DNA of 64,000 nt from Serinicoccus profundi (GTDB lineage Bacteria; Actinomycetota; Actinomycetes; Actinomycetales; Dermatophilaceae), in contig NZ_CP042862.1 of assembly GCF_008001015.1 (NCBI RefSeq), positions 372,001-436,000 of the forward strand, in the 5' to 3' direction. The translations under genes were made by a program, and so were the position numbers. This document shows positions 1 through 64,000 of the stretch, one piece after another; position 1 is the first letter of the stretch, and each line of letters starts with the position of its first letter. The notes under the pieces are model-generated. The model was not told the origin of the DNA, searched no databases, and was given only the letters and a program-made list of their open reading frames with translations.

Positions 1-704
1 CGATCGCCGCGCTGGCAGGTCTCGTCTCGTTCGCCTCGCCGTGCGTGCTACCGCTGGTCCCCGGCTATGTCGGTTACCTCTCGGGAATGGCGTCGCCCAT
101 GTCGGGCGCTCACGCGCCGGGGCGGTGGCGCCCGACGGTCGGGGCGCTGCTGTTCGTTATGGGTTTCTCGGCCGTCTTCATGGCGATGAGCGTGGTCATC
201 TCCTCCCTGGGCATGGCCCTGGCGCAGCACCAGGGGCTGCTGCTGCGCCTGTCCGGCGCGGTCGTCCTCGGCCTCGGCCTGGTCATGCTGCTGCAGCCGA
301 CAGCATCAGTTTCGGTGCGGTGGCGACCGGCCGCCGGGATCGCCGGGGCTCCGCTGCTCGGGGTCGCCTTTGGCCTGGGATTCAGCGCCTGCACCGGACC
401 GGCGCTCGCCGCGATCCAGACGCTCGGCACCTCGATCCTCCCGGGGGACGACCAGGTGGGCCGCGCCCTGGTGCTGGGCACCGCATACAGCCTGGGACTG
501 GGGGTGCCGTTCGTGCTCGCCGCCGCCGGGCTGGGCTGGGCCAGCCGCGCCTCGCGCTGGCTGCGCGACCACTACCTGCTCGTGCAGCGCGTCGGCGGCG
601 GGCTGCTCGTCCTCCTCGGCCTGCTCATGATCGCCGGCATCTGGGCCGAGGCCATGGCGTGGGTCCAGACCCGACTGACCAGCAACTTCACCACGGTGAT
701 CTGA
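1..704 (+). CDS. ccdA: CcdA, thiol-disulfide transmembrane electron carrier (5' end outside window)
   Basis: CcdA-type membrane protein that passes reducing equivalents from cytoplasmic thioredoxin to the outer face of the membrane, where apocytochrome c cysteines are kept reduced for haem attachment. The reading frame is open from base 3 without a start, so the N-terminus lies upstream of the window. The first conserved cysteine is in SPCVLPLVPGY, encoded from about base 36, and the second is in FSACTGP near base 385. Several hydrophobic segments fill the remainder. The stop at 702-704 is followed one base later by the resB start, so the three cytochrome genes form an operon. A second CcdA-like gene lies at 33608-34351 in the chromosomal part. 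Confidence 0.85.
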   Translation, partial: IAALAGLVSFASPCVLPLVPGYVGYLSGMASPMSGAHAPGRWRPTVGALLFVMGFSAVFMAMSVVISSLGMALAQHQGLLLRLSGAVVLGLGLVMLLQPTASVSVRWRPAAGIAGAPLLGVAFGLGFSACTGPALAAIQTLGTSILPGDDQVGRALVLGTAYSLGLGVPFVLAAAGLGWASRASRWLRDHYLLVQRVGGGLLVLLGLLMIAGIWAEAMAWVQTRLTSNFTTVI

Positions 705-705
705 C

Positions 706-2355
706 ATGGCCAGCACGCGAACACCGGAACGGATCGAGCCGTCCTATCCCAAGGACCGCACCACCTTGGGCGGCCCCCGGCTCGGCGCACTGGGCTGGGC
801 ACGTTGGGCCTGGCGGCAGCTGACCAGCATGCGCACCGCCATCTACCTGCTTCTGCTGCTGGCGGCCGCGTCCTTCCCCGGCTCAATCTTCCCGCAACGT
901 TCCGTGGACCCGGTGCAGGTGCGCACCTTCTTCGAGAACAACCCCGACCTGGCGCCCTGGCTGGACCGGTTGTTCCTCTTCGATGTGTTCTCCTCCCCGT
1001 GGTTCGCCTCGATCTATCTGCTGCTGGTGATCAGCCTGGTCGGTTGCATCATCCCGCGGATGCGCCAACACTGGCGTTCGATCCGAGCCCAGCCGCCGCC
1101 GGCACCCCGGCGCCTGGCCAGGCTGCACGCCCGCGCCGACGGAACCCTCACCGCCGAGGCACCCGAGGTACTGGCCGCAGCCCGGCAGTCGCTGAAGGCG
1201 AAGGGCTACCGGCTGCGCGAGGCCGAAGACGGCGATCTCTGGGTCACTGGCGAGAAGGGGTACCTGAAGGAGACCGGAAACCTGCTCTTCCATCTGGCTC
1301 TGCTGGGTGTGATCGTCGCCTTCGCCGCCGGTAACCTGTTCGGCTGGCGCGGGGAGATCATCATCCAGGAGGGGCAGTCGTGGACGGCCACTGCCGGCAC
1401 CTTCGACACGCTCAACTTCAGCCCGCTGGCCGGTGAGGGGGACATTCCCACGTTCACCGTGGAGCTCAACAAACTCGACGTAGCCTTCGAGAGTCAGGCC
1501 GAAGGCGCCCAGTTCGGCCAACCCCGCAGGTTCGACGGGTTGGCCACCGTCGAGGTCCCCGGCCGGGAACCCGAGCAGCAGGAGTTCGCAGTCAACCACC
1601 CGATCTCCGTGGCCGGAGACTCCATCTTCCTGCTCGGCAACGGCTACGCCCCCATCGTGACCATCCGCGACCCCGACGGAGAAGTCCTCTACTCCGACGC
1701 GGTCACCTTCCTCCCACAGGACAACAACTACGCCAGCGAGGGCGCCATCAAGGTCACCGCGCGAGACCCCGGCCTCGGTCTGGTCGGCGGCTTCCTACCG
1801 ACCCTGCGCATTGATCCCGAGCTGGGGATGACGTCCTCCTTCCCCGGCCTGGTCGACCCCGTGCTGGCACTGACGGCATTCGAGGGAAACCTGTTCCCCG
1901 ACGGGCGCCCGCAGTCGGTCTTCAATATCGACACCGACCAGATGACCCAGCTCACCGACGAGGAGGGCAACCCCGTCGCGATGCTGATCCGCCCGGGCGA
2001 GTACTTCGAGCTACCCGACGGCACCACCGTGGAGTTCGACGGCATAATCCGCTGGGCCGGGCTACTGGTGCGGCACGACCCGGGCCGGATACCAGCCCTG
2101 GGCTTCGCGATCGCCACCACCGTCGGCCTGGCCCTGATGCTCGGTATCAAGCGACGCCGGATCTACGTACGGATCAACCCTGAACACCCCATCAATGGTC
2201 CGATGCAGACACTAGTGAGCATCGGTGGCCAGTCCAAGGGCAGCGACCCCGGACTCCAGGCCGTCGTCGACGACGTCCTGCTCCGGATCACCGGGACCAC
2301 GGGTGGCCGGACCAATACTCCTAAAACCCACCATCGAGACAAGGACACGGTATGA
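706..2355 (+). CDS. resB: ResB, cytochrome c biogenesis (System II) membrane protein
   Basis: ResB/Ccs1 protein, 549 residues, partner of CcsA in the System II haem-export and cytochrome c synthetase complex. The N-terminal region holds transmembrane segments near residues 45-65 and 100-125. A third follows a short soluble stretch near residue 200, then comes a large extracytoplasmic domain, and a last membrane segment lies near residue 470 before a basic cytoplasmic tail. This is the normal ResB layout and length. Its ATG is one base after the ccdA stop, and its end overlaps the ccsA start by four bases, so translation is probably coupled. Confidence 0.9.
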   Translation: MASTRTPERIEPSYPKDRTTLGGPRLGALGWARWAWRQLTSMRTAIYLLLLLAAASFPGSIFPQRSVDPVQVRTFFENNPDLAPWLDRLFLFDVFSSPWFASIYLLLVISLVGCIIPRMRQHWRSIRAQPPPAPRRLARLHARADGTLTAEAPEVLAAARQSLKAKGYRLREAEDGDLWVTGEKGYLKETGNLLFHLALLGVIVAFAAGNLFGWRGEIIIQEGQSWTATAGTFDTLNFSPLAGEGDIPTFTVELNKLDVAFESQAEGAQFGQPRRFDGLATVEVPGREPEQQEFAVNHPISVAGDSIFLLGNGYAPIVTIRDPDGEVLYSDAVTFLPQDNNYASEGAIKVTARDPGLGLVGGFLPTLRIDPELGMTSSFPGLVDPVLALTAFEGNLFPDGRPQSVFNIDTDQMTQLTDEEGNPVAMLIRPGEYFELPDGTTVEFDGIIRWAGLLVRHDPGRIPALGFAIATTVGLALMLGIKRRRIYVRINPEHPINGPMQTLVSIGGQSKGSDPGLQAVVDDVLLRITGTTGGRTNTPKTHHRDKDTV

Positions 2356-3389
2356 CCGACCCACAGCTGGCCCTGTCCAGCGACATCGCCATCTGGGCCA
2401 GCCTGGCCGTGCTCGCGCTGGCCCTCATCTCCTTCTCGGCACACCTGGCCGTCACCGGAACCGCCAGGGAACGCCACGATAAAATCAAGGCCCGCGAGAA
2501 GGTCCGCGTGGGTGTTGGCGCCGACGGTGAGCAGCCAGCAGACACAGTCGTTGACGACTGTGCCACTGGACTGACGGACTCGACCACGCCGACCACCGCC
2601 GCAGTCGAGCCACCAACAGTCAGTCATCCCGCCGAGGTCACCCGCCGCTGGGGCATCATCGGGGTCCAACTCACCTGGCTGGCGACCTTCGGAGTCGTCG
2701 GCGGCACGATCTTGCGTGGCCTGTCGGTACAACGCTGGCCGCTGGGCAACATGTACGAGTTCGCGATCGTCGCCGCATCCTTCGCCCTCATCGTCTACTC
2801 CACGTGGAGCCTGAAACGCGACCGGCTGTGGCTCGGTCCCTTCGTCGTGCTGCCAGTCATGGCCGTCCTTGGCGCTGGCAAGATCTGGTACACCGAGGCC
2901 TCCCAACTCATGCCCGCCCTGGACAACACGATGTGGCTGTCCATCCACGTCACCCTCGCCACGCTGTCCGTGGCGCTGTTCATCATCGGGGCCGCCCTCG
3001 GCGTCGCCTTCCTGCTCCGCGACTCAGCCGAGAAGAGAAACCGCATCCGGGGTTGGCTGGCCGGCCTGCCCCAGGCAGACAAACTGGAGACGATGACCTA
3101 CGGGATCCACATCTTCGCCTTCCCGCTCTGGACGTTCACCCTCATCACCGGCGCGATCTGGGCCGAGGTGGCCTGGGGCCGCTACTGGGGCTGGGACCCT
3201 AAGGAAATCTGGACCTTCATCATCTGGGTCGTCTACGCCGCCTACCTGCACTCCCGCGCCACCAGCGGCTGGACCAAACGACACGCCACCTACGTGGCAC
3301 TCCTCGGCATGCTCTGCATCATCCTGAACTACACCGTCGTCAACCTGCTCATCACCGGCCTGCACAGCTACTCGGGGGTGAGCACGTGA
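2352..3389 (+). CDS. ccsA: CcsA/ResC-type cytochrome c assembly protein
   Basis: Haem-handling multi-spanning protein of the System II pathway, which presents haem to apocytochrome c together with ResB. The diagnostic tryptophan-rich WWD-like motif is visible as YWGWDPKEIW around residue 280. Conserved histidines occur in the membrane segments (HVTLATLS, YGIHIF, AYLHSR) and are candidate haem ligands. About 100 residues at the N-terminus are a membrane anchor plus a variable linker, as in other actinobacterial versions. The start ATG overlaps the resB stop (ATGA). No resA or haem lyase follows. The gene is in the low-GTATG island part, so this operon may be cargo rather than the host's only copy. 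Confidence 0.9.
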   Translation: MTDPQLALSSDIAIWASLAVLALALISFSAHLAVTGTARERHDKIKAREKVRVGVGADGEQPADTVVDDCATGLTDSTTPTTAAVEPPTVSHPAEVTRRWGIIGVQLTWLATFGVVGGTILRGLSVQRWPLGNMYEFAIVAASFALIVYSTWSLKRDRLWLGPFVVLPVMAVLGAGKIWYTEASQLMPALDNTMWLSIHVTLATLSVALFIIGAALGVAFLLRDSAEKRNRIRGWLAGLPQADKLETMTYGIHIFAFPLWTFTLITGAIWAEVAWGRYWGWDPKEIWTFIIWVVYAAYLHSRATSGWTKRHATYVALLGMLCIILNYTVVNLLITGLHSYSGVST

Positions 3390-3597
3390 CGCCTTCCGCT
3401 ACACCGTGAATGCGGCTGATGAACGCCAGCAACCCCAAGAACGTCGACTCCGACCACTACCAGCAAGATCATGGCCGTCAAGTGACCGACGCCCGTGGCC
3501 AAGACGGACCCGACCTGAAACGCCATCCCGCAATCGCTGGCCTCCAGCGACGTCATGTCCCTGGGGCACCAGGGCCTAAAGCGTGGCTACCTGGAAC

Positions 3598-4225
3598 TCA
3601 AGAAGTCGGACGCAGGCGTCCAATCCCGGGGACGAACCGCCCCACGCGGGCGGCATAGTCGGCATAGGCCCGCCCGTGCGTGGCCAGCAGGTGCGGCTCC
3701 TCGACGGCGCGGACCTGCATCTGGATGCCCGCATAGACCAGGACCAGGCCCGCCAAGGCAACAAGGTTCGGGGAGGCCAACGCGAGCCCGGTGAAGGTGA
3801 TAAGAGCGGTGGTGAAGATCGGGTTGCGGACGAACGCGAAAGGCCCGGAGGTGACCAGCTCGGTGCGTTCTGTCGGGTCGACACCGATGCGCCAGGCGGT
3901 GCCCATGGCCAGCTGCGCAGCGTAGGTGCAGAAGATGCCTGACGCGGCCACCGCGGCCGCTGCAGTGCGCAGGGCCGGCGAGCTCAGCGGTGACACCACC
4001 GGGTCGAGCCCGAGTAGGTCTGCGACCGGTGCGGCGACGCCGACCAGGAGAGAACCCGCACCGCTGATGCGATTGGCCCACCACTGCCGGGTGCCGCGCG
4101 CGGCGGCCGCGAAGCGGAATCCGCTGTCACCGGTGCGCCGCCGCTGGACGGCCATGCGACCCACCCCCGGCGAGCAAGGCCCACACGACGAACAGCGCCA
4201 GACCGAGGATCGCATGGCCGCTCAC
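3598..4225 (-). CDS. Isoprenylcysteine carboxyl methyltransferase (ICMT)-family protein, frameshifted near N-terminus
   Basis: Small integral membrane methyltransferase of the ICMT/PEMT type. The C-terminal signature is clear: the NPIFTT segment, then EEPHLLATHGRAYADYAARVGRF, which matches the SAM-binding end of the family. An uninterrupted frame runs from 4215, but its first 20 residues are Cys-rich and not membrane-like. In the next frame a GTG at 4225 gives a good hydrophobic first helix (AILGLALFVVWALLAG), and that frame joins the main one if a run of five C (4164-4168, plus strand) is one base shorter. The GTG overlaps the stop of the upstream methyltransferase (GTGA), which supports 4225 as the true start and a one-base shift. 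Confidence 0.65.
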
Positions 4226-4845
4226 AGCGGACCTGGGCTCGCGGCCGCCGGCTTGACGGCGACGCCGAGGACGAAGTCACCGAAGAACCGTGTCACAGCA
4301 GGGACCGGCAGCGAGAGACCCAGCTCCCCCAGCGCCTCGACGAACTCCTCGGCGCTGAACCGGTCGACCTTCGGGTGCTCGAGGAACGTGCGGTAGGACC
4401 AGCGCTGCAACGCGTGGCGGGTGACCTCTTCAAACACAAGCTGCCCGCCCGGGCGCAGCACCCGCACCGCCTCGGCCACCGCCTCGCGCCAGACCGGGAC
4501 GTGGTGGACCACCGCGAAGTCCACGACGGCATCCACCGCCGCGTCGGCGACCGGCAGCGCGCATGCGTCACCGACGCGCACATCGACCCGCGACCCGAAC
4601 CGCGCCAAGCGCCGCCGGGCACGCTGGACCATCACCGGGTCCAGATCCACCGCTGTGACATGCGCGGCGCCCCACCGCTGCAGCAGCAGCTCGGCACCGG
4701 CGCCGCGCCCACAACCGATCTCGACCACGCGCAGGCCGGCGATCCGGGCGCCCAGACGCTCCAACAGCGGCAGTTCGTACGAACGCTGCAGCCACGCCCG
4801 GGGTGGGCTGTCGACGAGCATCGTCTCGATCCGGTTCATCAGCAC
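4222..4845 (-). CDS. Class I SAM-dependent methyltransferase
   Basis: 207-residue Rossmann-fold methyltransferase. Motif I is VVEIGCGRGAGAELL near residue 40, followed by the acidic ribose-binding residue in VTAVDLDP, the motif II region VVDFAVVHHV, and the motif III region VLRPGGQLVFEE. The overall pattern is that of ubiquinone/sterol-type methyltransferases (Methyltransf_11), but the substrate cannot be read from the sequence. It is translated just ahead of the ICMT-like gene with a four-base overlap, so the two are probably co-expressed. It diverges from the merA remnant to its right. The start chosen lies at MLMNRIET; the nearby MNRIET start is also possible. Confidence 0.8.
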   Translation of the reverse strand: MLMNRIETMLVDSPPRAWLQRSYELPLLERLGARIAGLRVVEIGCGRGAGAELLLQRWGAAHVTAVDLDPVMVQRARRRLARFGSRVDVRVGDACALPVADAAVDAVVDFAVVHHVPVWREAVAEAVRVLRPGGQLVFEEVTRHALQRWSYRTFLEHPKVDRFSAEEFVEALGELGLSLPVPAVTRFFGDFVLGVAVKPAAASPGPL

Positions 4846-4948
4846 AGCTGCCCTCCCTGGGCCTCGGTCTTGCCTCGTTGCCGTTCATCCCGCATGGACG
4901 CTAGCATCGACCAATACCGATCATCGCTGCAAGTCCAAATCTACGTAG

Positions 4949-5850
4949 CCGGCCGACCTGACCTCGACCACCGCCATGGAGCAACAGGACCTGCCCACCT
5001 CCATGGTCGTGCTCGGTGGTGGGTACGTCGGCTTGGAGCAGGCCCAGCTGTGGGCACACCTGGGCGTCGACGTCACCCTCGTGGGCCGAGTGGCCCCCCT
5101 ACGCCGAACCCGAGGTCGCTGACGTGCTCCGCACCGCCTTCCAGGAGGAGGGCATCACGGTGCTCGAGGAATGCGGGCGGGAAGTAGCGCCTCACGCCGG
5201 AGGGGTCATCGTCACCACCGACAGCGGCGTTCAAGTCCATGGCCAGCGGTTGTTGATCGCCACCGGCCGCCGCGCCAGCACCAGCGGTCTTGGGCTGGAG
5301 GCCGCCGGGATCGGCACCGACGCACGTGGATGAGAACCTGCGCACGACCAACCACCGCGTGCACGCGGCCGGGGATGTCTCCGGTGCGCCGCAGTACGTT
5401 TACGTCGCCGCGAAGACTGGCCGAGTTGCCGCGGCCGGTGCGCTGGGTGAGCCCTCCACGGTGGACTACCGCGCGGCCTGCCGGGGGTCACCTTCACCAC
5501 TCCGCAGATGGCCAGCGCCGGACTGACCGAAGCCCGCGCCCTCGAGCTCGGCCACGACTGCGACTTGCCGAATCCTGGGTGCACAGGACATTCCGCGCGC
5601 ACTGGTCAGCCAGGACACTCGGGGGGTCCTCAAACTCGTCATCGACGCCCAGACCCGCAAGGTCCTGGGTGTGCACGCCGCACCTTACGGCGCCGGAGAG
5701 CTCATGCTCGCCGCGACGTACGCCATCAAGTTCGGGCTGACCGTCGACGACCTGGCCGACACCTGGGCGCCCTACCTCACGATGAGCGAAGCCCTCCGCA
5801 TAGCGGCCGGCCTGTTCCGGACCACCATCCCCACCAGCTGCTGCGCCTGA
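4949..5850 (+). pseudogene. merA: Mercuric reductase remnant, truncated and multiply frameshifted
   Basis: Remains of a mercuric reductase, the FAD/NADPH enzyme that reduces Hg(II) to Hg(0). An in-frame TAG at 4946 precedes it, and the whole N-terminal half, including the redox-active Cys pair, is missing. What remains starts at the NAD-binding segment MVVLGGGYVGLEQ. The coding frame then changes at a run of six C near 5095, again near 5325 (before DENLRTTN), near 5478 (before LPGVTFTTPQ) and near 5570 (before ILGAQDIPRAL). The end is typical of MerA: APYLTMSEALR followed by TSCCA and stop, with the vicinal cysteines that bind Hg. No working enzyme can be made from this copy. Confidence 0.85.
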
Positions 5851-5922
5851 ACAACGCTCACGCCGAGCGTGGACCCGTCCCCAGGTACGAGTCGCCAGCG
5901 CGGGCCTCTTTACGCTGGCACG

Positions 5923-6907
5923 GTGCCGTTGACCCCCTTGATCCAAGCGATAGAGCGCCACCAGATTGGCCTGTATCTCCTCGCCATCGCAGGTGGAGCG
6001 ATCCTTGGCTGGTTCGCTGCCCGCTGCCGCCGGGCCTCTTGAAAATGCCATCACTCCCGTGCTCGGGCTGTTGCTGTTCGCCACGTTCCTGGGGATCCCG
6101 TTCTCGGCGATCGGTCAGGCCGTGCGCGATGTGCGCTTCATCGCCACGATCCTGGTCCTCAACTTCGTCATCGTTCCCGCCGTGGTCTTTGCCCTGTCGC
6201 GGTTCGTGGCCGACAGCCCGGCCCTGCTGGTGGGTGTGCTGCTGGTGCTGCTGACCCCGTGCATCGACTACGTGATCGTCTTCGCCGGGCTGGCCGGCGG
6301 CTCCAGTGAGCGTCTGCTCGCTACAGCGCCGCTGCTCATGCTGGCCCAGATGCTGTTGCTGCCCTTCTACCTGCTCCTCTTCGTCGGGCCGGAGCTCGTC
6401 TCGGCCATCGAGCCAGGCCCCTTCCTCGAAGCGCTCATCGGGCTCATCATCGTCCCGCTCACCTTGGCGGCTTTGACCCAGTGGTTGTCCCGAGAACAGG
6501 CAGCCGGCAAGACCGTGATGACCGTTGTGCAGGCGATGATGGTCCCGTTCATGATGGCGACACTGGCTGTGGTGATCGCATCGCAGATCCACGCAGTTGG
6601 GCAAGAGGTCACCGCGCTGTTGGCCGTCGTCCCTCTCTACGTAGCCTTTCTGGTGGTGATGGTTCCCCTCGGGATGGCGTGCGCACGAGTCGCACGGCTC
6701 GATTCGGGCAGCACGAGGGCCGTGATCTTCAGTGGCGCCACTCGAAACTCGCTAGTGGTACTCCCGCTGGCGCTGGCCCTGCCGGCGCCCCTGGGCCTGG
6801 TTCCGCTCGTCGTCGTCACCCAAACCATGGTCGAGCTCCTCGGCATGGTGATCTACGTCAAGGCCATCCCACGCCTGGTCGCCTCGGGGCCGATTCTGCG
6901 GAACTGA
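5923..6907 (+). CDS. Arsenite permease of the BASS/ACR3-like family, N-terminus frameshifted
   Basis: Ten-helix bile-acid:sodium-symporter superfamily protein of the type annotated as actinobacterial arsenic resistance permease; by family it would extrude arsenite. Features include the conserved GLLLFATFLGIPF helix, a Cys-containing loop LTPCIDYVIVF and the C-terminal SGATRNSLVVLPLALALP. The open frame begins only near 5966, with residues that do not fit. In the neighbouring frame a GTG at 5923 encodes the expected start PLTPLIQAIERHQIGLYLLA, and it joins the main frame if the CCC at 6020-6022 were one base shorter. The gene is therefore either mildly broken or misread. No ArsR or ArsC lies next to it. 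Confidence 0.7.
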
Positions 6908-7076
6908 TCCAAGGGTTGACGTGCCGTGAGAGTCCATGGGCATCCGTACCGCGACTCGTTGCAACAGAGGTAACTCATCGACGCACTGCGCCCCGTCGGC
7001 TTCCGTGGAACGTCAGGAGTGTTCGGAACGCGGAGGCTGGGTAACTGGCGCACGATCGTAGCCCCGTCGGCCCTGG

Positions 7077-7676
7077 TCAGAGGCCGAAGGCTCCGCCACC
7101 GACCAGGATGGCGATGCCCAGGCCGATCAGGACGATGGGGAACAGGATGTGCTCCCACCGCTCGAGGACTTCGGCGATCGGGGGGCGGGTGGCCACGAAC
7201 TTGGCCAGCACGACGAGGGCCGCGACAAGCACGAGGAACACGATGCAGTAGGCCACCACGGCCGCCGGTCCCACGCTGAGGAAGACCGGCACGTAGACGC
7301 CGATGTTGTCCCCGCCGTTGGCGAAGGTGACCCCGGCGACGGTCCAGACCGCGACGTTCTTGCCGGCGACCTTGGCGTCGTCATCATCGTCACCGTCCCC
7401 GCGCCAGGCCTGCCAGGCGGCCCATAGACCCAGAGCCAAGGGGATGAGTCCGAAGTACGGGATAACTTCCGAGGGCAGGAACGCATCCGCGCCCACGGTG
7501 ACGAGCACGGCCGCGCCAAGAATGCCCGCGAACCCCAGATACTGGCCGACGGCGATCCGGGCGGTCGTCCCGGGCTGTCCCGCACCGCGGGCGAAGAACA
7601 GCGAGAGCACGATGATGTCGTCGATGTTGGTCGCGATGAACAGGCCGATCGCCTGCAGGATCGAGGACAGGATCAT
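7077..7676 (-). CDS. cadD: CadD-family cadmium resistance transporter
   Basis: Six-helix membrane protein of the CadD family (about 200 residues), which confers cadmium resistance by binding or export. The family motif ATNIDDIIVLSLFF is at residues 14-27 and its second-half counterpart VTFANGGDNIGVYVPVF is present. A cytoplasmic Asp-rich loop (GDGDDDDDAK) separates the two halves. I chose the ATG at 7676 because it overlaps the stop of cmtR (ATGA) and starts directly with the first helix; an upstream start at 7700 would add eight charged residues. It is in one transcription unit with its sensor cmtR. Confidence 0.85.
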   Translation of the reverse strand: MILSSILQAIGLFIATNIDDIIVLSLFFARGAGQPGTTARIAVGQYLGFAGILGAAVLVTVGADAFLPSEVIPYFGLIPLALGLWAAWQAWRGDGDDDDDAKVAGKNVAVWTVAGVTFANGGDNIGVYVPVFLSVGPAAVVAYCIVFLVLVAALVVLAKFVATRPPIAEVLERWEHILFPIVLIGLGIAILVGGGAFGL

Positions 7677-8032
7677 GCGCGCGCCTCGGCGATGCAGCAT
7701 CCGTCAATAGAGCAGGCAGGATCGAGGCACGGCGCGTTCTCGTATACTGCGAGAGTGACCTCAACCAGTGCGTTCAGCGCCCGCGAAAGGTGTGGATCCG
7801 CGATCTCATAACGCGTCCGACGGCCCTCGAGTTCGGCGACCACGATGCCGCAGTCCCGCAGGCACGCGAGATGGTTGGACACGTTAGAGCGCGTCAACCC
7901 TAGGTCGCTCGCCAGCTCCGCCGGGTAGGCCGCCCGCTCGAGCAGCACCAGAAGAAGTCGTGACCGGGTGGGATCGGCCAGCGCCCGACCCAACCGGTTC
8001 ATCACATCGAGACGAGAAGCAACGGTCAGCAC
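7673..8032 (-). CDS. cmtR: CmtR-type ArsR/SmtB cadmium/lead sensor
   Basis: 119-residue ArsR/SmtB winged-helix repressor. It aligns without gaps to Mycobacterium tuberculosis CmtR as I remember that sequence, and keeps all three metal ligands at the same positions: C57 and C61 in the DNA-recognition helix (SNHLACLRDCG) and C102 in the C-terminal tail (NAPCLD). Three further cysteines (C107, C112, C113) extend the tail. By analogy it represses the cmtR-cadD operon and is released by Cd(II) or Pb(II). It is the first gene of the operon, with a four-base overlap to cadD. The region just upstream (8033-8070) is relatively AT-rich and is the probable operator-promoter. Confidence 0.88.
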   Translation of the reverse strand: MLTVASRLDVMNRLGRALADPTRSRLLLVLLERAAYPAELASDLGLTRSNVSNHLACLRDCGIVVAELEGRRTRYEIADPHLSRALNALVEVTLAVYENAPCLDPACSIDGCCIAEARA

Positions 8033-8575
8033 ACGCTGAACAATACAGCAACGACTGAATTGATCACGGTGACGGCAAGCGCATTAGGGCGGGCATGCCT
8101 GCCTCATGCGTGGGCGGCGTGCTCGCGTTCGGGCGTGGTCGGGTGGTTCGAGCTGGAAAGTGGAAGTGCTTCATGCTGACGGAGAAGTGGGCGGCCACGC
8201 AGTCCTGCAGCCCGGGTACCGCATCACTGGGCGCGGTGCCGCCCGCCTTCCCCGAAGGTGACAGCGTCCGCTCAGCGAGGCTGACCCAGCAAACGTGCTT
8301 CTCTCCGGGTCGTTGGCACCGGGGCTCCTGGGTGCGCCCTGCTCCTGGTCACGGCCAGGGCTAGGCCCGGCGTGGCGCCACATGAGTGGCCTAACGGCGA
8401 GTCTGCTGTCTTGGCGGCAACCCTCGCGCACCCGGCGAAGGGGTCCTCCGCGGAACACCCTTGGTGCTGACCGCCCGAGCGAGCCGCGGTAAACCGGTAG
8501 GCCGCTTCTCCGCACATCCGAATCGGTGGCGTCGCGTTCGTCGAAGGAAGCGTTGGGACGGACGTCGACCTGCGA
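8033..8575. other. Gene-free stretch of the island
   Basis: About 540 bases between cmtR and the small Cys-rich protein gene. The first 60 bases should contain the cmtR promoter. Reading frames here have unconvincing composition in all six frames, and I recognise no family. The sequence may be debris of earlier insertions. Confidence 0.4.
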
Positions 8576-8791
8576 CTACTCCTGCGATACCTCGAGTGAG
8601 GCCTTTTCATGGGCGGTGTGGGTGCTGCGGTGTCCCCACGGGAAGACCCACCGGAACAGATTCAGGCCAGGACGTCTGCACCAGCAGTCCTCCGCGCAGC
8701 CGCACCTGATCGCTCCGGCCGCCTCGGCTGCCTTGTTGCCGAGAGCGAGAAGTAGGTAGCCACCAGCGAGCAGCCTCAGTACACGCCTCAC
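8576..8791 (-). CDS. Small Cys-rich membrane protein in the thioredoxin-like gene pair
   Basis: 71-residue protein starting at a GTG that overlaps the stop of the upstream thioredoxin-like gene (GTGA). It has a single hydrophobic segment at residues 5-17 (LRLLAGGYLLLALGN). A cysteine cluster follows (RCGCAEDCWCRRPGL, four Cys in about ten residues), and then an aromatic segment FRWVFPWGHR. The arrangement suggests a membrane-tethered metal- or thiol-handling peptide. Its coupling to the thioredoxin-like protein suggests that the two act together. I do not recognise a named family. Confidence 0.65.
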   Translation of the reverse strand: MRRVLRLLAGGYLLLALGNKAAEAAGAIRCGCAEDCWCRRPGLNLFRWVFPWGHRSTHTAHEKASLEVSQE

Positions 8792-9090
8792 GAGAGCACC
8801 TCGGTGAGTTGATCTACGGTCGGTGAGCCCGCGAGACCTGCTGGTATCTGGTAGACCCGGCACGCCAGACCGACCTGCTCGGCGCCGCTGGAGAATGGAT
8901 CGTGGCCGTCGATGCGGATCGTGGGTGATCCGGCGAAACCAACCCGTTCGGCGTCCTCAGGTGTTTCAACCTTGCGCCGCTCGACCACAACGTCGACACG
9001 ACCCAGTCGGGTCAACGCCTCGGACAGTCGCTCATTCGCGACGGTCCAGTGCGGACAGCCGTCGAAGTAGAAGAGTTCGAGTCGCAACAC
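8788..9090 (-). CDS. Thioredoxin-like (DF-family) protein linked to metal resistance
   Basis: 100-residue thioredoxin-fold protein of the small family often annotated as DF-family (seleno)protein or alkylmercury-lyase-like thioredoxin. It opens LRLELFYFDGCPHW; a single Cys replaces the usual CxxC. It contains ETPEDAERVGFAGSPTIRIDG with the cis-proline region, and ends with ACRVYQIPAGLAGSPT. The GTG start at 9090 has a GGAGG six bases upstream, so I prefer it to the longer frame beginning at 9150. It is about half identical by eye to the protein at 11487-11801 in the neighbouring element. The next gene starts within its stop codon. Confidence 0.75.
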   Translation of the reverse strand: MLRLELFYFDGCPHWTVANERLSEALTRLGRVDVVVERRKVETPEDAERVGFAGSPTIRIDGHDPFSSGAEQVGLACRVYQIPAGLAGSPTVDQLTEVLS

Positions 9091-9159
9091 TTGCCTCCAT
9101 CTCCTGACCCCTGCACCAAGTTGGTCAACGGGCTCTCCATTCTCGACCACCGGGTGGCT

Positions 9160-9185
9160 ATGACAACTTGCGCGAGCAACCTACA
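9160..9185 (+). repeat. Putative right end of a Tn7-like element (element X)
   Basis: The eight terminal bases AACCTACA (9178-9185) equal the last eight of element Z at 21050-21057. Just inside, GACAACTTGCG resembles GACAAGTTACG at the same distance (one base offset) in Z. Twelve bases further right the left end of element Y begins. No left end for X is visible in the window, so X would run past base 1. Confidence 0.5.
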
Positions 9186-9197
9186 GGCTGGTCTGTT

Positions 9198-9300
9198 TGT
9201 AGATTCTCGGCCGATCTGTCGGGGGGAGCGGGTACGTGACCTGCGGAGCGACATGCTGATGAGAGGCCGCAGGTCTCCCTAACTTGTCGGAATCCTCAGC
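9198..9300 (+). repeat. Left end of element Y
   Basis: Starts TGTAGATTC and continues TCGGCCGATCTGTCGGGG. About 80% identical over 100 bases to the left end of element Z at 13311. The stretch 9091-9534 holds the X and Y ends and no gene I can support. Confidence 0.7.
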
Positions 9301-9906
9301 GAAGACTCTCAGAGTCGGTCGGGGGCCGCCCCCAAGCCCCTTGCCAATGGTCGTGACATCACTCTCACGCATGACGCCGATGTCCGGATGTTCTCTCCCG
9401 ACTGGAGAGGAGGCCGGCGGGCGATCCTCTTCGCGGATCCGGAATTCCCACGAGTCACGCCTGTTACAGGGCGATGCCCAATGCTGCGGGTGTGCACCCG
9501 TTCTCGTTCTGGGGGGTCATACCCTGTGCGGCTGTTACTGCGACGGGGACAGGATGTGGCATATGTCCTGGTCTGCGCAGTGGCCGGGGTCAAGCAGCTG
9601 GCTGCGCTGGAGCAGGGCCTCGAGCTCTGCCTGCAGCGTGAGGAGGTTGCGGATCCGTGTCCGAACGTCAGCGAGCTTGGTGTCCAGGAGCGTGGTGACG
9701 TGCTGGCAGGGGGTGGACCCCTGGTCACGTAGGTCCAGGATGCTGCGGATCTGTGACAGCGTGAGCCCGGCCGCTTGCGCCATGGCGATGTAGCGCAGCC
9801 GTGTTGCTGCGGAGTCGTCGTAGACGCGGTAGCCGTTCGCCCCTCGCTCGGCCTCGGGCAGCAGGCCCTGGCGCTCGTAGAAGCGGATGGTCTGACTGCT
9901 CACTCC

Positions 9907-11385
9907 GGGGGTGTCAGATGGTCTGTGTAAGTGCCGGGTCTCCGACCGAGAAGGAGATTGACTGTGAGCATGACGCACGACGAGATGAGGGCCGAGGATC
10001 TGGACCAGGTCGAGGTGGAGCATCGGGCCGCGGCTGCGCGGCTGCGTGAGGAGTTCTTCGACGACGAGCTGGTCGACAAGTTGCTCGCGGCGACCGGTGA
10101 GCGCGGGGTGTCCTTGACCGGGGCCGGTGGCTTCCTGCCCGAGATGATCAAGACCGTCCTGGAGCGCGGCATGGGAGCCGAGCTGACCGACCACCTCGGG
10201 TACGCCAAGGGCGACGCGGCCGGCCGAGGTTCGGGGAACTCCCGCAACGGCACGACCCCCAAGACGGTGGGCACCGAGGTCGGTGACATCGCCCTGGACC
10301 AGCCGAGGGACCGCAACTCCACGTTCTCCTCGGCGCTGGTGCCCAAGGGCGCCCGCCGCCTCGGCGGGCTGGAGGACATGATCATCTCCCTGTACGCCGG
10401 CGGGATGACCGTTCGCGACATCCAGCATCATCTGGGCGCGACGCTGGGCACCGAGCTGAGCCACGAGACGATCAGCAACGTCACCGACGCCGTGCTCGAG
10501 GAGGTCAAGGCCTGGCAGTCCCGCCCGCTGGAGGCGTTCTACCCGGTGATCTACCTCGACGCCCTGGTGGTCAAGGTCCGCGACGGGTCGCACGTGACCA
10601 ACCGCTCGGCGCACGTGGCCGTCGGCGTCGACATGGACGGCGTCAAGCACGTCCTGGGCATTTGGGTCCAGGCCACCGAGGGCGCCAAGTTCTGGGCCGG
10701 CGTGTGCGCCCAGCTGGCCAACCGCGGCGTCAAGGACGTGCTCATCGTCTGCTGCGACGGGCTGACCGGCCTGGCCGAGGCGATCGAGGCGACCTGGCCG
10801 CACGCGATGGTGCAGACCTGCGTGGTGCACCTGATCCGGGCCTCGATGCGGTTCGTCTCCTACGCCGACCGCAAGGCCGTCGCCGCGATGCTGCGCCCGA
10901 TCTACACCGCCGCTGACGAGGACGCAGCGCTCATGGCGCTGGCCGCCTTCGCCGACTCCAACCTGGGCAAGAAGTACCCCGCTGCGGTCGCCACCTGGGA
11001 GAACGCCTGGGACCGGTTCATCCCCTTCCTGGCGTTCGGGCCCGCGCTGCGCAAGGTCATCTACACGACCAACAGCATCGAGAGCCTGAACTACCAGCTG
11101 CGCAAGATCATCAAGAACCGCGGCCACTTCCCCAGCGACGAGGCCGTGATCAAGCTGCTCTGGCTGGCAATCATGAACATCGAGGACAAACGAGCCCGAG
11201 AACGAGCCAAGCAGGCCAGCAAGGGCAAAGACCGAAAGTCGGTGCCCCGCCTGATCGAAGGCGCCGCCGTCACCGGTTGGAAAGCCGCCCTTGGCGAGCT
11301 CGCCCTCGTCTACCCCGACCGCGTAAACGCCTACCTGTAAACCCAATGTGACCCACATCACTTACACAAACATCGTGACAAGCTC
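9907..11385 (+). mobile_element. IS256-family insertion sequence in merR
   Basis: 1,479-bp element with 27-bp imperfect terminal inverted repeats (19 of 27 positions agree; the inner ten, TGTGTAAGTG, are perfect). It is flanked by an 8-bp direct repeat CTCACTCC (9899-9906 and 11386-11393). Because the next two target bases are GG, the exact left boundary is uncertain by two bases. It encodes a single transposase. Confidence 0.9.
9964..11340 (+). CDS. IS256-family transposase
   Basis: 458-residue DDE transposase (Transposase_mut). The N-terminal part contains LLAATGERGVSLTGAGGFLP and the family segment GYAKGDAAGRGSGNSRNG. The catalytic aspartates are in IYLDALVVKVRD and IVCCDGLTGL, and the acidic residue lies in the C-terminal signature NSIESLNYQLRKIIKNRGHF. 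The GTG at 9964 is chosen because AAGGAG lies seven bases upstream; the ATG at 9970 is the alternative. The gene fills the element and appears intact, so the element could still be mobile. Confidence 0.93.
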   Translation: MSMTHDEMRAEDLDQVEVEHRAAAARLREEFFDDELVDKLLAATGERGVSLTGAGGFLPEMIKTVLERGMGAELTDHLGYAKGDAAGRGSGNSRNGTTPKTVGTEVGDIALDQPRDRNSTFSSALVPKGARRLGGLEDMIISLYAGGMTVRDIQHHLGATLGTELSHETISNVTDAVLEEVKAWQSRPLEAFYPVIYLDALVVKVRDGSHVTNRSAHVAVGVDMDGVKHVLGIWVQATEGAKFWAGVCAQLANRGVKDVLIVCCDGLTGLAEAIEATWPHAMVQTCVVHLIRASMRFVSYADRKAVAAMLRPIYTAADEDAALMALAAFADSNLGKKYPAAVATWENAWDRFIPFLAFGPALRKVIYTTNSIESLNYQLRKIIKNRGHFPSDEAVIKLLWLAIMNIEDKRARERAKQASKGKDRKSVPRLIEGAAVTGWKAALGELALVYPDRVNAYL

Positions 11386-11447
11386 CTCACTCCGGCCGAC
11401 TCGGCCAGCTCTCCGATCCGCATTCGCCCGTCTCCCACCTCTCGCGC

Positions 11448-11486
11448 TTGACCTTGCACCACGGTACAAGGTCTAGCGTCGCGGGC
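11448..11486 (+). promoter_or_regulatory. MerR-type promoter and operator
   Basis: A -35 TTGACC (11448-11453) and -10 TAGCGT (11474-11479) are separated by 20 bp. The spacer carries a dyad with arms ACCTTG and CAAGGT (11451-11472). The overlong 19-20 bp spacer with a central dyad is the hallmark of MerR-activated promoters. The predicted transcription start falls at or next to the ATG at 11487, so the message would be leaderless. Confidence 0.8.
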
Positions 11487-11801
11487 ATGGACGTCTGCCT
11501 GCTCTACTTCGAGGACTGCCCCAGCTGGAAGGTGACTGACCGCAGGTTGGTCGCGATCGCGACCGAACACCCCGAAGTCAGGATCCGGCGTCAGCGCGTC
11601 GAGACCCTCGAGCAGGCCGAGCGGGTGGGCTTTCGGGGCTCACCGACCGTCCTGGTCGACGGGGCCGACGCGTTCGGCTCACCCGATTCAGCAGCTGGCC
11701 TCTCCTGCCGGGTCTATCGCACGGCCGACGGCCTTGCTGGGGCACCGACCCTGGAACAGCTACACGCAGCGCTGGGGCTGACCCAGGAGGTCACGCGATG
11801 A
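11487..11801 (+). CDS. Thioredoxin-like (DF-family) protein, first gene of the MerR-regulated operon
   Basis: 104-residue thioredoxin-fold protein, paralogous to the one at 8788-9090. It opens MDVCLLYFEDCPSW with cysteines at residues 4 and 11, carries ETLEQAERVGFRGSPTVLVDG and ends LSCRVYRTADGLAGAPT. I chose the ATG at 11487 because the longer frame from 11448 would run through the -35 and operator. It overlaps the flavoprotein gene by four bases. Under a heavy-metal MerR promoter it may act as a small thiol carrier that hands metal or electrons to the flavoprotein; that role is inferred from context. Confidence 0.8.
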   Translation: MDVCLLYFEDCPSWKVTDRRLVAIATEHPEVRIRRQRVETLEQAERVGFRGSPTVLVDGADAFGSPDSAAGLSCRVYRTADGLAGAPTLEQLHAALGLTQEVTR

Positions 11802-13150
11802 TCTACGACTACGACCTGATCGTCATCGGTGCCGGCATGGCCGGGGTCACGGCGGCGAACAAGTGCGCCGCCGCTGGATGGAAGGTCGCGATCGTCGACG
11901 CCCTTCCCTACGGCGGCACGTGTGCCCTGAGAGGGTGTGATCCCAAGAAGATCCTGCGCCGCGGTGCCGAGATCATCGACAGTGCCCGCCTGATGCGGGG
12001 TAAGGGCATCAACGACGACGGCCTGTCGGTCGACTGGGCCGACCTCATGGCGCACAAGCACGGCTTCACCGACCCCGTCCCCGCCAGTATGGAGGCAGGA
12101 CTGACCGGTAACGGCGTTACCACCCTGCACGGGACGGCGCGGTTCACCGGTCCCCAGACCGTGGCCATCGACGACGCCCCCTGCACCAGCCGACACTTCC
12201 TCATCACCACCGGTGCGCGCCCCCGCCCGCTAGACCTGCCCGGGCACGAGCACCTGCTGGACAGCACCGGCTTCCTGGACCTGACCGAGCTGCCGCGACG
12301 GATCCTGTTCGTCGGCGGTGGCTTCATCTCCTTCGAGTTCGCGCACATCGCCGCCCGGGCCGGAAGCACCCCGGTCATCCTGGACCGCAAACCACGACCG
12401 CTGAAGGCCTTCGACCCCGACCTCGTCGACCTCCTCATCGACCGCGGCACCAAGGCCGGCATCGAGAACTGGCCCTCTGCGACGCTCACCGCCGTGGAGA
12501 AGACCAGCACCGGCTATCAGGTGAGCGTCGATGAACCAGGGCGGTCAACGACAAGGGAGTTCGACCTTGTCGTGCACGGCGCAGGCCGGGTCCCCGAGCT
12601 GACGACCCTGGACCTGGAGACCGCCGGCGTGCAGTGGGACGAGGACGGGATCCGCGTAGCAGCCCATCTGCAGAGCACCAGCAACCCGGCGGTCTACGCC
12701 GCCGGCGACGCGGCCAGCACCCCTGGCATGCCATTGACCCCGGTCGCCGTGTTCGAGGGCAAGGTCGCCGCGTCCAACATGCTCAAGGGCACCACGACCG
12801 CCCCTGACTACACCGGCGTGTCCACCGCGGTGTTCACGATCCCCGAACTCGCCCGGGTCGGCCTGCTCGAGGAAGAAGCCCGCGACCGGGGCATTGACAT
12901 CGACGTCCGCTACACCGACACCAGCAGCTGGTACTCCAACTACCGGATCGGGGAGACGACCGCCGCGACCAAGATCCTCATCGACCGCTCCGACGACACC
13001 ATCGTGGGAGCACACCTGCTCGGACCCGAGTACGCCGAACTCGTCAACATCCTCGCCCTCGCCATGAAACTGCGACTCACCACCCGCCAGCTGAAGTCGA
13101 TGACCGCCGCCTACCCCACCGTCGGATCAGACCTGGGCTCCATGCTCTGA
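11798..13150 (+). CDS. Mercuric-reductase/lipoamide-dehydrogenase-like flavoprotein
   Basis: 450-residue class I pyridine nucleotide-disulfide oxidoreductase. FAD-binding VIGAGMAGVTAANK is at residues 9-22. The redox-active Cys pair is C42 and C47 (GGTCALRGC). The NAD(P)-binding segment is LFVGGGFISFEFAHIA, and VYAAGDAA is the second FAD motif. The C-terminal HPT of lipoamide dehydrogenases is replaced by AYPT, that is Tyr instead of the catalytic His, as in mercuric reductases. However, the C-terminal Cys pair and the N-terminal HMA domain of MerA are absent. It is therefore best called a MerA-like reductase of unknown substrate. The start overlaps the thioredoxin-like gene. Confidence 0.8.
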   Translation: MIYDYDLIVIGAGMAGVTAANKCAAAGWKVAIVDALPYGGTCALRGCDPKKILRRGAEIIDSARLMRGKGINDDGLSVDWADLMAHKHGFTDPVPASMEAGLTGNGVTTLHGTARFTGPQTVAIDDAPCTSRHFLITTGARPRPLDLPGHEHLLDSTGFLDLTELPRRILFVGGGFISFEFAHIAARAGSTPVILDRKPRPLKAFDPDLVDLLIDRGTKAGIENWPSATLTAVEKTSTGYQVSVDEPGRSTTREFDLVVHGAGRVPELTTLDLETAGVQWDEDGIRVAAHLQSTSNPAVYAAGDAASTPGMPLTPVAVFEGKVAASNMLKGTTTAPDYTGVSTAVFTIPELARVGLLEEEARDRGIDIDVRYTDTSSWYSNYRIGETTAATKILIDRSDDTIVGAHLLGPEYAELVNILALAMKLRLTTRQLKSMTAAYPTVGSDLGSML

Positions 13151-13224
13151 ACCAGGCACGAGCAGCAATCCCACAACACCGTGTGCTCAGCAGCGGTTCC
13201 ACTGTCACGAGACTCAGCGTGACA

Positions 13225-13300
13225 CTCCGCCATTAACTGGGACGACCGACACGCGTCCGCCAGTTAAGTGAGAAACCGACACGTTAGATGAGATCCCACA
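13225..13300 (+). repeat. Right end of element Y with 30-bp-period repeats
   Basis: Two ACCGACACG cores at 13245-13253 and 13275-13283, exactly 30 bp apart, with the terminus ATCCCACA at 13293-13300. The core-to-end distance (17 bases) and the 30-bp period are the same as at the right end of element Z. An inverted pair TTAACTGG/CCAGTTAA lies around the inner core. These are candidate TnsB-binding sites. Confidence 0.7.
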
Positions 13301-13310
13301 GCTGGCAAGA

Positions 13311-13415
13311 TGTAGGTTCTCGGCCGATCTGTCGGGGGAGTGGTTCGTTGACCTGCAGGGCGACAAGATGGTGAGACGAGGGCTGTCTCACCAACTTGTA
13401 GGGAATCCTCAGGCT
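13311..13415 (+). repeat. Left end of element Z
   Basis: Begins TGTAGGTTCTCGGCCGATCT and matches the left end of element Y along about 105 bases. It contains an internal inverted pair TGGTGAGAC/GTCTCACCA. It follows the right end of element Y after only ten bases. Confidence 0.75.
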
Positions 13416-13493
13416 CGAAATCCGGGCTCAGCAAGCTCGAAGGCGGCGCATGCACCTGTGAACCTGCAAAGCACACCCCAGCGCGGGCCTCCG

Positions 13494-13997
13494 CTAGGTG
13501 GTTTGCACTGTCGTGAATCCCAGGCCGCGGTATAGGCCGTGCGCGGCGGAGGAAGTGCCTTGCCCGACGCGCAGCGACAGCTGCCGGTCGCCAGCGCTTG
13601 TGCAGGCCTCCATCGCGGCCAGCACCAGCGACCGGCCCAAGCCAAGGCCCCGCGCTTCGGGATGCACGAACAGGTCGATGACGAAGGGCCCGTCGAGGTG
13701 GTCGTCCCAGATGGAACGCTCGACGACCAGGATCGCGCCCGCCGGCCTGCCGCGAACGCGCGCGAGCCAGCTCGCATCCGTTCGCAGGGTTCCGAACTGG
13801 CCGGTGAAGGTCTCATCGATCTCGCGTCGGGCGTCGTCCAGGTCCTCGGCTCCCACCTGGGGCGGGTAGCTGGCCAGGTAGAGCCGAGCCAGATTCTCAC
13901 GCTGGGACTGATCGAGAGGCATGAGGCGCTCGGCGGGATGAGCGGCGGGTGGATCGCCGGCCGCAGGCAGCGTGATGCTGAGCAGGTCAGAAGGCAT
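13494..13997 (-). CDS. GNAT-family N-acetyltransferase
   Basis: 167-residue GNAT acetyltransferase. The acetyl-CoA-binding signature VHPEARGLGLGRSLV is present, preceded by the beta-strand FVIDLF, and followed by the conserved aromatic segment AAHGLYRGLGFTTV near the C-terminus. Substrate is unknown. I chose the ATG giving MPSDLLSITLP because the longer frame from 14123 adds unrelated residues. It is divergent from the MerR-type regulator at 14168, so the two probably share a control region and the regulator may govern the acetyltransferase. It is cargo of element Z. Confidence 0.8.
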   Translation of the reverse strand: MPSDLLSITLPAAGDPPAAHPAERLMPLDQSQRENLARLYLASYPPQVGAEDLDDARREIDETFTGQFGTLRTDASWLARVRGRPAGAILVVERSIWDDHLDGPFVIDLFVHPEARGLGLGRSLVLAAMEACTSAGDRQLSLRVGQGTSSAAHGLYRGLGFTTVQTT

Positions 13998-14126
13998 GAG
14001 GGTTCCGTTCCAATGGTCGATGACGTGGGGATGAGAGGCGACGTCAGGAGCGGAACATGGTGAGGAGGATAGCAACCACGTGATGCCGACCGCCCGCCCT
14101 CCGGGGACGGGCGCCCAGGGCATGTG

Positions 14127-14157
14127 TTGACCTTGACACTGTGGAAGGGCGTCAGAT
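14127..14157 (+). promoter_or_regulatory. MerR-type promoter for the regulator at 14168
   Basis: A -35 TTGACC (14127-14132), an 18-bp imperfect dyad with arms CCTT and AAGG (14131-14148), and a -10 candidate TCAGAT at 14152-14157 give a 19-bp spacer. The inferred transcription start is next to the ATG at 14168, again suggesting a leaderless message and autoregulation. Confidence 0.5.
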
Positions 14158-14167
14158 GGCTGTCGAC

Positions 14168-14968
14168 ATGCTGAGTATCGGACATATGGCGCACGTGACC
14201 GGGGTGTCCCGGCGGATGCTGCGGCACTGGGAAGAGGTAGGTCTGCTCGCGCCGGCCTCCGTCGATGAGTTCACCGGCTACCGCCGGTACGCGCGGAATC
14301 AAGTTGGCCGGGTTCGGGCGATAGCGTCATTGAGAGCCGTCGGCTTCAGCCTCGACGCGATCAATGATCTTCTCGGTGGGCAACTCTCGGAGCGGCGACT
14401 CAAGGAGCTCCTGCGAGCTCGTGAGAACGAGCTCGTGGCCCAGATCGACGAGGACTCAGCGCGTCTGAAGGAGGTGCGAAAGCGCCTCACCGCTCTCCAG
14501 AGAGGACACCGAACGATCATGAACAACCTCGAGCTCGGCACGCTACCTACCTTGCAACTGGCAGCCCTGCAGACCTTCGTGGCGGATGAGTCGGAGATCG
14601 GCGACGCGGTCGCCGATCTACTGCCGCGAGTACGGGACCAGCTGGCCAAGAACGGCGTCACCGACGTCGACATCGTGCTCACGTACGACGGGACCTCCGA
14701 GGACAGCATCGTCGTCACCGCAGGGGCTCCGACCTCTGATGCACGCGTCATCCCAGGCCTCGAGGCAGTCCGGGTCGAGGGAGCCGAGCACGGTGCCAGT
14801 GTCCGTTTCGACACACCGCCCTCTGATATCGGTGATGCGTGGATCGCGATCGATGCGAACCTCGAACAACGCGGTCAAGAGACGACCGGGGTCTACCGCC
14901 AGACTCTCACGCGGGACGGTGGCGTCGTCCTGCAGGCGCCCCTCAAGAACCTGCCACACGAGGGCTGA
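14168..14968 (+). CDS. MerR-family regulator with C-terminal effector-binding domain
   Basis: 266-residue BmrR/TipA-like regulator. The N-terminal winged helix reads MLSIGHMAHVTGVSRRMLRHWEEVGLL, with the typical YRRYARNQVGRVRAI second wing. A coiled coil spans about residues 75-120, and a C-terminal GyrI-like domain of about 140 residues should bind a small ligand. The ATG at 14168 is preferred over 14156 and 14141 because it starts at the family position and directly after the inferred transcription start. No metal-binding cysteines are seen, so a drug-like or lipophilic ligand is more likely than a metal. It is divergent to the acetyltransferase. Confidence 0.8.
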   Translation: MLSIGHMAHVTGVSRRMLRHWEEVGLLAPASVDEFTGYRRYARNQVGRVRAIASLRAVGFSLDAINDLLGGQLSERRLKELLRARENELVAQIDEDSARLKEVRKRLTALQRGHRTIMNNLELGTLPTLQLAALQTFVADESEIGDAVADLLPRVRDQLAKNGVTDVDIVLTYDGTSEDSIVVTAGAPTSDARVIPGLEAVRVEGAEHGASVRFDTPPSDIGDAWIAIDANLEQRGQETTGVYRQTLTRDGGVVLQAPLKNLPHEG

Positions 14969-14984
14969 TGTGCGGCCGCGGGTC

Positions 14985-15332
14985 TCAGCCTCGGGTTGCT
15001 GCCCGGTGGTCCCCGTCCAGTTCCCAGGTGATGTGACCGCGCCTGGATAGGTCCTCAGTGTCGAGGGCGAGGGTGTGGCGGATCTGTCGGTGGACCAGCG
15101 GGTCGACGATGTGCTTGTCGTGCGGGAGGCCGCGCAGCGCCTGGTAGGTGGCGCGCGCGGTGGGGAGGAGGTGGGCCAGGAGGTCGGGGTTGGTGATGCC
15201 GTAGGTGCTGTCCAGGACGGCCGCAGCAGCCGGTGAGAACGCCTGCGACGGTAGTTCGTCCTCGGCAAGGAGGATGCTGACCGTCCTGCTGATCACCGTG
15301 GAGTGGTCCCAGTGCACGGACCATGGCAGCAA
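14985..15332 (-). CDS. Hypothetical protein following tniQ
   Basis: 115-residue ORF in the same reading frame as tniQ, whose stop is at 15396. It contains TVISRTVSILLAEDELPSQ and ends RRGHITWELDGDHRAATRG. The frame is open all the way from the tniQ stop, with TTG at 15332 and later GTG codons as possible starts. Composition is credible for a coding region, but I recognise no domain. It could be a separate small cargo gene or the severed tail of a once longer TniQ. Confidence 0.35.
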   Translation of the reverse strand: MLPWSVHWDHSTVISRTVSILLAEDELPSQAFSPAAAAVLDSTYGITNPDLLAHLLPTARATYQALRGLPHDKHIVDPLVHRQIRHTLALDTEDLSRRGHITWELDGDHRAATRG

Positions 15333-15395
15333 CGCCGGCGCTGACCCGGTGTCATCTCGTACCGGCGGCCGTGCCGGCCCGGGAGACTGGCTGCT

Positions 15396-17177
15396 TCAAG
15401 GAGGTCGCCACGTCAACGGTTCGCCAGGGTTGTGGCCGGCCGCCTCGGCGACTGCGGTGGCGACCATGGCCAGGAATCGGGCCAGGTCGGGGTCGGCGGT
15501 CGGGTCGGTGTGGGCGCCCTCCTCGTCGTCGCGGTGGTACAGGTCGGGGTTGAGCAGTGTTCCCTCGGTGGGCGCGGCCAGCCGTAGGTCACCGCCGGTG
15601 TAGACGGACCAGAAAAGTTCGACCAGGGCGCTGGTGCTGACCCAGCCGTGGCACGCGCAGAGGAGGCTGCGGGTGTGGTTCACCGCGGCGACGAGCAGGT
15701 CCTGGTCGGCGGCGATCCACCGGCGGCTTTGGTAGTCGATCGGCGGGGGAGTGGCCTCCAGGAGGGTCGCGACCTCGTCCAGGCGGCGCAGCACGGATGG
15801 CCAGGCGCCGGTGCGGCGCAGGTGCCGGACCAGGTTCGGTGGGTGGACCGTGAACGAGGCCGGTAGGCCGAGGTCGATCGCGATCAGTCGCCAGGGCCGG
15901 GTGCTGCCGACCTTGGCCAGCAGCATGCTGGCGGCGGCCCGGTCCCGGTAGTCGCTGTCGCGGATCCACGGGTGCAGCGTGCCGGGCCAGAGCAGCTGCG
16001 GGATCCATGCCAGCCGTGCCTGTCCCGGCGCCGGGCTGGGCGCACCGTGCTGGGTAGGGCAGGGGTAGCGCGGGTTGTCGCTTCCGGTGCGGAAGACCAG
16101 TTGGCTGCTGGCGGGTAGTCGCTCTCTCAGGGAGGTGAGGCGGACCGCGGCCAGCAGAGGGTTGCGCCGGCGTTTGGTCAGGACGTGGTCAGGGCCGATG
16201 GGGGTGACCGGCCCGGCCGGGTGCAGCAGCCCGTGCCGGTCGGCGATTGCTCCCGCGGCGGCCGGGTCCGGTTGTGCGATCACTGCTCGTGCGGCCAGGA
16301 CCGCGTCCAGCAGGTCGCCGGTGGCACGGCCGGGACGGGTCAGGTGCTTGACGTCGCCGAGCCGTTCGACGACGAGCTCCAGGGCGGCGTCGAACAGGTC
16401 CGCGTGGGACACCTCGAACCCGCAGGCCCGGATCACGTGTGCCGGATCGTCGTCGGCTTGTCGGGCCACGGCGTGCAGCCATAGCTGGACAGCTGCCACG
16501 TCCTGGTCGACCGGCGGTGCGGGGGCTTCGCGCAGGTCGTGCCCGCACACCTGGTACCTGGTCCGTGGGGTGTGCTGTCCGGGCGCGGGTTCGCTGCAGA
16601 CCCAGGGGGCGTTGTCGTGGGTCATCCATGCCGAGCTGGTGAACCGTGCGCGGTGGCACGCCGGGCAGCGGCGGACCAGGAGCCGTCGGTGCGTCGTGCA
16701 GACCAGGTTCAGCGGTGCCGCCCAGGCCTGCTGCCAGATGCCGCCGGTCTCGGCGAGGCAGGAGGGGCAGAAGCGGGTCCGGTCCGGGGCGACCTGGCCA
16801 CGGCCGTGATAGGCGCCCAGGTACCGGGCCACCTGGGAAGGCAGCGCATCATCGCCGCAGTCGGTGCCCGGCGGGCGGGAGTCGAGCCCCGCCGCGGTGG
16901 CCAGGGTCTGGACGTGCGGTGCCAGGTGCGCCTCGACGCGGGCGGCCGGGCCGGCCACGACCGCCACGCCGAGCTCGCTCAGAAGACCGGAGACCGGCAG
17001 CCTGTATCGGTGGGCCAACCGCGCCAGCCACGACGCCAGCTGCTCCCCCGCGGCCGGAGGCACGGCCAGCGGGAGCCGGGTGATGTCGTACCCGCCCGGT
17101 ACCAGCCGCGCCCGGGCACGCCCGGTGACCGGCCGGGGGAGGGGATCAGGTGCTCTGGCTGAGATGCTCGGCGGCAT
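15396..17177 (-). CDS. tniQ: TniQ-family transposition target-selection protein
   Basis: 593-residue TniQ/TnsD-like protein. The N-terminus has the family opening LPLAVPPAAGEQLASWLARL. Two zinc-finger halves follow: RFCPSCLAE near residue 145 and LVCTTHRRLLVRRCPACH near residues 165-182. The C-terminal 400 residues are variable, as expected for a target-recognising region. TniQ links the transposase-ATPase complex to a chosen site. The start is taken at the ATG at 17177 (MPPSISARAPD), which overlaps the tniB end by 32 bases; a start further upstream is less likely. The length suits a TnsD-type protein that could recognise a fixed attachment site. Confidence 0.85.
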   Translation of the reverse strand: MPPSISARAPDPLPRPVTGRARARLVPGGYDITRLPLAVPPAAGEQLASWLARLAHRYRLPVSGLLSELGVAVVAGPAARVEAHLAPHVQTLATAAGLDSRPPGTDCGDDALPSQVARYLGAYHGRGQVAPDRTRFCPSCLAETGGIWQQAWAAPLNLVCTTHRRLLVRRCPACHRARFTSSAWMTHDNAPWVCSEPAPGQHTPRTRYQVCGHDLREAPAPPVDQDVAAVQLWLHAVARQADDDPAHVIRACGFEVSHADLFDAALELVVERLGDVKHLTRPGRATGDLLDAVLAARAVIAQPDPAAAGAIADRHGLLHPAGPVTPIGPDHVLTKRRRNPLLAAVRLTSLRERLPASSQLVFRTGSDNPRYPCPTQHGAPSPAPGQARLAWIPQLLWPGTLHPWIRDSDYRDRAAASMLLAKVGSTRPWRLIAIDLGLPASFTVHPPNLVRHLRRTGAWPSVLRRLDEVATLLEATPPPIDYQSRRWIAADQDLLVAAVNHTRSLLCACHGWVSTSALVELFWSVYTGGDLRLAAPTEGTLLNPDLYHRDDEEGAHTDPTADPDLARFLAMVATAVAEAAGHNPGEPLTWRPP

Positions 17178-18213
17178 TGTCGATCCGGACCGATGACAGT
17201 ACGTCGGCGTCGAGCACCTCGGTCCCTGTGGTGATTGCTCGTGCGCAGGCACGTTCGAGCAGGGTCGCCAGCGACCCGATACGACCCTGGGTGCGTTTGT
17301 GCAGCAGGTCGGCGTGGTCGGTCAGCATCCCCGGGCGGGCCCGCGCCAGCTTGTAGTGCGGTTCCAGGGTGGCCAGGAGCGTGGCCCAGGCACGGGCACC
17401 GGCGTCGGTGCTAGTGGAGAAGGGGACGACCGGGCAGCGGGTAGCCCGCCGGCTGGTCTGGGCCAGGACGGCCTGGTCGCCGTGCAAACCTTCGTCGAAG
17501 AAGCGTCGCTCACGCAGCCCGACCCCGACGTAGATGAACGTGACCGGTAGCTCGTTGGCCAGGCCCTTGAGGTGGTTGGACACCTCGGTGCCGTGGCGCC
17601 CGGCGAAGTCGACGAAGTGCAGCTCGTCGATGACGATCAGGCGGGTGTCGCAGCTGGCGACGCAGTCGATGGCCAGTGCGGTCAGCTCGGTGCGTGAGCC
17701 GCGACGGGCCGCAGGGTGGCCGTAGAACTCCAACAGCTTCTGGTTCAGGCCCTTGAGGGTGATGCCCTCGTTCAACGGCACGAACGCCACCGGCAGCCGC
17801 TGATTCCCCTCAGCCGTGGTGTGCCCGTAGCGGCGGTAGATCCGCCGGTGGAAGTCGCGAGCGTACCGGGTCGCGATCGTGGTCTTGCCCAGGTACGGCT
17901 CGGCGTCGATGACCACCGACCCGCGCAACTTGTCCGCATCGCGACGGTTGGAGGCCATCACCTCATCGATCACCTGGTAGGCCGAGACGAGCTGCTGGGT
18001 GCGCACCGTCGGAGGGTTGGTGTTCCAGACAACCCGGGCCTCGCCGTAGTCCTCGGCCTCCTCCGGACTCAGATCGGCCATCTCGGCGAGGGTCAAGGTC
18101 GGGAAGTCCGGCCGGGGAGCCGCGTTCACGAACGCGTCCCACCCGGCCTTGCGGGACATCTGGAACAAGGCGGTGTCGTGCACGGCCAGCCACCGGGCCC
18201 ACGGGTTGCTCAT
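17146..18213 (-). CDS. tniB: TniB/TnsC-type AAA+ ATPase
   Basis: 355-residue AAA+ ATPase that would polymerise on target DNA and connect TniQ to the transposase. The Walker A region is a variant, VIDAEPYLGKTTIATRY, lacking the usual first glycine but keeping GKT. Walker B is RLIVIDELHFVDF, followed by a sensor-like segment VTFIYVGVGLRE. The ATG at 18213 overlaps the tnsB stop (ATGA) and encodes MSNPWARWLAVHD; the longer frame to 18462 runs antisense through tnsB and is rejected. This is the third gene of the tnsA-tnsB-tniB-tniQ operon. Confidence 0.88.
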   Translation of the reverse strand: MSNPWARWLAVHDTALFQMSRKAGWDAFVNAAPRPDFPTLTLAEMADLSPEEAEDYGEARVVWNTNPPTVRTQQLVSAYQVIDEVMASNRRDADKLRGSVVIDAEPYLGKTTIATRYARDFHRRIYRRYGHTTAEGNQRLPVAFVPLNEGITLKGLNQKLLEFYGHPAARRGSRTELTALAIDCVASCDTRLIVIDELHFVDFAGRHGTEVSNHLKGLANELPVTFIYVGVGLRERRFFDEGLHGDQAVLAQTSRRATRCPVVPFSTSTDAGARAWATLLATLEPHYKLARARPGMLTDHADLLHKRTQGRIGSLATLLERACARAITTGTEVLDADVLSSVRIDNAAEHLSQST

Positions 18214-20213
18214 TCGTCGAACACCTCCAGCACCTCGCTGTCCGGGTGCTCGGCGTAGTAGCGCTCGAACACGTCCAGGTCGTCCGGGTGCTGCGTCGGC
18301 GCGGCCTTCCGGGCCTCGCGGGCGGTGAGCAGGTCGATCACCCCGGGCACGGAGGCGCGGTCGGTCACCTCGCCTGCGTCGAACACGTGGCTGCTGGGCT
18401 GGGTGGCCAGCCGGATCGCAAGGTTGCGTTCTCGGCGGCCCATCACCTCCTCCCGGCCCCACCGGGCCAGGAGGTCTTCCACAGCCTGCTGCGGGTCGAC
18501 GTGCCGGTGCTCGGCGATGCTGATCCGGCGGGTGTAGTCAGCTGCGTCCTTGCTGAACGGGGCGTTGATCCCGCTGGCGAGCCGCCACTCCAGGCGGTGC
18601 CACCTCTTATCGGCCGGGTCCTGGAAGTAGACGGCCCGCACATCGTCGACATCGACCAGGATCGGCCACTTCCCGGCATGGGCGCCGCCGTAGTCCGATC
18701 TCCTGGCCCGGTAGGTGTTCAAGCCCGGACCGTCGTACCGGCGCCCGTCGATGTCGACGCCGTAGTGATGGATCTTGCGCCACTGGACCTCCATCAACTC
18801 ATACCGCAGGTCCTCGGCCGCCGGGAGCCGCAGCAGCCCGGAGAACTCGATGCCCCGGTTGAACATCTCCTGCGGGGACAGGTCGACCTTCGGCAGCAAC
18901 GGGTCCCGCAGCCCCCGGTGCGCGCGGAGGTGATAGACGTCACCGACCCACTCCCTGATCAGGTCCTCCAGCTCGGTGACGTAGTAGAACGCGCCCTTCT
19001 CGACGTCCTTGCCGCGGTAGGCGATGTTGGGACCCTTGTAGCCGGACAGCTTGTCCAGCAAGGACAATCGCAGGCTCTTGAAGAACCGCTCGAGTGCCGG
19101 TTTGTCGGTCGGCTTGTCCGGGATCGCCGGCTGCACCGAGATCCCCAACCGGCGGCACACCCCCATCGTGTGCTCAGACAGGTACACCTTGCCGTGGTCG
19201 ATGACGATGGTGTCCGGGAACACCCCGACCGACCCCAGGACCACGTGTTCCGGGACGCCGGCGTACGGACCTGACGGGGAGTCGGGTCTCCGTCCCCACT
19301 GCTGCGGGGTCAGGCACTGCAGCAGCACGCTGGCCACGTCCGCCGACTTCGCCGCGACCGGGCGCAGACGCAGGCCTTTCACGGAGCGGTCGTACAGGTC
19401 CATCGCCAACGTAAGCTCGGTGTTCACCCACCGCATCGTCACCGGCTCCATCGCGAACACGTCCAGCTTGTACCCGTCCATCAGCACGTACTCACCGGGA
19501 CGGTTCGGACGCAGCTGCCCCAGGACACCCTGCGGGCGCTTGGCAACCGAACGACGCCGCGGAGCGTCCCCGAACGTGTGCCGGCCGGCGTCCAGCTCGA
19601 CAACGCGTTCGTAGGCCACCGACCGGGTGGGTACTACGCCGTCGGGTACCGACTCCAGGAACACCCGGTTCGTCTCCCGGATGACCGTCTGCTGCGAGGG
19701 TGTGGACCGGTTGGTATAGCGGGAGAGGACCTCGGTGCACGCATCATCCCAGCGGGGATCGACGCTGCGCCTGGTGTCCTTCAGGAGCCGCTCATCGATC
19801 AGCCCGGCCGGGCCCAGCTCGTCGAACCGGCGCAGGCGCCGTTGCACCGTTCGCAGCGACAACCCCAGCTTCGTGGCCGCTGAGCGCATCCGGGCGGGCG
19901 CCTCGTCAGCTCCTCGAACCGCGAGCAGCTCAGCGAAGATCTCCACCTCCGCCTCCAACCGGGTGCGCTGCTTGAGGGTCAAGGACTCCAGGCCGATAGC
20001 TGACAGGAGGTCCCGCTGCCCTGCATCGACGGCGTGACTGTCGGGGTCCAGTCCGGAGGCACCTTCGAGCAGGTCCGTCACCGCAGCTGTCCGATACCGT
20101 CCACCGTCTCCCTGCAGACGCACAGACGTGCCGCGGACCTCGCAGACGGCCCAGCCCTCGCCGTCGAACCACAGTCGAGTGCCGACCCGGACCTCAAGCA
20201 AGGACCCTGTCAC
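18210..20213 (-). CDS. tnsB: TnsB-type DDE transposase
   Basis: 667-residue Mu/Tn7-type integrase. A helix-turn-helix (LGLSLRTVQRRLRRF) lies at residues 116-130. The catalytic core supplies D246 (YVLMDGYKL), D339 (TIVIDHGKVY) and E375 (KPALERFFKSL), with exactly 35 residues between the last two. A Mu-transposase C-terminal beta-barrel domain follows from about residue 480 (GVDIDGRRYDG). The GTG start overlaps the tnsA stop (GTGA). Its binding sites are probably the 30-bp-period repeats at the element ends. Together with TnsA it would allow cut-and-paste movement. Confidence 0.92.
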   Translation of the reverse strand: MTGSLLEVRVGTRLWFDGEGWAVCEVRGTSVRLQGDGGRYRTAAVTDLLEGASGLDPDSHAVDAGQRDLLSAIGLESLTLKQRTRLEAEVEIFAELLAVRGADEAPARMRSAATKLGLSLRTVQRRLRRFDELGPAGLIDERLLKDTRRSVDPRWDDACTEVLSRYTNRSTPSQQTVIRETNRVFLESVPDGVVPTRSVAYERVVELDAGRHTFGDAPRRRSVAKRPQGVLGQLRPNRPGEYVLMDGYKLDVFAMEPVTMRWVNTELTLAMDLYDRSVKGLRLRPVAAKSADVASVLLQCLTPQQWGRRPDSPSGPYAGVPEHVVLGSVGVFPDTIVIDHGKVYLSEHTMGVCRRLGISVQPAIPDKPTDKPALERFFKSLRLSLLDKLSGYKGPNIAYRGKDVEKGAFYYVTELEDLIREWVGDVYHLRAHRGLRDPLLPKVDLSPQEMFNRGIEFSGLLRLPAAEDLRYELMEVQWRKIHHYGVDIDGRRYDGPGLNTYRARRSDYGGAHAGKWPILVDVDDVRAVYFQDPADKRWHRLEWRLASGINAPFSKDAADYTRRISIAEHRHVDPQQAVEDLLARWGREEVMGRRERNLAIRLATQPSSHVFDAGEVTDRASVPGVIDLLTAREARKAAPTQHPDDLDVFERYYAEHPDSEVLEVFDE

Positions 20214-20980
20214 CCTCGGGACACCTCCCGGACGCGATCGATCCGCGTCGCCGAGCTGAGGGGCTCATCCAGGTCGATCTCCCACGCCTGGTGCCAAAGG
20301 AGGCCAACCATCGCTGCCCGCAGGGCGTGCGCCGTGTAGTCGGTGGCGCGGCTCGCGGCCCTGAGCGACTCGCCCAGTGACCGGTCCACGGCGCCGTGGC
20401 GATGGAGCTGGATCGTGGCTCCGGGGTCCACCAGGTGTGCCCGGCGCCCCTGAGCCAGGAACCGGACGTTGGTCAACCGACGCGAGTCGGTGCCGGACCA
20501 CACCGAGTAGCGCCACCCTCGTTCAGCAAGCACCCGGCCCGTCCAGCCGAGAACTTCGGCGACCTCTGGCTTGTCGACCAGATGTCCGGGCTTGACGTCG
20601 ACCACCTCGACCGACCCATCACGTCGTTGCAGCAGGTAGTCCGGGACATGTCGGCGCACGACGTCGCCATCACGACCGGCGAGCCCGAACGGTTGACTGG
20701 CTACGGCGACCACGTCCTGGTCGAAGTCAGCCAGCATGAGCCGGTCCCGTTCGAGCAGGCTCTCGTACCCGACCAGGTCACCCATCGTCGCCGCCCACCA
20801 CCAGCCCGGGTAGTGACCCATCCCCGCGTACGACCCGAACCGGCGAACCGGGAGCCCGCGCACCACCAGGTCCGCTCGGACAGCATCCCAAGTCGTCACG
20901 ACGTCCTCGCCGTCTCGGGACGTGTAGCGGACCTCGACCAGCCTTCCCGGCTTCTCCCTGGCCACGGCTCCAGGGTCCAC
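20210..20980 (-). CDS. tnsA: TnsA-type endonuclease subunit of heteromeric transposase
   Basis: 256-residue TnsA-like nuclease, which cuts the 5' ends of the element so that the transposon is excised cleanly. The restriction-enzyme-like active site is visible: E73 in YESLLERD, D114 in RHVPDYLL, and D128/K130 in VEVVDVKP. A basic C-terminal region of about 100 residues would contact TnsB or TniB. It is the first gene of the operon and starts right at the inner edge of the right-end repeats, so binding of TnsB to the end could repress its own operon. The start at 20980 (GTG) is the longest option; a slightly later start is possible. Confidence 0.85.
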   Translation of the reverse strand: MDPGAVAREKPGRLVEVRYTSRDGEDVVTTWDAVRADLVVRGLPVRRFGSYAGMGHYPGWWWAATMGDLVGYESLLERDRLMLADFDQDVVAVASQPFGLAGRDGDVVRRHVPDYLLQRRDGSVEVVDVKPGHLVDKPEVAEVLGWTGRVLAERGWRYSVWSGTDSRRLTNVRFLAQGRRAHLVDPGATIQLHRHGAVDRSLGESLRAASRATDYTAHALRAAMVGLLWHQAWEIDLDEPLSSATRIDRVREVSRG

Positions 20981-20983
20981 CTC

Positions 20984-21057
20984 GCGACAAGATCCCCGGA
21001 CAACGACACGCCGACGACAAGAAACCTGGACAACGACAAGTTACGGCGGAACCTACA
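20984..21057 (+). repeat. Right end of element Z with two 30-bp-period repeats
   Basis: GGACAACGACA occurs at 20998-21008 and 21028-21038, 30 bp apart, each preceded by CGACAAGA. The terminus is GAACCTACA at 21049-21057. The outer core ends 17 bases before the terminus, exactly as in element Y. Confidence 0.75.
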
Positions 21058-21113
21058 GTCGCGCCCGGAGGAATCTGAGACCCAACCAGGGAACAACGCC
21101 GACCGGCCCGTAG

Positions 21114-21196
21114 TTGAGCCTAGTGAACTCAACTTCGGTGAGCCTCGGTTTGACAACACGCCGGCCCATCGCCAGAGTTGAGTGCAGACGTGTCAA
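21114..21196 (+). promoter_or_regulatory. Two HAIR operators (HspR sites) and promoter of dnaK
   Basis: HAIR1 is TTGAGC-N7-ACTCAA at 21114-21132, one mismatch from the perfect inverted repeat. HAIR2 is TTGAGT-N7-TGTCAA at 21178-21196. Between them TTGACA (21150-21155) is a good -35, which puts the -10 next to HAIR2. HspR bound here would block the dnaK operon until heat shock. The Tn7-like element Z ends 56 bases upstream of HAIR1. Confidence 0.8.
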
Positions 21197-21242
21197 CCCC
21201 GGGCGCATGAGGTGCGCCACGACATACCAAGGAGAGCAGTTC

Positions 21243-23167
<1,925 letters not shown>

Positions 23168-23171
<4 letters not shown>

Positions 23172-23857
23172 CCGACCAGCCGCAGGGCAACCCCACCCCG
23201 GGCGCTTCCGATGAAGAGCGCCCGGGGCAGGGCCCGGTCATCCGCGACAAGCGCCGCATCGACCCGGAGACGGGCAAGCTGCGGCAGAGCACGGAAGGTG
23301 CAGAGGCTGTGACGGACCAGAGCAACGCGCAGGCGGGGTCGACGTCCGACGCCGGCCAGGCGGCGGACGAGCAGACGCCAGAGCCCGTGACCCCGGGCGA
23401 GGGCGAGGCGCACCCCGACACCCAGCTCGCCGCCGAGCGGCTGGAGGAGATGCGCCGGATGCAGGCGGAGTTCGTCAACTTCCGCAACCGCACCCAGCGT
23501 GAGCGGGAGACCGACCGCGGCCGGGCCACCGGTGCTGTCGTCGAGGCACTCCTGCCGGTGCTGGACGACGTGCACTCCGCGCGGGAGCACGGCGACATCA
23601 CCGAGGGCAGCCCGTTCGCGGCGATCGCCGACAAGCTCGAGCAGGCCCTCGGCCGGTTCGGCGTCGAGCGGGTCGGCGCGGTCGGCGACGTCTTCGACCC
23701 GACCGTCCACGAGGCGCTCATGCATCTGCCGGCCGATCAGGCCCAGCTGCCCGAGGGCACGACCGAGATGACCGTGGTGCAGGTGATGCAGCCTGGCTTC
23801 AAGGTCGGCGATCAGGTCGTCCGGGCCGCGCGCGTCGCCGTCGCGGACCCGAGCTGA
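23168..23857 (+). CDS. grpE: GrpE nucleotide-exchange factor
   Basis: 229-residue GrpE, which releases ADP from DnaK. The first 85 residues are a disordered, charged extension. The long coiled-coil helix follows ([20 protein letters not shown]), and then the C-terminal beta domain with [11 protein letters not shown] and [21 protein letters not shown], the GrpE signature. The GTG start overlaps the dnaK stop (GTGA). Length and layout are as in other actinobacteria. Confidence 0.96.
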
Positions 23858-23895
23858 GCGGCATACCTGCCAGGACAAGGAGGAGGTGAGCACCC

Positions 23896-24981
23896 ATGGT
23901 GAACCAGGACTGGTTCGAGAAGGACTTCTACGGGATCCTCGGCGTCAGCAAGGACGTGGACGCCAAGGAGCTGAAGAAGACCTACCGCAAGCTGGCGCGT
24001 CAGCACCACCCGGACAGCAACCCGGGCGACGCGGCGGCCGAGCAGCGGTTCAAGGACATCGGTGAGGCCTACGCGGTGCTCTCCGACCCCGAGCAGCGCA
24101 AGCAGTACGACGCCGTGCGCGCCATGGGCGGCGGCGCCCGCTTCACCGCGGGCGCCGGCGGCCCGGGCGGTGCCGGCGGTGGGTTCGAGGACGTCTTCGC
24201 CCAGATGTTCGGCGGTGCCGGAGGGGCGCAGAACGTCCGCTTCGGCGCCGGTGGTCAGGGCGCCGGCGGCATCGACCTCGAGGACCTGCTCGGCGCCTTC
24301 GGCGGGGCCGGTGGGTTCCAGCAGCAGGGCGGCGGCCAGGGCTTCCCGGGTGGCTTTCCCGGTGGGGCACAAGGCTTTCCGGGTGGTGGCGGCGGGTTCT
24401 CCGGTCGTGGTTACGGCGGAGGTATGCCGCGCGGCCAGGACGTCGAGGCGTCCATCACGCTCGACTTCCGGTCGGCGGCAGCGGGCGACACCGTCACGTT
24501 GTCGAAGCCGGACGGCGGACGGATCACCACGCGCATACCTGCCGGGGTCAAGGACGGCCAGAAGATCCGCCTCCGGGGCAAGGGCATGCCCGCGCCCATG
24601 CAGGGCGGCGAGCCGGGCGACATGTATCTCAAGGTGTCGGTCACCCCGCACCCGGTCTTCGGGCGGGACGGCAACAACCTCACCGTCGACCTCCCAGTGA
24701 CCTTCGCCGAGGCTGCCCTCGGGGCCACCGTCACGGTGCCGACCCTGGACGGCAAGACCGTCAAGGTCAAGGTCGCTCCGGGCACTCCTTCCGGGCGGGT
24801 GCTGCGGGTCAAGGGCCGGGGCATCGCGACCAGCAAGGCCACCGGTGACCTGCTCGCCAAGGTGCAGGTCGTCGTGCCGCAGAAGCTCTCGGACGCCGCG
24901 AAGGACGCCGTCGAGGCCCTGCGCGCCGAGGAGGACGGCACCGACCCGCGGGCCGACCTCATCGCCCGGGCCACGAGCTGA
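23896..24981 (+). CDS. dnaJ: DnaJ-type co-chaperone lacking the zinc-finger domain
   Basis: 361-residue J-protein. The J domain has HPD at residues 38-40. A long Gly/Phe-rich region runs from about residue 75 to 175 (GGAGGFQQQGGGQGFPGG). It then passes directly to the C-terminal substrate-binding domains (VEASITLDFRSAAAGDT and FAEAALGATVTVPTLDG). None of the four CxxCxGxG repeats of classical DnaJ is present, so this is a type II (CbpA-like) J-protein even though it sits in the dnaK operon. A strong AAGGAGGAGG ribosome site precedes the ATG. Confidence 0.93.
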   Translation: MVNQDWFEKDFYGILGVSKDVDAKELKKTYRKLARQHHPDSNPGDAAAEQRFKDIGEAYAVLSDPEQRKQYDAVRAMGGGARFTAGAGGPGGAGGGFEDVFAQMFGGAGGAQNVRFGAGGQGAGGIDLEDLLGAFGGAGGFQQQGGGQGFPGGFPGGAQGFPGGGGGFSGRGYGGGMPRGQDVEASITLDFRSAAAGDTVTLSKPDGGRITTRIPAGVKDGQKIRLRGKGMPAPMQGGEPGDMYLKVSVTPHPVFGRDGNNLTVDLPVTFAEAALGATVTVPTLDGKTVKVKVAPGTPSGRVLRVKGRGIATSKATGDLLAKVQVVVPQKLSDAAKDAVEALRAEEDGTDPRADLIARATS

Positions 24982-24988
24982 GGCGACC

Positions 24989-25426
24989 ATGGTCGATCGC
25001 GACACCCCCGTCTACGTCATCTCGGTCGCGGCCGAGCTGGCCGGGATGCACGCCCAGACGCTGAGGCAGTACGACCGCCTCGGCCTGGTCACGCCGTCCC
25101 GGACCCGGGGCGGGGGCCGCCGTTACTCCTCCCGCGACGTCGACCGTCTGCGGGAGGTGCAGCGGCTTTCCGGTGAAGGCGTGAGCCTCGCCGGGATCCA
25201 GCGGATCATGGAGCTCGAGGTGCAGGTGGAGGCGCTGCGCGACCGGGTCGCCCAGCTCCTTGCCGACAACGAGCGGCTGCGCGACCGCGCCGTCCAGGGC
25301 ACCCGGGTCTTCGCCGCCGACCTCAGCGGGGAGGTCGTGGCCGTCCGCGCCGGGCAGCGCCCGCACGGACGCCCGGCCAGCACCGCCCTCGCCCTCTGGC
25401 GCCCTCGGGGCTGGCCCACGGACTGA
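24989..25426 (+). CDS. hspR: HspR, MerR-family heat-shock repressor
   Basis: 145-residue MerR-family repressor. The winged helix reads VYVISVAAELAGMHAQTLRQY, followed by GLVTPSRTRGGGRRYSSRDV. A short coiled coil (MELEVQVEALRDRVAQLL) follows, and the C-terminal tail is Arg/Pro-rich. The ATG lies eight bases after the dnaJ stop. It is the last gene of the operon and should act on the HAIR sites before dnaK (21114-21196) and clpB (42156-42174), both visible in this window. The HspR tail usually ends with hydrophobic and basic residues sensed by DnaK; here it ends LALWRPRGWPTD. Confidence 0.93.
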   Translation: MVDRDTPVYVISVAAELAGMHAQTLRQYDRLGLVTPSRTRGGGRRYSSRDVDRLREVQRLSGEGVSLAGIQRIMELEVQVEALRDRVAQLLADNERLRDRAVQGTRVFAADLSGEVVAVRAGQRPHGRPASTALALWRPRGWPTD

Positions 25427-25501
25427 GCGGTCGGCATACCGTCGCCTGCTCCCTGACCGACCACCGGATCGCTCCCTCCGGCGCCCGGCCCCTTCCGGAC
25501 T

Positions 25502-25565
25502 GACCACGGCATAGCCCGACCTCCATCGGCAAGAACCCCGATGACGGTCGGGCTATGCCGTGGTC
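25502..25565. repeat. Intergenic palindrome family 1, copy 1
   Basis: Near-perfect 64-bp inverted repeat: arms GACCACGGCATAGCCCGACC and its complement enclose an inner CATCGG/CCGATG stem. It lies between the converging hspR and DUF559-type genes. Three more copies are at 26742, 30697 and 54936. It may act as a bidirectional terminator. Confidence 0.8.
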
Positions 25566-25676
25566 AGTCCCGGTGGGAGGAGGGGTTGGTATGCGGCGGC
25601 GGGCTGATCGGGGGCAGGCCAAGGGCCGGGCCGGGGAAGAGGCGGCGGCCACCAGTCCGCGCCCAGGGCACAGAGC

Positions 25677-26633
25677 TCAGGCAGCCGCAGCAGCCAGGGC
25701 CCCGTTGAGTAGGTGGCGGACCCTGTCCGGGTGGGCCAGGTCGGCCCACACGAGCCGCACCACGACATATCCCGCCCGCTGGAGTCGGAGCTCCCGCCGC
25801 TTCTCGGCGACGAGGTCCTCGTGGCTGCCGTACTTCGTCATCCCGTCGAACTCCACGATGACCCGCGTCCCCTCGAGCAGGAAGTCCACCCGCCCGATGA
25901 AGTCGCCGTCCACGTCCCGGATCTCGACCTGAGGGATGGGCGTGAAGCCGAGTCCGAGCAGCAACAGGCGGCTCCGCGTCTCGCCCGGGGACTCGGTGCG
26001 CCCGTCCGCGAGGTCGATGGCGCGCTGGAGAGTGGCGTGGGCGGGGTGGTTGGGCCGAGCGTCGCAGGCTTCGGTGAGGGACTCCTTCGTCACCATGTTT
26101 CGGTGCAGAGCGGCGTCGGCGGCCATGACGGCGGCATCCCGGCCGAGCTGCTCGGCCACACCCATGATGGTGAATCGCGGCTCCAGCACGTCCACCCCGT
26201 AGAGGTGGGTGAAGGCCGCACCCGCATACCCGGTATGGATCGTGTAGACGCTGTTCCTGCGGTGCTGGCCCGTCGACATCCGGCAGCCGTGCACCCTTTC
26301 CGGCGGCTGGATCGGCAGGGGCAGGTCGAGCAAAGGGGTGGCGCTGATGTGACTGATCGCGACACCCGCGGGCCAGGTGCGGGCGATGGCCACGGCGCGC
26401 AGGAGGTGCTGCTCCCGGGGTGGGGCGAGGGCGTATGCCGCAGCGTCGACGAGGGCGCCGCGACCCACGCGGAGCAGCACCGCGTGGCGGACGAGCGCCT
26501 CTCTCTTCGCCGGGCCGAGGCCCAGCGCGGCCAGTGCGCGCGAGGTCGTCGCGCCGTGGTCAGCGGCCAACAGGCGCTGCAGCTCCTCGCGCTGCGCGGG
26601 GGTGAGGGTGTCGTTGGCGGTGGGTCCGGGCAT
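25677..26633 (-). CDS. DUF559-type protein with AbiEi-like N-terminus
   Basis: 318-residue protein. The N-terminal 90 residues resemble the winged-helix region of AbiEi-type antitoxins (ALVRHAVLLRVGRGALVD). The C-terminal 110 residues carry a DUF559/VSR-like PD-(D/E)xK fold with GETRSRLLLLGLGF, then RVDFLLEGTRVIVEFDG and LRLQRAGYVVVRLVW, supplying the expected Glu, Asp and Glu-x-Asp acidic residues. Such genes are common and multi-copy in actinobacteria; neither a nuclease activity nor a toxin partner is established. No partner gene is next to it. Confidence 0.7.
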   Translation of the reverse strand: MPGPTANDTLTPAQREELQRLLAADHGATTSRALAALGLGPAKREALVRHAVLLRVGRGALVDAAAYALAPPREQHLLRAVAIARTWPAGVAISHISATPLLDLPLPIQPPERVHGCRMSTGQHRRNSVYTIHTGYAGAAFTHLYGVDVLEPRFTIMGVAEQLGRDAAVMAADAALHRNMVTKESLTEACDARPNHPAHATLQRAIDLADGRTESPGETRSRLLLLGLGFTPIPQVEIRDVDGDFIGRVDFLLEGTRVIVEFDGMTKYGSHEDLVAEKRRELRLQRAGYVVVRLVWADLAHPDRVRHLLNGALAAAAA

Positions 26634-26741
26634 ACCTCACTGTGACCGGAACCGCCGCCCGCCCGCAGAAGTTATCCACAACGACGCCGCGCACGGTGCC
26701 CCGGTCGGCTCAGCGGCGGGCCGCCACCGAGCCAGAAGCGG

Positions 26742-26809
26742 GACCAACGTTGGGATAGCACGAGCTTCATCGGCAATCTTCCCGATGAAGCTCGTGCTAT
26801 CCCGTGGTC
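26742..26809. repeat. Intergenic palindrome family 1, copy 2
   Basis: Same hairpin as at 25502, with GGGATAGCACGAGC and its complement as arms and five extra bases in the left arm (GACCAACGTTGGG). It lies between the DUF559-type gene and the ABC permease gene. Confidence 0.8.
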
Positions 26810-26828
26810 GGTTCCGAAGGGGGCGGGC

Positions 26829-27671
26829 CTACTTCACCTCGCGCCGGGCGACGCGCCACAGGCCGAGGGCCAGCGGGAGGAGCACCCACCAGATCGAGGT
26901 CACCCCGAGCTGCTGCCACTGCTCGCCGGTCGGGGCCTGCATGAGGGTCGTGAAGGGCGCCGCCGCCACGTTCGGGTCGATCCACCCCGCGCGCTCGGAC
27001 AGCCAGCCGATGCTCATGGTGGCGACGCTGATGAGCACCGGCAGCACGAAGAAGGCGGCGATCGCCAGCGGCACGTTGAGCAGCAGCGCACCGAAGGCCA
27101 CGCCCATGAGGACGTAGATGACCTGCAGCGCGACCACGCCGACGTAGAGGTGCCACGGCACGTCGAGGTCGATCTCACCGCCGGCCAGCCCGGCCGACGT
27201 CACGTGCGCGAGCGCCGCGAGCCCGAAGGTCAGCGCGACGACGCCGAGACCGAGCCCGAGCGCCGCCAGCGTCTTGGCCGCCATGACCCGCATCCGCCGC
27301 GGTTCCTGGGTGAAGGTGACGAGCGCGGTGCGCTGGCTCCACTCCGAGGCGGCGGTGAGGATGCCGAGGACCGGCAGCAGCACGGCCTGCGGCAGGATCG
27401 CCGTGGTGAGCAGCATGGGGTATGACGCCCCACCGTCGCGCGCGAGCCACATCGCCAGGCCCATCGCCAGGACGGTGAGGGCGGCGATGACGACGAGCAG
27501 CCACCGCCCGGCTCGGGTGTCCACCGTCTTGCGGAGCTCGGTGCGCAGCAGGCGGGCGAAGGGCAGTCCCCGCTCGTCGCCGAGCGCGCCGCCCCGGCTC
27601 TGGGGGTATGCCGTCCGCGCGTCGGGTTCGACCGCGGGCTCCCTGCTCGTCTGGGTCGATGTGGTGCTCAT
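26829..27671 (-). CDS. ABC-2-type transporter permease
   Basis: 280-residue ABC permease with about six hydrophobic segments: LLVVIAALTVLAMGLAMWL near residue 65, then LLTTAILPQAVLLPVLGILTA, LGLGVVALTFGLAAL, a further pair, and LLPLALGLWRVARR at the C-terminus. The N-terminal 45 residues are a hydrophilic extension. The segment WSQRTALVTFTQEPRRMRVM is typical of permeases annotated as multidrug or lantibiotic-type exporters. It overlaps the ATPase gene by four bases, so they form one exporter. Substrate unknown. Confidence 0.82.
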   Translation of the reverse strand: MSTTSTQTSREPAVEPDARTAYPQSRGGALGDERGLPFARLLRTELRKTVDTRAGRWLLVVIAALTVLAMGLAMWLARDGGASYPMLLTTAILPQAVLLPVLGILTAASEWSQRTALVTFTQEPRRMRVMAAKTLAALGLGLGVVALTFGLAALAHVTSAGLAGGEIDLDVPWHLYVGVVALQVIYVLMGVAFGALLLNVPLAIAAFFVLPVLISVATMSIGWLSERAGWIDPNVAAAPFTTLMQAPTGEQWQQLGVTSIWWVLLPLALGLWRVARREVK

Positions 27672-28561
27672 GCCGCCACCTCCCGGGCGTCGTCAGCGGT
27701 CAGGGTGAGGAACATCTCCTCCAGCCCGCCCCCGGCTGGGGTGAGGGAGGTGATGACGAGGCCCTCGCGCAGGGCGAGGGTGCCGATCTGCTCGGGGTCG
27801 GCCTGGGCGGTGAAGCCGCCCTGGGCGCGCTCGACCGGCTGCAGTCCTGCCCGGTCCAGCGCAGACCCGAGCCCGGCCCGGTCGGTGGCGTCCACCACGA
27901 CGCCGGCCACGGAGAGCAGCTCCTCCTTGGTGCCCTGGGCGACGATCCGGCCCCGGCCGATGAGCACGAGGTCCTGGGCGATGAGCTCGACCTCGGACAG
28001 CAGGTGCGAGCTGAGCAGCACCGTCCCGCCCTCGGCGGCGTAGTCGCGCAGCAGCCCCCGCATCCAGTGGATGCCGCCGGGGTCGAGGCCGTTGGCCGGC
28101 TCGTCGAGGATGAGCACGCCGGGGTCGCCGACCAGTGCGGCGCCGAGGCCGAGCCGCTGCCGCATACCGAGGCTGTAGTTGCCGATCCGTCGCTCCGCCT
28201 CCCGCGAGGTGAGCCCCACCCGGTCGAGCACGGCGTCGACCCGGTCGCGACCGGCGCCCACGAGGATGGCGGCGAGGGTGAGGATCTCCCGTCCGGTGCG
28301 CCCGGCGTGCTGTGCGCTGGCGTCGAGCATCACCCCGACGTGCCGGGTCGGGTTGGGCAGCGCGGCGTAGGGCCGTCCCAGGACGCGGGCGGTGCCCGAC
28401 GTCGCCGGGGTGAGGCCGCACATCATCCGCATCGCGGTGGACTTGCCGGCGCCGTTGGGGCCCAGGAAGCCGGTCACGCGCCCGGGGCGGGCGGTGAAGC
28501 TGATGTCGTCGACGGCCGTGAAGGCGCCGTATCTCTTGGTGAGGTTCTCGATCTCGATCAT
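27668..28561 (-). CDS. ABC transporter ATP-binding protein
   Basis: 297-residue ATPase of the ABC-2/DrrA-like group. Walker A is GPNGAGKST, the signature is NYSLGMRQRLGLG, and Walker B is GVLILDEPANGLD, followed by the switch His in LLSSHLLSEVE. The C-terminal 80 residues form the extra domain seen in this subfamily. I start at the ATG encoding MIEIENLTKRYG. It diverges from the histidine kinase at 28725, so the two-component system there probably controls this exporter; that is inferred from position only. Confidence 0.88.
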   Translation of the reverse strand: MIEIENLTKRYGAFTAVDDISFTARPGRVTGFLGPNGAGKSTAMRMMCGLTPATSGTARVLGRPYAALPNPTRHVGVMLDASAQHAGRTGREILTLAAILVGAGRDRVDAVLDRVGLTSREAERRIGNYSLGMRQRLGLGAALVGDPGVLILDEPANGLDPGGIHWMRGLLRDYAAEGGTVLLSSHLLSEVELIAQDLVLIGRGRIVAQGTKEELLSVAGVVVDATDRAGLGSALDRAGLQPVERAQGGFTAQADPEQIGTLALREGLVITSLTPAGGGLEEMFLTLTADDAREVAA

Positions 28562-28724
28562 GGCTCCAGCCTCCGCCGCGCCCCACCCCCGCCGCATCGA
28601 CCGGCGGTCGGTGACCCGCCGGTCTTTGGTCCTGCGCCCGTGGCCCGACCCCCGACCAAAGTCGGGGGTCGCTCCGACGGGTGGACGAGGCGCCGGGTCC
28701 GCCGACCCGCCTACGCTCTGCGGT

Positions 28725-29975
28725 ATGACGCCGTCCCCGCACCCGGTCCCCGGGCCACCGCCGTTGCGTTGGTGGGGTCACGCGTGGCGCGTCGCGCTGG
28801 CGTGGGTCCTGGGTGTGCTGCTCTTCGTCCTCACCTTCGCCGCCTCGCCGGCCGGCCAGGCGGCGGGGGACTACCCGGGTCGGGTGGACGCCCTGCTCCT
28901 CGTCGACCTGCTGGTGGGTCACCTCGCCGTGCTGCTCGCCCTGTGGCGACGAAGGTTCCCGACCACCGTGGCCGTGGTGACCAACGCGCTGCTCGCGGTC
29001 TCGACCTTCGCGATCCCGGCGGCGATGCTGTGCGTCGTCTCACTGGCGAGCCGTCGCCGTTGGCGGCCGTTGGTGGCGGTGGCCGTGGTCCACGTCGTGG
29101 CGGGCATCTACTACGAGCTCGTCGTCGCGCGGGCGCTCGGCGTCGAGATGGCGACCGACCTCAGCTCGCCGTGGCACGCCGGCCTCGTCGCGATGATCAG
29201 CGTCCTCCTCTTCGCGACCGTCGCCCTCATCGGGTGGAACATCGGTGGTCGTCGCGAGCTCGTCGCGAGCTGGCGCTCGCAGGCCGAGACCGCTCACCGG
29301 GAGCAGGCGGCGCGGGTGGCCCAGGCGCGGACGGCCGAGCGGGCCCGGATCGCGCGGGAGATGCACGACGTCATGGGGCACCGGCTCTCGCTGGTGGCGA
29401 TGCACGCTGGGGCGCTGGCCCACCGTCCCGACCTCACCGAGGAGGAGCGGAGGCAGAGCGCCGAGATCGTCCGCGACGGCGCGCACCAGGCGCTGCAGGA
29501 GCTCCGTGACGTCCTGGGGGTGCTGCGCGGCGAGGACGAACCGGCCGACGGGGCGTCGGCGACCGAGGCTCCCCAGCCCACCCTCACCGACGTCCCCTCC
29601 CTCGTGGCCGAGGTCACGAGCAGCGGACACCCGGTCGACCTGGCGGTGGCCCCCGGGCTGTGGGACCGCAGCGTCGAGCTCTCCGACCGCGTCGGCCGGC
29701 ACGCATACCGGGTGGTCCAGGAGGCGTTGACCAACGCGCGCAAGCACGCGCCCGGTGCCCCCGTGCGCGTGCATCTCGGCGGGGACGCCGACGCCGGCCT
29801 GAGCCTCGTCGTGCACAACATCGTGCCGCGACCGGTGGCGGCCGATCCCGGGGTGCCGGGGCGTGGACTGACCGGTATGCAGGAACGCGTCACCCTCGTC
29901 GGCGGCACCTTCCGGGCCGGTGCGGAGCGCGAGGGCTTCGGCGTGCGAGTGTGGTTGCCGTGGGAGACGCGATGA
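28725..29975 (+). CDS. NarL-type sensor histidine kinase
   Basis: 416-residue kinase with an N-terminal membrane region of about five or six helices (residues 25-180). A HisKA_3 dimerisation domain follows with the phospho-accepting His in ARIAREMHDVMGHRLSL, and an HATPase domain has the N-box VVQEALTNARKHAPG and glycine segment GRGLTGMQERV. This is the DesK/LiaS type that senses membrane or lipid-active stress without a large extracellular domain. The ATG at 28725 is preferred, since the longer frame runs antisense into the ABC gene. It overlaps the response regulator by four bases. Confidence 0.88.
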   Translation: MTPSPHPVPGPPPLRWWGHAWRVALAWVLGVLLFVLTFAASPAGQAAGDYPGRVDALLLVDLLVGHLAVLLALWRRRFPTTVAVVTNALLAVSTFAIPAAMLCVVSLASRRRWRPLVAVAVVHVVAGIYYELVVARALGVEMATDLSSPWHAGLVAMISVLLFATVALIGWNIGGRRELVASWRSQAETAHREQAARVAQARTAERARIAREMHDVMGHRLSLVAMHAGALAHRPDLTEEERRQSAEIVRDGAHQALQELRDVLGVLRGEDEPADGASATEAPQPTLTDVPSLVAEVTSSGHPVDLAVAPGLWDRSVELSDRVGRHAYRVVQEALTNARKHAPGAPVRVHLGGDADAGLSLVVHNIVPRPVAADPGVPGRGLTGMQERVTLVGGTFRAGAEREGFGVRVWLPWETR

Positions 29976-30646
29976 GCGAGCGGACGAGCCGCCCCCGGGT
30001 GGTCATGATCGACGACGACCCGCTGGTGCGGGCGGGACTGCGGATGCTCCTCGGCGGGCCAGACGGGGTCGAGGTCGTCGCCGAGGGGGAGGACGGCGAC
30101 CAGGCCGTGGGCCTCGTCGGGCGGCACCGTCCGGACGTCCTGGTCATCGATGTCCGGATGGCGCGTGTGGACGGGGTGAGCGCGACGCGTCAGGTGCTGG
30201 CGGCATACCCCGACACGCAGGTGCTCGTCCTCACGACCTTCGACGCCGACGACCTCGTGCTGGAGGCGCTGCGGGCGGGGGCCCGTGGGTTCGTGCTCAA
30301 GGACACCCCGCCGGCCCAGCTCGTCGCCGCCGTCCACGAGGTCGCGACCGGCGACCACGCGCTCTCACCGTCGGTCGCAGCACTACTGGTCCGTGAGGTC
30401 TCCGGGCGCCCGGGCGGAGCCGGTGACGACCGTGCCAGCCGGGCCACCGCGGCGCTGGCGCGGCTGACCGAGCGTGAGCAGGAGGTCGCGAGCGCCGTGG
30501 CGCAGGGCGGGTCCAACGCCGAGATCTCCCGCGAGCTCTTCCTCTCGGTGCCGACCGTCAAGGCCCACGTGTCGAGCATCCTGGCCAAGCTGGGGGTGGC
30601 CAACCGGGTCCAGATCGCCCTCCTCGTGCACGACGCCGAGCGCTAG
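29972..30646 (+). CDS. NarL/LuxR-type response regulator
   Basis: 224-residue response regulator. The receiver domain has the acidic pocket MIDDDP and the phospho-Asp in VLVIDVRMARVDG; Lys in FVLKDTPP completes the site. The C-terminal LuxR helix-turn-helix reads LTEREQEVASAVAQG and VPTVKAHVSSILAKLGV. The ATG overlaps the kinase stop (ATGA), so the pair is translationally coupled. The probable target is the divergent ABC exporter operon. Confidence 0.92.
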   Translation: MSERTSRPRVVMIDDDPLVRAGLRMLLGGPDGVEVVAEGEDGDQAVGLVGRHRPDVLVIDVRMARVDGVSATRQVLAAYPDTQVLVLTTFDADDLVLEALRAGARGFVLKDTPPAQLVAAVHEVATGDHALSPSVAALLVREVSGRPGGAGDDRASRATAALARLTEREQEVASAVAQGGSNAEISRELFLSVPTVKAHVSSILAKLGVANRVQIALLVHDAER

Positions 30647-30696
30647 CCGCAACCCCACCCCCACCCACCCGCCCCGGACGAGTCCTCACCCATCCG

Positions 30697-30764
30697 GACC
30701 AACGTTGGGAAAGCACGACCTTCATCGTCAATCTTGCCGATGGAGGTCGTGCTATCCCGTGGTC
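30697..30764. repeat. Intergenic palindrome family 1, copy 3
   Basis: Hairpin related to that at 25502, with arms around GAAAGCACGACC and GGTCGTGCTATCCC. It starts GACCAACGTTGGG like copy 2. It lies downstream of the NarL-type regulator gene and before the next regulator. Confidence 0.75.
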
Positions 30765-30886
30765 ACTCCGGCAGGGGCGGGGTGGGAAGGCCACCGAGGC
30801 AGGGCAGGGGAGGCAGTGCGGAAGCCCGGTATGCCGTAAGGGTCCGGCAAGACCTCGGGTCGGGTGGCGCGGCATACCCTCGACGG

Positions 30887-31603
30887 GTGAGCACGGTGCT
30901 GGTGGTCGAGGACGAGGCGACGGTGCGGGAGGTGGTCTGCGCCTACCTGCACCGCGCCGGGCTGCCGACCCACGAGGCCGCGGACGGGCTGGTGGCCGTG
31001 CGCGCCTTCCCCGACGTGCGCCCCGACCTCGTCGTCCTCGATCTCATGATCCCGGGGATCGACGGTTTCGAGGTGCTGCGCCGGATCCGGGCGATCGACC
31101 CGGCCGTGCCGATCCTCATGCTCACCGCCAAGGCCGCCGAGCAGGACCGGATCGCGGGCCTGGAGATCGGGGCCGACGACTACGTCACCAAGCCGTTCAG
31201 CGCCCGCGAGCTGGTGCTACGGGTCCAGGGTCTGCTGCGGCGGGCAGCGGGGACGGGCCCCGGCGCCGATCGGGCGGGCGGCACGGTGCGGGAGGGCGAC
31301 CTCGTGGTCGACCGGGACGCCCGCCGCGCCACGCTCCGTGGGACCGACCTGACCCTGACGAGCCGGGAGTTCGACCTGCTCGTCCACCTCATGACCCACC
31401 CGGGGGTCGTGCTCGACCGCGACGACCTCCTGCGCGACGTCTGGGGCTGGGAGGTCGGGGACCGCTCGACGGTGACCGTCCACGTCCGGCGGCTCCGCGA
31501 GAAGGTGGAGGCCGATCCTTCCCACCCGACCCGGATCAGCACGGTGTGGGGTCAGGGCTACCGGTGGGACCGCATACCTGAGGGGTATGCCGATGAGACC
31601 TGA
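30887..31603 (+). CDS. OmpR/PhoB-type response regulator
   Basis: 238-residue response regulator. Receiver: LVVEDEATV, phospho-Asp in LVVLDLMIPGIDG, Lys in DYVTKPFSARE. The C-terminal winged helix contains TSREFDLLVHLMTHPGVVLDR and TVTVHVRRLREKVE, typical of OmpR/PhoB. The GTG at 30887 is chosen because it starts the receiver directly. The end overlaps the downstream kinase gene by 17 bases, so the two are one unit. Confidence 0.92.
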   Translation: MSTVLVVEDEATVREVVCAYLHRAGLPTHEAADGLVAVRAFPDVRPDLVVLDLMIPGIDGFEVLRRIRAIDPAVPILMLTAKAAEQDRIAGLEIGADDYVTKPFSARELVLRVQGLLRRAAGTGPGADRAGGTVREGDLVVDRDARRATLRGTDLTLTSREFDLLVHLMTHPGVVLDRDDLLRDVWGWEVGDRSTVTVHVRRLREKVEADPSHPTRISTVWGQGYRWDRIPEGYADET

Positions 31604-32624
31604 GCTGGAGGCGGTCGCCCTGGCCGCCGGCACGGCGGGGGCGGTCGGCCTGGCCGGGGCCGGCCTGACGCTGCTCGTGGCGCGGCGCTCGCCGGCGGCC
31701 GCGACCCTCCTGGGGCCGGTCGTCGGGGTGCCGAGCATCGCTGCGGGGGTGGTCGTGACGACCCGCGCGATGTTCCTCTCTGAGCACGACTCCGCCCTGA
31801 TCTCCCTCGTCCTGCTCGCTGCGGCGCCGGTGGCGCTGCTGATCGGGGTCCTGCTCTTCCGCGGCGTCCGCCGGCTGGACCGGCAGGCCCAGGCCCGGCT
31901 GGCCGACGAGCAGCGCGAGGTGGCCCTGGCCCGCTCGCAGCAGGACATGATCACCTGGGCCTCGCACGACCTGCGCACCCCCTTGTCGGCGATCCGGGTG
32001 ATGTCCGAGGCGCTCGAGGACGACGTGGCGCCCGACCCGGACGACTACCACCGGCGCATCCGCGCGGAGGCCGACCGGATGACGCTCATGGTCGAGGACC
32101 TGCTCGAGATGAGCCGGATCCGCTCCGGTATGTCCTCGGGGCACGTGGAGACAGTCGACCTGGCCGAGCTCGTGCGCGGCGTCGTCGGCGGCCAGCAGCC
32201 GGTCGCGTCCGGGCAGGGGGTGCGGCTCGACCTGGCGGCGGCCGGCCCGGTCGGCGTCGATGGCGTCCCCGGCCAGCTGGAGCGGGTCGTCGCCAATGTC
32301 GTGAGCAACGCCGTGCGCGAGACGGCCTCGGGGTATGCCGTCGCGGTCACCGTCCGGGCCGAGGGCCGGGACGCCGTCGTGGAGGTCGACGACGCGTGCG
32401 GCGGCCTCGAGCAGGACGACCTTGCGCGCGTGTTCGAGCCCGGCTGGCGGGGGAGCCTGGCGCGCTCGAGCGGGGCGGGCGCCGGCGTGGGCCTGACCAT
32501 CGCCCGGGCGCTCGTGGAGGATGCCGGCGGCTCGATCGAGCTGGTCAACCGGCCACCTGGATGTCGCGTGACGGTCCGGCTGCCCCTCTCGCCCGCCGCC
32601 GGCGACGCCCTGGCCACCCGGTAG
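31587..32624 (+). CDS. Membrane sensor histidine kinase
   Basis: 345-residue kinase. Four hydrophobic segments occupy residues 8-95, without a sizeable extracellular sensor. The HisKA domain has the H-box ITWASHDLRTPLSAI, then comes the N-box LERVVANVVSNAVRETA and the glycine-rich ATP lid GAGAGVGLTIARALVE. It is encoded just after its OmpR-type partner and overlaps it. The second in-frame ATG at 31593 is an equally good start. The signal sensed is unknown. Confidence 0.88.
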   Translation: MPMRPELEAVALAAGTAGAVGLAGAGLTLLVARRSPAAATLLGPVVGVPSIAAGVVVTTRAMFLSEHDSALISLVLLAAAPVALLIGVLLFRGVRRLDRQAQARLADEQREVALARSQQDMITWASHDLRTPLSAIRVMSEALEDDVAPDPDDYHRRIRAEADRMTLMVEDLLEMSRIRSGMSSGHVETVDLAELVRGVVGGQQPVASGQGVRLDLAAAGPVGVDGVPGQLERVVANVVSNAVRETASGYAVAVTVRAEGRDAVVEVDDACGGLEQDDLARVFEPGWRGSLARSSGAGAGVGLTIARALVEDAGGSIELVNRPPGCRVTVRLPLSPAAGDALATR

Positions 32625-32700
32625 CCGACCCCGGACGGCCTGCCTCGTCATCGGCGCCCGGCTCGCCGGTCGGGCCTCAGCAGCCCCACGAGTTACCGAG

Positions 32701-32759
32701 TGCCGGGATATCCGGCTGTGCGCGGGGTGTTGTCCCGGGCAGATCCTCATGACCTGGCA
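32701..32759. repeat. Intergenic palindrome family 2, degenerate copy
   Basis: Left arm TGCCGGGA and right arm GCAGATCCTCATGACCTGGC correspond to the better copy at 49260-49318. It lies between converging genes. Confidence 0.5.
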
Positions 32760-32791
32760 ACCCGGTGCTGGTGTGATTGCTGAGACGTGGG

Positions 32792-33463
32792 TCAGTCGGA
32801 ACGGCCCGCTGCGGGGGGCGCGCTCCCCGGGCCGCACGCGTGCCCGAGCCATGTGACCGGGCGGGGGCTGTCGTCGCGCGCCAGGACCCAGACCGCGTAG
32901 TCCTCGGCCGGAGGGTGCAGCTCGTAGGAGCCGGCTCGCAGGTCGACGCGCAGCCCGCTGGCCCGGGCATCCGCAGCGAAGTCCTCCGGCGCGTAGTCGC
33001 GGGCCGTCTCTGGCCCGTCGACCGGGTGGAAGCCGACGAGCACGCGACCCTGCGGCGCCAGCAGCCCGCGCACCCGGGTCAGCACCTCCCGCTCGGTGCC
33101 CTCGGCGAGGAAGACCATGACATTGCCGACCAGCACGATGAGGTCGTAGCCCGGCTGCAGGGCGACCTCCAGGATGTCGCCCGGTATGACGCGCAGCTCG
33201 GGGTAGGTGCGGGCCGACTGCTCCACTAGGGCCGGGTCCGGCTCGACCGCGTCCACGCGGTGCCCCCGGCGGGCGAGGGCATCGGCCACCCGGCCCATAC
33301 CCGAGCCGACGTCGAGGATCCGGGCGCCCCTCCCGACGAGCACGTCCGCCAGCCGGGCCTCCCCGTCGACGTCGACCCCGTCGGCCACGAGCTGGCCGAA
33401 GCGGCGGGCGTAGCCGGCGTTCTGCTCCCCGCCGAGCTCCCAGCGGGTCGGTCGGTGCGTCAT
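32792..33463 (-). CDS. Class I SAM-dependent methyltransferase
   Basis: 223-residue methyltransferase. Motif I is ILDVGSGMGRVADALA near residue 50, with the ribose-binding acidic residue in VDAVEPDP, motif II around YDLIVLVGNVMVF, and motif III LLAPQGRVLVGFHP. The C-terminus is Pro/Gly-rich and probably disordered. The substrate is unknown. It stands alone, between the histidine kinase (convergent) and the CcdA-like gene, which lies on the same strand downstream of another short gap. Confidence 0.8.
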   Translation of the reverse strand: MTHRPTRWELGGEQNAGYARRFGQLVADGVDVDGEARLADVLVGRGARILDVGSGMGRVADALARRGHRVDAVEPDPALVEQSARTYPELRVIPGDILEVALQPGYDLIVLVGNVMVFLAEGTEREVLTRVRGLLAPQGRVLVGFHPVDGPETARDYAPEDFAADARASGLRVDLRAGSYELHPPAEDYAVWVLARDDSPRPVTWLGHACGPGSAPPAAGRSD

Positions 33464-33607
33464 GCGGAGGGCCTCTCGTCAGGGGGATCGACGCGGTCCA
33501 TCATGCCTGGGCGCGCCCGACCCGGGCGGTAGGGGAGCGATGGCACGGCGAACAGCAGCAAGGCGAGCGACGGCGGGGGCTGGCCGACCCCCGTCCGCCT
33601 CGGGCCC

Positions 33608-34351
33608 TTACGGTCCGCCCTCGGGGATGAAGCCGGAGTCCAGCTCCCAGGGGGCGATGGGGGAGTACTCCAGGATCCACGCCTGCAGCTCACGGTCCCA
33701 GCCCAGGCCCACGGCGATCCCCACGAGCACGAAGACCAGCCCGAGGCTGCGCTGCAACCAGCCGCGCGGGTCCGCGGCCCAGCCCACCCGCCGCACCAGA
33801 CCCTGCCCCGCCAGGGCGACGGCGAGCAGGGTGCCGCTGAGGCCGATGCAGTAGGCCATGAGCAGGGTCAGGCCGTAGCCGAACTCGGCCGGGAGCACGG
33901 TGACCACGACGTAGGCATACGGCGGGCTGCACGAGGAGAAGACCGGCCCGAGCGCCGCTCCGGTGAGCACCTGCCCACCCACGCCCTCGCGCCGGCGGGC
34001 GGTATGCAGACCGGCGTGGCTGCGGGAGGCCAGCGCCAGGCTCGCGCTGGCCCGCTCCCACAGCCCGGGGAAGAGCATCACCGCACCGAGGGCGAGCAGG
34101 ATGCCGCCGGAGAGCCACCGCCAGACCCCGGGCGGCACTCCGATGAGGGCGGTCGTGCCCTTGAGCACCAGGGTGAAGACCGCCACCGACAGACCCAGCG
34201 AGGCGGCCACGACGACCGCTCGCCGGGTCTGCGCCGCCCGTGAGACATCACCCGCCAGGGAGCCGCCCACGATGACGGGCAGCAGGGGCAGCACGCACGG
34301 CGCGAGCGTCGTCAGGACGCCCGCGACCAGTGCGCCCAGCAGGGCGAGCAC
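33608..34351 (-). CDS. CcdA/DsbD-like transmembrane thiol carrier
   Basis: 247-residue six-helix protein of the CcdA/DsbD transmembrane family. The two redox cysteines are in LAPCVLPLLPVI (residue 19) and VFSSCSPPYAYV. It starts immediately after the stop of the thioredoxin-like lipoprotein (TGA directly followed by GTG), so the two form an operon in which this protein would feed electrons to the lipoprotein on the outside of the membrane. It is distinct from the island ccdA copy at the left edge. The role may be repair of extracytoplasmic thiols rather than cytochrome maturation, since no resBC genes are near. Confidence 0.82.
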   Translation of the reverse strand: MLALLGALVAGVLTTLAPCVLPLLPVIVGGSLAGDVSRAAQTRRAVVVAASLGLSVAVFTLVLKGTTALIGVPPGVWRWLSGGILLALGAVMLFPGLWERASASLALASRSHAGLHTARRREGVGGQVLTGAALGPVFSSCSPPYAYVVVTVLPAEFGYGLTLLMAYCIGLSGTLLAVALAGQGLVRRVGWAADPRGWLQRSLGLVFVLVGIAVGLGWDRELQAWILEYSPIAPWELDSGFIPEGGP

Positions 34352-34936
34352 TCAGGAGTCCTGGGTCTGGGCGAGGATCTCCTCGCCGGAGCGCGCACCG
34401 GTCCAGGTGGTGATCTCCTCGCCGTCCGCGTCGACCTGCACGAAGGTGTGCTGCTGGACGACGCCGTACTGCTGGCGCAGGTCGGTCATCGAGTCGTAGT
34501 CGACCTTGACGAAGGTCAGCCCCTCGGGCACGCCCTCGGCCGTCAGGCTCTCCTCGGTGGCCCGGCAGTCGGGGCACCAGTCGGCGTGGAAGAAGAGGAC
34601 GACCGGGTGGCCGTCGGCGGCGTGCGCGGCCGGGTCGGCGGCGTAGGTCTCGTAGTCGACGTAGCCGCTCATCATCTCGCCGGCCATGTCGTCCTCCTCG
34701 GTCATCTCGTCATCCATGTCGTCCTCGGAGGCCATGTCGTCCTCCTCGGTCATCTCCTCGGACGCCATGTCGTCATCCATCTCCTCCTCGGTCATCTCGT
34801 CATCCATCTCCTCCGTCATCTCCTCCGAGGTGGAGGCGGGCGCCGCGGCGTCGGTCTCCTCGGTCGTGGTGCCGCACGAGGCGACCGCCAGGGCGGTGGC
34901 GAGGGCGGCGAGCAGGGTCACTGGGGTACGTGTCAT
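34352..34936 (-). CDS. Thioredoxin-like lipoprotein with acidic Met-rich repeat linker
   Basis: 194-residue secreted lipoprotein. The signal peptide ends in a lipobox (LAVASCGT). Residues 38-90 are a low-complexity block built from repeats such as EEMTEE, DDMAS and DDEMTEE, with more than 15 Met and about 30 acidic residues. The C-terminal 100 residues are a thioredoxin domain with the active site FHADWCPDCRATEE. It would act at the outer face with the CcdA-like protein encoded directly downstream. The Met/Asp/Glu block could be a flexible spacer or could bind metal such as copper; neither is shown. Confidence 0.85.
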   Translation of the reverse strand: MTRTPVTLLAALATALAVASCGTTTEETDAAAPASTSEEMTEEMDDEMTEEEMDDDMASEEMTEEDDMASEDDMDDEMTEEDDMAGEMMSGYVDYETYAADPAAHAADGHPVVLFFHADWCPDCRATEESLTAEGVPEGLTFVKVDYDSMTDLRQQYGVVQQHTFVQVDADGEEITTWTGARSGEEILAQTQDS

Positions 34937-35008
34937 ACCGCTCAGCGTGGGGCGGCCCCGCGACCCGCGGTGTTGCCGAATCCTTACGGCATCACGCAGG
35001 CTGCAGGT

Positions 35009-35980
35009 ATGACGCCCGCTGCCCTCCCGACCTACGCCGACGTCCAGGCCGCGGCCGCCGCGATCTCCGGCACCGCCCACCGCACGCCGGTGCTCACCTC
35101 GACCAGGCTGGACGACCGGGTCGGCGCGCGGGTGCTGCTCAAGGCCGAGCACCTGCAGCGGGTGGGCGCCTTCAAGTTCCGCGGCGCCTACACCGCGCTC
35201 TCCGCCTTCGACGACGGCCAGCGGGCGGCGGGCGTGGTCGCCTACTCCTCCGGCAACCACGCGCAGGCGGTCGCGCTCGCCGCCCGCGAGCTCGGCATAC
35301 CCGCCACCATCGTCATGCCGCTGGACGCGCCCACGCTCAAGGTGGCCGCGACGCAGGGGTATGGCGCACGCGTCATCCGCTACGACCGCTACACCCAGGA
35401 CCGCGAGCAGATCGGTCGCGAGATCGCCGCGGAGAGCGGGGCCACCGTGATCCCGCCGTACGACCACCCGCACGTCATCGCCGGCCAGGGCACGGCCGTC
35501 AAGGAGCTCATCGAGGACGCGGGAGCCCTCGACGTGCTCGTCGTCCCGCTCGGGGGCGGAGGGCTGCTCTCGGGGTCGATCCTCGCGGCGCGGGCACTCT
35601 GCCCTCAGGCCCGGGTCTACGGCGTGGAGCCTGCCGCGGGCGACGACGCCCGACGCTCGCTGGAGCAGGGGCGGATCGTCCACATCGACACCCCGGTGAC
35701 CATCGCCGACGGTGCGCAGACCCAACACCTGGGCGAGCTGACCTTCCCGATCCTGCGCGAGGGGGTGGAGGCGGTCGTCACCGCCACCGACGAGGAGCTC
35801 GTGGAGGCGATGCGGGTCGTCGCCAGCACCCTCAAGCAGGTGGTCGAGCCGACCGGCGTCCTCGGTCTCGCCGCCCTGCTGAGCGGAGCGGTCCCGGTGC
35901 GGGCGGGCGAACGGGTCGGCGTCGTGCTCACCGGAGGCAACGTCGACCTCGAGAGGTTCACCCAGCTCGTGGCGCAGTAA
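35009..35980 (+). CDS. PLP-dependent threonine/serine dehydratase family enzyme
   Basis: 323-residue fold-type II PLP enzyme. The Schiff-base lysine is in GAFKFRGAY near residue 55, the substrate-binding loop is SSGNHAQAVALAA, and the phosphate-binding glycine loop is PLGGGGLLSG near residue 180. There is no C-terminal ACT domain, so it is the short, unregulated type, similar to serine racemase/threo-3-hydroxyaspartate ammonia-lyase or catabolic threonine dehydratase. The exact substrate cannot be decided. It diverges from the lipoprotein gene with only 72 bases between the starts. Confidence 0.85.
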   Translation: MTPAALPTYADVQAAAAAISGTAHRTPVLTSTRLDDRVGARVLLKAEHLQRVGAFKFRGAYTALSAFDDGQRAAGVVAYSSGNHAQAVALAARELGIPATIVMPLDAPTLKVAATQGYGARVIRYDRYTQDREQIGREIAAESGATVIPPYDHPHVIAGQGTAVKELIEDAGALDVLVVPLGGGGLLSGSILAARALCPQARVYGVEPAAGDDARRSLEQGRIVHIDTPVTIADGAQTQHLGELTFPILREGVEAVVTATDEELVEAMRVVASTLKQVVEPTGVLGLAALLSGAVPVRAGERVGVVLTGGNVDLERFTQLVAQ

Positions 35981-36026
35981 AACAGGTCAAACACGCCTCC
36001 TGTGGTATAACAGGTAAAACACACCT
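35981..36026 (+). promoter_or_regulatory. Direct repeats around a promoter before the AAA ATPase gene
   Basis: AACAGGTCAAACACGCCT (35981-35998) and AACAGGTAAAACACACCT (36009-36026) are near-identical 18-mers 28 bp apart. A TATAAC -10 candidate (36006-36011) overlaps the start of the second copy. This looks like a promoter bound by a regulator at tandem sites. Confidence 0.55.
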
Positions 36027-36045
36027 TCGAGGCAGGAGCGACGAC

Positions 36046-37146
36046 GTGCGGGGCAACCCCTTCCGACCCAGCTTCGGCACCAGTCCGCGGGTCGTCGCCG
36101 GGCGCACCGACCTGCTCGAGGAGTTCGACGTCGCGCTGGACGAGGGCCCCGGCTCCCCGATGCGCTCGATCCTCGTCAGCGGCGCCCGGGGGATGGGCAA
36201 GACGGTCCTGCTCAACGAGCTGGAGGAGCGGGCCAGGGTCCGCGGCTGGCACGTCCTGCGGCTGCCGGAGGGCCCGGGGCTGGTGGCCGAGCTGGAGCGC
36301 AGCGTCCTGCCCGCCGAGCTCACCGAGCACGACCCGTCCGCCGAGCAGCGGCGCGTCACCGGGGGCAGCATCAGTGCCGTGGGCTCGGTCTCCACACAGA
36401 TCTCGCAGACCTTCCCCGCCACCCAGAGCGTGGCCACGATGCTGCAGCGCTTGACCGAGATCGCCCAGGAGCACGGCACCGGGGTCCTGCTCACGCTCGA
36501 CGAGGTCCAGGCCGCCCCGATCGAGGACGTCGCCCGGCTCGCCTCGGCCTACCAGCACCTGCTGCGCGACGAGCGCGAGGTGGCCTTCGTCGGCGCCGGG
36601 CTGCCGACCGGGATCGCGAGCCTGCTGGGTCAGCAGGGCTCGACCTTCCTGCGGCGCGCCGAGCGGGTGGACCTGGCGCCGCTGCGCGACGAGGAGGTCC
36701 GCGACGCCGCGGTCCGGACGGTCCGGGAGGCCGGCCGGGTCATCAGCCCCGAGGCCGTGGAGCGGCTCGCCGCGATCGCGCACGGCTACCCCTACCTCCT
36801 CCAGCTCGTGGGCTACCAGGCCTGGCGGGCCGCGGGCGACGACGAGGTCATCACCCTCGCCGACGTCGAGACCACCCTGCCGATCGTCGTGGACCGGATG
36901 AGCCGGCTGGTCCACACCCCGGCCCTGCGGGAGGTGCCGCAGGGCCAGCTGGACTACCTGCGGGCGATGGCCCAGGACGACGGCCCCTCCTCGACGGGGG
37001 AGGTCGCCGCGCGGCTGGACATCAGCAAGCAGCACGGCAACGTCGTCCGCAGCCGGCTCATCGACCGCGAGCTCATCGTGCCGGCTGGTCACGGGCTGGT
37101 CGACGTCGCGCTGCCCTACCTGCGCGAGCACCTGAGGCGCGGGTGA
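36046..37146 (+). CDS. AAA+/STAND-like ATPase with C-terminal winged helix
   Basis: 366-residue ATPase. It opens GNPFRPSFGTSPRVVAGR, then has a Walker A SGARGMGKTVLL near residue 48 and Walker B GVLLTLDEVQAA. An ORC/Cdc6-like lid (YPYLLQLVGYQAW) follows, and a C-terminal winged-helix segment (TGEVAARLDISKQHGNVVRSRL) probably binds DNA. Function is unknown. It starts with GTG after GGAG and overlaps the downstream MFS gene (GTGA). The tandem 18-bp repeats just upstream suggest self-regulation or control by an unknown factor. Confidence 0.7.
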   Translation: MRGNPFRPSFGTSPRVVAGRTDLLEEFDVALDEGPGSPMRSILVSGARGMGKTVLLNELEERARVRGWHVLRLPEGPGLVAELERSVLPAELTEHDPSAEQRRVTGGSISAVGSVSTQISQTFPATQSVATMLQRLTEIAQEHGTGVLLTLDEVQAAPIEDVARLASAYQHLLRDEREVAFVGAGLPTGIASLLGQQGSTFLRRAERVDLAPLRDEEVRDAAVRTVREAGRVISPEAVERLAAIAHGYPYLLQLVGYQAWRAAGDDEVITLADVETTLPIVVDRMSRLVHTPALREVPQGQLDYLRAMAQDDGPSSTGEVAARLDISKQHGNVVRSRLIDRELIVPAGHGLVDVALPYLREHLRRG

Positions 37147-38387
37147 GCGCCGCCACCGCCGAGCGGGTCCGCATACCCTCCGAGATCTGGATCCTCGTCG
37201 GCGCGTCCTTCGTCATCGCCGTCGGCTTCGGCCTCGTCTCACCGGTCCTGCCCGGCTTCGCCCGGTCCTTCGACGTCGGCGCGACCGCGGCGACGGTCGT
37301 GGTGTCGGCCTTCGCCTTCTGCCGGCTGATCTTCGCGCCGGCGGGAGGGGCGCTGGTGCAACGGCTCGGGGAGCGGCCCGTCTACCTCACCGGGCTGCTC
37401 GTCGTGGCCGTCTCCTCGGTCGCGACCGGCTTCGCGCAGACCTACTGGCAGCTGCTCGTCTTCCGCGGGCTGGGCGGCCTGGGGTCGACGATGTTCACCA
37501 TCTCGGCGATCGCGCTCGTGGTCCGGCTCGCCCCGCCGACCATCCGCGGACGCGTGTCCTCCCTGTGGGGCAGCTCCTTCATCATCGGCTCGATGGTCGG
37601 CCCGGTCATCGGCGGCCTGCTCGCCGGGTGGGGGATGCGCCTGCCCTTCTTCGTGTATGCCGTCGCCCTCGTCCTCGCCGCGCTCGTCGTGGCCGTCGGG
37701 CTGGGCGGCGCCCGGTTGCGTCCCCCGCCGGAGGACGCCGGGCGACCCTCCCTCACCGTGCGGGAGGCGCTGGGCGACCGGGCCTACCGGGCGGCGCTCG
37801 CGTGCGGTGTGGCCAACGGGTGGGCCAACCTCGGCGTGCGGATGGCGGTCATCCCTCTGTTGGCCGCCGCCGTGCTCGACCAGCCCTGGGTGGCGGGCGC
37901 GACGCTGACCACGGCCGCGCTGGGCACCGCCATCACGCTGCAGATCACCGGGCGGCTGGCCGACCGGATCGGGCGCCGACCGCTCATCATCGCCGGCATG
38001 CTCACCTCCGGGCTGTCGCTGGGGGTGCTCGGCCTGAGCCTGCTGCCGGGGCTGGACGTCACCGCCTCCCTCGCCGTGCTGCTCGGCCTGAGCTTCGTCT
38101 CCGGTGTCGGTGCGGGCTTCGTCAACCCCGCGCAGCAGGCGGCGCTGGCCGACATCGTGGGCCAGGAGCGCAAGGGCGGCACGGTGCTCTCGACCTACCA
38201 GATGGCCACCGACGTGGGCGTCATCGTCGGGCCGGTGCTCATCGGGGCGGTCGTCGACCTGGTCGGCTTCGGCGCCGCCCTGGCCGTAACCGGCGTCGTC
38301 AGCGTCCTCGGGGCGCTGGTGTGGCTGGGCGCACCGGAGACCCTGGGTCGCTCGGTCCACGCCAGTCCTGGGCCAGGATCGCCATGA
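37143..38387 (+). CDS. MFS transporter, 12-helix drug-efflux type
   Basis: 414-residue major-facilitator protein with twelve hydrophobic segments. The first helix begins IWILVGASFVIAVGFGLVSPVLPGFA, and the loop 2-3 region carries a degenerate motif A (GGALVQRLGERPVYL). The motif C region is GSMVGPVIGGLL. The second half repeats motif A as GRLADRIGRRPLIIAG. It is translationally coupled to the ATPase gene. Substrate unknown. Its end overlaps the convergent GNAT gene by 89 bases. Confidence 0.85.
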   Translation: MSAATAERVRIPSEIWILVGASFVIAVGFGLVSPVLPGFARSFDVGATAATVVVSAFAFCRLIFAPAGGALVQRLGERPVYLTGLLVVAVSSVATGFAQTYWQLLVFRGLGGLGSTMFTISAIALVVRLAPPTIRGRVSSLWGSSFIIGSMVGPVIGGLLAGWGMRLPFFVYAVALVLAALVVAVGLGGARLRPPPEDAGRPSLTVREALGDRAYRAALACGVANGWANLGVRMAVIPLLAAAVLDQPWVAGATLTTAALGTAITLQITGRLADRIGRRPLIIAGMLTSGLSLGVLGLSLLPGLDVTASLAVLLGLSFVSGVGAGFVNPAQQAALADIVGQERKGGTVLSTYQMATDVGVIVGPVLIGAVVDLVGFGAALAVTGVVSVLGALVWLGAPETLGRSVHASPGPGSP

Positions 38388-38922
38388 CGTGGCAGTCGAC
38401 CCAGCCGTCGGCATACCTCAGCGCCTCCCGCTTCGTGCCCTCCAGAGTGAACCCGACCTTCTCGTAGACCCGCCGCGCCCGAGGGTTGAAGGCGTAGACC
38501 TCCAGCTCGACGCGGTGCACCCCGAGCACCTCGACGGCATGGCCGACCGCCAGCCTGGTCGCCTCCGTGCCGAGCCCCCGGTCCCGAGCCCCGCCGAGCC
38601 AGATGCGGAAGCCGATCGAGGCGTTGCCCGGGTCGTGGTCGAGCAGCACCGCCTCGCCGACGACCTCCCCGGAGGCGAGGTCCTCGACCGCCCACACGAG
38701 ACGATCGTCCTCGCCCTCCCACCGGGCGTAGATCTCCTGCAGCTGCTCGACCGTCCACGGGACGGCGCCCGCCTCGTCGTCGGAGTGGGCCGACCCGGTG
38801 AGCCGCCCGACCTCGGGGTCCTGCATGAGGGTATGCAGCCGCGGCACGTCGTCAGCGGTGACCGGGCGCAACCGGACCAGGTCGGCGGTCAGCGTGGGGG
38901 TCTCGGTCAGGCTCGGGGTCAT
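38299..38922 (-). CDS. RimJ/RimL-type GNAT acetyltransferase
   Basis: 207-residue GNAT protein of the RimJ/RimL (Acetyltransf_3) type: LVRLRPVTADDVPRL at the N-terminus, then SIGFRIWLGGARDRGLGTEA as the acetyl-CoA loop and RVYEKVGFTLEGTKREAL at the C-terminal end. Members acetylate protein N-termini or small amines. The last 25 residues (DWRGPSDPGSPVRP and following) lie beyond the domain in the 89-base overlap with the MFS gene, so the C-terminal tail may have grown by read-on into the converging gene. Confidence 0.85.
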   Translation of the reverse strand: MTPSLTETPTLTADLVRLRPVTADDVPRLHTLMQDPEVGRLTGSAHSDDEAGAVPWTVEQLQEIYARWEGEDDRLVWAVEDLASGEVVGEAVLLDHDPGNASIGFRIWLGGARDRGLGTEATRLAVGHAVEVLGVHRVELEVYAFNPRARRVYEKVGFTLEGTKREALRYADGWVDCHVMAILAQDWRGPSDPGSPVRPATPAPRGR

Positions 38923-38981
38923 GGCGGGACGCTACCGTCCGGTCCCGTCACGACCGAGGCCGAGAGGAGCGCCCCCACGGC

Positions 38982-39515
38982 TCAGGGCTGCGCGGCGAGG
39001 GCGCGCTCGAACTCCGCCAGGATCGCGTCGCTGAACAGCACGAAGTGCACCTGCTCCACCGAGGGCGCATGCTCCGCCGCCTGCCGCACGGCTGCCACCG
39101 CCACGTCCGCCACCTCGGCCGCGGCCCAGCCGTAGACCCCGGCGCTGATCGCCGGGAAGGCCACGCTGGTCGCGCCGAGGTCCTGCGCGACCTCCAGGCT
39201 GCGCCGGAAGCACGAGGCGAGCAGGGCGGGGTCGGTCTGGCCGCGGTGCCGGTTCGGACCCACGGTGTGGATGACCCAGCGGGCCGGGAGACGCCCGGCC
39301 CCGGTGGCCACCGCCTCGCCGACAGGCAGCCCGTCGTGCCAGCGCGCCGCCCGCACCCGCCGACACTCCTCGAGCAGCTCCGGCCCGGCCGCCGCGTGCA
39401 GGGCGCCGTCGACGCCGCCCCCGCCGAGGAGGGTCGAGTTGGCCGCGTTGACGACGGCGTCCACCCTGGCCTCGGTGAGGTCCCCGCGCTCCGCCGTGAT
39501 CCGCATACCTCCCAT
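38982..39515 (-). CDS. Macro-domain protein, probable O-acetyl-ADP-ribose deacetylase
   Basis: 177-residue macro domain. Signature segments are DAVVNAANSTLLGGGGVDGAL near residue 20, then WVIHTVGPNRHRGQ and VAFPAISAGVYGWAAAEVA. These form the ADP-ribose pocket of the MacroD/YmdB class, which hydrolyses O-acetyl-ADP-ribose and removes mono-ADP-ribose from proteins. The ATG at 39515 is preferred because GGGAGG lies five bases upstream; the second ATG at 39506 would be too close to a ribosome site. It diverges from the ZIP transporter gene. Confidence 0.9.
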   Translation of the reverse strand: MGGMRITAERGDLTEARVDAVVNAANSTLLGGGGVDGALHAAAGPELLEECRRVRAARWHDGLPVGEAVATGAGRLPARWVIHTVGPNRHRGQTDPALLASCFRRSLEVAQDLGATSVAFPAISAGVYGWAAAEVADVAVAAVRQAAEHAPSVEQVHFVLFSDAILAEFERALAAQP

Positions 39516-39644
39516 CGTGCCCTCCCGCAGGTCCGGGTGTCGACGAGGCCAGTGGGCTCGGTCTGCGCCGAGCGCCCGGGGTAGCGTCGTGCCGCCACCC
39601 CGACCCCACCGACCGCGGCCACCGTCGCGGTCGCCCCGAACGCC

Positions 39645-40451
39645 GTGCGGAGGTCTGCCGTGCTCCTCGCCCTGGCCGTCACGCTCCTGGCCGGCCTGTC
39701 CACCTGCCTGGGTGGGCTGCTCGGGGTCCGGTCGTCCGTGGTCCGGCCCGGCGTCCTCGCGGCGGCGCTGGCGTTCGCGGCCCGTCTCATGCTGACGATC
39801 TCGCTGCTGCAGATCGCTCCCGCGTCGGTGCGCAGCCTCAGCACGGTAGTCGACGCCTCGACGGCCCTCGCCGCGGTGCTCGGGGTGATGGCGCTCGGTG
39901 CGACGGTGGTGCTGGCCCTCGGTCGGCTGCTCCCGCACGGTTCCGGCCACGTGGGGGCTGAGGCCGCGACCCCGGACGTCCGCGGGCTGGACCCGGGCCT
40001 GCTGCGCAGCGGGGTGCTCATCGCGCTCGTCGTGGGGCTGCACAACCTGCCGGAGGGGTTGGCGACCTTCGTCTCGACGCTGGAGGACCCGGCCGGCGGG
40101 CTCGTGCTGGCGGTAGCCATCGCCATCCACAACGTGCCCGAGGGGCTGGCCGTGGCGGCGCCGATCTACGCCGCGACGCGCAGCCGCTCGCAGGCCCTGC
40201 TGTGGGCCACCCTCAGCGGGCTGGCGGAGCCGCTCGGTGGGCTCCTGGGCTATCTCCTCCTGCGCAGCCTGCTGCCGCCGGGCTGGCTGGACCTCTCGCT
40301 CGCCCTCGTGGCGGGCATGATGATCGCGGTCAGCCTGCTCGAGCTGCTGCCCGGTGCGCGGAGGTATGCCGTCGGTCACCGCGAGGTGCTGGTCGGCCTC
40401 TTCCTCGGCGCGGTGGTCATGGTGGTCTCGCTGGTCCTGCTGCGCCTCTGA
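39645..40451 (+). CDS. ZIP-family metal transporter
   Basis: 268-residue, eight-helix ZIP transporter importing zinc or related divalent metal. The two metal-binding helices carry HNLPEGLATFVS and HNVPEGLAVAAP, the classical ZIP signature in transmembrane helices 4 and 5. The first helix (LLALAVTLLAGLSTCLGG) is close to that of ZupT. A GTG at 39660 is an alternative start. No metal regulator is nearby. Confidence 0.88.
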   Translation: MRRSAVLLALAVTLLAGLSTCLGGLLGVRSSVVRPGVLAAALAFAARLMLTISLLQIAPASVRSLSTVVDASTALAAVLGVMALGATVVLALGRLLPHGSGHVGAEAATPDVRGLDPGLLRSGVLIALVVGLHNLPEGLATFVSTLEDPAGGLVLAVAIAIHNVPEGLAVAAPIYAATRSRSQALLWATLSGLAEPLGGLLGYLLLRSLLPPGWLDLSLALVAGMMIAVSLLELLPGARRYAVGHREVLVGLFLGAVVMVVSLVLLRL

Positions 40452-40455
40452 ATGG

Positions 40456-41898
40456 TCAGCGGGCGCGGTTGCCCTGCCAGCCACCGACGTGCTGCTGCTC
40501 GACGCCGGTGACGTCGAGCACGTCCAGGCCCGGGCCTTCCTGCTTCTCGCCCTGGGGGACGTGGTGGCGGAAGCGGATGAGGTCCTGGATGTCCTTGGCG
40601 GTCAGCGTCGCACCGCCGGCATCGCCCGCCTTGTTGAGCCGGTTGATCCACTTGGCGATGGTCGAGCCCGTGCCGGCTCCGGGCACGGCCGCGGCGGCGG
40701 AGAACCCGGCATCGGCATACTTGCCCTCGCCGAGGTAGAGCGAGACGTTGACGCCGTCGGCCCACTCGCCGAGGCCGGGGACCAGCCCGACGAGGTCCAG
40801 CCCGAGGTGGGTGAAGAAGGACAGCGGGTTGAAGCCGTCCATCGGCTTGAGCCGGTCGAGGTTCTCCAGGTGCGGGGTGGTGGCATCGGGGTCGACAGCG
40901 GCCAGCATGACCAGGGCCGCGCCGAGGCTCGCCCCCTTGTCCTGCATCCACGTGCGCTCCAGCGCGAGGTGCCGCAGGGTGGCGGGGATGTCGACGTCAC
41001 GCTCGTCGTCACCGTCCTCGATGCGGATCGGGACGTCGTCGCCGCCGAGGAGGAAGGCCTTGAGCGCCTCGGGGTTGCGGCCCATCGCCTCCAGCAGCCA
41101 GGGCATCGGGTCGATGACGTCGGCCCCGAGCGGGTCCCGGAAGACCGGCAGGCGGTCGTAGCGGAACCGGGAGGTCTCGGCCATCTCGGCCGACCACGCC
41201 TCGGGGTCCTCCCGCTCGAGGGCGATGATGTCGTCGCCGAGCGCGACGAGCCAGTCGGTGGAGAACTCACCACGGCTGGCCAGCAGCGCGAAGGCGCGCG
41301 CATGGGTGACGTCCTGCGCGCCCGGGAAGCCGAACTCGCGGCTCAGCCCGCCCAGGGAGCCGGCGTAGAGCTGCAGGAAGCGCTCCGCGGCCGGCGAGTC
41401 GTCGAGGGCCGCGAGGTAGTCCACGTCGATGCTCGGCCCGGTGTCCATGGTGGCGTAGCCGTCGCCCTCGCGGTAGCCGTCCAGGAGCAGCAGGGCGAAG
41501 GTGGAGTCGCCGCCGTAGCGCTCGAGCAGGTCGATGAGCTCCCGCGGCGGGGGCATGACGTCCTCGTCCATGAGGTCGCGGGCGCGGTCGGCGAACTCCT
41601 TGGCCTTCTCGTAGGGCAGGTCCGGGACGGCGGTGTGGTCGTAGCTCACGGTGTGCTGGATGCCGGGCTCGCTGGCCGCGAGCCACTCGGCGTAGAAGAG
41701 CTGGTTGCGCAGGGTGCGCTGCTTGCGGGTCGCCCAATCGCCGATCTCGCCCAGGGCGGAGAGGCAGCCGGTCGGCAGGTCGAGGGCCTCGAGGGACTGC
41801 CGGACGTCGGACTCGGCCTGCGTCAGGTCGTCCTCGACGTCCTCGAGCCCACGCACGAGGTCACGCATCGCCTCGATGTCCACGGACACCTTGCCCAC
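40456..41898 (-). CDS. Helical protein with pretoxin-like segment, possibly secreted
   Basis: 480-residue protein of unknown function. The first 75 residues are helical and charged, in the style of WXG-type N-termini (SVDIEAMRDLVRGLEDVEDDL). The middle is all-helical with many Asp/Glu. The segment LDLVGLVPGLGEWADGVNVS and the next lines (ADAGFSAAAAVPGAG) resemble the hydrophobic pretoxin region before the variable toxin domain of polymorphic toxins, but only about 50 residues follow, too few for most toxin domains. The GTG start has GGGAGC upstream. The gene begins two bases after the stop of a small lipoprotein gene, so they are an operon. Confidence 0.6.
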   Translation of the reverse strand: MGKVSVDIEAMRDLVRGLEDVEDDLTQAESDVRQSLEALDLPTGCLSALGEIGDWATRKQRTLRNQLFYAEWLAASEPGIQHTVSYDHTAVPDLPYEKAKEFADRARDLMDEDVMPPPRELIDLLERYGGDSTFALLLLDGYREGDGYATMDTGPSIDVDYLAALDDSPAAERFLQLYAGSLGGLSREFGFPGAQDVTHARAFALLASRGEFSTDWLVALGDDIIALEREDPEAWSAEMAETSRFRYDRLPVFRDPLGADVIDPMPWLLEAMGRNPEALKAFLLGGDDVPIRIEDGDDERDVDIPATLRHLALERTWMQDKGASLGAALVMLAAVDPDATTPHLENLDRLKPMDGFNPLSFFTHLGLDLVGLVPGLGEWADGVNVSLYLGEGKYADAGFSAAAAVPGAGTGSTIAKWINRLNKAGDAGGATLTAKDIQDLIRFRHHVPQGEKQEGPGLDVLDVTGVEQQHVGGWQGNRAR

Positions 41899-41900
41899 GG

Positions 41901-42170
41901 TCAGCTCCCTGCGCTCGGCAGCGGGAAGGTGAACGGGAAGGTCGAGCCGGGCAGGGTCTCGCACCGACGGACCTGCTCCGGCTCCGAGGCGATCTCGTCG
42001 GTGAGGTGGCCCTCGGCCTGGTCGGCGCTGCTCGTCCTCGGGGTGGAAGGTCGGCCAGGCAGGATCATGCCATGGCTCGAACCGGCAGCCAGTCTAGGCA
42101 CGAGCGGGTGCCCTGCGCACCCGGACAGCCCTGTGACCACGATCAAGACGCAAAGTTGAGTGGAATGCAC
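41901..42170 (-). CDS. Small lipoprotein upstream of the pretoxin-like gene
   Basis: Up to 89 residues. A lipobox-like LSGCAG follows a hydrophobic stretch (LCVLIVVTG), and the rest is soluble with one further Cys. The only starts that include the signal are a GTG at 42170, inside the HAIR operator of clpB, and a short TTG; the N-terminus lacks basic residues, so the start is uncertain. It abuts the pretoxin-like gene. Divergence from clpB over the HAIR dyad raises the possibility of shared heat-shock control. Confidence 0.45.
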
Positions 42171-42178
42171 TCAACTTT
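42152..42178. promoter_or_regulatory. Perfect HAIR operator (HspR site) of clpB
   Basis: 27-bp perfect dyad: AAAGTTGAGT, seven bases, then ACTCAACTTT. The core TTGAGT-N7-ACTCAA (42156-42174) is the exact HAIR consensus. It lies about 90 bases before the clpB start. Confidence 0.9.
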
Positions 42179-42265
42179 ACGAGCGTAGTCCTGAGTAGAC
42201 ATCCTTGATGACAGACAGAGATCGCGCCCCTTGCGTGGCGCGGTCGGAAGGAGCAACGCATACCC

Positions 42266-44836
<2,571 letters not shown>

Positions 44837-44859
44837 GCCGACGGCATACCTCTCACGAT

Positions 44860-44896
44860 GCGGCTGACCTGCACCGATGCGGTGCGGGTCAGCCGC
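44860..44896 (+). terminator. Hairpin after clpB
   Basis: Arms GCGGCTGACC (44860-44869) and GGTCAGCCGC (44887-44896), perfect 10-bp stem with a second inner stem TGCACC/GGTGC. It lies 24 bases after the clpB stop; no U-run follows, which is usual in high-GC genomes. Confidence 0.65.
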
Positions 44897-44920
44897 GCGC
44901 GTCCGTGATCTTCGGTCCTC

Positions 44921-44942
44921 GTTCACGCCGCATTCACCTGAG
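44921..44942 (+). promoter_or_regulatory. PHO box before pstS
   Basis: Two 11-bp direct repeat units, GTTCACGCCGC and ATTCACCTGAG, match the GTTCACC-type PhoP boxes of actinobacteria. A TAGCGT -10 candidate lies near 44972. This fits induction of pstSCAB under phosphate starvation. Confidence 0.7.
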
Positions 44943-45062
44943 GCGCCCGAGCGCGTCACGTCCGCTCCCTAGCGTCGACCGCGGTTGGCGACGCCGCCTC
45001 CGCGCCCTCGGCCCCATCTGACGCGGCGCGGACCTGACAGACGCATTTCAGAGAGGTACCCC

Positions 45063-46184
45063 GTGAAGCTTCACCGCTTTGGTCCCGCCGTCGCCGTTGC
45101 GATGGCGGCCTCCCTCACGCTTGCTGCCTGCGGCAACGACGACCCCACCGCCAACGCGGAGGGCGGCTCCGGCTCCGAGGACTCCAGCGCGGAGGAGGGC
45201 GGCTCCGAGGAGATGTCCGGCGACGTGCTCGCCTCCGGCGCCTCCTCGCAGGAGGCCGCGATGACCGCCTGGATCGCCGGTTACAGCGAGGTCCAGCCCG
45301 AGGTCACCCTGCAGTACAACTCCGTCGGGTCCGGCGCCGGCCGGGAGAACCTCATCGCCGGCGCCTCCGACTTCGTCGGTTCCGACGCCTACCTCGACGA
45401 GGAGGAGCGCGAGGCCGTCAAGGAGTCGTGCGGTGAGGGTGGCGCCTTGCACATCCCGGTCTACATCTCCCCGGTCGCCGTGCCCTACAACCTGCCCGGT
45501 GTCGACAACCTGCAGCTCTCGGCCGACACGCTGGCCCAGATCATGAACCAGGACATCACGACCTGGAACGACCCGGCCATCGCCGAGGACAACCCCGACG
45601 CCGAGCTGCCCGACACCGAGATCACCGTCGTGCACCGCTCCGACGACTCGGGCACGACCGAGAACTTCATGGAGTACCTCTCGGCCGCCGCCCCCGACTC
45701 CTGGCCGCACGAGGCGGACGCCGCCTGGCCGGTCCCGGCCGAGGCCGCCGCGCAGAACACCGGCGTCATCCAGGTGATCAATGACAACGAGGGCACCATC
45801 GGGTATGCCGACGCCTCGGTCGTCACCGGCCAGTCCGCCGCGGTGGGCGTCGGCGAGGAGTTCGTCGACTTCTCCCCGGAGGCCGCCGCCAAGGTGGTCG
45901 ACGCCTCCGAGCCGGCCGACACCGGCGTCGAGGGCGACATGGCCCTGGAGCTGGCCCGCGACACCACCGAGTCCGGTGCCTACCCGATCGTCCTGGTCAG
46001 CTACCACATCGCCTGCACCTCCTACGACGACCCGGAGCGGGCCAACCTCGTCAAGGACGTCCTGACCTACGTCGTCTCCGAGGAGGGCCAGCAGGCGGCG
46101 GCCGACGCCGCCGGCTCCGCGCCGATCTCCGCGGACACCCGCGAGAAGGCGTTGGCCCTCATCGACACCATCCAGGGCGGCTGA
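45063..46184 (+). CDS. pstS: PstS phosphate-binding lipoprotein
   Basis: 373-residue periplasmic-type phosphate receptor, anchored as a lipoprotein (lipobox LTLAACGN). A 30-residue Gly/Ser/Glu-rich spacer follows. Phosphate-contacting segments include ASGASSQEAAM near residue 60, the SGAGRENLIAG loop, FVGSDAYL and HRSDDSGTTENFMEYL, the last being the family signature. The GTG start has GAGAGG upstream. It is the first gene of pstSCAB, preceded by a PHO box. The hairpin at 46212 after the gene may keep pstS expression above that of the permeases. Confidence 0.95.
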   Translation: MKLHRFGPAVAVAMAASLTLAACGNDDPTANAEGGSGSEDSSAEEGGSEEMSGDVLASGASSQEAAMTAWIAGYSEVQPEVTLQYNSVGSGAGRENLIAGASDFVGSDAYLDEEEREAVKESCGEGGALHIPVYISPVAVPYNLPGVDNLQLSADTLAQIMNQDITTWNDPAIAEDNPDAELPDTEITVVHRSDDSGTTENFMEYLSAAAPDSWPHEADAAWPVPAEAAAQNTGVIQVINDNEGTIGYADASVVTGQSAAVGVGEEFVDFSPEAAAKVVDASEPADTGVEGDMALELARDTTESGAYPIVLVSYHIACTSYDDPERANLVKDVLTYVVSEEGQQAAADAAGSAPISADTREKALALIDTIQGG

Positions 46185-46211
46185 CACCTGAGCGTCCGAC
46201 CTGGCACCATG

Positions 46212-46244
46212 GACCGGCGGTCGACCTCGCGTCGACCGCCGGTC
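46212..46244 (+). terminator. Hairpin between pstS and pstC
   Basis: Perfect 14-bp stem, arms GACCGGCGGTCGAC (46212-46225) and complement (46231-46244), five-base loop. Candidate partial terminator or RNA-stability element separating the abundant receptor from the permease genes. Confidence 0.6.
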
Positions 46245-46285
46245 GGGCCGCGTCTCTCCCCTCTCTCCTCCCGTGAAGGAACCCC

Positions 46286-47240
46286 ATGAACGCGAAGGCC
46301 CCTGCCACGCCCACGCGGCGTGACCGCGGCAGCGCCCGTGCGGTGCGACGTCCCGGAGACCTGTTCTTCTCCGGCGCCTCCGTCGGCTCCGCGGTCCTCA
46401 TCCTGCTCATCCTGGCCGGCGTCGCCCTCTTCCTCGTCGTCGAGGCCATCCCGGCGCTCACCGCGCCCCACGGAGGAGATCAGCGGTGGCCGTGGCTTCT
46501 GGTCCTACGTCGCCCCCCTGGTCTTCGGCACCGTCGTCGCCTCGCTCATCGCCATGGTCCTCGCGACCCCGATCGCGGTGGGGATCGCGCTGTTCGTCTC
46601 GCACTACGCGCCCCGCCGGCTGGGCAAGAGCATCGGCTTCGTCATCGACCTGCTGGCGGCCGTCCCCTCCGTCGTCTTCGGCATGTGGGGCATGGCGGTC
46701 TTCGCCCCGCGGCTGGTGCCCCTCTTCGACTGGCTGGAGAAGTACCTCGGCTTCGTCCCCATCTTCGCGGACGCGAGCTCGACCGGCCGCACCCTGTTCA
46801 CCGCCTCGATCGTGCTGGCGGTGATGATCCTGCCCATCATCACCTCGGTGTCCCGCGAGGTCTTCCTGCAGACCCCGCGCCTGCACGAGGAGGCCGCGCT
46901 CGCCCTCGGCGCCACCCAGTGGGAGATGATCCGCACCGCGGTCCTGCCGTTCGGGATGCCTGGCGTCATCGGCGGGACGATGCTCGGCCTGGGCCGGGCG
47001 CTGGGGGAGACGATGGCGGTGGCGATCATCCTTGCCCCCGGCGTCTTCACCTGGAACCTCATCGGCAACGGCAACTCCACGATCCCGGCCGAGATCGCCC
47101 TGAACTTCCCCGAGGCAGCCGGGTTGCGCCTGTCCGAGCTCATCGCGGCCGGGCTGGTGCTCTTCGTCATCACCCTCGGGGTCAACCTCTTCGCCCGATG
47201 GATCGTGGACCGTCGCGCCGAGTTCTCCGGAGCCAACTGA
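46286..47240 (+). pseudogene. pstC: PstC phosphate permease subunit, single-base frameshift
   Basis: Phosphate ABC permease of about 318 residues if the frame is repaired. The ATG at 46286 opens a frame that encodes the first helix (AVLILLILAGVALFLVVEAIPALTAP is covered from 46385 on) and then turns to nonsense. From CCC at 46467 the next frame continues correctly: TEEISGGRGFWSYVAPL, then six-helix permease with the EAA loop LHEEAALALGATQWEMI. Removing one C from the run 46466-46469 restores the protein exactly. The stop overlaps the pstA start. Given the intact neighbours, a sequencing error or a very recent mutation is more likely than old decay. Confidence 0.85.
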
Positions 47241-48403
47241 TGAGCACGCCTACCCAGACCCCCGCCTCACCACCCTCCGGTGGCGACATCCACCACTCCC
47301 GGCTGGACGACGTCAGCGGCATCGTGCCCTCGCAGGTGCACCCTGCCGGGCGTCGCCCGGCGATCGTCATCGCGAGCCTGGCCGCCGTGCTGGCCCTGGT
47401 GCTCTGGCTCGGCCTCGGCCTCCACGTCGCCGCGGCTCTGCTCCTGTCCTTCGTGCTCTACCTCGGCGCGATCTACGCGACCTACCGCCGGATCGGTGGG
47501 GCGCGGGTCGCCGTCGACCACCTCGTCCGCAGCCTGGTCTACTTCGCCTTCGTCTGCGCAGTCGTGCCGCTGGCCTCGGTGCTGTGGACGGTGATCGGCC
47601 AGGGGGCTGGCCGCGCCTTCGACCCCGACTTCCTCAACCAGACGATGAACGGCGTCACCGGGCTCAACGACCAGGAGTATGCCGAGGGCAGCGCAGGCTT
47701 CGTGGGCGGTGCCTACCACGCCATCATGGGCACGCTGCTCATCACCGGCCTGGCCACCCTCATCTCGGTCCCGATCGGCATGTTCACCGCGATCTACCTC
47801 GTCGAGTACGGCGCCGGCGGGCGGCTGGGCCGGGGCATCCGCTTCCTCGTCGACGTCATGACCGGCATCCCCTCGATCGTCGCCGGCCTCTTCGCCTTCG
47901 CCCTCTTCACCCAGATCTTCGGGATCCGGGACGCCAAGATGGGTCTGGCCGGAGCGGTGGCGCTGTCGGTGCTCATGATCCCGACGGTGGTGCGCAACAG
48001 CGAGGAGATGCTGCGCATCGTGCCCAACGAGCTGCGCGAGGCCGCCCTGGCGCTGGGGGTGCCCAAGTGGCGCACCATCGCCAAGGTGGTCCTGCCGACG
48101 GCGGCCTCCGGGCTGGCCTCCGGCGTGACCCTGGCCATCGCCCGCGTCATCGGCGAGACGGCGCCCCTGCTCGTGGCCATCGGCTACGCGCGCGGCCTCA
48201 ACTGGAACCCCTTCGACGGCCCGATGAACACCCTGGCCGTCTACGCCTACTTCATGTTCACCAAGCCGCTCAGCCCGGCGGTGCGGGAGCCGAGCCTGGA
48301 GCGCGCGTGGGCCGCCGCGCTGCTGCTCGTCCTGCTCGTCATCGCCCTCAACCTGCTCGCCCGGCTCATCGCCACGCTGTTCGCGCCGAAGACCGGCCGC
48401 TGA
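47240..48403 (+). CDS. pstA: PstA phosphate permease subunit
   Basis: 387-residue permease partner of PstC. It has an N-terminal extension of about 45 residues, two additional helices near residues 45-80, and then the six-helix core beginning [20 protein letters not shown]. The EAA-type cytoplasmic loop is [20 protein letters not shown]. The conserved segment [17 protein letters not shown] is the PstA signature. The ATG at 47240 shares a base with the pstC stop (TGATG), so it is coupled to pstC and would suffer if the pstC frameshift is real. Confidence 0.93.
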
Positions 48404-48425
48404 CCACAGGAGACACTGCATACCC

Positions 48426-49205
48426 ATGTCCAAGCGCATCGACGTCACCGACCTCGACATCTTCTACGGCGACTTCCACGCCGTGAAGGACGTCACCATG
48501 TCGATCGAGCCCCGCTCGGTCACCGCCTTCATCGGCCCCTCCGGCTGCGGCAAGTCGACCTTCCTGCGGACCCTCAACCGCATGCACGAGGTCATCCCGG
48601 GTGCCCGGGTCGAGGGTCAGGTCGCCATCGACGGCCAGAACCTCTACGACCGCACGGTGGACCCGGTGGACGTGCGGCGCCAGGTCGGCATGGTCTTCCA
48701 GCGGCCCAACCCGTTCCCGACGATGTCCATCAAGGAGAACGTCCTCGCCGGGGTGCGGCTCAACAGCAAGCGCATCTCGGGCAAGGCCGCCGACGAGCTC
48801 ACCGAGAAGGCGCTGCGCGGGGCCAACCTGTGGAACGAGGTCAAGGACCGGCTCGACAAGCCCGGGTCGGGCCTGTCCGGTGGTCAGCAGCAGCGGCTGT
48901 GCATCGCCCGCGCGATCGCCATCCAGCCCGAGGTCATCCTCATGGACGAGCCGTGCTCGGCCCTGGACCCGATCTCGACCCTGGCGATCGAGGACCTCAT
49001 CAACGAGCTCAAGGTCGACTACACCGTCGTCATCGTCACCCACAACATGCAGCAGGCCGCGCGGGTGTCGGACAAGACCGGCTTCTTCAACCTCGAGGCG
49101 ACCGGCAAGCCCGGCGAGCTCGTGGAGTACGACTCCACCCAGAACATCTTCAACAACCCCAGCCAGCAGGCGACCGAGGACTACATCTCCGGCCGCTTCG
49201 GCTGA
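48426..49205 (+). CDS. pstB: PstB phosphate ABC transporter ATPase
   Basis: 259-residue ATPase that powers the Pst importer. Walker A is [12 protein letters not shown], the signature is [14 protein letters not shown], Walker B is [13 protein letters not shown], and the switch His is in VTHNMQQA. Length and motifs are standard. It lies 22 bases after pstA. No phoU gene follows in this window; the family-2 palindrome at 49260 ends the unit. Confidence 0.96.
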
Positions 49206-49259
49206 TCCGCACGGCGCCCGCCCGGCGGCGGCGTCGCAGCAGTCACAGCAGCACCGTGG

Positions 49260-49318
49260 TGCCGGGACATGAGGATCTGCGGGGGATCCTGACGCAGGCA
49301 GATCCTCGTTTCCCGGCA
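49260..49318. repeat. Intergenic palindrome family 2, intact copy
   Basis: Inverted arms TGCCGGGACATGAGGATCTG and its imperfect complement ending in CCCGGCA, with an 18-base centre. It lies 55 bases after pstB and may end the operon. A degenerate copy is at 32701. Confidence 0.7.
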
Positions 49319-49482
49319 GGTGGGTGCGGGTGGGATGAGTGTGACTGGGCCAACCGCGGCACGGGCCCGGTCGGATCAGGAGCCGCCGTGCCGGTGGACG
49401 CACGCGTCGCGCGTCAGGTCGGCACCCCGACCGGCCGTCGGATGGCGCGACGGCCGTGGGGACCGTGCGTGATACTGGGCGT

Positions 49483-50220
49483 ATGAAGTCACTGGTCGGA
49501 CGGCATACGCGCACCCGGGGCGTGGGGGCGGTGCTCGCGGCGACCGCGCTCGTCCTCGTGGGTTGCAGCGACGACACCGAGGAGACCGCGACCACCTCGG
49601 CGCCACCTCCACCCACGGCCGCCGACCGGCTCGCCCAGGCGCACGACGTCCTCGTGGAGGCGGGCTCGGTGAGCATGACGCTGGCCGGTGCGGACCTGCC
49701 CGAGGACGAGACGTCCTACATCATCAGCGCCGAGGGCTCGGGGACGATGGAGCCCCCGGCCTTCGACGGCACGATCACCGCCGTCGTCGCGGGCGTGCAG
49801 GCGGACATCCCGACGGTCGCGCTGGACGGCGAGCTGTGGGTGAAGCTCCCCTACGTCCCCGCCCACGTCAACACCGACCCCGCCGAGCTGGGCGTGCCCG
49901 ACCCGGCGACCCTCTTCGACCCCGAGGTGGGACTGGTCGGTCTGCTCGACCAGACGGGGGACCCAGAGTTCGGCGAGCGGGCCCGGGCCGGGTCGGAGGT
50001 CGTGCAGGAGGTCGTCGGGACGCTCCCCGGCGAGGCGGTGACCGACCTGCTCTACGTCGGTGACGCGGAGTCCGACTTCGACGTGACCTACGGCCTGGTC
50101 GAGGAGTCCTGGGAGGTGCGCAGCGTGGAGATCACCGGCCCCTTCTACCCGCCGACCACCTCGACCTACACCGTGACCCTGGACGCCTACGGCGAGCCGG
50201 TCACCGTGACCAAGCCCTGA
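49483..50220 (+). CDS. LppX/LprG-family lipoprotein
   Basis: 245-residue lipoprotein of the LppX_LprAFG family. The signal peptide ends with lipobox LVLVGCSD, and the mature domain contains VSMTLAGADLPE, VDGELWVKLPY-like strands (ALDGELWVKLPYVPAHVN) and a C-terminal beta sheet. LprG of mycobacteria carries triacylated lipids to the cell surface in partnership with the P55 exporter, encoded next to it. Here too a P55-like 14-helix MFS gene starts two bases later, which strongly supports the assignment. Confidence 0.85.
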   Translation: MKSLVGRHTRTRGVGAVLAATALVLVGCSDDTEETATTSAPPPPTAADRLAQAHDVLVEAGSVSMTLAGADLPEDETSYIISAEGSGTMEPPAFDGTITAVVAGVQADIPTVALDGELWVKLPYVPAHVNTDPAELGVPDPATLFDPEVGLVGLLDQTGDPEFGERARAGSEVVQEVVGTLPGEAVTDLLYVGDAESDFDVTYGLVEESWEVRSVEITGPFYPPTTSTYTVTLDAYGEPVTVTKP

Positions 50221-50222
50221 GG

Positions 50223-52076
50223 ATGCCGGGCGAGCAGCCGGTAGCTCCCGGAGACGCCGCCGGCCCGGGAGGGCCGCGGCAGGATCGCCCGGCGCGCGGG
50301 GCCCGCGCCCTGCTCACGGTCGCCGCGCTCGCGGTCGCGCTGGCCGCCGCCGACACCTACGTCGTCGTCCTCGCCCTGACCGACATGATGGCCGGGGTCG
50401 GGGTGGGCATCGAGTCGCTGCAGCGCGGAACGCCCATCATCTCCGGCTTCCTGCTCGGCTACATCGCCGTGCTGCCGCTCATCGGCCGACTGTCCGACCT
50501 CGTGGACCGGCGGCGCATCCTGCTGTGGTGCCTGGTGATCTTCGTCATCGGCTCGGCGGTCACCGCAGCGGCGGTCGAGCTGCCGGTCATGGTCGGCGGG
50601 CGCTTCCTGCAGGGCCTGGGCGGTGGCGGGCTGGTGCCCGCGACCCTCGCCCTCGTGGCGGATCTGTGGCCACCCGGACGACGAGGTATGCCGCTCGGCA
50701 TCGTCGGCGCCGTCCAGGAGCTCGGCTCGGTGCTCGGTCCGCTGCTCGGTGCGCTGGTGCTCGCGGTCGCCGGCTGGCGCGAGATCTTCTGGCTCAATGT
50801 CGCGCTCGGCCTCCTGGCGCTGCTCGGCGTGGCCCTCATCCGCACCCCCACCCCCGACCCCACCCCCCACCGAGCGCCCACCCCCGACCAAGCGCCCATC
50901 CCCGACCGAGCGCCGCAGATGGTTGCTCCCACCCCCGACCGAGCGCCGCAGATGGTTGCTCACGGGGCCACCGAGCGTCGCAGATGGTGGGTGACGGGCA
51001 CGGCATACCTCCTCGCCGCCCTCGCTGCCGCGCTCTGGACTCTCACCCTCTGGGCCCCGCAGGCGCTGACGACCTCGATCGAGCTGGGGCTGCCGTTCGT
51101 CCCGCTCGATCCGGACTCGACCTCCCGGGTGGCGACGCCGATCGGGCTCGCCGCCGCAGCCGTCAGCCTGCTGCTCGTGCTCCTCACGCTGCCGCGCTGG
51201 CTGCCGCTGCTGCTCCGTGCCGACCTGCTGGGGGCGACCTTCGTGGCGGTGGCGCTCGGCTCGCTCGTCCTGACCTTCTCGACCGCGAACCCCGAGACCG
51301 AGGTGCTCGGCCCCTGGGGGGTATGGCTGCTGCCGCTCGGGGCTGCCGCCACGCTCGCCTTCCTCCTCCGGCAGCGGTTCGCAGCCCACCCGCTCATCCC
51401 GTCAGGCGTCGTGCGCCGCCGCGTCTGGCCGGCGCTCGGGGTCAGCCTGCTGGTCGGCGCGGCGATCGTGGCGGTGGTCGTCGACGTGCCGCTGCTCTCC
51501 CGGCTCACCCAGGGCACCGACGAGACCGACGCCGCCCTCGTGCTCGTGCGCTTCCTCGTCGCCGTGCCGGTCGGTGCGCTGCTCGGCGGGTGGATGCTGC
51601 GCCGGGTCGGGCCCGCGCTGGTCGCTGCCACGGGCCTGGCGATCGCGGCCGTGTCGATCTTCGCGATGGCGCGCTGGGAGCGCGCCTCGCTCGAGGAGCT
51701 CGTCGGCACCACCCTCGCGCTCGTCGGCGCCGGTCTCGGCGTGGGGCTGGCCATCGCGCCGGTCAACGACGCCGCGCTCGCCGACGCCCGCGAGGACGGC
51801 CACGGCACGGTGAGCTCACTGGTCGTCGTCGCCCGCATGGTCGGCATGGTGGTCGGCCTGGCGCTGCTCACCTCGCTCGGTCTGCGCCGCTTCCACCTCG
51901 AGGTCGGCACGCTCGCCGACCCCACCGACACCGACGCCCTGCTCGACGCCGCCGTGGTGCAGGTGCAGACCGTCCTCACCGGAGCGGGGTATGCCGCCGC
52001 GCTGGCGGCCCTGCTCGCGCTCGGCCTGGGGTTCCGCGCGGTCGGCGGGACCAGTCACCGACCACCGCCTCCCTGA
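50223..52076 (+). CDS. P55-like MFS exporter, partner of the LprG-like lipoprotein
   Basis: 617-residue, 14-helix MFS protein. It resembles mycobacterial P55 (Rv1410c) in the first helix (LAAADTYVVVLALTDMM), motif A (GRLSDLVDRRRILLWCLV) and in its length. In mycobacteria LprG and P55 together move lipids such as triacylglycerides or lipoarabinomannan to the outer layers. A Pro-rich insert near residues 210-245 in the cytoplasmic loop (TPDPTPHRAPTPDQAP) is encoded by tandem DNA repeats of 33 bp (50901-50966) and is unusual. Start two bases after the lipoprotein stop. Confidence 0.85.
   Translation: MPGEQPVAPGDAAGPGGPRQDRPARGARALLTVAALAVALAAADTYVVVLALTDMMAGVGVGIESLQRGTPIISGFLLGYIAVLPLIGRLSDLVDRRRILLWCLVIFVIGSAVTAAAVELPVMVGGRFLQGLGGGGLVPATLALVADLWPPGRRGMPLGIVGAVQELGSVLGPLLGALVLAVAGWREIFWLNVALGLLALLGVALIRTPTPDPTPHRAPTPDQAPIPDRAPQMVAPTPDRAPQMVAHGATERRRWWVTGTAYLLAALAAALWTLTLWAPQALTTSIELGLPFVPLDPDSTSRVATPIGLAAAAVSLLLVLLTLPRWLPLLLRADLLGATFVAVALGSLVLTFSTANPETEVLGPWGVWLLPLGAAATLAFLLRQRFAAHPLIPSGVVRRRVWPALGVSLLVGAAIVAVVVDVPLLSRLTQGTDETDAALVLVRFLVAVPVGALLGGWMLRRVGPALVAATGLAIAAVSIFAMARWERASLEELVGTTLALVGAGLGVGLAIAPVNDAALADAREDGHGTVSSLVVVARMVGMVVGLALLTSLGLRRFHLEVGTLADPTDTDALLDAAVVQVQTVLTGAGYAAALAALLALGLGFRAVGGTSHRPPPP
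50901..50966 (+). repeat. 33-bp tandem repeat inside the P55-like gene
   Basis: Two almost identical 33-bp units, each beginning CCCGACCGAGCGCCGCAGAT, followed by a degenerate third copy near 50970. Encodes PDRAPQMVA repeats in a loop of the exporter. The number of units could vary between strains. Confidence 0.8.
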
Positions 52077-52080
52077 GCGA

Positions 52081-52968
52081 TCAGTCCTCGGGGGTGCCCT
52101 GGTGGAAGCGCTGCTGCCACTGCTGGCCGGTGCGCTGCCACAGCGAGCTGCGCAGGGCGCCGGCCCCGTCCCCAGTGCTGCGCCACACCAGCAGGATGAC
52201 ATCGCTGCCCAGACGGTGGGTGCCGACGACCTCGAGGTCCACCGGCCCGGGCAGCGGGGCGATCTGCGCGAGCATCTCCTCGCGCGTCCACAGCCGCCCC
52301 GACCGGCCGATCTCCTGCCACGCGGGGTGCAGCAGCCCGGCGACGCCAGCCGGGTCGGCCCGCACCTCGTCAGTGAGCAGCGAGCGCTCCAGGGCCACGA
52401 CCTGGTCCTCGTCGCTCACCTCCTCGGCCAGCGAGAAGAGGTCGGCCTCGGGCTCCCGGCCGGTCACGACGAACGCGTGCTCGGACCGCCCCCCGCCGTC
52501 CGCGGGCGATCCGGCGAAACCGGGACCCGCCTCGGGCTCCCGGCCCGCGGCATACGCCTGGGCGGCGGCGTTGGCGAGCCGGTCGGCCGCCTCGTTGAGC
52601 TCGTGCCCGGCGTGCCCCTTGACCCACTGGAAGCGCACGTTGGGCCGCATCGCCGCGTCCAGCGCCTTCATGATCTCGACATTGGCCACGGGCTTGCCGT
52701 CGCCCTTGCGCCAGCCCTTGCGCTTCCACCCCGGCATCCACTGGGTGATGGACTTGATGGCGTACTGCGAGTCGCAGTAGACGAGCAGGTCCTCCTCGAC
52801 GTCGGCGGTCTGCTGGAGCAGGTCCAGCACCGCAGTGAGCTCGCCCATGTTGTTGGTGCCGCGCTCCCACCCGCCGCTGGCCCAGCGCTCGTCGTCGATG
52901 AACCATCCCCACCCGGCCGGGCCGGGATTCCCGAGAGCAGATCCGTCAGCGCCGGCAACCAGAGTCAT
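52081..52968 (-). CDS. RNase H-like protein fused to a DUF4440/SnoaL-like domain
   Basis: 295-residue fusion. The first 145 residues are a type 1 RNase H with the four acidic residues visible as D in AGADGSALGNPGP, E in TNNMGELTAVLDLL, D in VYCDSQYAIK and D in HELNEAADRLAN, and the basic handle WKRKGWRKGDGKPV. A linker of about 35 residues follows, and then a DUF4440/SnoaL-like domain (VVALERSLLTDEVRADPAGV to the end). The ATG at 52968 is the family start. RNase H removes RNA from RNA-DNA hybrids; what the second domain adds is unknown. Confidence 0.85.
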   Translation of the reverse strand: MTLVAGADGSALGNPGPAGWGWFIDDERWASGGWERGTNNMGELTAVLDLLQQTADVEEDLLVYCDSQYAIKSITQWMPGWKRKGWRKGDGKPVANVEIMKALDAAMRPNVRFQWVKGHAGHELNEAADRLANAAAQAYAAGREPEAGPGFAGSPADGGGRSEHAFVVTGREPEADLFSLAEEVSDEDQVVALERSLLTDEVRADPAGVAGLLHPAWQEIGRSGRLWTREEMLAQIAPLPGPVDLEVVGTHRLGSDVILLVWRSTGDGAGALRSSLWQRTGQQWQQRFHQGTPED

Positions 52969-53078
52969 GGCGGCAACCCTAGACGCAGCGAGGCCCCGGG
53001 CCGCGCCAGCGCCCCGGGGGTCGCTGCCGGGTCGCCTGCGGGCAGGCCGCCGCCCCACCCACCCCCTACCCTGGGGGT

Positions 53079-53660
53079 ATGAGCGACACCCTGCACCTCG
53101 TCGGCGAGGCCGAGGCCGACCGCATCCTCTCCGAGCATCCCTTCGCGCTGCTGACCGGCATGCTGCTCGACCAGCAGATCCCGATGGAGGTCGCCTTCGA
53201 CGGCCCTCGCAAGATCGTGGAGCGGCTCGGCTCGATCGATCCGGCGGTCATCGCCGCGACCGACGCCGAGGAGTTCATCGCGCTCTGCGCGACGCCGCCG
53301 TCGGTCCACCGGTTCCCCAAGTCCATGGGCCAGCGGGTGCACGATCTGGCGACCTCGGTGGTCCAGGACTACGACGGCGACACCGCCGCGATCTGGACCG
53401 ACGGCGACCCTGATGGCGCGGAGGTCCTCAAGCGGCTCAAGGCGCTGCCCGGCTTCGGTGACCAGAAGGCCAAGATCTTCCTCGCCCTGCTCGGCAAGCA
53501 GCGTGGCCTCGCTGCCGACGGCTGGCGCGAGGCGGCGGGCGACTACGGCACGGACGGCGTGCACATGTCGATCGCCGACGTCACCAGTGCCGCCTCGCTC
53601 CAGCAGGTCAGGGCCTACAAGAAGGAGAAGAAGGCCGCCGCCAAGGCTGCCAAGGCGTGA
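53079..53660 (+). CDS. HhH-GPD-type base-excision repair protein
   Basis: 193-residue helix-hairpin-helix protein of the HhH-GPD group. It opens FALLTGMLLDQQIPMEVAF, as in 3-methyladenine/A-G glycosylase-like proteins. The hairpin is LKRLKALPGFGDQKAKIFLALL and the conserved Asp region is ADGWREAAGDYG. The C-terminus is a Lys/Ala-rich tail. No iron-sulphur cysteines are present. It overlaps the MFS gene downstream by four bases. Confidence 0.82.
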   Translation: MSDTLHLVGEAEADRILSEHPFALLTGMLLDQQIPMEVAFDGPRKIVERLGSIDPAVIAATDAEEFIALCATPPSVHRFPKSMGQRVHDLATSVVQDYDGDTAAIWTDGDPDGAEVLKRLKALPGFGDQKAKIFLALLGKQRGLAADGWREAAGDYGTDGVHMSIADVTSAASLQQVRAYKKEKKAAAKAAKA

Positions 53661-54880
53661 CCGCTCACGCCCCCGAACCTCCCGTCCCGCCGGAGCAGCC
53701 GGCGACGCGCACCCCGTCGGTGTGGTCCGCGCCCGGCATGGTCGCGCTCGGTCTCGTGGCGCTCATCGGCTTCTCCGGGTATGCCGCGCTGCTGCCGGTC
53801 GCGCCGCTGTGGGCGGTCGAGGGCGGGGCCGACAGCGGGGGAGCCGGGCTGGTCAACTTCGTCCTGCTCGGGATGACGGTCGCGACGCAGTTCGCCGTGC
53901 CCTGGTCGATCAGCCGGGCCGGGTGGGCCTGGGTGCTGTCGCTGGGCATGGTCTTCCTCGGGGTCCCCTCCCTGCTGCACGGCCTCACCGACGCGCTCCT
54001 GCCCACGCTGGCGCTGTCGGCCGTGCGCGGCATCGGCTTCGGCATCCTCACCGTCGCCGCCAACGCCGCCGCCGTGCTCCTCGTCGAGCCCTCGCGCCGC
54101 GGTGCGGCCGTCGGGGCATACTCCGCCGCCCTGTCGATCCCCAACGTCATCTTCATGCCGCTCGGGGGCTGGGCCGCCTCGGCGCTCGGCTTCTGGCCGG
54201 TCTTCGTCGTCGGTGCGCTGCCGCTGCTCGGCATCCCCGCCTGCCTCGAGGTCGCCCGGCACCTGCCCGCGCGCGCCACCCACGACCCGAGGCACCCCGC
54301 GGCGGACGAGCCCGAGGCCACGACCAGCACCTACCTGGCGCTGCTGCGGCCCACGATCATCCTGCTGGCCGTCACCCTCGCCGGCGGCGCGGTCATCACC
54401 TTCGCCCCGCAGCTGGTGGCGCAGCCGTGGCTCTCGGCGGCCGGCCTCTTCGCGATGGGGGTGGTCTCGGCCATCACCCGGTGGCGCATCGGCACCGTCA
54501 CCGACCGGATCGGCGTGGACCGCCTCGTGGCGCCCTTCGTCGTGCTCACCGCCGTGGTCTTCGGGGTGATGGCCCTCCTCGTGCGGGACGAGGTGACCTC
54601 CGCGCAGGCCGCCGCCTGGATCGCGACGTGCGCCGTGGTGGGCCTGTGCTACGGCGCGCTGCAGAACCTCACGATGCTCCAGGCCTTCGCCGCCGCCGGG
54701 CCGCGCCGGGTCGGCACGGCCAGCACCGTGTGGAACGCCGGCTTCGACTCCGGCACGGCCACCGGTGCCCTGCTCGTCGGCTGGGTGGCCGTCGGCGCCG
54801 GCTTCGGCTGGGGTATGGCGCTCGTCGCCCTCATCTCCCTCCTCACCCTCCCGCTCGCCCTGGTCCGCACCCGCGCCTGA
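53657..54880 (+). CDS. MFS transporter
   Basis: 407-residue major-facilitator protein with about twelve helices. The N-terminal part contains MVALGLVALIGFSGYAALLPVAPLW and the second half WRIGTVTDRIGVDRLV, a weak motif A. It resembles sugar/arabinose-type efflux MFS proteins. The GTG overlaps the HhH-GPD gene stop (GTGA). Substrate unknown; I see no regulator. The family-1 palindrome follows at 54936. Confidence 0.8.
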   Translation: MTAHAPEPPVPPEQPATRTPSVWSAPGMVALGLVALIGFSGYAALLPVAPLWAVEGGADSGGAGLVNFVLLGMTVATQFAVPWSISRAGWAWVLSLGMVFLGVPSLLHGLTDALLPTLALSAVRGIGFGILTVAANAAAVLLVEPSRRGAAVGAYSAALSIPNVIFMPLGGWAASALGFWPVFVVGALPLLGIPACLEVARHLPARATHDPRHPAADEPEATTSTYLALLRPTIILLAVTLAGGAVITFAPQLVAQPWLSAAGLFAMGVVSAITRWRIGTVTDRIGVDRLVAPFVVLTAVVFGVMALLVRDEVTSAQAAAWIATCAVVGLCYGALQNLTMLQAFAAAGPRRVGTASTVWNAGFDSGTATGALLVGWVAVGAGFGWGMALVALISLLTLPLALVRTRA

Positions 54881-54935
54881 CCAGCCCGACCCCATACCCA
54901 CGCCGGCCCCGCCCCACCCCTCCCGGAGCCGGACC

Positions 54936-54999
54936 GACCACGGGATAGCACGACCTCCATCGGCAAACTTCCCGATGAAGCCCGTGCTATCCCGTGGTC
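54936..54999. repeat. Intergenic palindrome family 1, copy 4
   Basis: Inverted arms GACCACGGGATAGCACGACC and GCCCGTGCTATCCCGTGGTC with an inner CATCGG/CCGATG stem. It lies between the convergent MFS and exonuclease III genes. Confidence 0.8.
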
Positions 55000-55011
55000 A
55001 CTCCCGGAGGG

Positions 55012-55821
55012 TCAGGGGGCTGTCGGCCGCACGTCGAGGACCACCGGGGCGTGGTCGCTCGCGCCCTTGCCCTTGCGCTCCTCGCGGTCGATGAAGGCCC
55101 CCTCGACGCGGGCGGCCAGCGCCGGCGACCCCAGGCAGAAGTCGATGCGCATCCCGCGCCGCTTGGGGAAGGCCAGCTGGGTGTAGTCCCAGTAGGTGAA
55201 GGTGCCCGGCCCGGGCGTGTGCTCGCGGGTGACGTCGGCATACCCCGCCTCGACCACGCCGCGGAAGGCCGCCCGCTCCGCGTCGCTGGTATGCGTCTTG
55301 CCCTCGTAGTAGGAGACCGACCAGACGTCCTCGTCGAGCGGCGCGATGTTCCAGTCGCCCATGAGCGCGATCGGCGCGTCACCGTCCCCGGCCAGCCACC
55401 CCTGCCCCGCCTGGCGCAGCGCCTCCAACCACGCCAGCTTGTAGTCCAGGTGGGGGTCGTCCAGCGAGCGCCCGTTGGGGACGTAGAGGCTCCACACCCG
55501 CACCCCGCCGCAGGTCGCCCCGAGCGCGCGCGCCTCGCGCACCGGGTCCGCCTCGCCCGAGCTCCACGTCGGCTGCCCCGGGAAGCCGATCTCGACATCC
55601 TCCAGCCCCACCCTGCTCACCACGGCGACGCCGTTCCACTGGTTGAGCCCGACGTGCGCCACCTCATACCCCGCCTCCTCGAAGGGCAGGAGCGGGAACT
55701 GGTCGTCCCTGCACTTGGTCTCCTGCAGGGCCAGCACGTCGACGTCGTGCCGCTCCAGGAAGGCGACCGCCCGGTCGACGCGGGTCCGGATACTGTTGCA
55801 GTTCCACGTGGCGATGCGCAT
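55012..55821 (-). CDS. xth: Exodeoxyribonuclease III (AP endonuclease)
   Basis: 269-residue ExoIII/APE1-type nuclease. Metal- and substrate-binding residues are in IATWNCNSIRTRV, the Glu in LALQETKC, the segment VYVPNGRSLDD, ALMGDWNIAP, and the C-terminal GKGASDHAPVVLDV with the catalytic Asp-His. It cuts at abasic sites in base excision repair. Only a short gap separates it from the family-1 palindrome. A second AP endonuclease of the TIM-barrel type lies at 56913. Confidence 0.93.
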   Translation of the reverse strand: MRIATWNCNSIRTRVDRAVAFLERHDVDVLALQETKCRDDQFPLLPFEEAGYEVAHVGLNQWNGVAVVSRVGLEDVEIGFPGQPTWSSGEADPVREARALGATCGGVRVWSLYVPNGRSLDDPHLDYKLAWLEALRQAGQGWLAGDGDAPIALMGDWNIAPLDEDVWSVSYYEGKTHTSDAERAAFRGVVEAGYADVTREHTPGPGTFTYWDYTQLAFPKRRGMRIDFCLGSPALAARVEGAFIDREERKGKGASDHAPVVLDVRPTAP

Positions 55822-55971
55822 CGGGTCAGCCTATGCGCCCGGCCCGACGCTCCCGGCGGCCCGACATCCGCCGACATCGGTGCCACCGAAAACCTCGACG
55901 ACAGGTGAGACGCCGCCGCACCGAGGCGCCGGACGTCTCTCACCCCCGACCCCGGAAAGAGGTGGCCGTCC

Positions 55972-56427
55972 ATGGTCATGGGACTCCCGGCGCACCCGCT
56001 CCTCGTCCACTTCGCCATCGTCCTGCTCCTCCTCGCCGCGGGCGCCCAGGTGCTCGCGGTCGCCGTGCCTCGTTTCCGGCGCTGGTTCGACTGGGGTATG
56101 CCGCTGCTCGCCGGCGCCGGCGCGGTGTCCGGGCGGGTGGCGCAGAGCTACGGCGAGATCCTCATGGGCACGGGCGGAGGCAGCCAGGCGCTGGTCGAGC
56201 ACCAGCAGTGGGGGGCTCAGGCCGGGCTGGCCGGCCTGGTGCTCGGCGGCCTCAGCATCCTGCACTGGGTCGTGACCTCGGAACGGGGTCGCTCGCGCTG
56301 GGCGGCGCGCTGGCCGGGATGGGTCGGGACCGGCCTCGGGGTGCTGGCCGCGCTCGTGGCGGTCTGGACGGTCGTCGTCGTCACCCTCGCCGGGCACAGC
56401 GGCGCCACGTCGGTCTGGGGAGGCTGA
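55972..56427 (+). CDS. DUF2231-type membrane protein
   Basis: 151-residue protein with four hydrophobic segments. It begins MGLPAHPLLVHFAIVLLLLAAG, where the PAHPLLVHFPI-like motif with His is typical of DUF2231 proteins, and has further helices GMPLLAGAGAVSG, LAGLVLGGLSILHWVV and LGVLAALVAVWTVVVV. A conserved HSGATSVWG end is present. The function of the family is unknown; the histidines in the membrane suggest haem or metal binding. Alternative start is the second Met at codon 3. Confidence 0.78.
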   Translation: MVMGLPAHPLLVHFAIVLLLLAAGAQVLAVAVPRFRRWFDWGMPLLAGAGAVSGRVAQSYGEILMGTGGGSQALVEHQQWGAQAGLAGLVLGGLSILHWVVTSERGRSRWAARWPGWVGTGLGVLAALVAVWTVVVVTLAGHSGATSVWGG

Positions 56428-56464
56428 CCCGGCCCGGCCAACCACTGACCGAGACCTGAGCTCA

Positions 56465-56875
56465 TCAGGGTCGGGTGATCTGCTTCACCGCGCGCAGGTA
56501 TGCCGCCCGCACGACCGGGGCCGCCAGCGCCGCGAGGGCGTCGGGCACCCCGGTCACGGCATACCTCTGCTCCCAACGCAGCCGGGTGTCGGGGCCGGCG
56601 GGGCGCAGGGTGGCGGTGATCCGGCCGCCGAGGGGCCGGCCCACCTTGTCGACGACGGCACGGTGGTGGGGCTCCCACTCACGGACGTGCATCTCGTCGT
56701 CGACCCGCAGCGGGCCCAGACGGGTGCGGGCCACGAAGTCGGCGCCCGCGCCCAGCGGGCCGCCGAGGGTCGTGGTGAGGGGGATCGCCGCCGTGTGCCG
56801 GTCGAGGTCCCACAACCGCGCCCACACCTGCTCGGGGGAGCCGGGGACCAGCACGTCGAACCAGAACTCGGCCAT
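56465..56875 (-). CDS. SRPBCC (START-like) family protein
   Basis: 136-residue polyketide-cyclase/START-like protein. It opens FWFDVLVPGSPEQVWARLWDLDRHTAAIPL and ends VRAAYLRAVKQITRP, with the typical alpha-beta grip pattern between. Such proteins bind hydrophobic ligands; the ligand here is unknown. It is divergent to the TIM-barrel endonuclease gene. Confidence 0.78.
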   Translation of the reverse strand: MAEFWFDVLVPGSPEQVWARLWDLDRHTAAIPLTTTLGGPLGAGADFVARTRLGPLRVDDEMHVREWEPHHRAVVDKVGRPLGGRITATLRPAGPDTRLRWEQRYAVTGVPDALAALAAPVVRAAYLRAVKQITRP

Positions 56876-56912
56876 GCCTCACCCTAGGCCACAGGGTGCC
56901 TACGATGCAGGG

Positions 56913-57713
56913 ATGAGCACACCCGCCCTCGGGGCACACGTCGAGCAGTCCGACCCGATCGCCGAGGCGCAGGCCCGGCGGGCGCCGCTGGTGCAGTTCT
57001 TCCTCGGGGACCCGCAGGGCTACAAGGGCCCTGAGGTGCGCTACCCCGGCGGCGCGGAGGCGTTGCGGACCGCGGCGCAGGAGGCCGGCGTCGACCTCTA
57101 CGTCCACGCGCCCTACATCGTCAATGTCGCCACCCTCAACAACCGGATCCGCATCCCCTCGCGCAAGCTCCTCCAGCAGCACCTGGACACCGCGACCGAG
57201 ATCGGCGCCAAGGGGCTCATCGTCCATGGCGGCCACGTCGGGGCGCAGGACGACCCGGAGAAGGGCTACGACAACTGGCGCAAGGCGATCGAGTCGCTGA
57301 CCATCGGCGACACCCCTGTCCTCATCGAGAACACCGCTGGCGGCGACAACGCCATGGCCCGCCACCTGGACCGCATCGCCCGGGTGTGGGACGCGGTCGG
57401 GGCCGCGGAGGGCGCCGACAAGGTCGGGTTCTGCCTCGACACCTGCCACGCCTGGGCCGGGGGCATCGCGCTGGACGACGTCGTCGACCGGGTGCTCGCG
57501 ATCACCGGCCGCATCGACCTCGTGCACGCCAACGACTCCCGCGACGCGGCCGGCTCGGGCGCCGACCGGCACGCCAACCTGGGTGCGGGGCAGGTGCCGC
57601 CGGACGAGCTGGCCGACGTCGTCCGGGCCGCCGGTGCGCCCGTGGTGGTGGAGACACCCGGCGGGGCGAGCGAGCACGTCGCCGACCTCGACTGGCTGCG
57701 CGAGCACCTCTAG
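56913..57713 (+). CDS. Deoxyribonuclease IV-like TIM-barrel AP endonuclease
   Basis: 266-residue AP endonuclease 2-family protein (Nfo-like). The metal-binding residues are visible in VHAPYIVNVA, GLIVHGGHVG, VLIENTAGG, FCLDTCHAWAGG, LVHANDSRDAAGSGADRHANLG and VVETPGG, the order expected for the trinuclear zinc site. It would cleave DNA at abasic sites. Start is the ATG at 56913, the family start. It stands ahead of the SDR gene with a short gap. Confidence 0.88.
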   Translation: MSTPALGAHVEQSDPIAEAQARRAPLVQFFLGDPQGYKGPEVRYPGGAEALRTAAQEAGVDLYVHAPYIVNVATLNNRIRIPSRKLLQQHLDTATEIGAKGLIVHGGHVGAQDDPEKGYDNWRKAIESLTIGDTPVLIENTAGGDNAMARHLDRIARVWDAVGAAEGADKVGFCLDTCHAWAGGIALDDVVDRVLAITGRIDLVHANDSRDAAGSGADRHANLGAGQVPPDELADVVRAAGAPVVVETPGGASEHVADLDWLREHL

Positions 57714-57741
57714 CCTGGCGCCACCGCATACCCTGGGGCCC

Positions 57742-58527
57742 ATGGGAACAGCGCTGGTGACCGGAGCCTCGGCGGGACTCGGACGGGAGTTCGCGGGCCA
57801 GCTCGCGGGGCGCGGCCACGACCTCGTCCTCGTCGCCCGCGACGAGGCGCGGCTGCGCGCCCTCGCGGACGAGCTCAGTGCCCGGTATGCCGTCGACGTC
57901 GAGGTCCTGGCGGCCGACCTGTCCGATCGCGCTGCCCTCGCCACGGTCGCCGCTCGCGTGGCCGACCGTGACCGCCCGGTCGACCTGCTCGTCAACAACG
58001 CGGGCTTCGGGAGCCGCCGCGGCTTCGTCCGGGGTGAGCTCGCCGAGGAGGAGGCCGCGCTGGACGTCATGGTGCGCGCGGTCATGGTCCTCTCGCACGC
58101 CGCGGGCGGTGCCATGCGCGAGCGTCGTCGGGGGGCCATCCTCAACGTCTCCTCGGTCGCGTCCTTCGCGGTCATGGGGCACTACTCGGCGATCAAGTCC
58201 TACGTCACCGTCTTCTCCGAGGCCCTCGCGACCGAGCTGGCGCCGCACGGTGTCGCGGTGACGGCGCTGTGCCCGGGGTTCGTGCGCACCGAGTTCCACC
58301 AACGCGCCGAGATGAACATGGCCCGGCTGCCGGACGCGCTCTGGCTGGACGCGGCCGAGGTGGTGCGGGCGGGCCTCGACGACGTCGCCCGGGGCTCGGT
58401 CGTGTCGGTGCCCTCGGTGCCCTACACCGCCCTTGTGGGTGTGCTGCGGGTCCTGCCTCGTCGGGTCACCCGGTCGGTCGCCAGCTCTCTCGCGACGCGG
58501 CGGCGAGCCGGCGCACGGCGGGGATGA
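57742..58527 (+). CDS. Short-chain dehydrogenase/reductase
   Basis: 261-residue SDR. Cofactor-binding TGASAGLGREFAGQL is at residues 7-21, NNAG is in LLVNNAGFGSR, Ser is in LNVSSVASFA, and the catalytic YxxxK is YSAIKSY. The C-terminus has an Arg-rich tail. Substrate unknown; the sequence pattern is near the DltE/YciK-like short-chain oxidoreductases. Its stop overlaps the downstream GH15-like gene (ATGA). Confidence 0.87.
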   Translation: MGTALVTGASAGLGREFAGQLAGRGHDLVLVARDEARLRALADELSARYAVDVEVLAADLSDRAALATVAARVADRDRPVDLLVNNAGFGSRRGFVRGELAEEEAALDVMVRAVMVLSHAAGGAMRERRRGAILNVSSVASFAVMGHYSAIKSYVTVFSEALATELAPHGVAVTALCPGFVRTEFHQRAEMNMARLPDALWLDAAEVVRAGLDDVARGSVVSVPSVPYTALVGVLRVLPRRVTRSVASSLATRRRAGARRG

Positions 58528-59906
58528 CCCGCCGGGGCCGGCTGGCCGCCGCGCTCGTGGTGCTCCTGGCCAGTGGCGGGGCCCTGGTCTGGCAGGGCAG
58601 CCACCGGCAGGTCCTGCTGCACCAGGAGGCGGTCACCGTGGACGCCTGGGGCGAGCTCGTCGAGGTGGCGCCCGGACGCTCGGCCGACGGGTGGCTGCCG
58701 TTGTCCACCGACCCCGAGACCGTGCCCCTCGAGGTGTCGGTGCTCGCCGCCCGCGAGGCCGGGGTGCAGGCGTGGCTCGCCTCCGGGTGGGTGCCCGACC
58801 CGGCCGACCCGCACGCGGCGATGGTGCGCACGGCCCTGCGCGATCTGCATACCCTCACCGCACCGGCGGGCGCCGCTCCCGGGGCCGTGCTGGCGGGAGC
58901 CTCGCCCGCCTGGCGCTTCGTCTGGCCGCGGGACGCCTCGTGCGTCGCGGTGGCGCTGGCCCGGACGGGCCACCAGCAGGACGCTCTCGACACCCTGCTC
59001 CTGCTGCAGGAGCTGCAGGCCGACGACGGGTCGCTGCAGGCGCGCTACCTGCCGGCCGGCGACGGCGGGGTGCCGGACGACCGGCCCGCCCAAGAGGACG
59101 GCCCGGGGTGGGTGCTGTGGGCGGCTGTCGAGGTGATCGAGTCGGGTATGCCGTCCGGCGGGTCCGCGGCGGCGACGCCGCAGGCACGGCGCGGGTCGGG
59201 TGCGTCCGCCGCGTCGCAACGGGAGGTGGCCGCCCAGCTGACGCCGCTGGTGGTGCGCTCGGCGAGTCGACTGCTGGAGCGCACCGACCCCGCGACCGGG
59301 CTGCCGCGCCCCTCACCGGACTACTGGGAGCGGCCGGAGGAGCACCTCACGCTGGGGATCGCCGCCACGAGCCTCATGGGGCTCGAGGCCGCAGCGGAGC
59401 TGCACGCGCGCGGCCTGGTGCCGGACGTGGCGTGGCTGGACGGCGGGGTCGACCCGGCTGCCCTCGCCCCGCGGCTGCGGGACTCCCGGGCCCGGATCGA
59501 GGCGGACTTCGGGCCCGGCTTCCCCCGCCACGTCGGCGGCCGCCCCGACGCCGCGGTCACCCTGCTGCTCCGCCCTTCGTCGACGAGCCGGTCCGCGGGG
59601 CGGACGCCGCGCGGCGGCGCTCCCAGGCGGCCAGGCCCGGCCGGCCGGGGGAGTGGCGCCGGTGCCGGGTGGCGCAACGACGGGGTGAGCTGGACCCCGC
59701 AGACGGCGCTGCAGGCGGTGGCGGCAGCCCACAACGCCCACCCGGAGGAGGCCGCCCGGTGGGTCACCTGGCTGGACGAGCACCGCACCGACGCCGGCGC
59801 GCTGCCCGAGAAGGTCCTGCACGACGGCGACCCGGCGGCCGTGGCCCCGCTCGCGTGGACCGCGGCCCTGGTCGTGCTCGCGCTCCGACCGGGGGCCGCT
59901 GGCTAG
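58524..59906 (+). CDS. GH15-like glycoside hydrolase-fold protein, internal segment possibly out of frame
   Basis: 460-residue protein with an N-terminal membrane anchor or signal (LAAALVVLLASGGALVW) and an (alpha/alpha)6-type domain. The motif FVWPRDAS near residue 135 is that of glucoamylase-type GH15 enzymes, and YWERPEEHLTLG also fits. Around residues 350-385 the sequence becomes an unconvincing Arg/Ser/Pro stretch; in the neighbouring frame the same DNA reads PFVDEPVRGADAARRR, which fits the family better, so two compensating one-base changes are suspected (near 59570 and 59665). It then returns to NDGVSWTPQTALQ. Confidence 0.7.
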   Translation: MTRRGRLAAALVVLLASGGALVWQGSHRQVLLHQEAVTVDAWGELVEVAPGRSADGWLPLSTDPETVPLEVSVLAAREAGVQAWLASGWVPDPADPHAAMVRTALRDLHTLTAPAGAAPGAVLAGASPAWRFVWPRDASCVAVALARTGHQQDALDTLLLLQELQADDGSLQARYLPAGDGGVPDDRPAQEDGPGWVLWAAVEVIESGMPSGGSAAATPQARRGSGASAASQREVAAQLTPLVVRSASRLLERTDPATGLPRPSPDYWERPEEHLTLGIAATSLMGLEAAAELHARGLVPDVAWLDGGVDPAALAPRLRDSRARIEADFGPGFPRHVGGRPDAAVTLLLRPSSTSRSAGRTPRGGAPRRPGPAGRGSGAGAGWRNDGVSWTPQTALQAVAAAHNAHPEEAARWVTWLDEHRTDAGALPEKVLHDGDPAAVAPLAWTAALVVLALRPGAAG

Positions 59907-59916
59907 GGTGGGTGCC

Positions 59917-60462
59917 ATGACGAGCTCCCGCGACCTGCTCCTCGACCACATCACCGACCTGGCGATCGTCCACGGCCGGGTGACCCTGTCCTCCGGCGCG
60001 GAGGCCGACTACTACGTCGATCTGCGCCGGGTGACGCTGCACGGCGAGGCCGCCCCGCTGGTCGGCGAGGTCATGCTCGACCTGGTCGACGACCTCGAGG
60101 TGGACGCCGTCGGCGGCCTCACCATGGGCGCCGACCCGGTCGCGGCCGCGATGCTGCACGCCGCGGCCCGACGCGACGGCCGACCGCTCGACGCCTTCGT
60201 CGTGCGCAAGGCCGAGAAGGCCCACGGGCTGCAGCAGCGCATCGAGGGGCCGGCCATCGCCGGTCGCCGGGTCGTCGTCGTGGAGGACACCTCGACGACG
60301 GGCAACTCCCCGCTCACCGCGGTCGAGGCCGTCCGGGACGCCGGTGCCGAGGTGGTCGCGGTCGTCGTCATCGTGGACCGCGCGAGCGGCGCCCAGGAGA
60401 GGGTCGAGGAGCAGGGGATCGAGTACCGCGCGGCCTACTCGCTGGGGGACCTCGGCCTGTAG
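59917..60462 (+). CDS. pyrE: Orotate phosphoribosyltransferase
   Basis: 181-residue PyrE, which makes orotidine 5'-monophosphate from orotate and PRPP in pyrimidine synthesis. The PRPP motif is VVVVEDTSTTGNSPL near residues 120-134, and the substrate loop RKAEKAHGLQQRIEG and the N-terminal GRVTLSSGAEADYYVDLR fit the family. The ATG at 59917 is preferred over the GTG three codons upstream. A strong hairpin follows at 60491. Confidence 0.93.
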   Translation: MTSSRDLLLDHITDLAIVHGRVTLSSGAEADYYVDLRRVTLHGEAAPLVGEVMLDLVDDLEVDAVGGLTMGADPVAAAMLHAAARRDGRPLDAFVVRKAEKAHGLQQRIEGPAIAGRRVVVVEDTSTTGNSPLTAVEAVRDAGAEVVAVVVIVDRASGAQERVEEQGIEYRAAYSLGDLGL

Positions 60463-60490
60463 CCGGTCACCAGTCACGGCGAGCAGACGC

Positions 60491-60528
60491 CGACGGGGCC
60501 CGCCGCCAGGTGGCGACAGGCCCCGTCG
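60491..60528. terminator. Hairpin between pyrE and the repeat protein gene
   Basis: Perfect 10-bp stem CGACGGGGCC / GGCCCCGTCG with an inner CGCC/GGCG stem. It lies between two convergent genes, 28 bases after the pyrE stop and 14 bases before the stop of the minus-strand gene, so it can serve both. Confidence 0.75.
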
Positions 60529-60541
60529 GGCGTGGCTCAGC

Positions 60542-62413
60542 TCAGCGCTGGCGACGGTCCCAGTGTGCGAAGCCAGCGGCCCGCGCCGCCTCCTCGTTCT
60601 CGAACCACACCTCCGCGCGCACGCCGTCGTAGCTCGGCGAGTCGGGCGTGTGGAAGAGCATCGACCCGGCGTTGCCCTTGACCGTCCAGCCGGAGGGCCC
60701 GGAGCCGTCCTCGAGGGGCTCGGCCGAGCCCGCGCCGTAGATCGACTCCGCGAAGACCGGCGCCTCGTCACCGGTGGCCGACGAGCCGTCGTCGGTCACG
60801 GGGGTGGCGGTGTCGGCCGTCTCGGTGGAACCCCAGGTGTCGTCCTGGCGCTCCTGCTGACCAGCTCCCGCGGCCCCGGCAGCAGCAGCCACCCCGGCCG
60901 CGCCCGCGCCGGCAGCACCGGTGGAGGCCCAGGCGTCGTCCTGGTCGCGGCTCTGGCCCTGGAGGTCGTCGCCGGCGTAGGTGCCGCCGTCGTCGCCGGC
61001 GTAGGTGCCGCGGTCGTCGGTGACCGGGGTGGCGGTGTCCGCAATGTCCGGGGTCGTCCAGGTATTCTGGCCCGTGCCCTGGAGGTCGTCACCGGCGAAG
61101 GTGCCGCGGTCGTCGGTCACCGGGGTGGCGGTGTCCGCGGTGTCCGGGGTGACCCACGTGTCGTCGGGGCTCCCGTCCTGGCCCTGGAGGTCGTCACCGG
61201 CGTAGGTGTCGCGGTCGTCGGTCACCGGGGTGGCCGGGTCGGCGGTGTCCGGGGTGCCGGTCTCGCTCCACAGGTCGGGCTGACGCTCGTCGTCCGCCGC
61301 GTCGATCGCACCCGCTCCGGCTGCACCTGCTCCGGCAGCGCCAGCGGCACCGGCGGTGCCCCAGCCGTCGTCCGAGCGGCGCTCGTCGTCCCCGGCGTCA
61401 CCGTGGTCCTCGGTCGCAGCGAACTCATCGCTCCGGCCCACGCCTGCATCGCCATCGTCGTAGGTGCCGAGGTCGTCGCGACCACGCTCGCCCTCACCCA
61501 TGGCCACGGCGTCACCCTGGTCGGCGCGGTAGGTGGTCGCGTCGTCCCCGACGGGGTACTCCTGGGTCGAGCCCCCACCCTGCGAGGCCAGCACCTCATC
61601 GGCGGTGAGCGGCTCGTCGCTCGCCCCGGCGTCGATCTGCTCGTCGGAGAGGGGCTGCACGCCCTGGTCCTGGGTCATCGAGCGGCCGTCGGCGTCGTCC
61701 TGGTAGGTCGCCGCGCCCTCCTGGTAGGTCGACTCGTCCTCGTAGGCCGAGCCGTCCTGGGCGACCGGGTCGACACCCTGCGCGTCCCGCAGCGTGTCGT
61801 CCTGCCCGTCCCGGTGCGCAGCGGCTGCCGTGGCTCCGCCCGCTGCCCCGGTGGCACCGATCGCGGCGGCCTCGCGCCAGCGGCCGGGGTCGTCCTCGCC
61901 GTCGGCGGTCGCGTCGGGCGTCCCGTCGAAGGTCGGCTCCTGGGTCCCGTCACCGACCGGCTCCTGCGGCTGGGCGTCGTAGCGCGACTCGGCCGAGGTC
62001 AGCGGGGCGGAGTCCTCGTGCGTCGGCTCCAGGTGAGCGTCCGGCTCCTGGTGGGCGTCCGTCGCCCGGTGCGCATCGGCGCCCTGGTGCGTCTCGGTCC
62101 CGCCGACGGGCTCACCCATCGGGGCCGGTCCGGTCTGCCCGGTCACCTGGTGGTCCGCGTCACGGTCCAGGTGGGCGTCGCGACCCGCGCCATCGCGGTG
62201 CAGGTCCTCGCTCAGCGCGGGGTCGGTGGTCGTGCCGGCCCCGGTGGTCGTGGTGTCGCGGGCGTCGTGGCTGCCGATCTCGTCACGGTCACGGTCGCGG
62301 GCGTCGAGCGCCGCGTCCCCGTCGTCGCCAGGGCGGCGCAGCAGCCAGAAGACGACGATGCCGATGAGGAGCAGCAGCAGGATCAACAGGATCCAGGCGG
62401 TTGGGCTGTCCAT
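60542..62413 (-). CDS. Membrane-anchored, repeat-rich acidic protein with conserved C-terminal domain
   Basis: 623-residue protein. One N-terminal transmembrane helix (AWILLILLLLLIGIVVFWLL) precedes about 560 residues of very Asp/Thr/Gly/Ala-rich low-complexity sequence. A tandem unit near residues 380-540 contains TATPVTDDRGTYAGDDLQG-like repeats (four copies). The last 50 residues form a compact domain, GWTVKGNAGSMLFHTPDSPS up to AEVWFENEEAARAAGFAHWD, a motif that ends many actinobacterial surface or ribosome-associated proteins. No enzyme motif is seen. The topology would place the long acidic part inside or outside the cell depending on orientation; I cannot decide. Confidence 0.75.
   Translation of the reverse strand: MDSPTAWILLILLLLLIGIVVFWLLRRPGDDGDAALDARDRDRDEIGSHDARDTTTTGAGTTTDPALSEDLHRDGAGRDAHLDRDADHQVTGQTGPAPMGEPVGGTETHQGADAHRATDAHQEPDAHLEPTHEDSAPLTSAESRYDAQPQEPVGDGTQEPTFDGTPDATADGEDDPGRWREAAAIGATGAAGGATAAAAHRDGQDDTLRDAQGVDPVAQDGSAYEDESTYQEGAATYQDDADGRSMTQDQGVQPLSDEQIDAGASDEPLTADEVLASQGGGSTQEYPVGDDATTYRADQGDAVAMGEGERGRDDLGTYDDGDAGVGRSDEFAATEDHGDAGDDERRSDDGWGTAGAAGAAGAGAAGAGAIDAADDERQPDLWSETGTPDTADPATPVTDDRDTYAGDDLQGQDGSPDDTWVTPDTADTATPVTDDRGTFAGDDLQGTGQNTWTTPDIADTATPVTDDRGTYAGDDGGTYAGDDLQGQSRDQDDAWASTGAAGAGAAGVAAAAGAAGAGQQERQDDTWGSTETADTATPVTDDGSSATGDEAPVFAESIYGAGSAEPLEDGSGPSGWTVKGNAGSMLFHTPDSPSYDGVRAEVWFENEEAARAAGFAHWDRRQR
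60790..61260. repeat. Coding tandem repeats in the acidic protein gene
   Basis: Four copies of a block with GTCGGTCACCGGGGTGGCGG (plus strand), starting near 60793, 61016, 61109 and 61217, with a neighbouring block GGAGGTCGTC(A/G)CCGGCG in three of them. Spacing is irregular, so this is not CRISPR. Confidence 0.8.
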
Positions 62414-62555
62414 CGTGGTCCCTCCGTTCGGCGGCCCGTTGCGGGGCCGCATGTCGGGTCTGTGGCGGGCTGGTGCCCGCGACCGACCTCCACCGTAGTG
62501 CGAAACCTGCAGGTCGGCCATGGCAGCGGGACGCTGCGGTGCGACAATCCTGCGG

Positions 62556-63200
62556 ATGAGCGAGCCGAGCGAGCCTCCCGTGGGTGTGGGCCCCTGGGCC
62601 GGACCGTGGCCGACGACGGCCTCCGGTGAGCTGCCGGCGCACCTCGACCCGGAGCTCCTGACGACCGGCGACCGGCGCAACGTGCTCGACCGTTACCGCT
62701 ACTGGAGCCACGAGGCGGTGGTCGCCGACCTCGACACCCGCCGCCACGGCTTCCACGTCGCGATCGAGAACTGGGGGCACGACTTCAACATCGGGTCGGT
62801 GGTGCGCACCGCGAACGCCTTCAACGCCGCGGCGATCCACATCGTCGGACGGCGTCGGTGGAACCGGCGCGGGGCGATGGTCACCGACCGCTACCTCCAC
62901 GAGCATCACCACGCCGACGTCGCGGGCCTGCTCACCTGGGCGCGCGAGAACGGCCTGCCCGTCCTCGGCGTCGACAACGTCCCCGGCTCCGTGCCGCTGG
63001 AGGGGTATGCCGTGCCCCGCGACTGCGTGCTCTTCCTCGGCCAGGAGGGGCCCGGTCTGAGCGCCGAGGCGGTCGAGGGCTGCCAGGACGTCCTGGCGAT
63101 CACGCAGTACGGCTCCACGCGGTCGGTCAACGCGGGCGCGGCGGCGGCCATCGTCATGTACCACTGGGCGCTGGAGCACGCCGGCGACCTGACACCATGA
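62556..63200 (+). CDS. TrmH/SpoU-family RNA 2'-O-methyltransferase
   Basis: 214-residue SPOUT methyltransferase. Motif 1 is NIGSVVRTANAFNA, motif 2 is LFLGQEGPGLSAEAV and motif 3 is YGSTRSVNAGAAAAIVMYHW, which form the trefoil-knot SAM site. Members methylate ribose 2'-OH in tRNA or rRNA; the exact target is unknown. The N-terminal 60 residues are an extension not needed for catalysis. The start is taken at the ATG encoding MSEPSEPP. Confidence 0.88.
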   Translation: MSEPSEPPVGVGPWAGPWPTTASGELPAHLDPELLTTGDRRNVLDRYRYWSHEAVVADLDTRRHGFHVAIENWGHDFNIGSVVRTANAFNAAAIHIVGRRRWNRRGAMVTDRYLHEHHHADVAGLLTWARENGLPVLGVDNVPGSVPLEGYAVPRDCVLFLGQEGPGLSAEAVEGCQDVLAITQYGSTRSVNAGAAAAIVMYHWALEHAGDLTP

Positions 63201-63204
63201 GCGG

Positions 63205-64000
63205 ATGCGCCGTAACCTCACCGCCGACCTGACCGCCACCGTGACCAGCCCGGTCGAGGCCACCATCGGGGTGACCGTCGCCGACCAGGTGACCCGTGGC
63301 GAGGAGCGCTTCTCGGTCACCCTCGACGGAGCGCCGGTCGAGGTGCAGGACGTCCTCGACGAGGCGTCCGGCACCCGGTGGCACGTCGTGCGTGACGTGG
63401 CCCCGGGGGAGCTGGCCGTGAGCTACGCCGCGACGGTCACCGACGGGGGCGCCGCCGCCGCGGTGAGCCCGCTGGAGCGCATCCACTACGTCCGCCCCAG
63501 CCGCTACGTCGACCTCGACCGCCTGGAGTCCGTCGCGCGGGCCGAGGTGGGCGACGTGGTCGGCGAGCAGGGGGTGCTCGACGTCGCCGCGTGGGTGCAC
63601 GACCACGTCCGCTACGTCATCGGATCCTCCACGGTCACCGACGGCGCCAGCGACACCTACCTCGCCCGGCGGGGTGTCTGCCGCGACTTCGCCCACCTGA
63701 CGCTCGCGCTGCTCCGGGCGCGCGGCATACCGAGCCGTCTCGTCGCCTGCTACGCCCCCGGGCTCTCCCCGATGGACTTCCACGCCGTCGTCGAGGCCGC
63801 GGTCGAGGACCGCTGGGTGGTGGTCGACCCCACCCGCCTGGCGCCGCGGGAGTCCCTCGTGCGCATCTGCGCGGGGGCCGACGCGAGCGAGACGTCCTTC
63901 CTCACCGTGCACTCCGGCGGGCTGACCTTCCGGACCCTCAAGGTCAGCGCTGCCGTCGACGGCGACCTGCCGACCGACGACCACCAGGGCACGGTGTCGA
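63205..64000 (+). CDS. Transglutaminase-like domain protein (3' end outside window)
   Basis: At least 265 residues, open to the window edge. An N-terminal beta domain (about 95 residues, ATVTSPVEATIGVTVADQ) is followed by a transglutaminase-like core with the catalytic triad: Cys in RRGVCRDFAHLTLALL, His in MDFHAVVEAA and Asp in VVVDPTRLAPRE. The DFAHL segment after Cys is typical of actinobacterial transglutaminase-like cysteine proteases or amidases. The ATG at 63205 lies four bases after the TrmH stop, so they may be one unit. Confidence 0.8.
   Translation, partial: MRRNLTADLTATVTSPVEATIGVTVADQVTRGEERFSVTLDGAPVEVQDVLDEASGTRWHVVRDVAPGELAVSYAATVTDGGAAAAVSPLERIHYVRPSRYVDLDRLESVARAEVGDVVGEQGVLDVAAWVHDHVRYVIGSSTVTDGASDTYLARRGVCRDFAHLTLALLRARGIPSRLVACYAPGLSPMDFHAVVEAAVEDRWVVVDPTRLAPRESLVRICAGADASETSFLTVHSGGLTFRTLKVSAAVDGDLPTDDHQGTVS

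Follow-up and report, generated by a model that had tools for sequence, protein, structure and literature searches.

The window, namely the whole stretch of 64,000 nucleotides that was analyzed, derives from the 3.48-Mb genome of Serinicoccus profundi (G000) and covers most of a stack of four elements, which are arranged head to tail in the order of W, X, Y, and Z over 34 kb in total and end upstream of dnaK. The left ends of W and X reside at positions 359142 and 362056 of the genome, respectively, and the window starts at 372001, leaving the entire W and the left end of X outside. The initial annotation of this DNA described an array of three elements (X, Y, and Z); the array itself stood, but the number of elements is four, with W at the left outside the window.

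Table 1. Features of the array and its dnaK-side flank in the window.
Feature	Position	Strand	Remark
Right part of element X	1..9185	+	Left end of X at genome position 362056
Right end of X, AACCTACA	9178-9185	+	Weak match to the right-end profile (E 1.2e-4)
X/Y junction, 12 bp	9186..9197	.	Read directly
Element Y	9198..13300	+	Right-end cores spaced 30 bp
IS256-family insertion in Y, splitting a MerR-like gene	9909..11382	+	Borders within about 13 bp
Y/Z junction, 10 bp	13301..13310	.	Identical 10 bp in Kineosphaera limosa
Element Z	13311..21057	+	Only element in the window with all tns genes; its right end is closest to dnaK
tniQ of Z, long form with a listed length of 618 aa (provisional start)	15396..17252	-	PF06527, E 2.1e-14
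tnsC of Z, TniB-like ATPase	17146..18213	-	PF05621, E 2.3e-13
tnsB of Z	18210..20213	-	Solved TnsB 8rdu, E 4.8e-17
tnsA of Z	20210..20980	-	NF033179, E 8.5e-60
SigH-type dnaK promoter, proposed attachment site, GGAACA-N17-GTTGAG	21090..21118	+	Matches the M. tuberculosis consensus
dnaK, gene beside the attachment site	21243..23171	+	Downstream of the right end of Z

Both TnsB transposase (of which the active-site residues were inspected by eye only) and TnsA endonuclease are encoded in Z, together with a TnsC/TniB ATPase, a TniQ/TnsD-type target selector, and GNAT and MerR-family genes. None of the Pfam transposase-core families reached 0.001 for the TnsB of Z, which was identified through solved TnsB chains. 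The alignment of long TniQ comprised 13 sequences, and the TniQ profile matched solved TnsD/TniQ weakly (best E-value of 3e-4); the AlphaFold model of TniQ was unusable, with a mean pLDDT of 45.5. Transposons of the Tn402/Tn5053 type possess TniA, TniB, and TniQ without TnsA, and the presence of TnsA sets Z apart from them. Visual inspection of the frames of Z revealed neither Cas genes nor a CRISPR array, the features of CRISPR-associated transposons. The tns genes had been assigned to Z alone, which holds for the full set within the window; W, which lies outside, possibly keeps a piece of the TnsA start. This apparent remnant at the right end of W was seen by eye only, and was absent from the tblastn matches with the TnsA of Z at an E-value of 1e-8.

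The cargo of X and Y comprises metal- and redox-related genes, including a match to CcsB, CadD-like and distant ACR3-like transporters (both below the curated cut-offs), and ArsR-, ResB-, and CcdA-like genes recognized by eye. A flavoprotein in this cargo resembles glutathione or mercuric reductase with a score below the cut-offs. Y possesses a flavoprotein reductase, a small thioredoxin-like frame, and the MerR-like gene split by the IS256-family element; the copies of Y in K. limosa and a second genome, G019, are free from this insertion. The plasmid search with Y found no close copy, the best place covering 31% of the query, and the relatives found in the plasmid search with TnsB were all less than 60% identical.

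All of the right ends (9185, 13300, and 21057) terminate in ACA, as rechecked by direct reading, and the left ends at 9198 and 13311 share 26 of their first 27 bases; these termini, as well as the 12- and 10-bp junctions at 9186-9197 and 13301-13310, are as described in the initial annotation. The same is true for the two cores at the right end of Y (ACCGACACG at 13245 and 13275), which are spaced 30 bp apart, the outer one stopping 17 bases short of the terminus. The cores at the right end of Z are separated by 30 bp as claimed, albeit only the outer one (AACGACAAG; 21032-21040) has the claimed sequence, the inner one (AACGACACG; 21002-21010) being off by one base; two extra CGACAAG cores were found there at 20985 and 21015. 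Altogether, TGT...ACA ends with several repeated putative TnsB sites, a property of Tn7-like elements, are present. Within the left ends (9198-9300 and 13311-13410), there is also an inner inverted repeat, in which one putative TnsB site is oppositely oriented. It is clearest in W (L007), in the form of CGACAAGTTGGTGAGAC ... GTCTCACTAACTTGTCG.

We compared 30 dnaK loci, which comprise that of the window genome, those of 28 congeners, and one of another genus, and found by eye a transposon right end at the site in 10 of them. In three congeners lacking the array (G011, G028, and G029), the backbone matches G000 up to 354094, and the DNA upstream of dnaK begins within 0.8-0.9 kb of that point; the DNA between 9186 and 13310 is thus not ancestral. 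The corresponding gap is about 2 kb in G007 and 7 kb in G021, and approximately 5 kb lie between 354094 and W in G000. A promoter box of the type described below was found in 29 of 30 dnaK loci, regardless of whether the site was occupied.

The right end of Z faces a promoter of which GTTGAG is the start of a HAIR-like inverted repeat. This repeat, GTTGAG...CTCAAC, resembles the HspR operator HAIR. The consensus of SigH in Mycobacterium tuberculosis is GGAAYR-N17-GTT, and dnaK is listed as SigH-dependent in the available part of PMC4803200; that of PMC3489674 gives a related SigH promoter consensus. A GGAAYR-like-N17/18-GTTGAG sequence adjoins the right end at 21 of the 22 occupied sites, not all of which are independent, as several of the elements are closely related. 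The right end is 29-33 bp (sd 0.9) from the -35 element and 53-56 bp from GTT at 20 of the 22 sites; these values leave out G013, with the right end 41 bp from -35, and G010, with an altered -35. On the other hand, the distance to the start codon of dnaK varies from 159 to 305 bp (sd 36). In a later test, all of the five testable long-TniQ loci in other families were found at the identical dnaK place. The simplest reading of the near-constant distance to -35 and the variable distance to the start codon is that the promoter/operator DNA, rather than the coding sequence, sets the insertion point.

Several peculiar sites were observed. The right end faces the site throughout except for one reversed case (G139; L165, local 10033), in which a left end faces dnaK 34 bp from -35, the insertion there being reversed or rearranged. 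A bare left end remains at the dnaK site of G016. At the G160 site (L150, local 4828-4847), 19 bp from the right end of another lineage come after the dnaK-side right end, as if an insertion cut an older end yet kept the promoter spacing. In Rhodococcus (L073 and L079), an CCAGTCACTC motif resides directly outside the right ends while the remaining flank is unlike, and this is perhaps another attachment site.

Two other readings of these data were weighed. That the similarities among the ends are background repeats bearing no relation to transposition is scarcely conceivable, as the left-end pattern (up to three mismatches) matched the 3.48-Mb genome at four places, all inside the array, and its reversed control at none; among 186 genomes of the family, the pattern was present in 25 and the reversed one in 2. 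Generic repeat finding yielded mostly codon-like matches, and end profiles were used instead. TniQ could also read the start of the dnaK coding region, as TnsD of Tn7 reads glmS, with the promoter merely lying in between; the usual target of Tn7-like elements is indeed coding DNA as far as the available part of PMC11406308 describes it. We nevertheless regard this as very unlikely, since the start-codon distance differs greatly among the sites and the -35 distance ranges over only 4 bp. Together with the empty sites of the congeners, the distribution of the ends supports what was originally claimed for the locus, Tn7-like elements arrayed head to tail at a single attachment site.

A left end was located at 17 of the sites having a dnaK-side right end, and the outer 5 bp were equal at 10 of them, as expected for the target duplication of Tn7-like elements: G003 (AGGAA), G004 (CTGGG; with two left ends, of which the nearer matches), G019 (GGATT), G024 (ACTCT), G071 (GCAGC), G074 (ACAGC), G075 (TCGGA), G206 (GCAAA), K. 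limosa (CCGCA), and G442 (AGGGA). In G019, G024, and K. limosa, these left and right ends come from separate contigs. The flanks were unequal in G000, G010, G013, G018, G160, and G229, and the left end compared in G160 and G229 was an inner one. In G000, no 5-bp duplication was found around W-X-Y-Z, X-Y-Z, Y-Z, or Z. The outer flanks of G027 differ by one base, and there is an exact match (AGAAA) at an inner right end. In the same locus (L095, local 14510-19614), the 15 bp after the inner right end are found again behind the dnaK-side right end with a single change, which simple insertion does not explain.

Kineosphaera limosa NBRC 100340 (NZ_BAHD01000044.1; L068, G126:C123) carries X-Y-Z beside its dnaK gene as well, and the two junctions, of 12 and 10 bp, are those of G000; one stretch of 19.9 kb is 99.85% identical to G000 and another of 9.7 kb is 99.95% identical. 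The match stops at the right terminus of Z, and the dnaK DNA beyond is 86.6% identical. To the left, it extends 71 bp past X into a neighbouring right end of a related type with another junction; this is the end of an additional element, V, of which the own TnsB is approximately 50% identical to that of Z. The flank immediately left of X had no match to the right-end flank. The search for the predicted flank, CCGCATGTNGGNTC, hit one place in K. limosa, which is a left end (profile E-value of 7.6e-13) bearing the 5-bp flank CCGCA equal to the right-end flank; the pattern was also found once in the window genome at 434447, far from the array, which we took as background. The matching flanks suggest that V-X-Y-Z of K. 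limosa probably arrived in a single insertion. Connecting the left contig with dnaK relies on thin synteny: one 667-bp piece is 72% identical in G125, a 1.75-kb piece (77%) maps to a different G125 contig, and the joined flanks align weakly with G125 near the junction. A short palindromic repeat, with dozens of copies in the K. limosa genome, borders the outer left end on its left side (L172, local about 15365-15434; K. limosa C141:67364-67433).

Similar patterns were found in two more stacks. G074 bears two elements, and G019 six left ends, inside matching outer flanks, and the inner flanks are unequal in both. The G019 stack spans a contig gap, and synteny with G010 and G018 supports the link of its outer ends. 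BLASTN of the left flanks of K. limosa and G019 against G000 and G011 found nothing longer than 200 bp. The combination of matching outer and differing inner flanks in G074, G019, and K. limosa is best explained by the movement of whole stacks. Within one array, the left ends are 62-91% and the right ends 50-91% alike, with a random median of 60% under the same lenient alignment, and the use of unlike ends together is plausible from these sequences. Target immunity as the cause of unlike neighbours was dropped, as two TnsB proteins of G010 are 84% identical.

The history of the array in G000 can be traced in part through the relatives. The element of G013 has the identical right end of X and the identical 12 bp after it, continuing into the dnaK flank, and this arrangement represents the state before Y. 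The first 15.7 kb of X are 99.3-99.4% identical to DNA in G003, G029, and G030 (14.0 kb of them are also 98.9% identical to G160), while the last 2 kb match the element of G013 and G019, implying that X is itself a fusion. Judging from the identical junctions in K. limosa, X-Y-Z moved as a block, and the array was not simply built in G000 by successive insertions.

How the stacks came into being may be read otherwise. The array could have entered G000 through homologous recombination of a chromosomal segment, to which the elements had been added singly elsewhere, so that no unit moved here. The lack of a 5-bp duplication around any set of the elements in G000 suits this reading, and so do the flank repeats of G027, which are hard to account for by transposition alone. 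We consider it doubtful, since the K. limosa match stops at the right terminus of Z, beyond which the dnaK DNA is only 86.6% identical, and the outer flanks match around three stacks (K. limosa, G019, and G074). It is less likely still that the stacks grew solely through successive single insertions, with the matching outer flanks being due to chance or a remnant of the first insertion. Single elements clearly reuse the site, and G013 represents such a step, but the first element should then have a matching inner flank as well, which is not the case in K. limosa, G019, or G074; a chance match of 5 bp is expected in approximately 1 in 1000 comparisons, although several left ends were compared per site.

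Altogether, we propose, with a probability of roughly 80%, that a Tn7-like family homes to the dnaK stress promoter, where stacks grow and from which they move as one transposon. The family, having TnsA, TnsB, TnsC, and a long TniQ, would target this promoter in many Micrococcales-type actinobacteria. We infer that TniQ, probably via its C-terminal half, reads the -35/-10 elements of SigH and the overlapping operator DNA, and that TnsABC would thereafter integrate the element such that its right end comes to lie about 31 bp upstream of -35, with no damage to dnaK or its promoter. As the site would survive the insertion, later elements could settle beside earlier ones and the stacks would grow. 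Since the left ends are alike across lineages, the outer left end may pair with the dnaK-side right end, and the two used together would move the stack as one transposon; the block could have reached G000 by this route. A more elaborate version, in which the selector reads a SigH/HspR-controlled promoter such that homing is tied to the stress state, and stacks of unlike lineages are transferred by cross-lineage end pairing, seems unlikely to us as a whole; homing might then compete with HspR, SigH, or RNA polymerase or be aided by them.

Tandem Tn7 islands at attTn7, reportedly described by Parks and Peters in 2007, likewise reuse one attachment site. The dnaK stacks differ from them in site and lineage, and in the evidence that the stack itself moves. 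Tn7 and Tn7-like elements with TnsD/TniQ homing share TnsA, TnsB, TnsC, TniQ, TGT...ACA ends, and a constant spacing to a conserved chromosomal site that the right end adjoins (available parts of PMC11406308, a review, and PMC10293859, Faure et al. 2023). Their 5-bp duplication has a counterpart at 10 of the 17 dnaK sites, though none was found around the array in G000. The sites named there are glmS, tRNA, parE, and comM, whereas the elements at dnaK use a SigH-type promoter and form stacks of unlike lineages apparently moving together. According to the available part of Benler et al. 2021 (PMC8649781), the Actinobacteria-dominated clade 2 of Tn7-like transposons includes no experimentally characterized member; it resembles the dnaK elements, as compared by description, in host phylum and Tn7-like core genes. 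There is no occurrence of dnaK in the main texts of PMC8649781 and PMC10293859. Tn7706 of Rhodococcus erythropolis also combines tnsA, tnsB, tniQ, and tniB in an actinobacterium but, as described in the available part of PMC12915292, is found on plasmids and other Rhodococcus contigs. In other Rhodococcus relatives, TniQ has about 315 aa and dnaK is not adjacent. Among the matches listed for open-licence papers (without supplements), no title or abstract opening bore the dnaK site, and the available parts of the papers containing the search words were unrelated to a dnaK attachment site; an earlier mention is possible. Tn7-like elements with the dnaK stress promoter as attachment site, moving as stacks, thus appear to be new.

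With this finding, a group of Tn7-like elements in actinobacteria acquires a defined landing site, which would be the stress promoter of a chaperone operon and not a gene end or an RNA gene. The C-terminal half of TniQ is a candidate recognition domain that is directly testable, and the fixed spacing makes scanning for the site easy. The stacks would provide a route for several cargo elements to be inherited and transferred in one step, and such one-step transfer would account for large single-site islands common to different genera.
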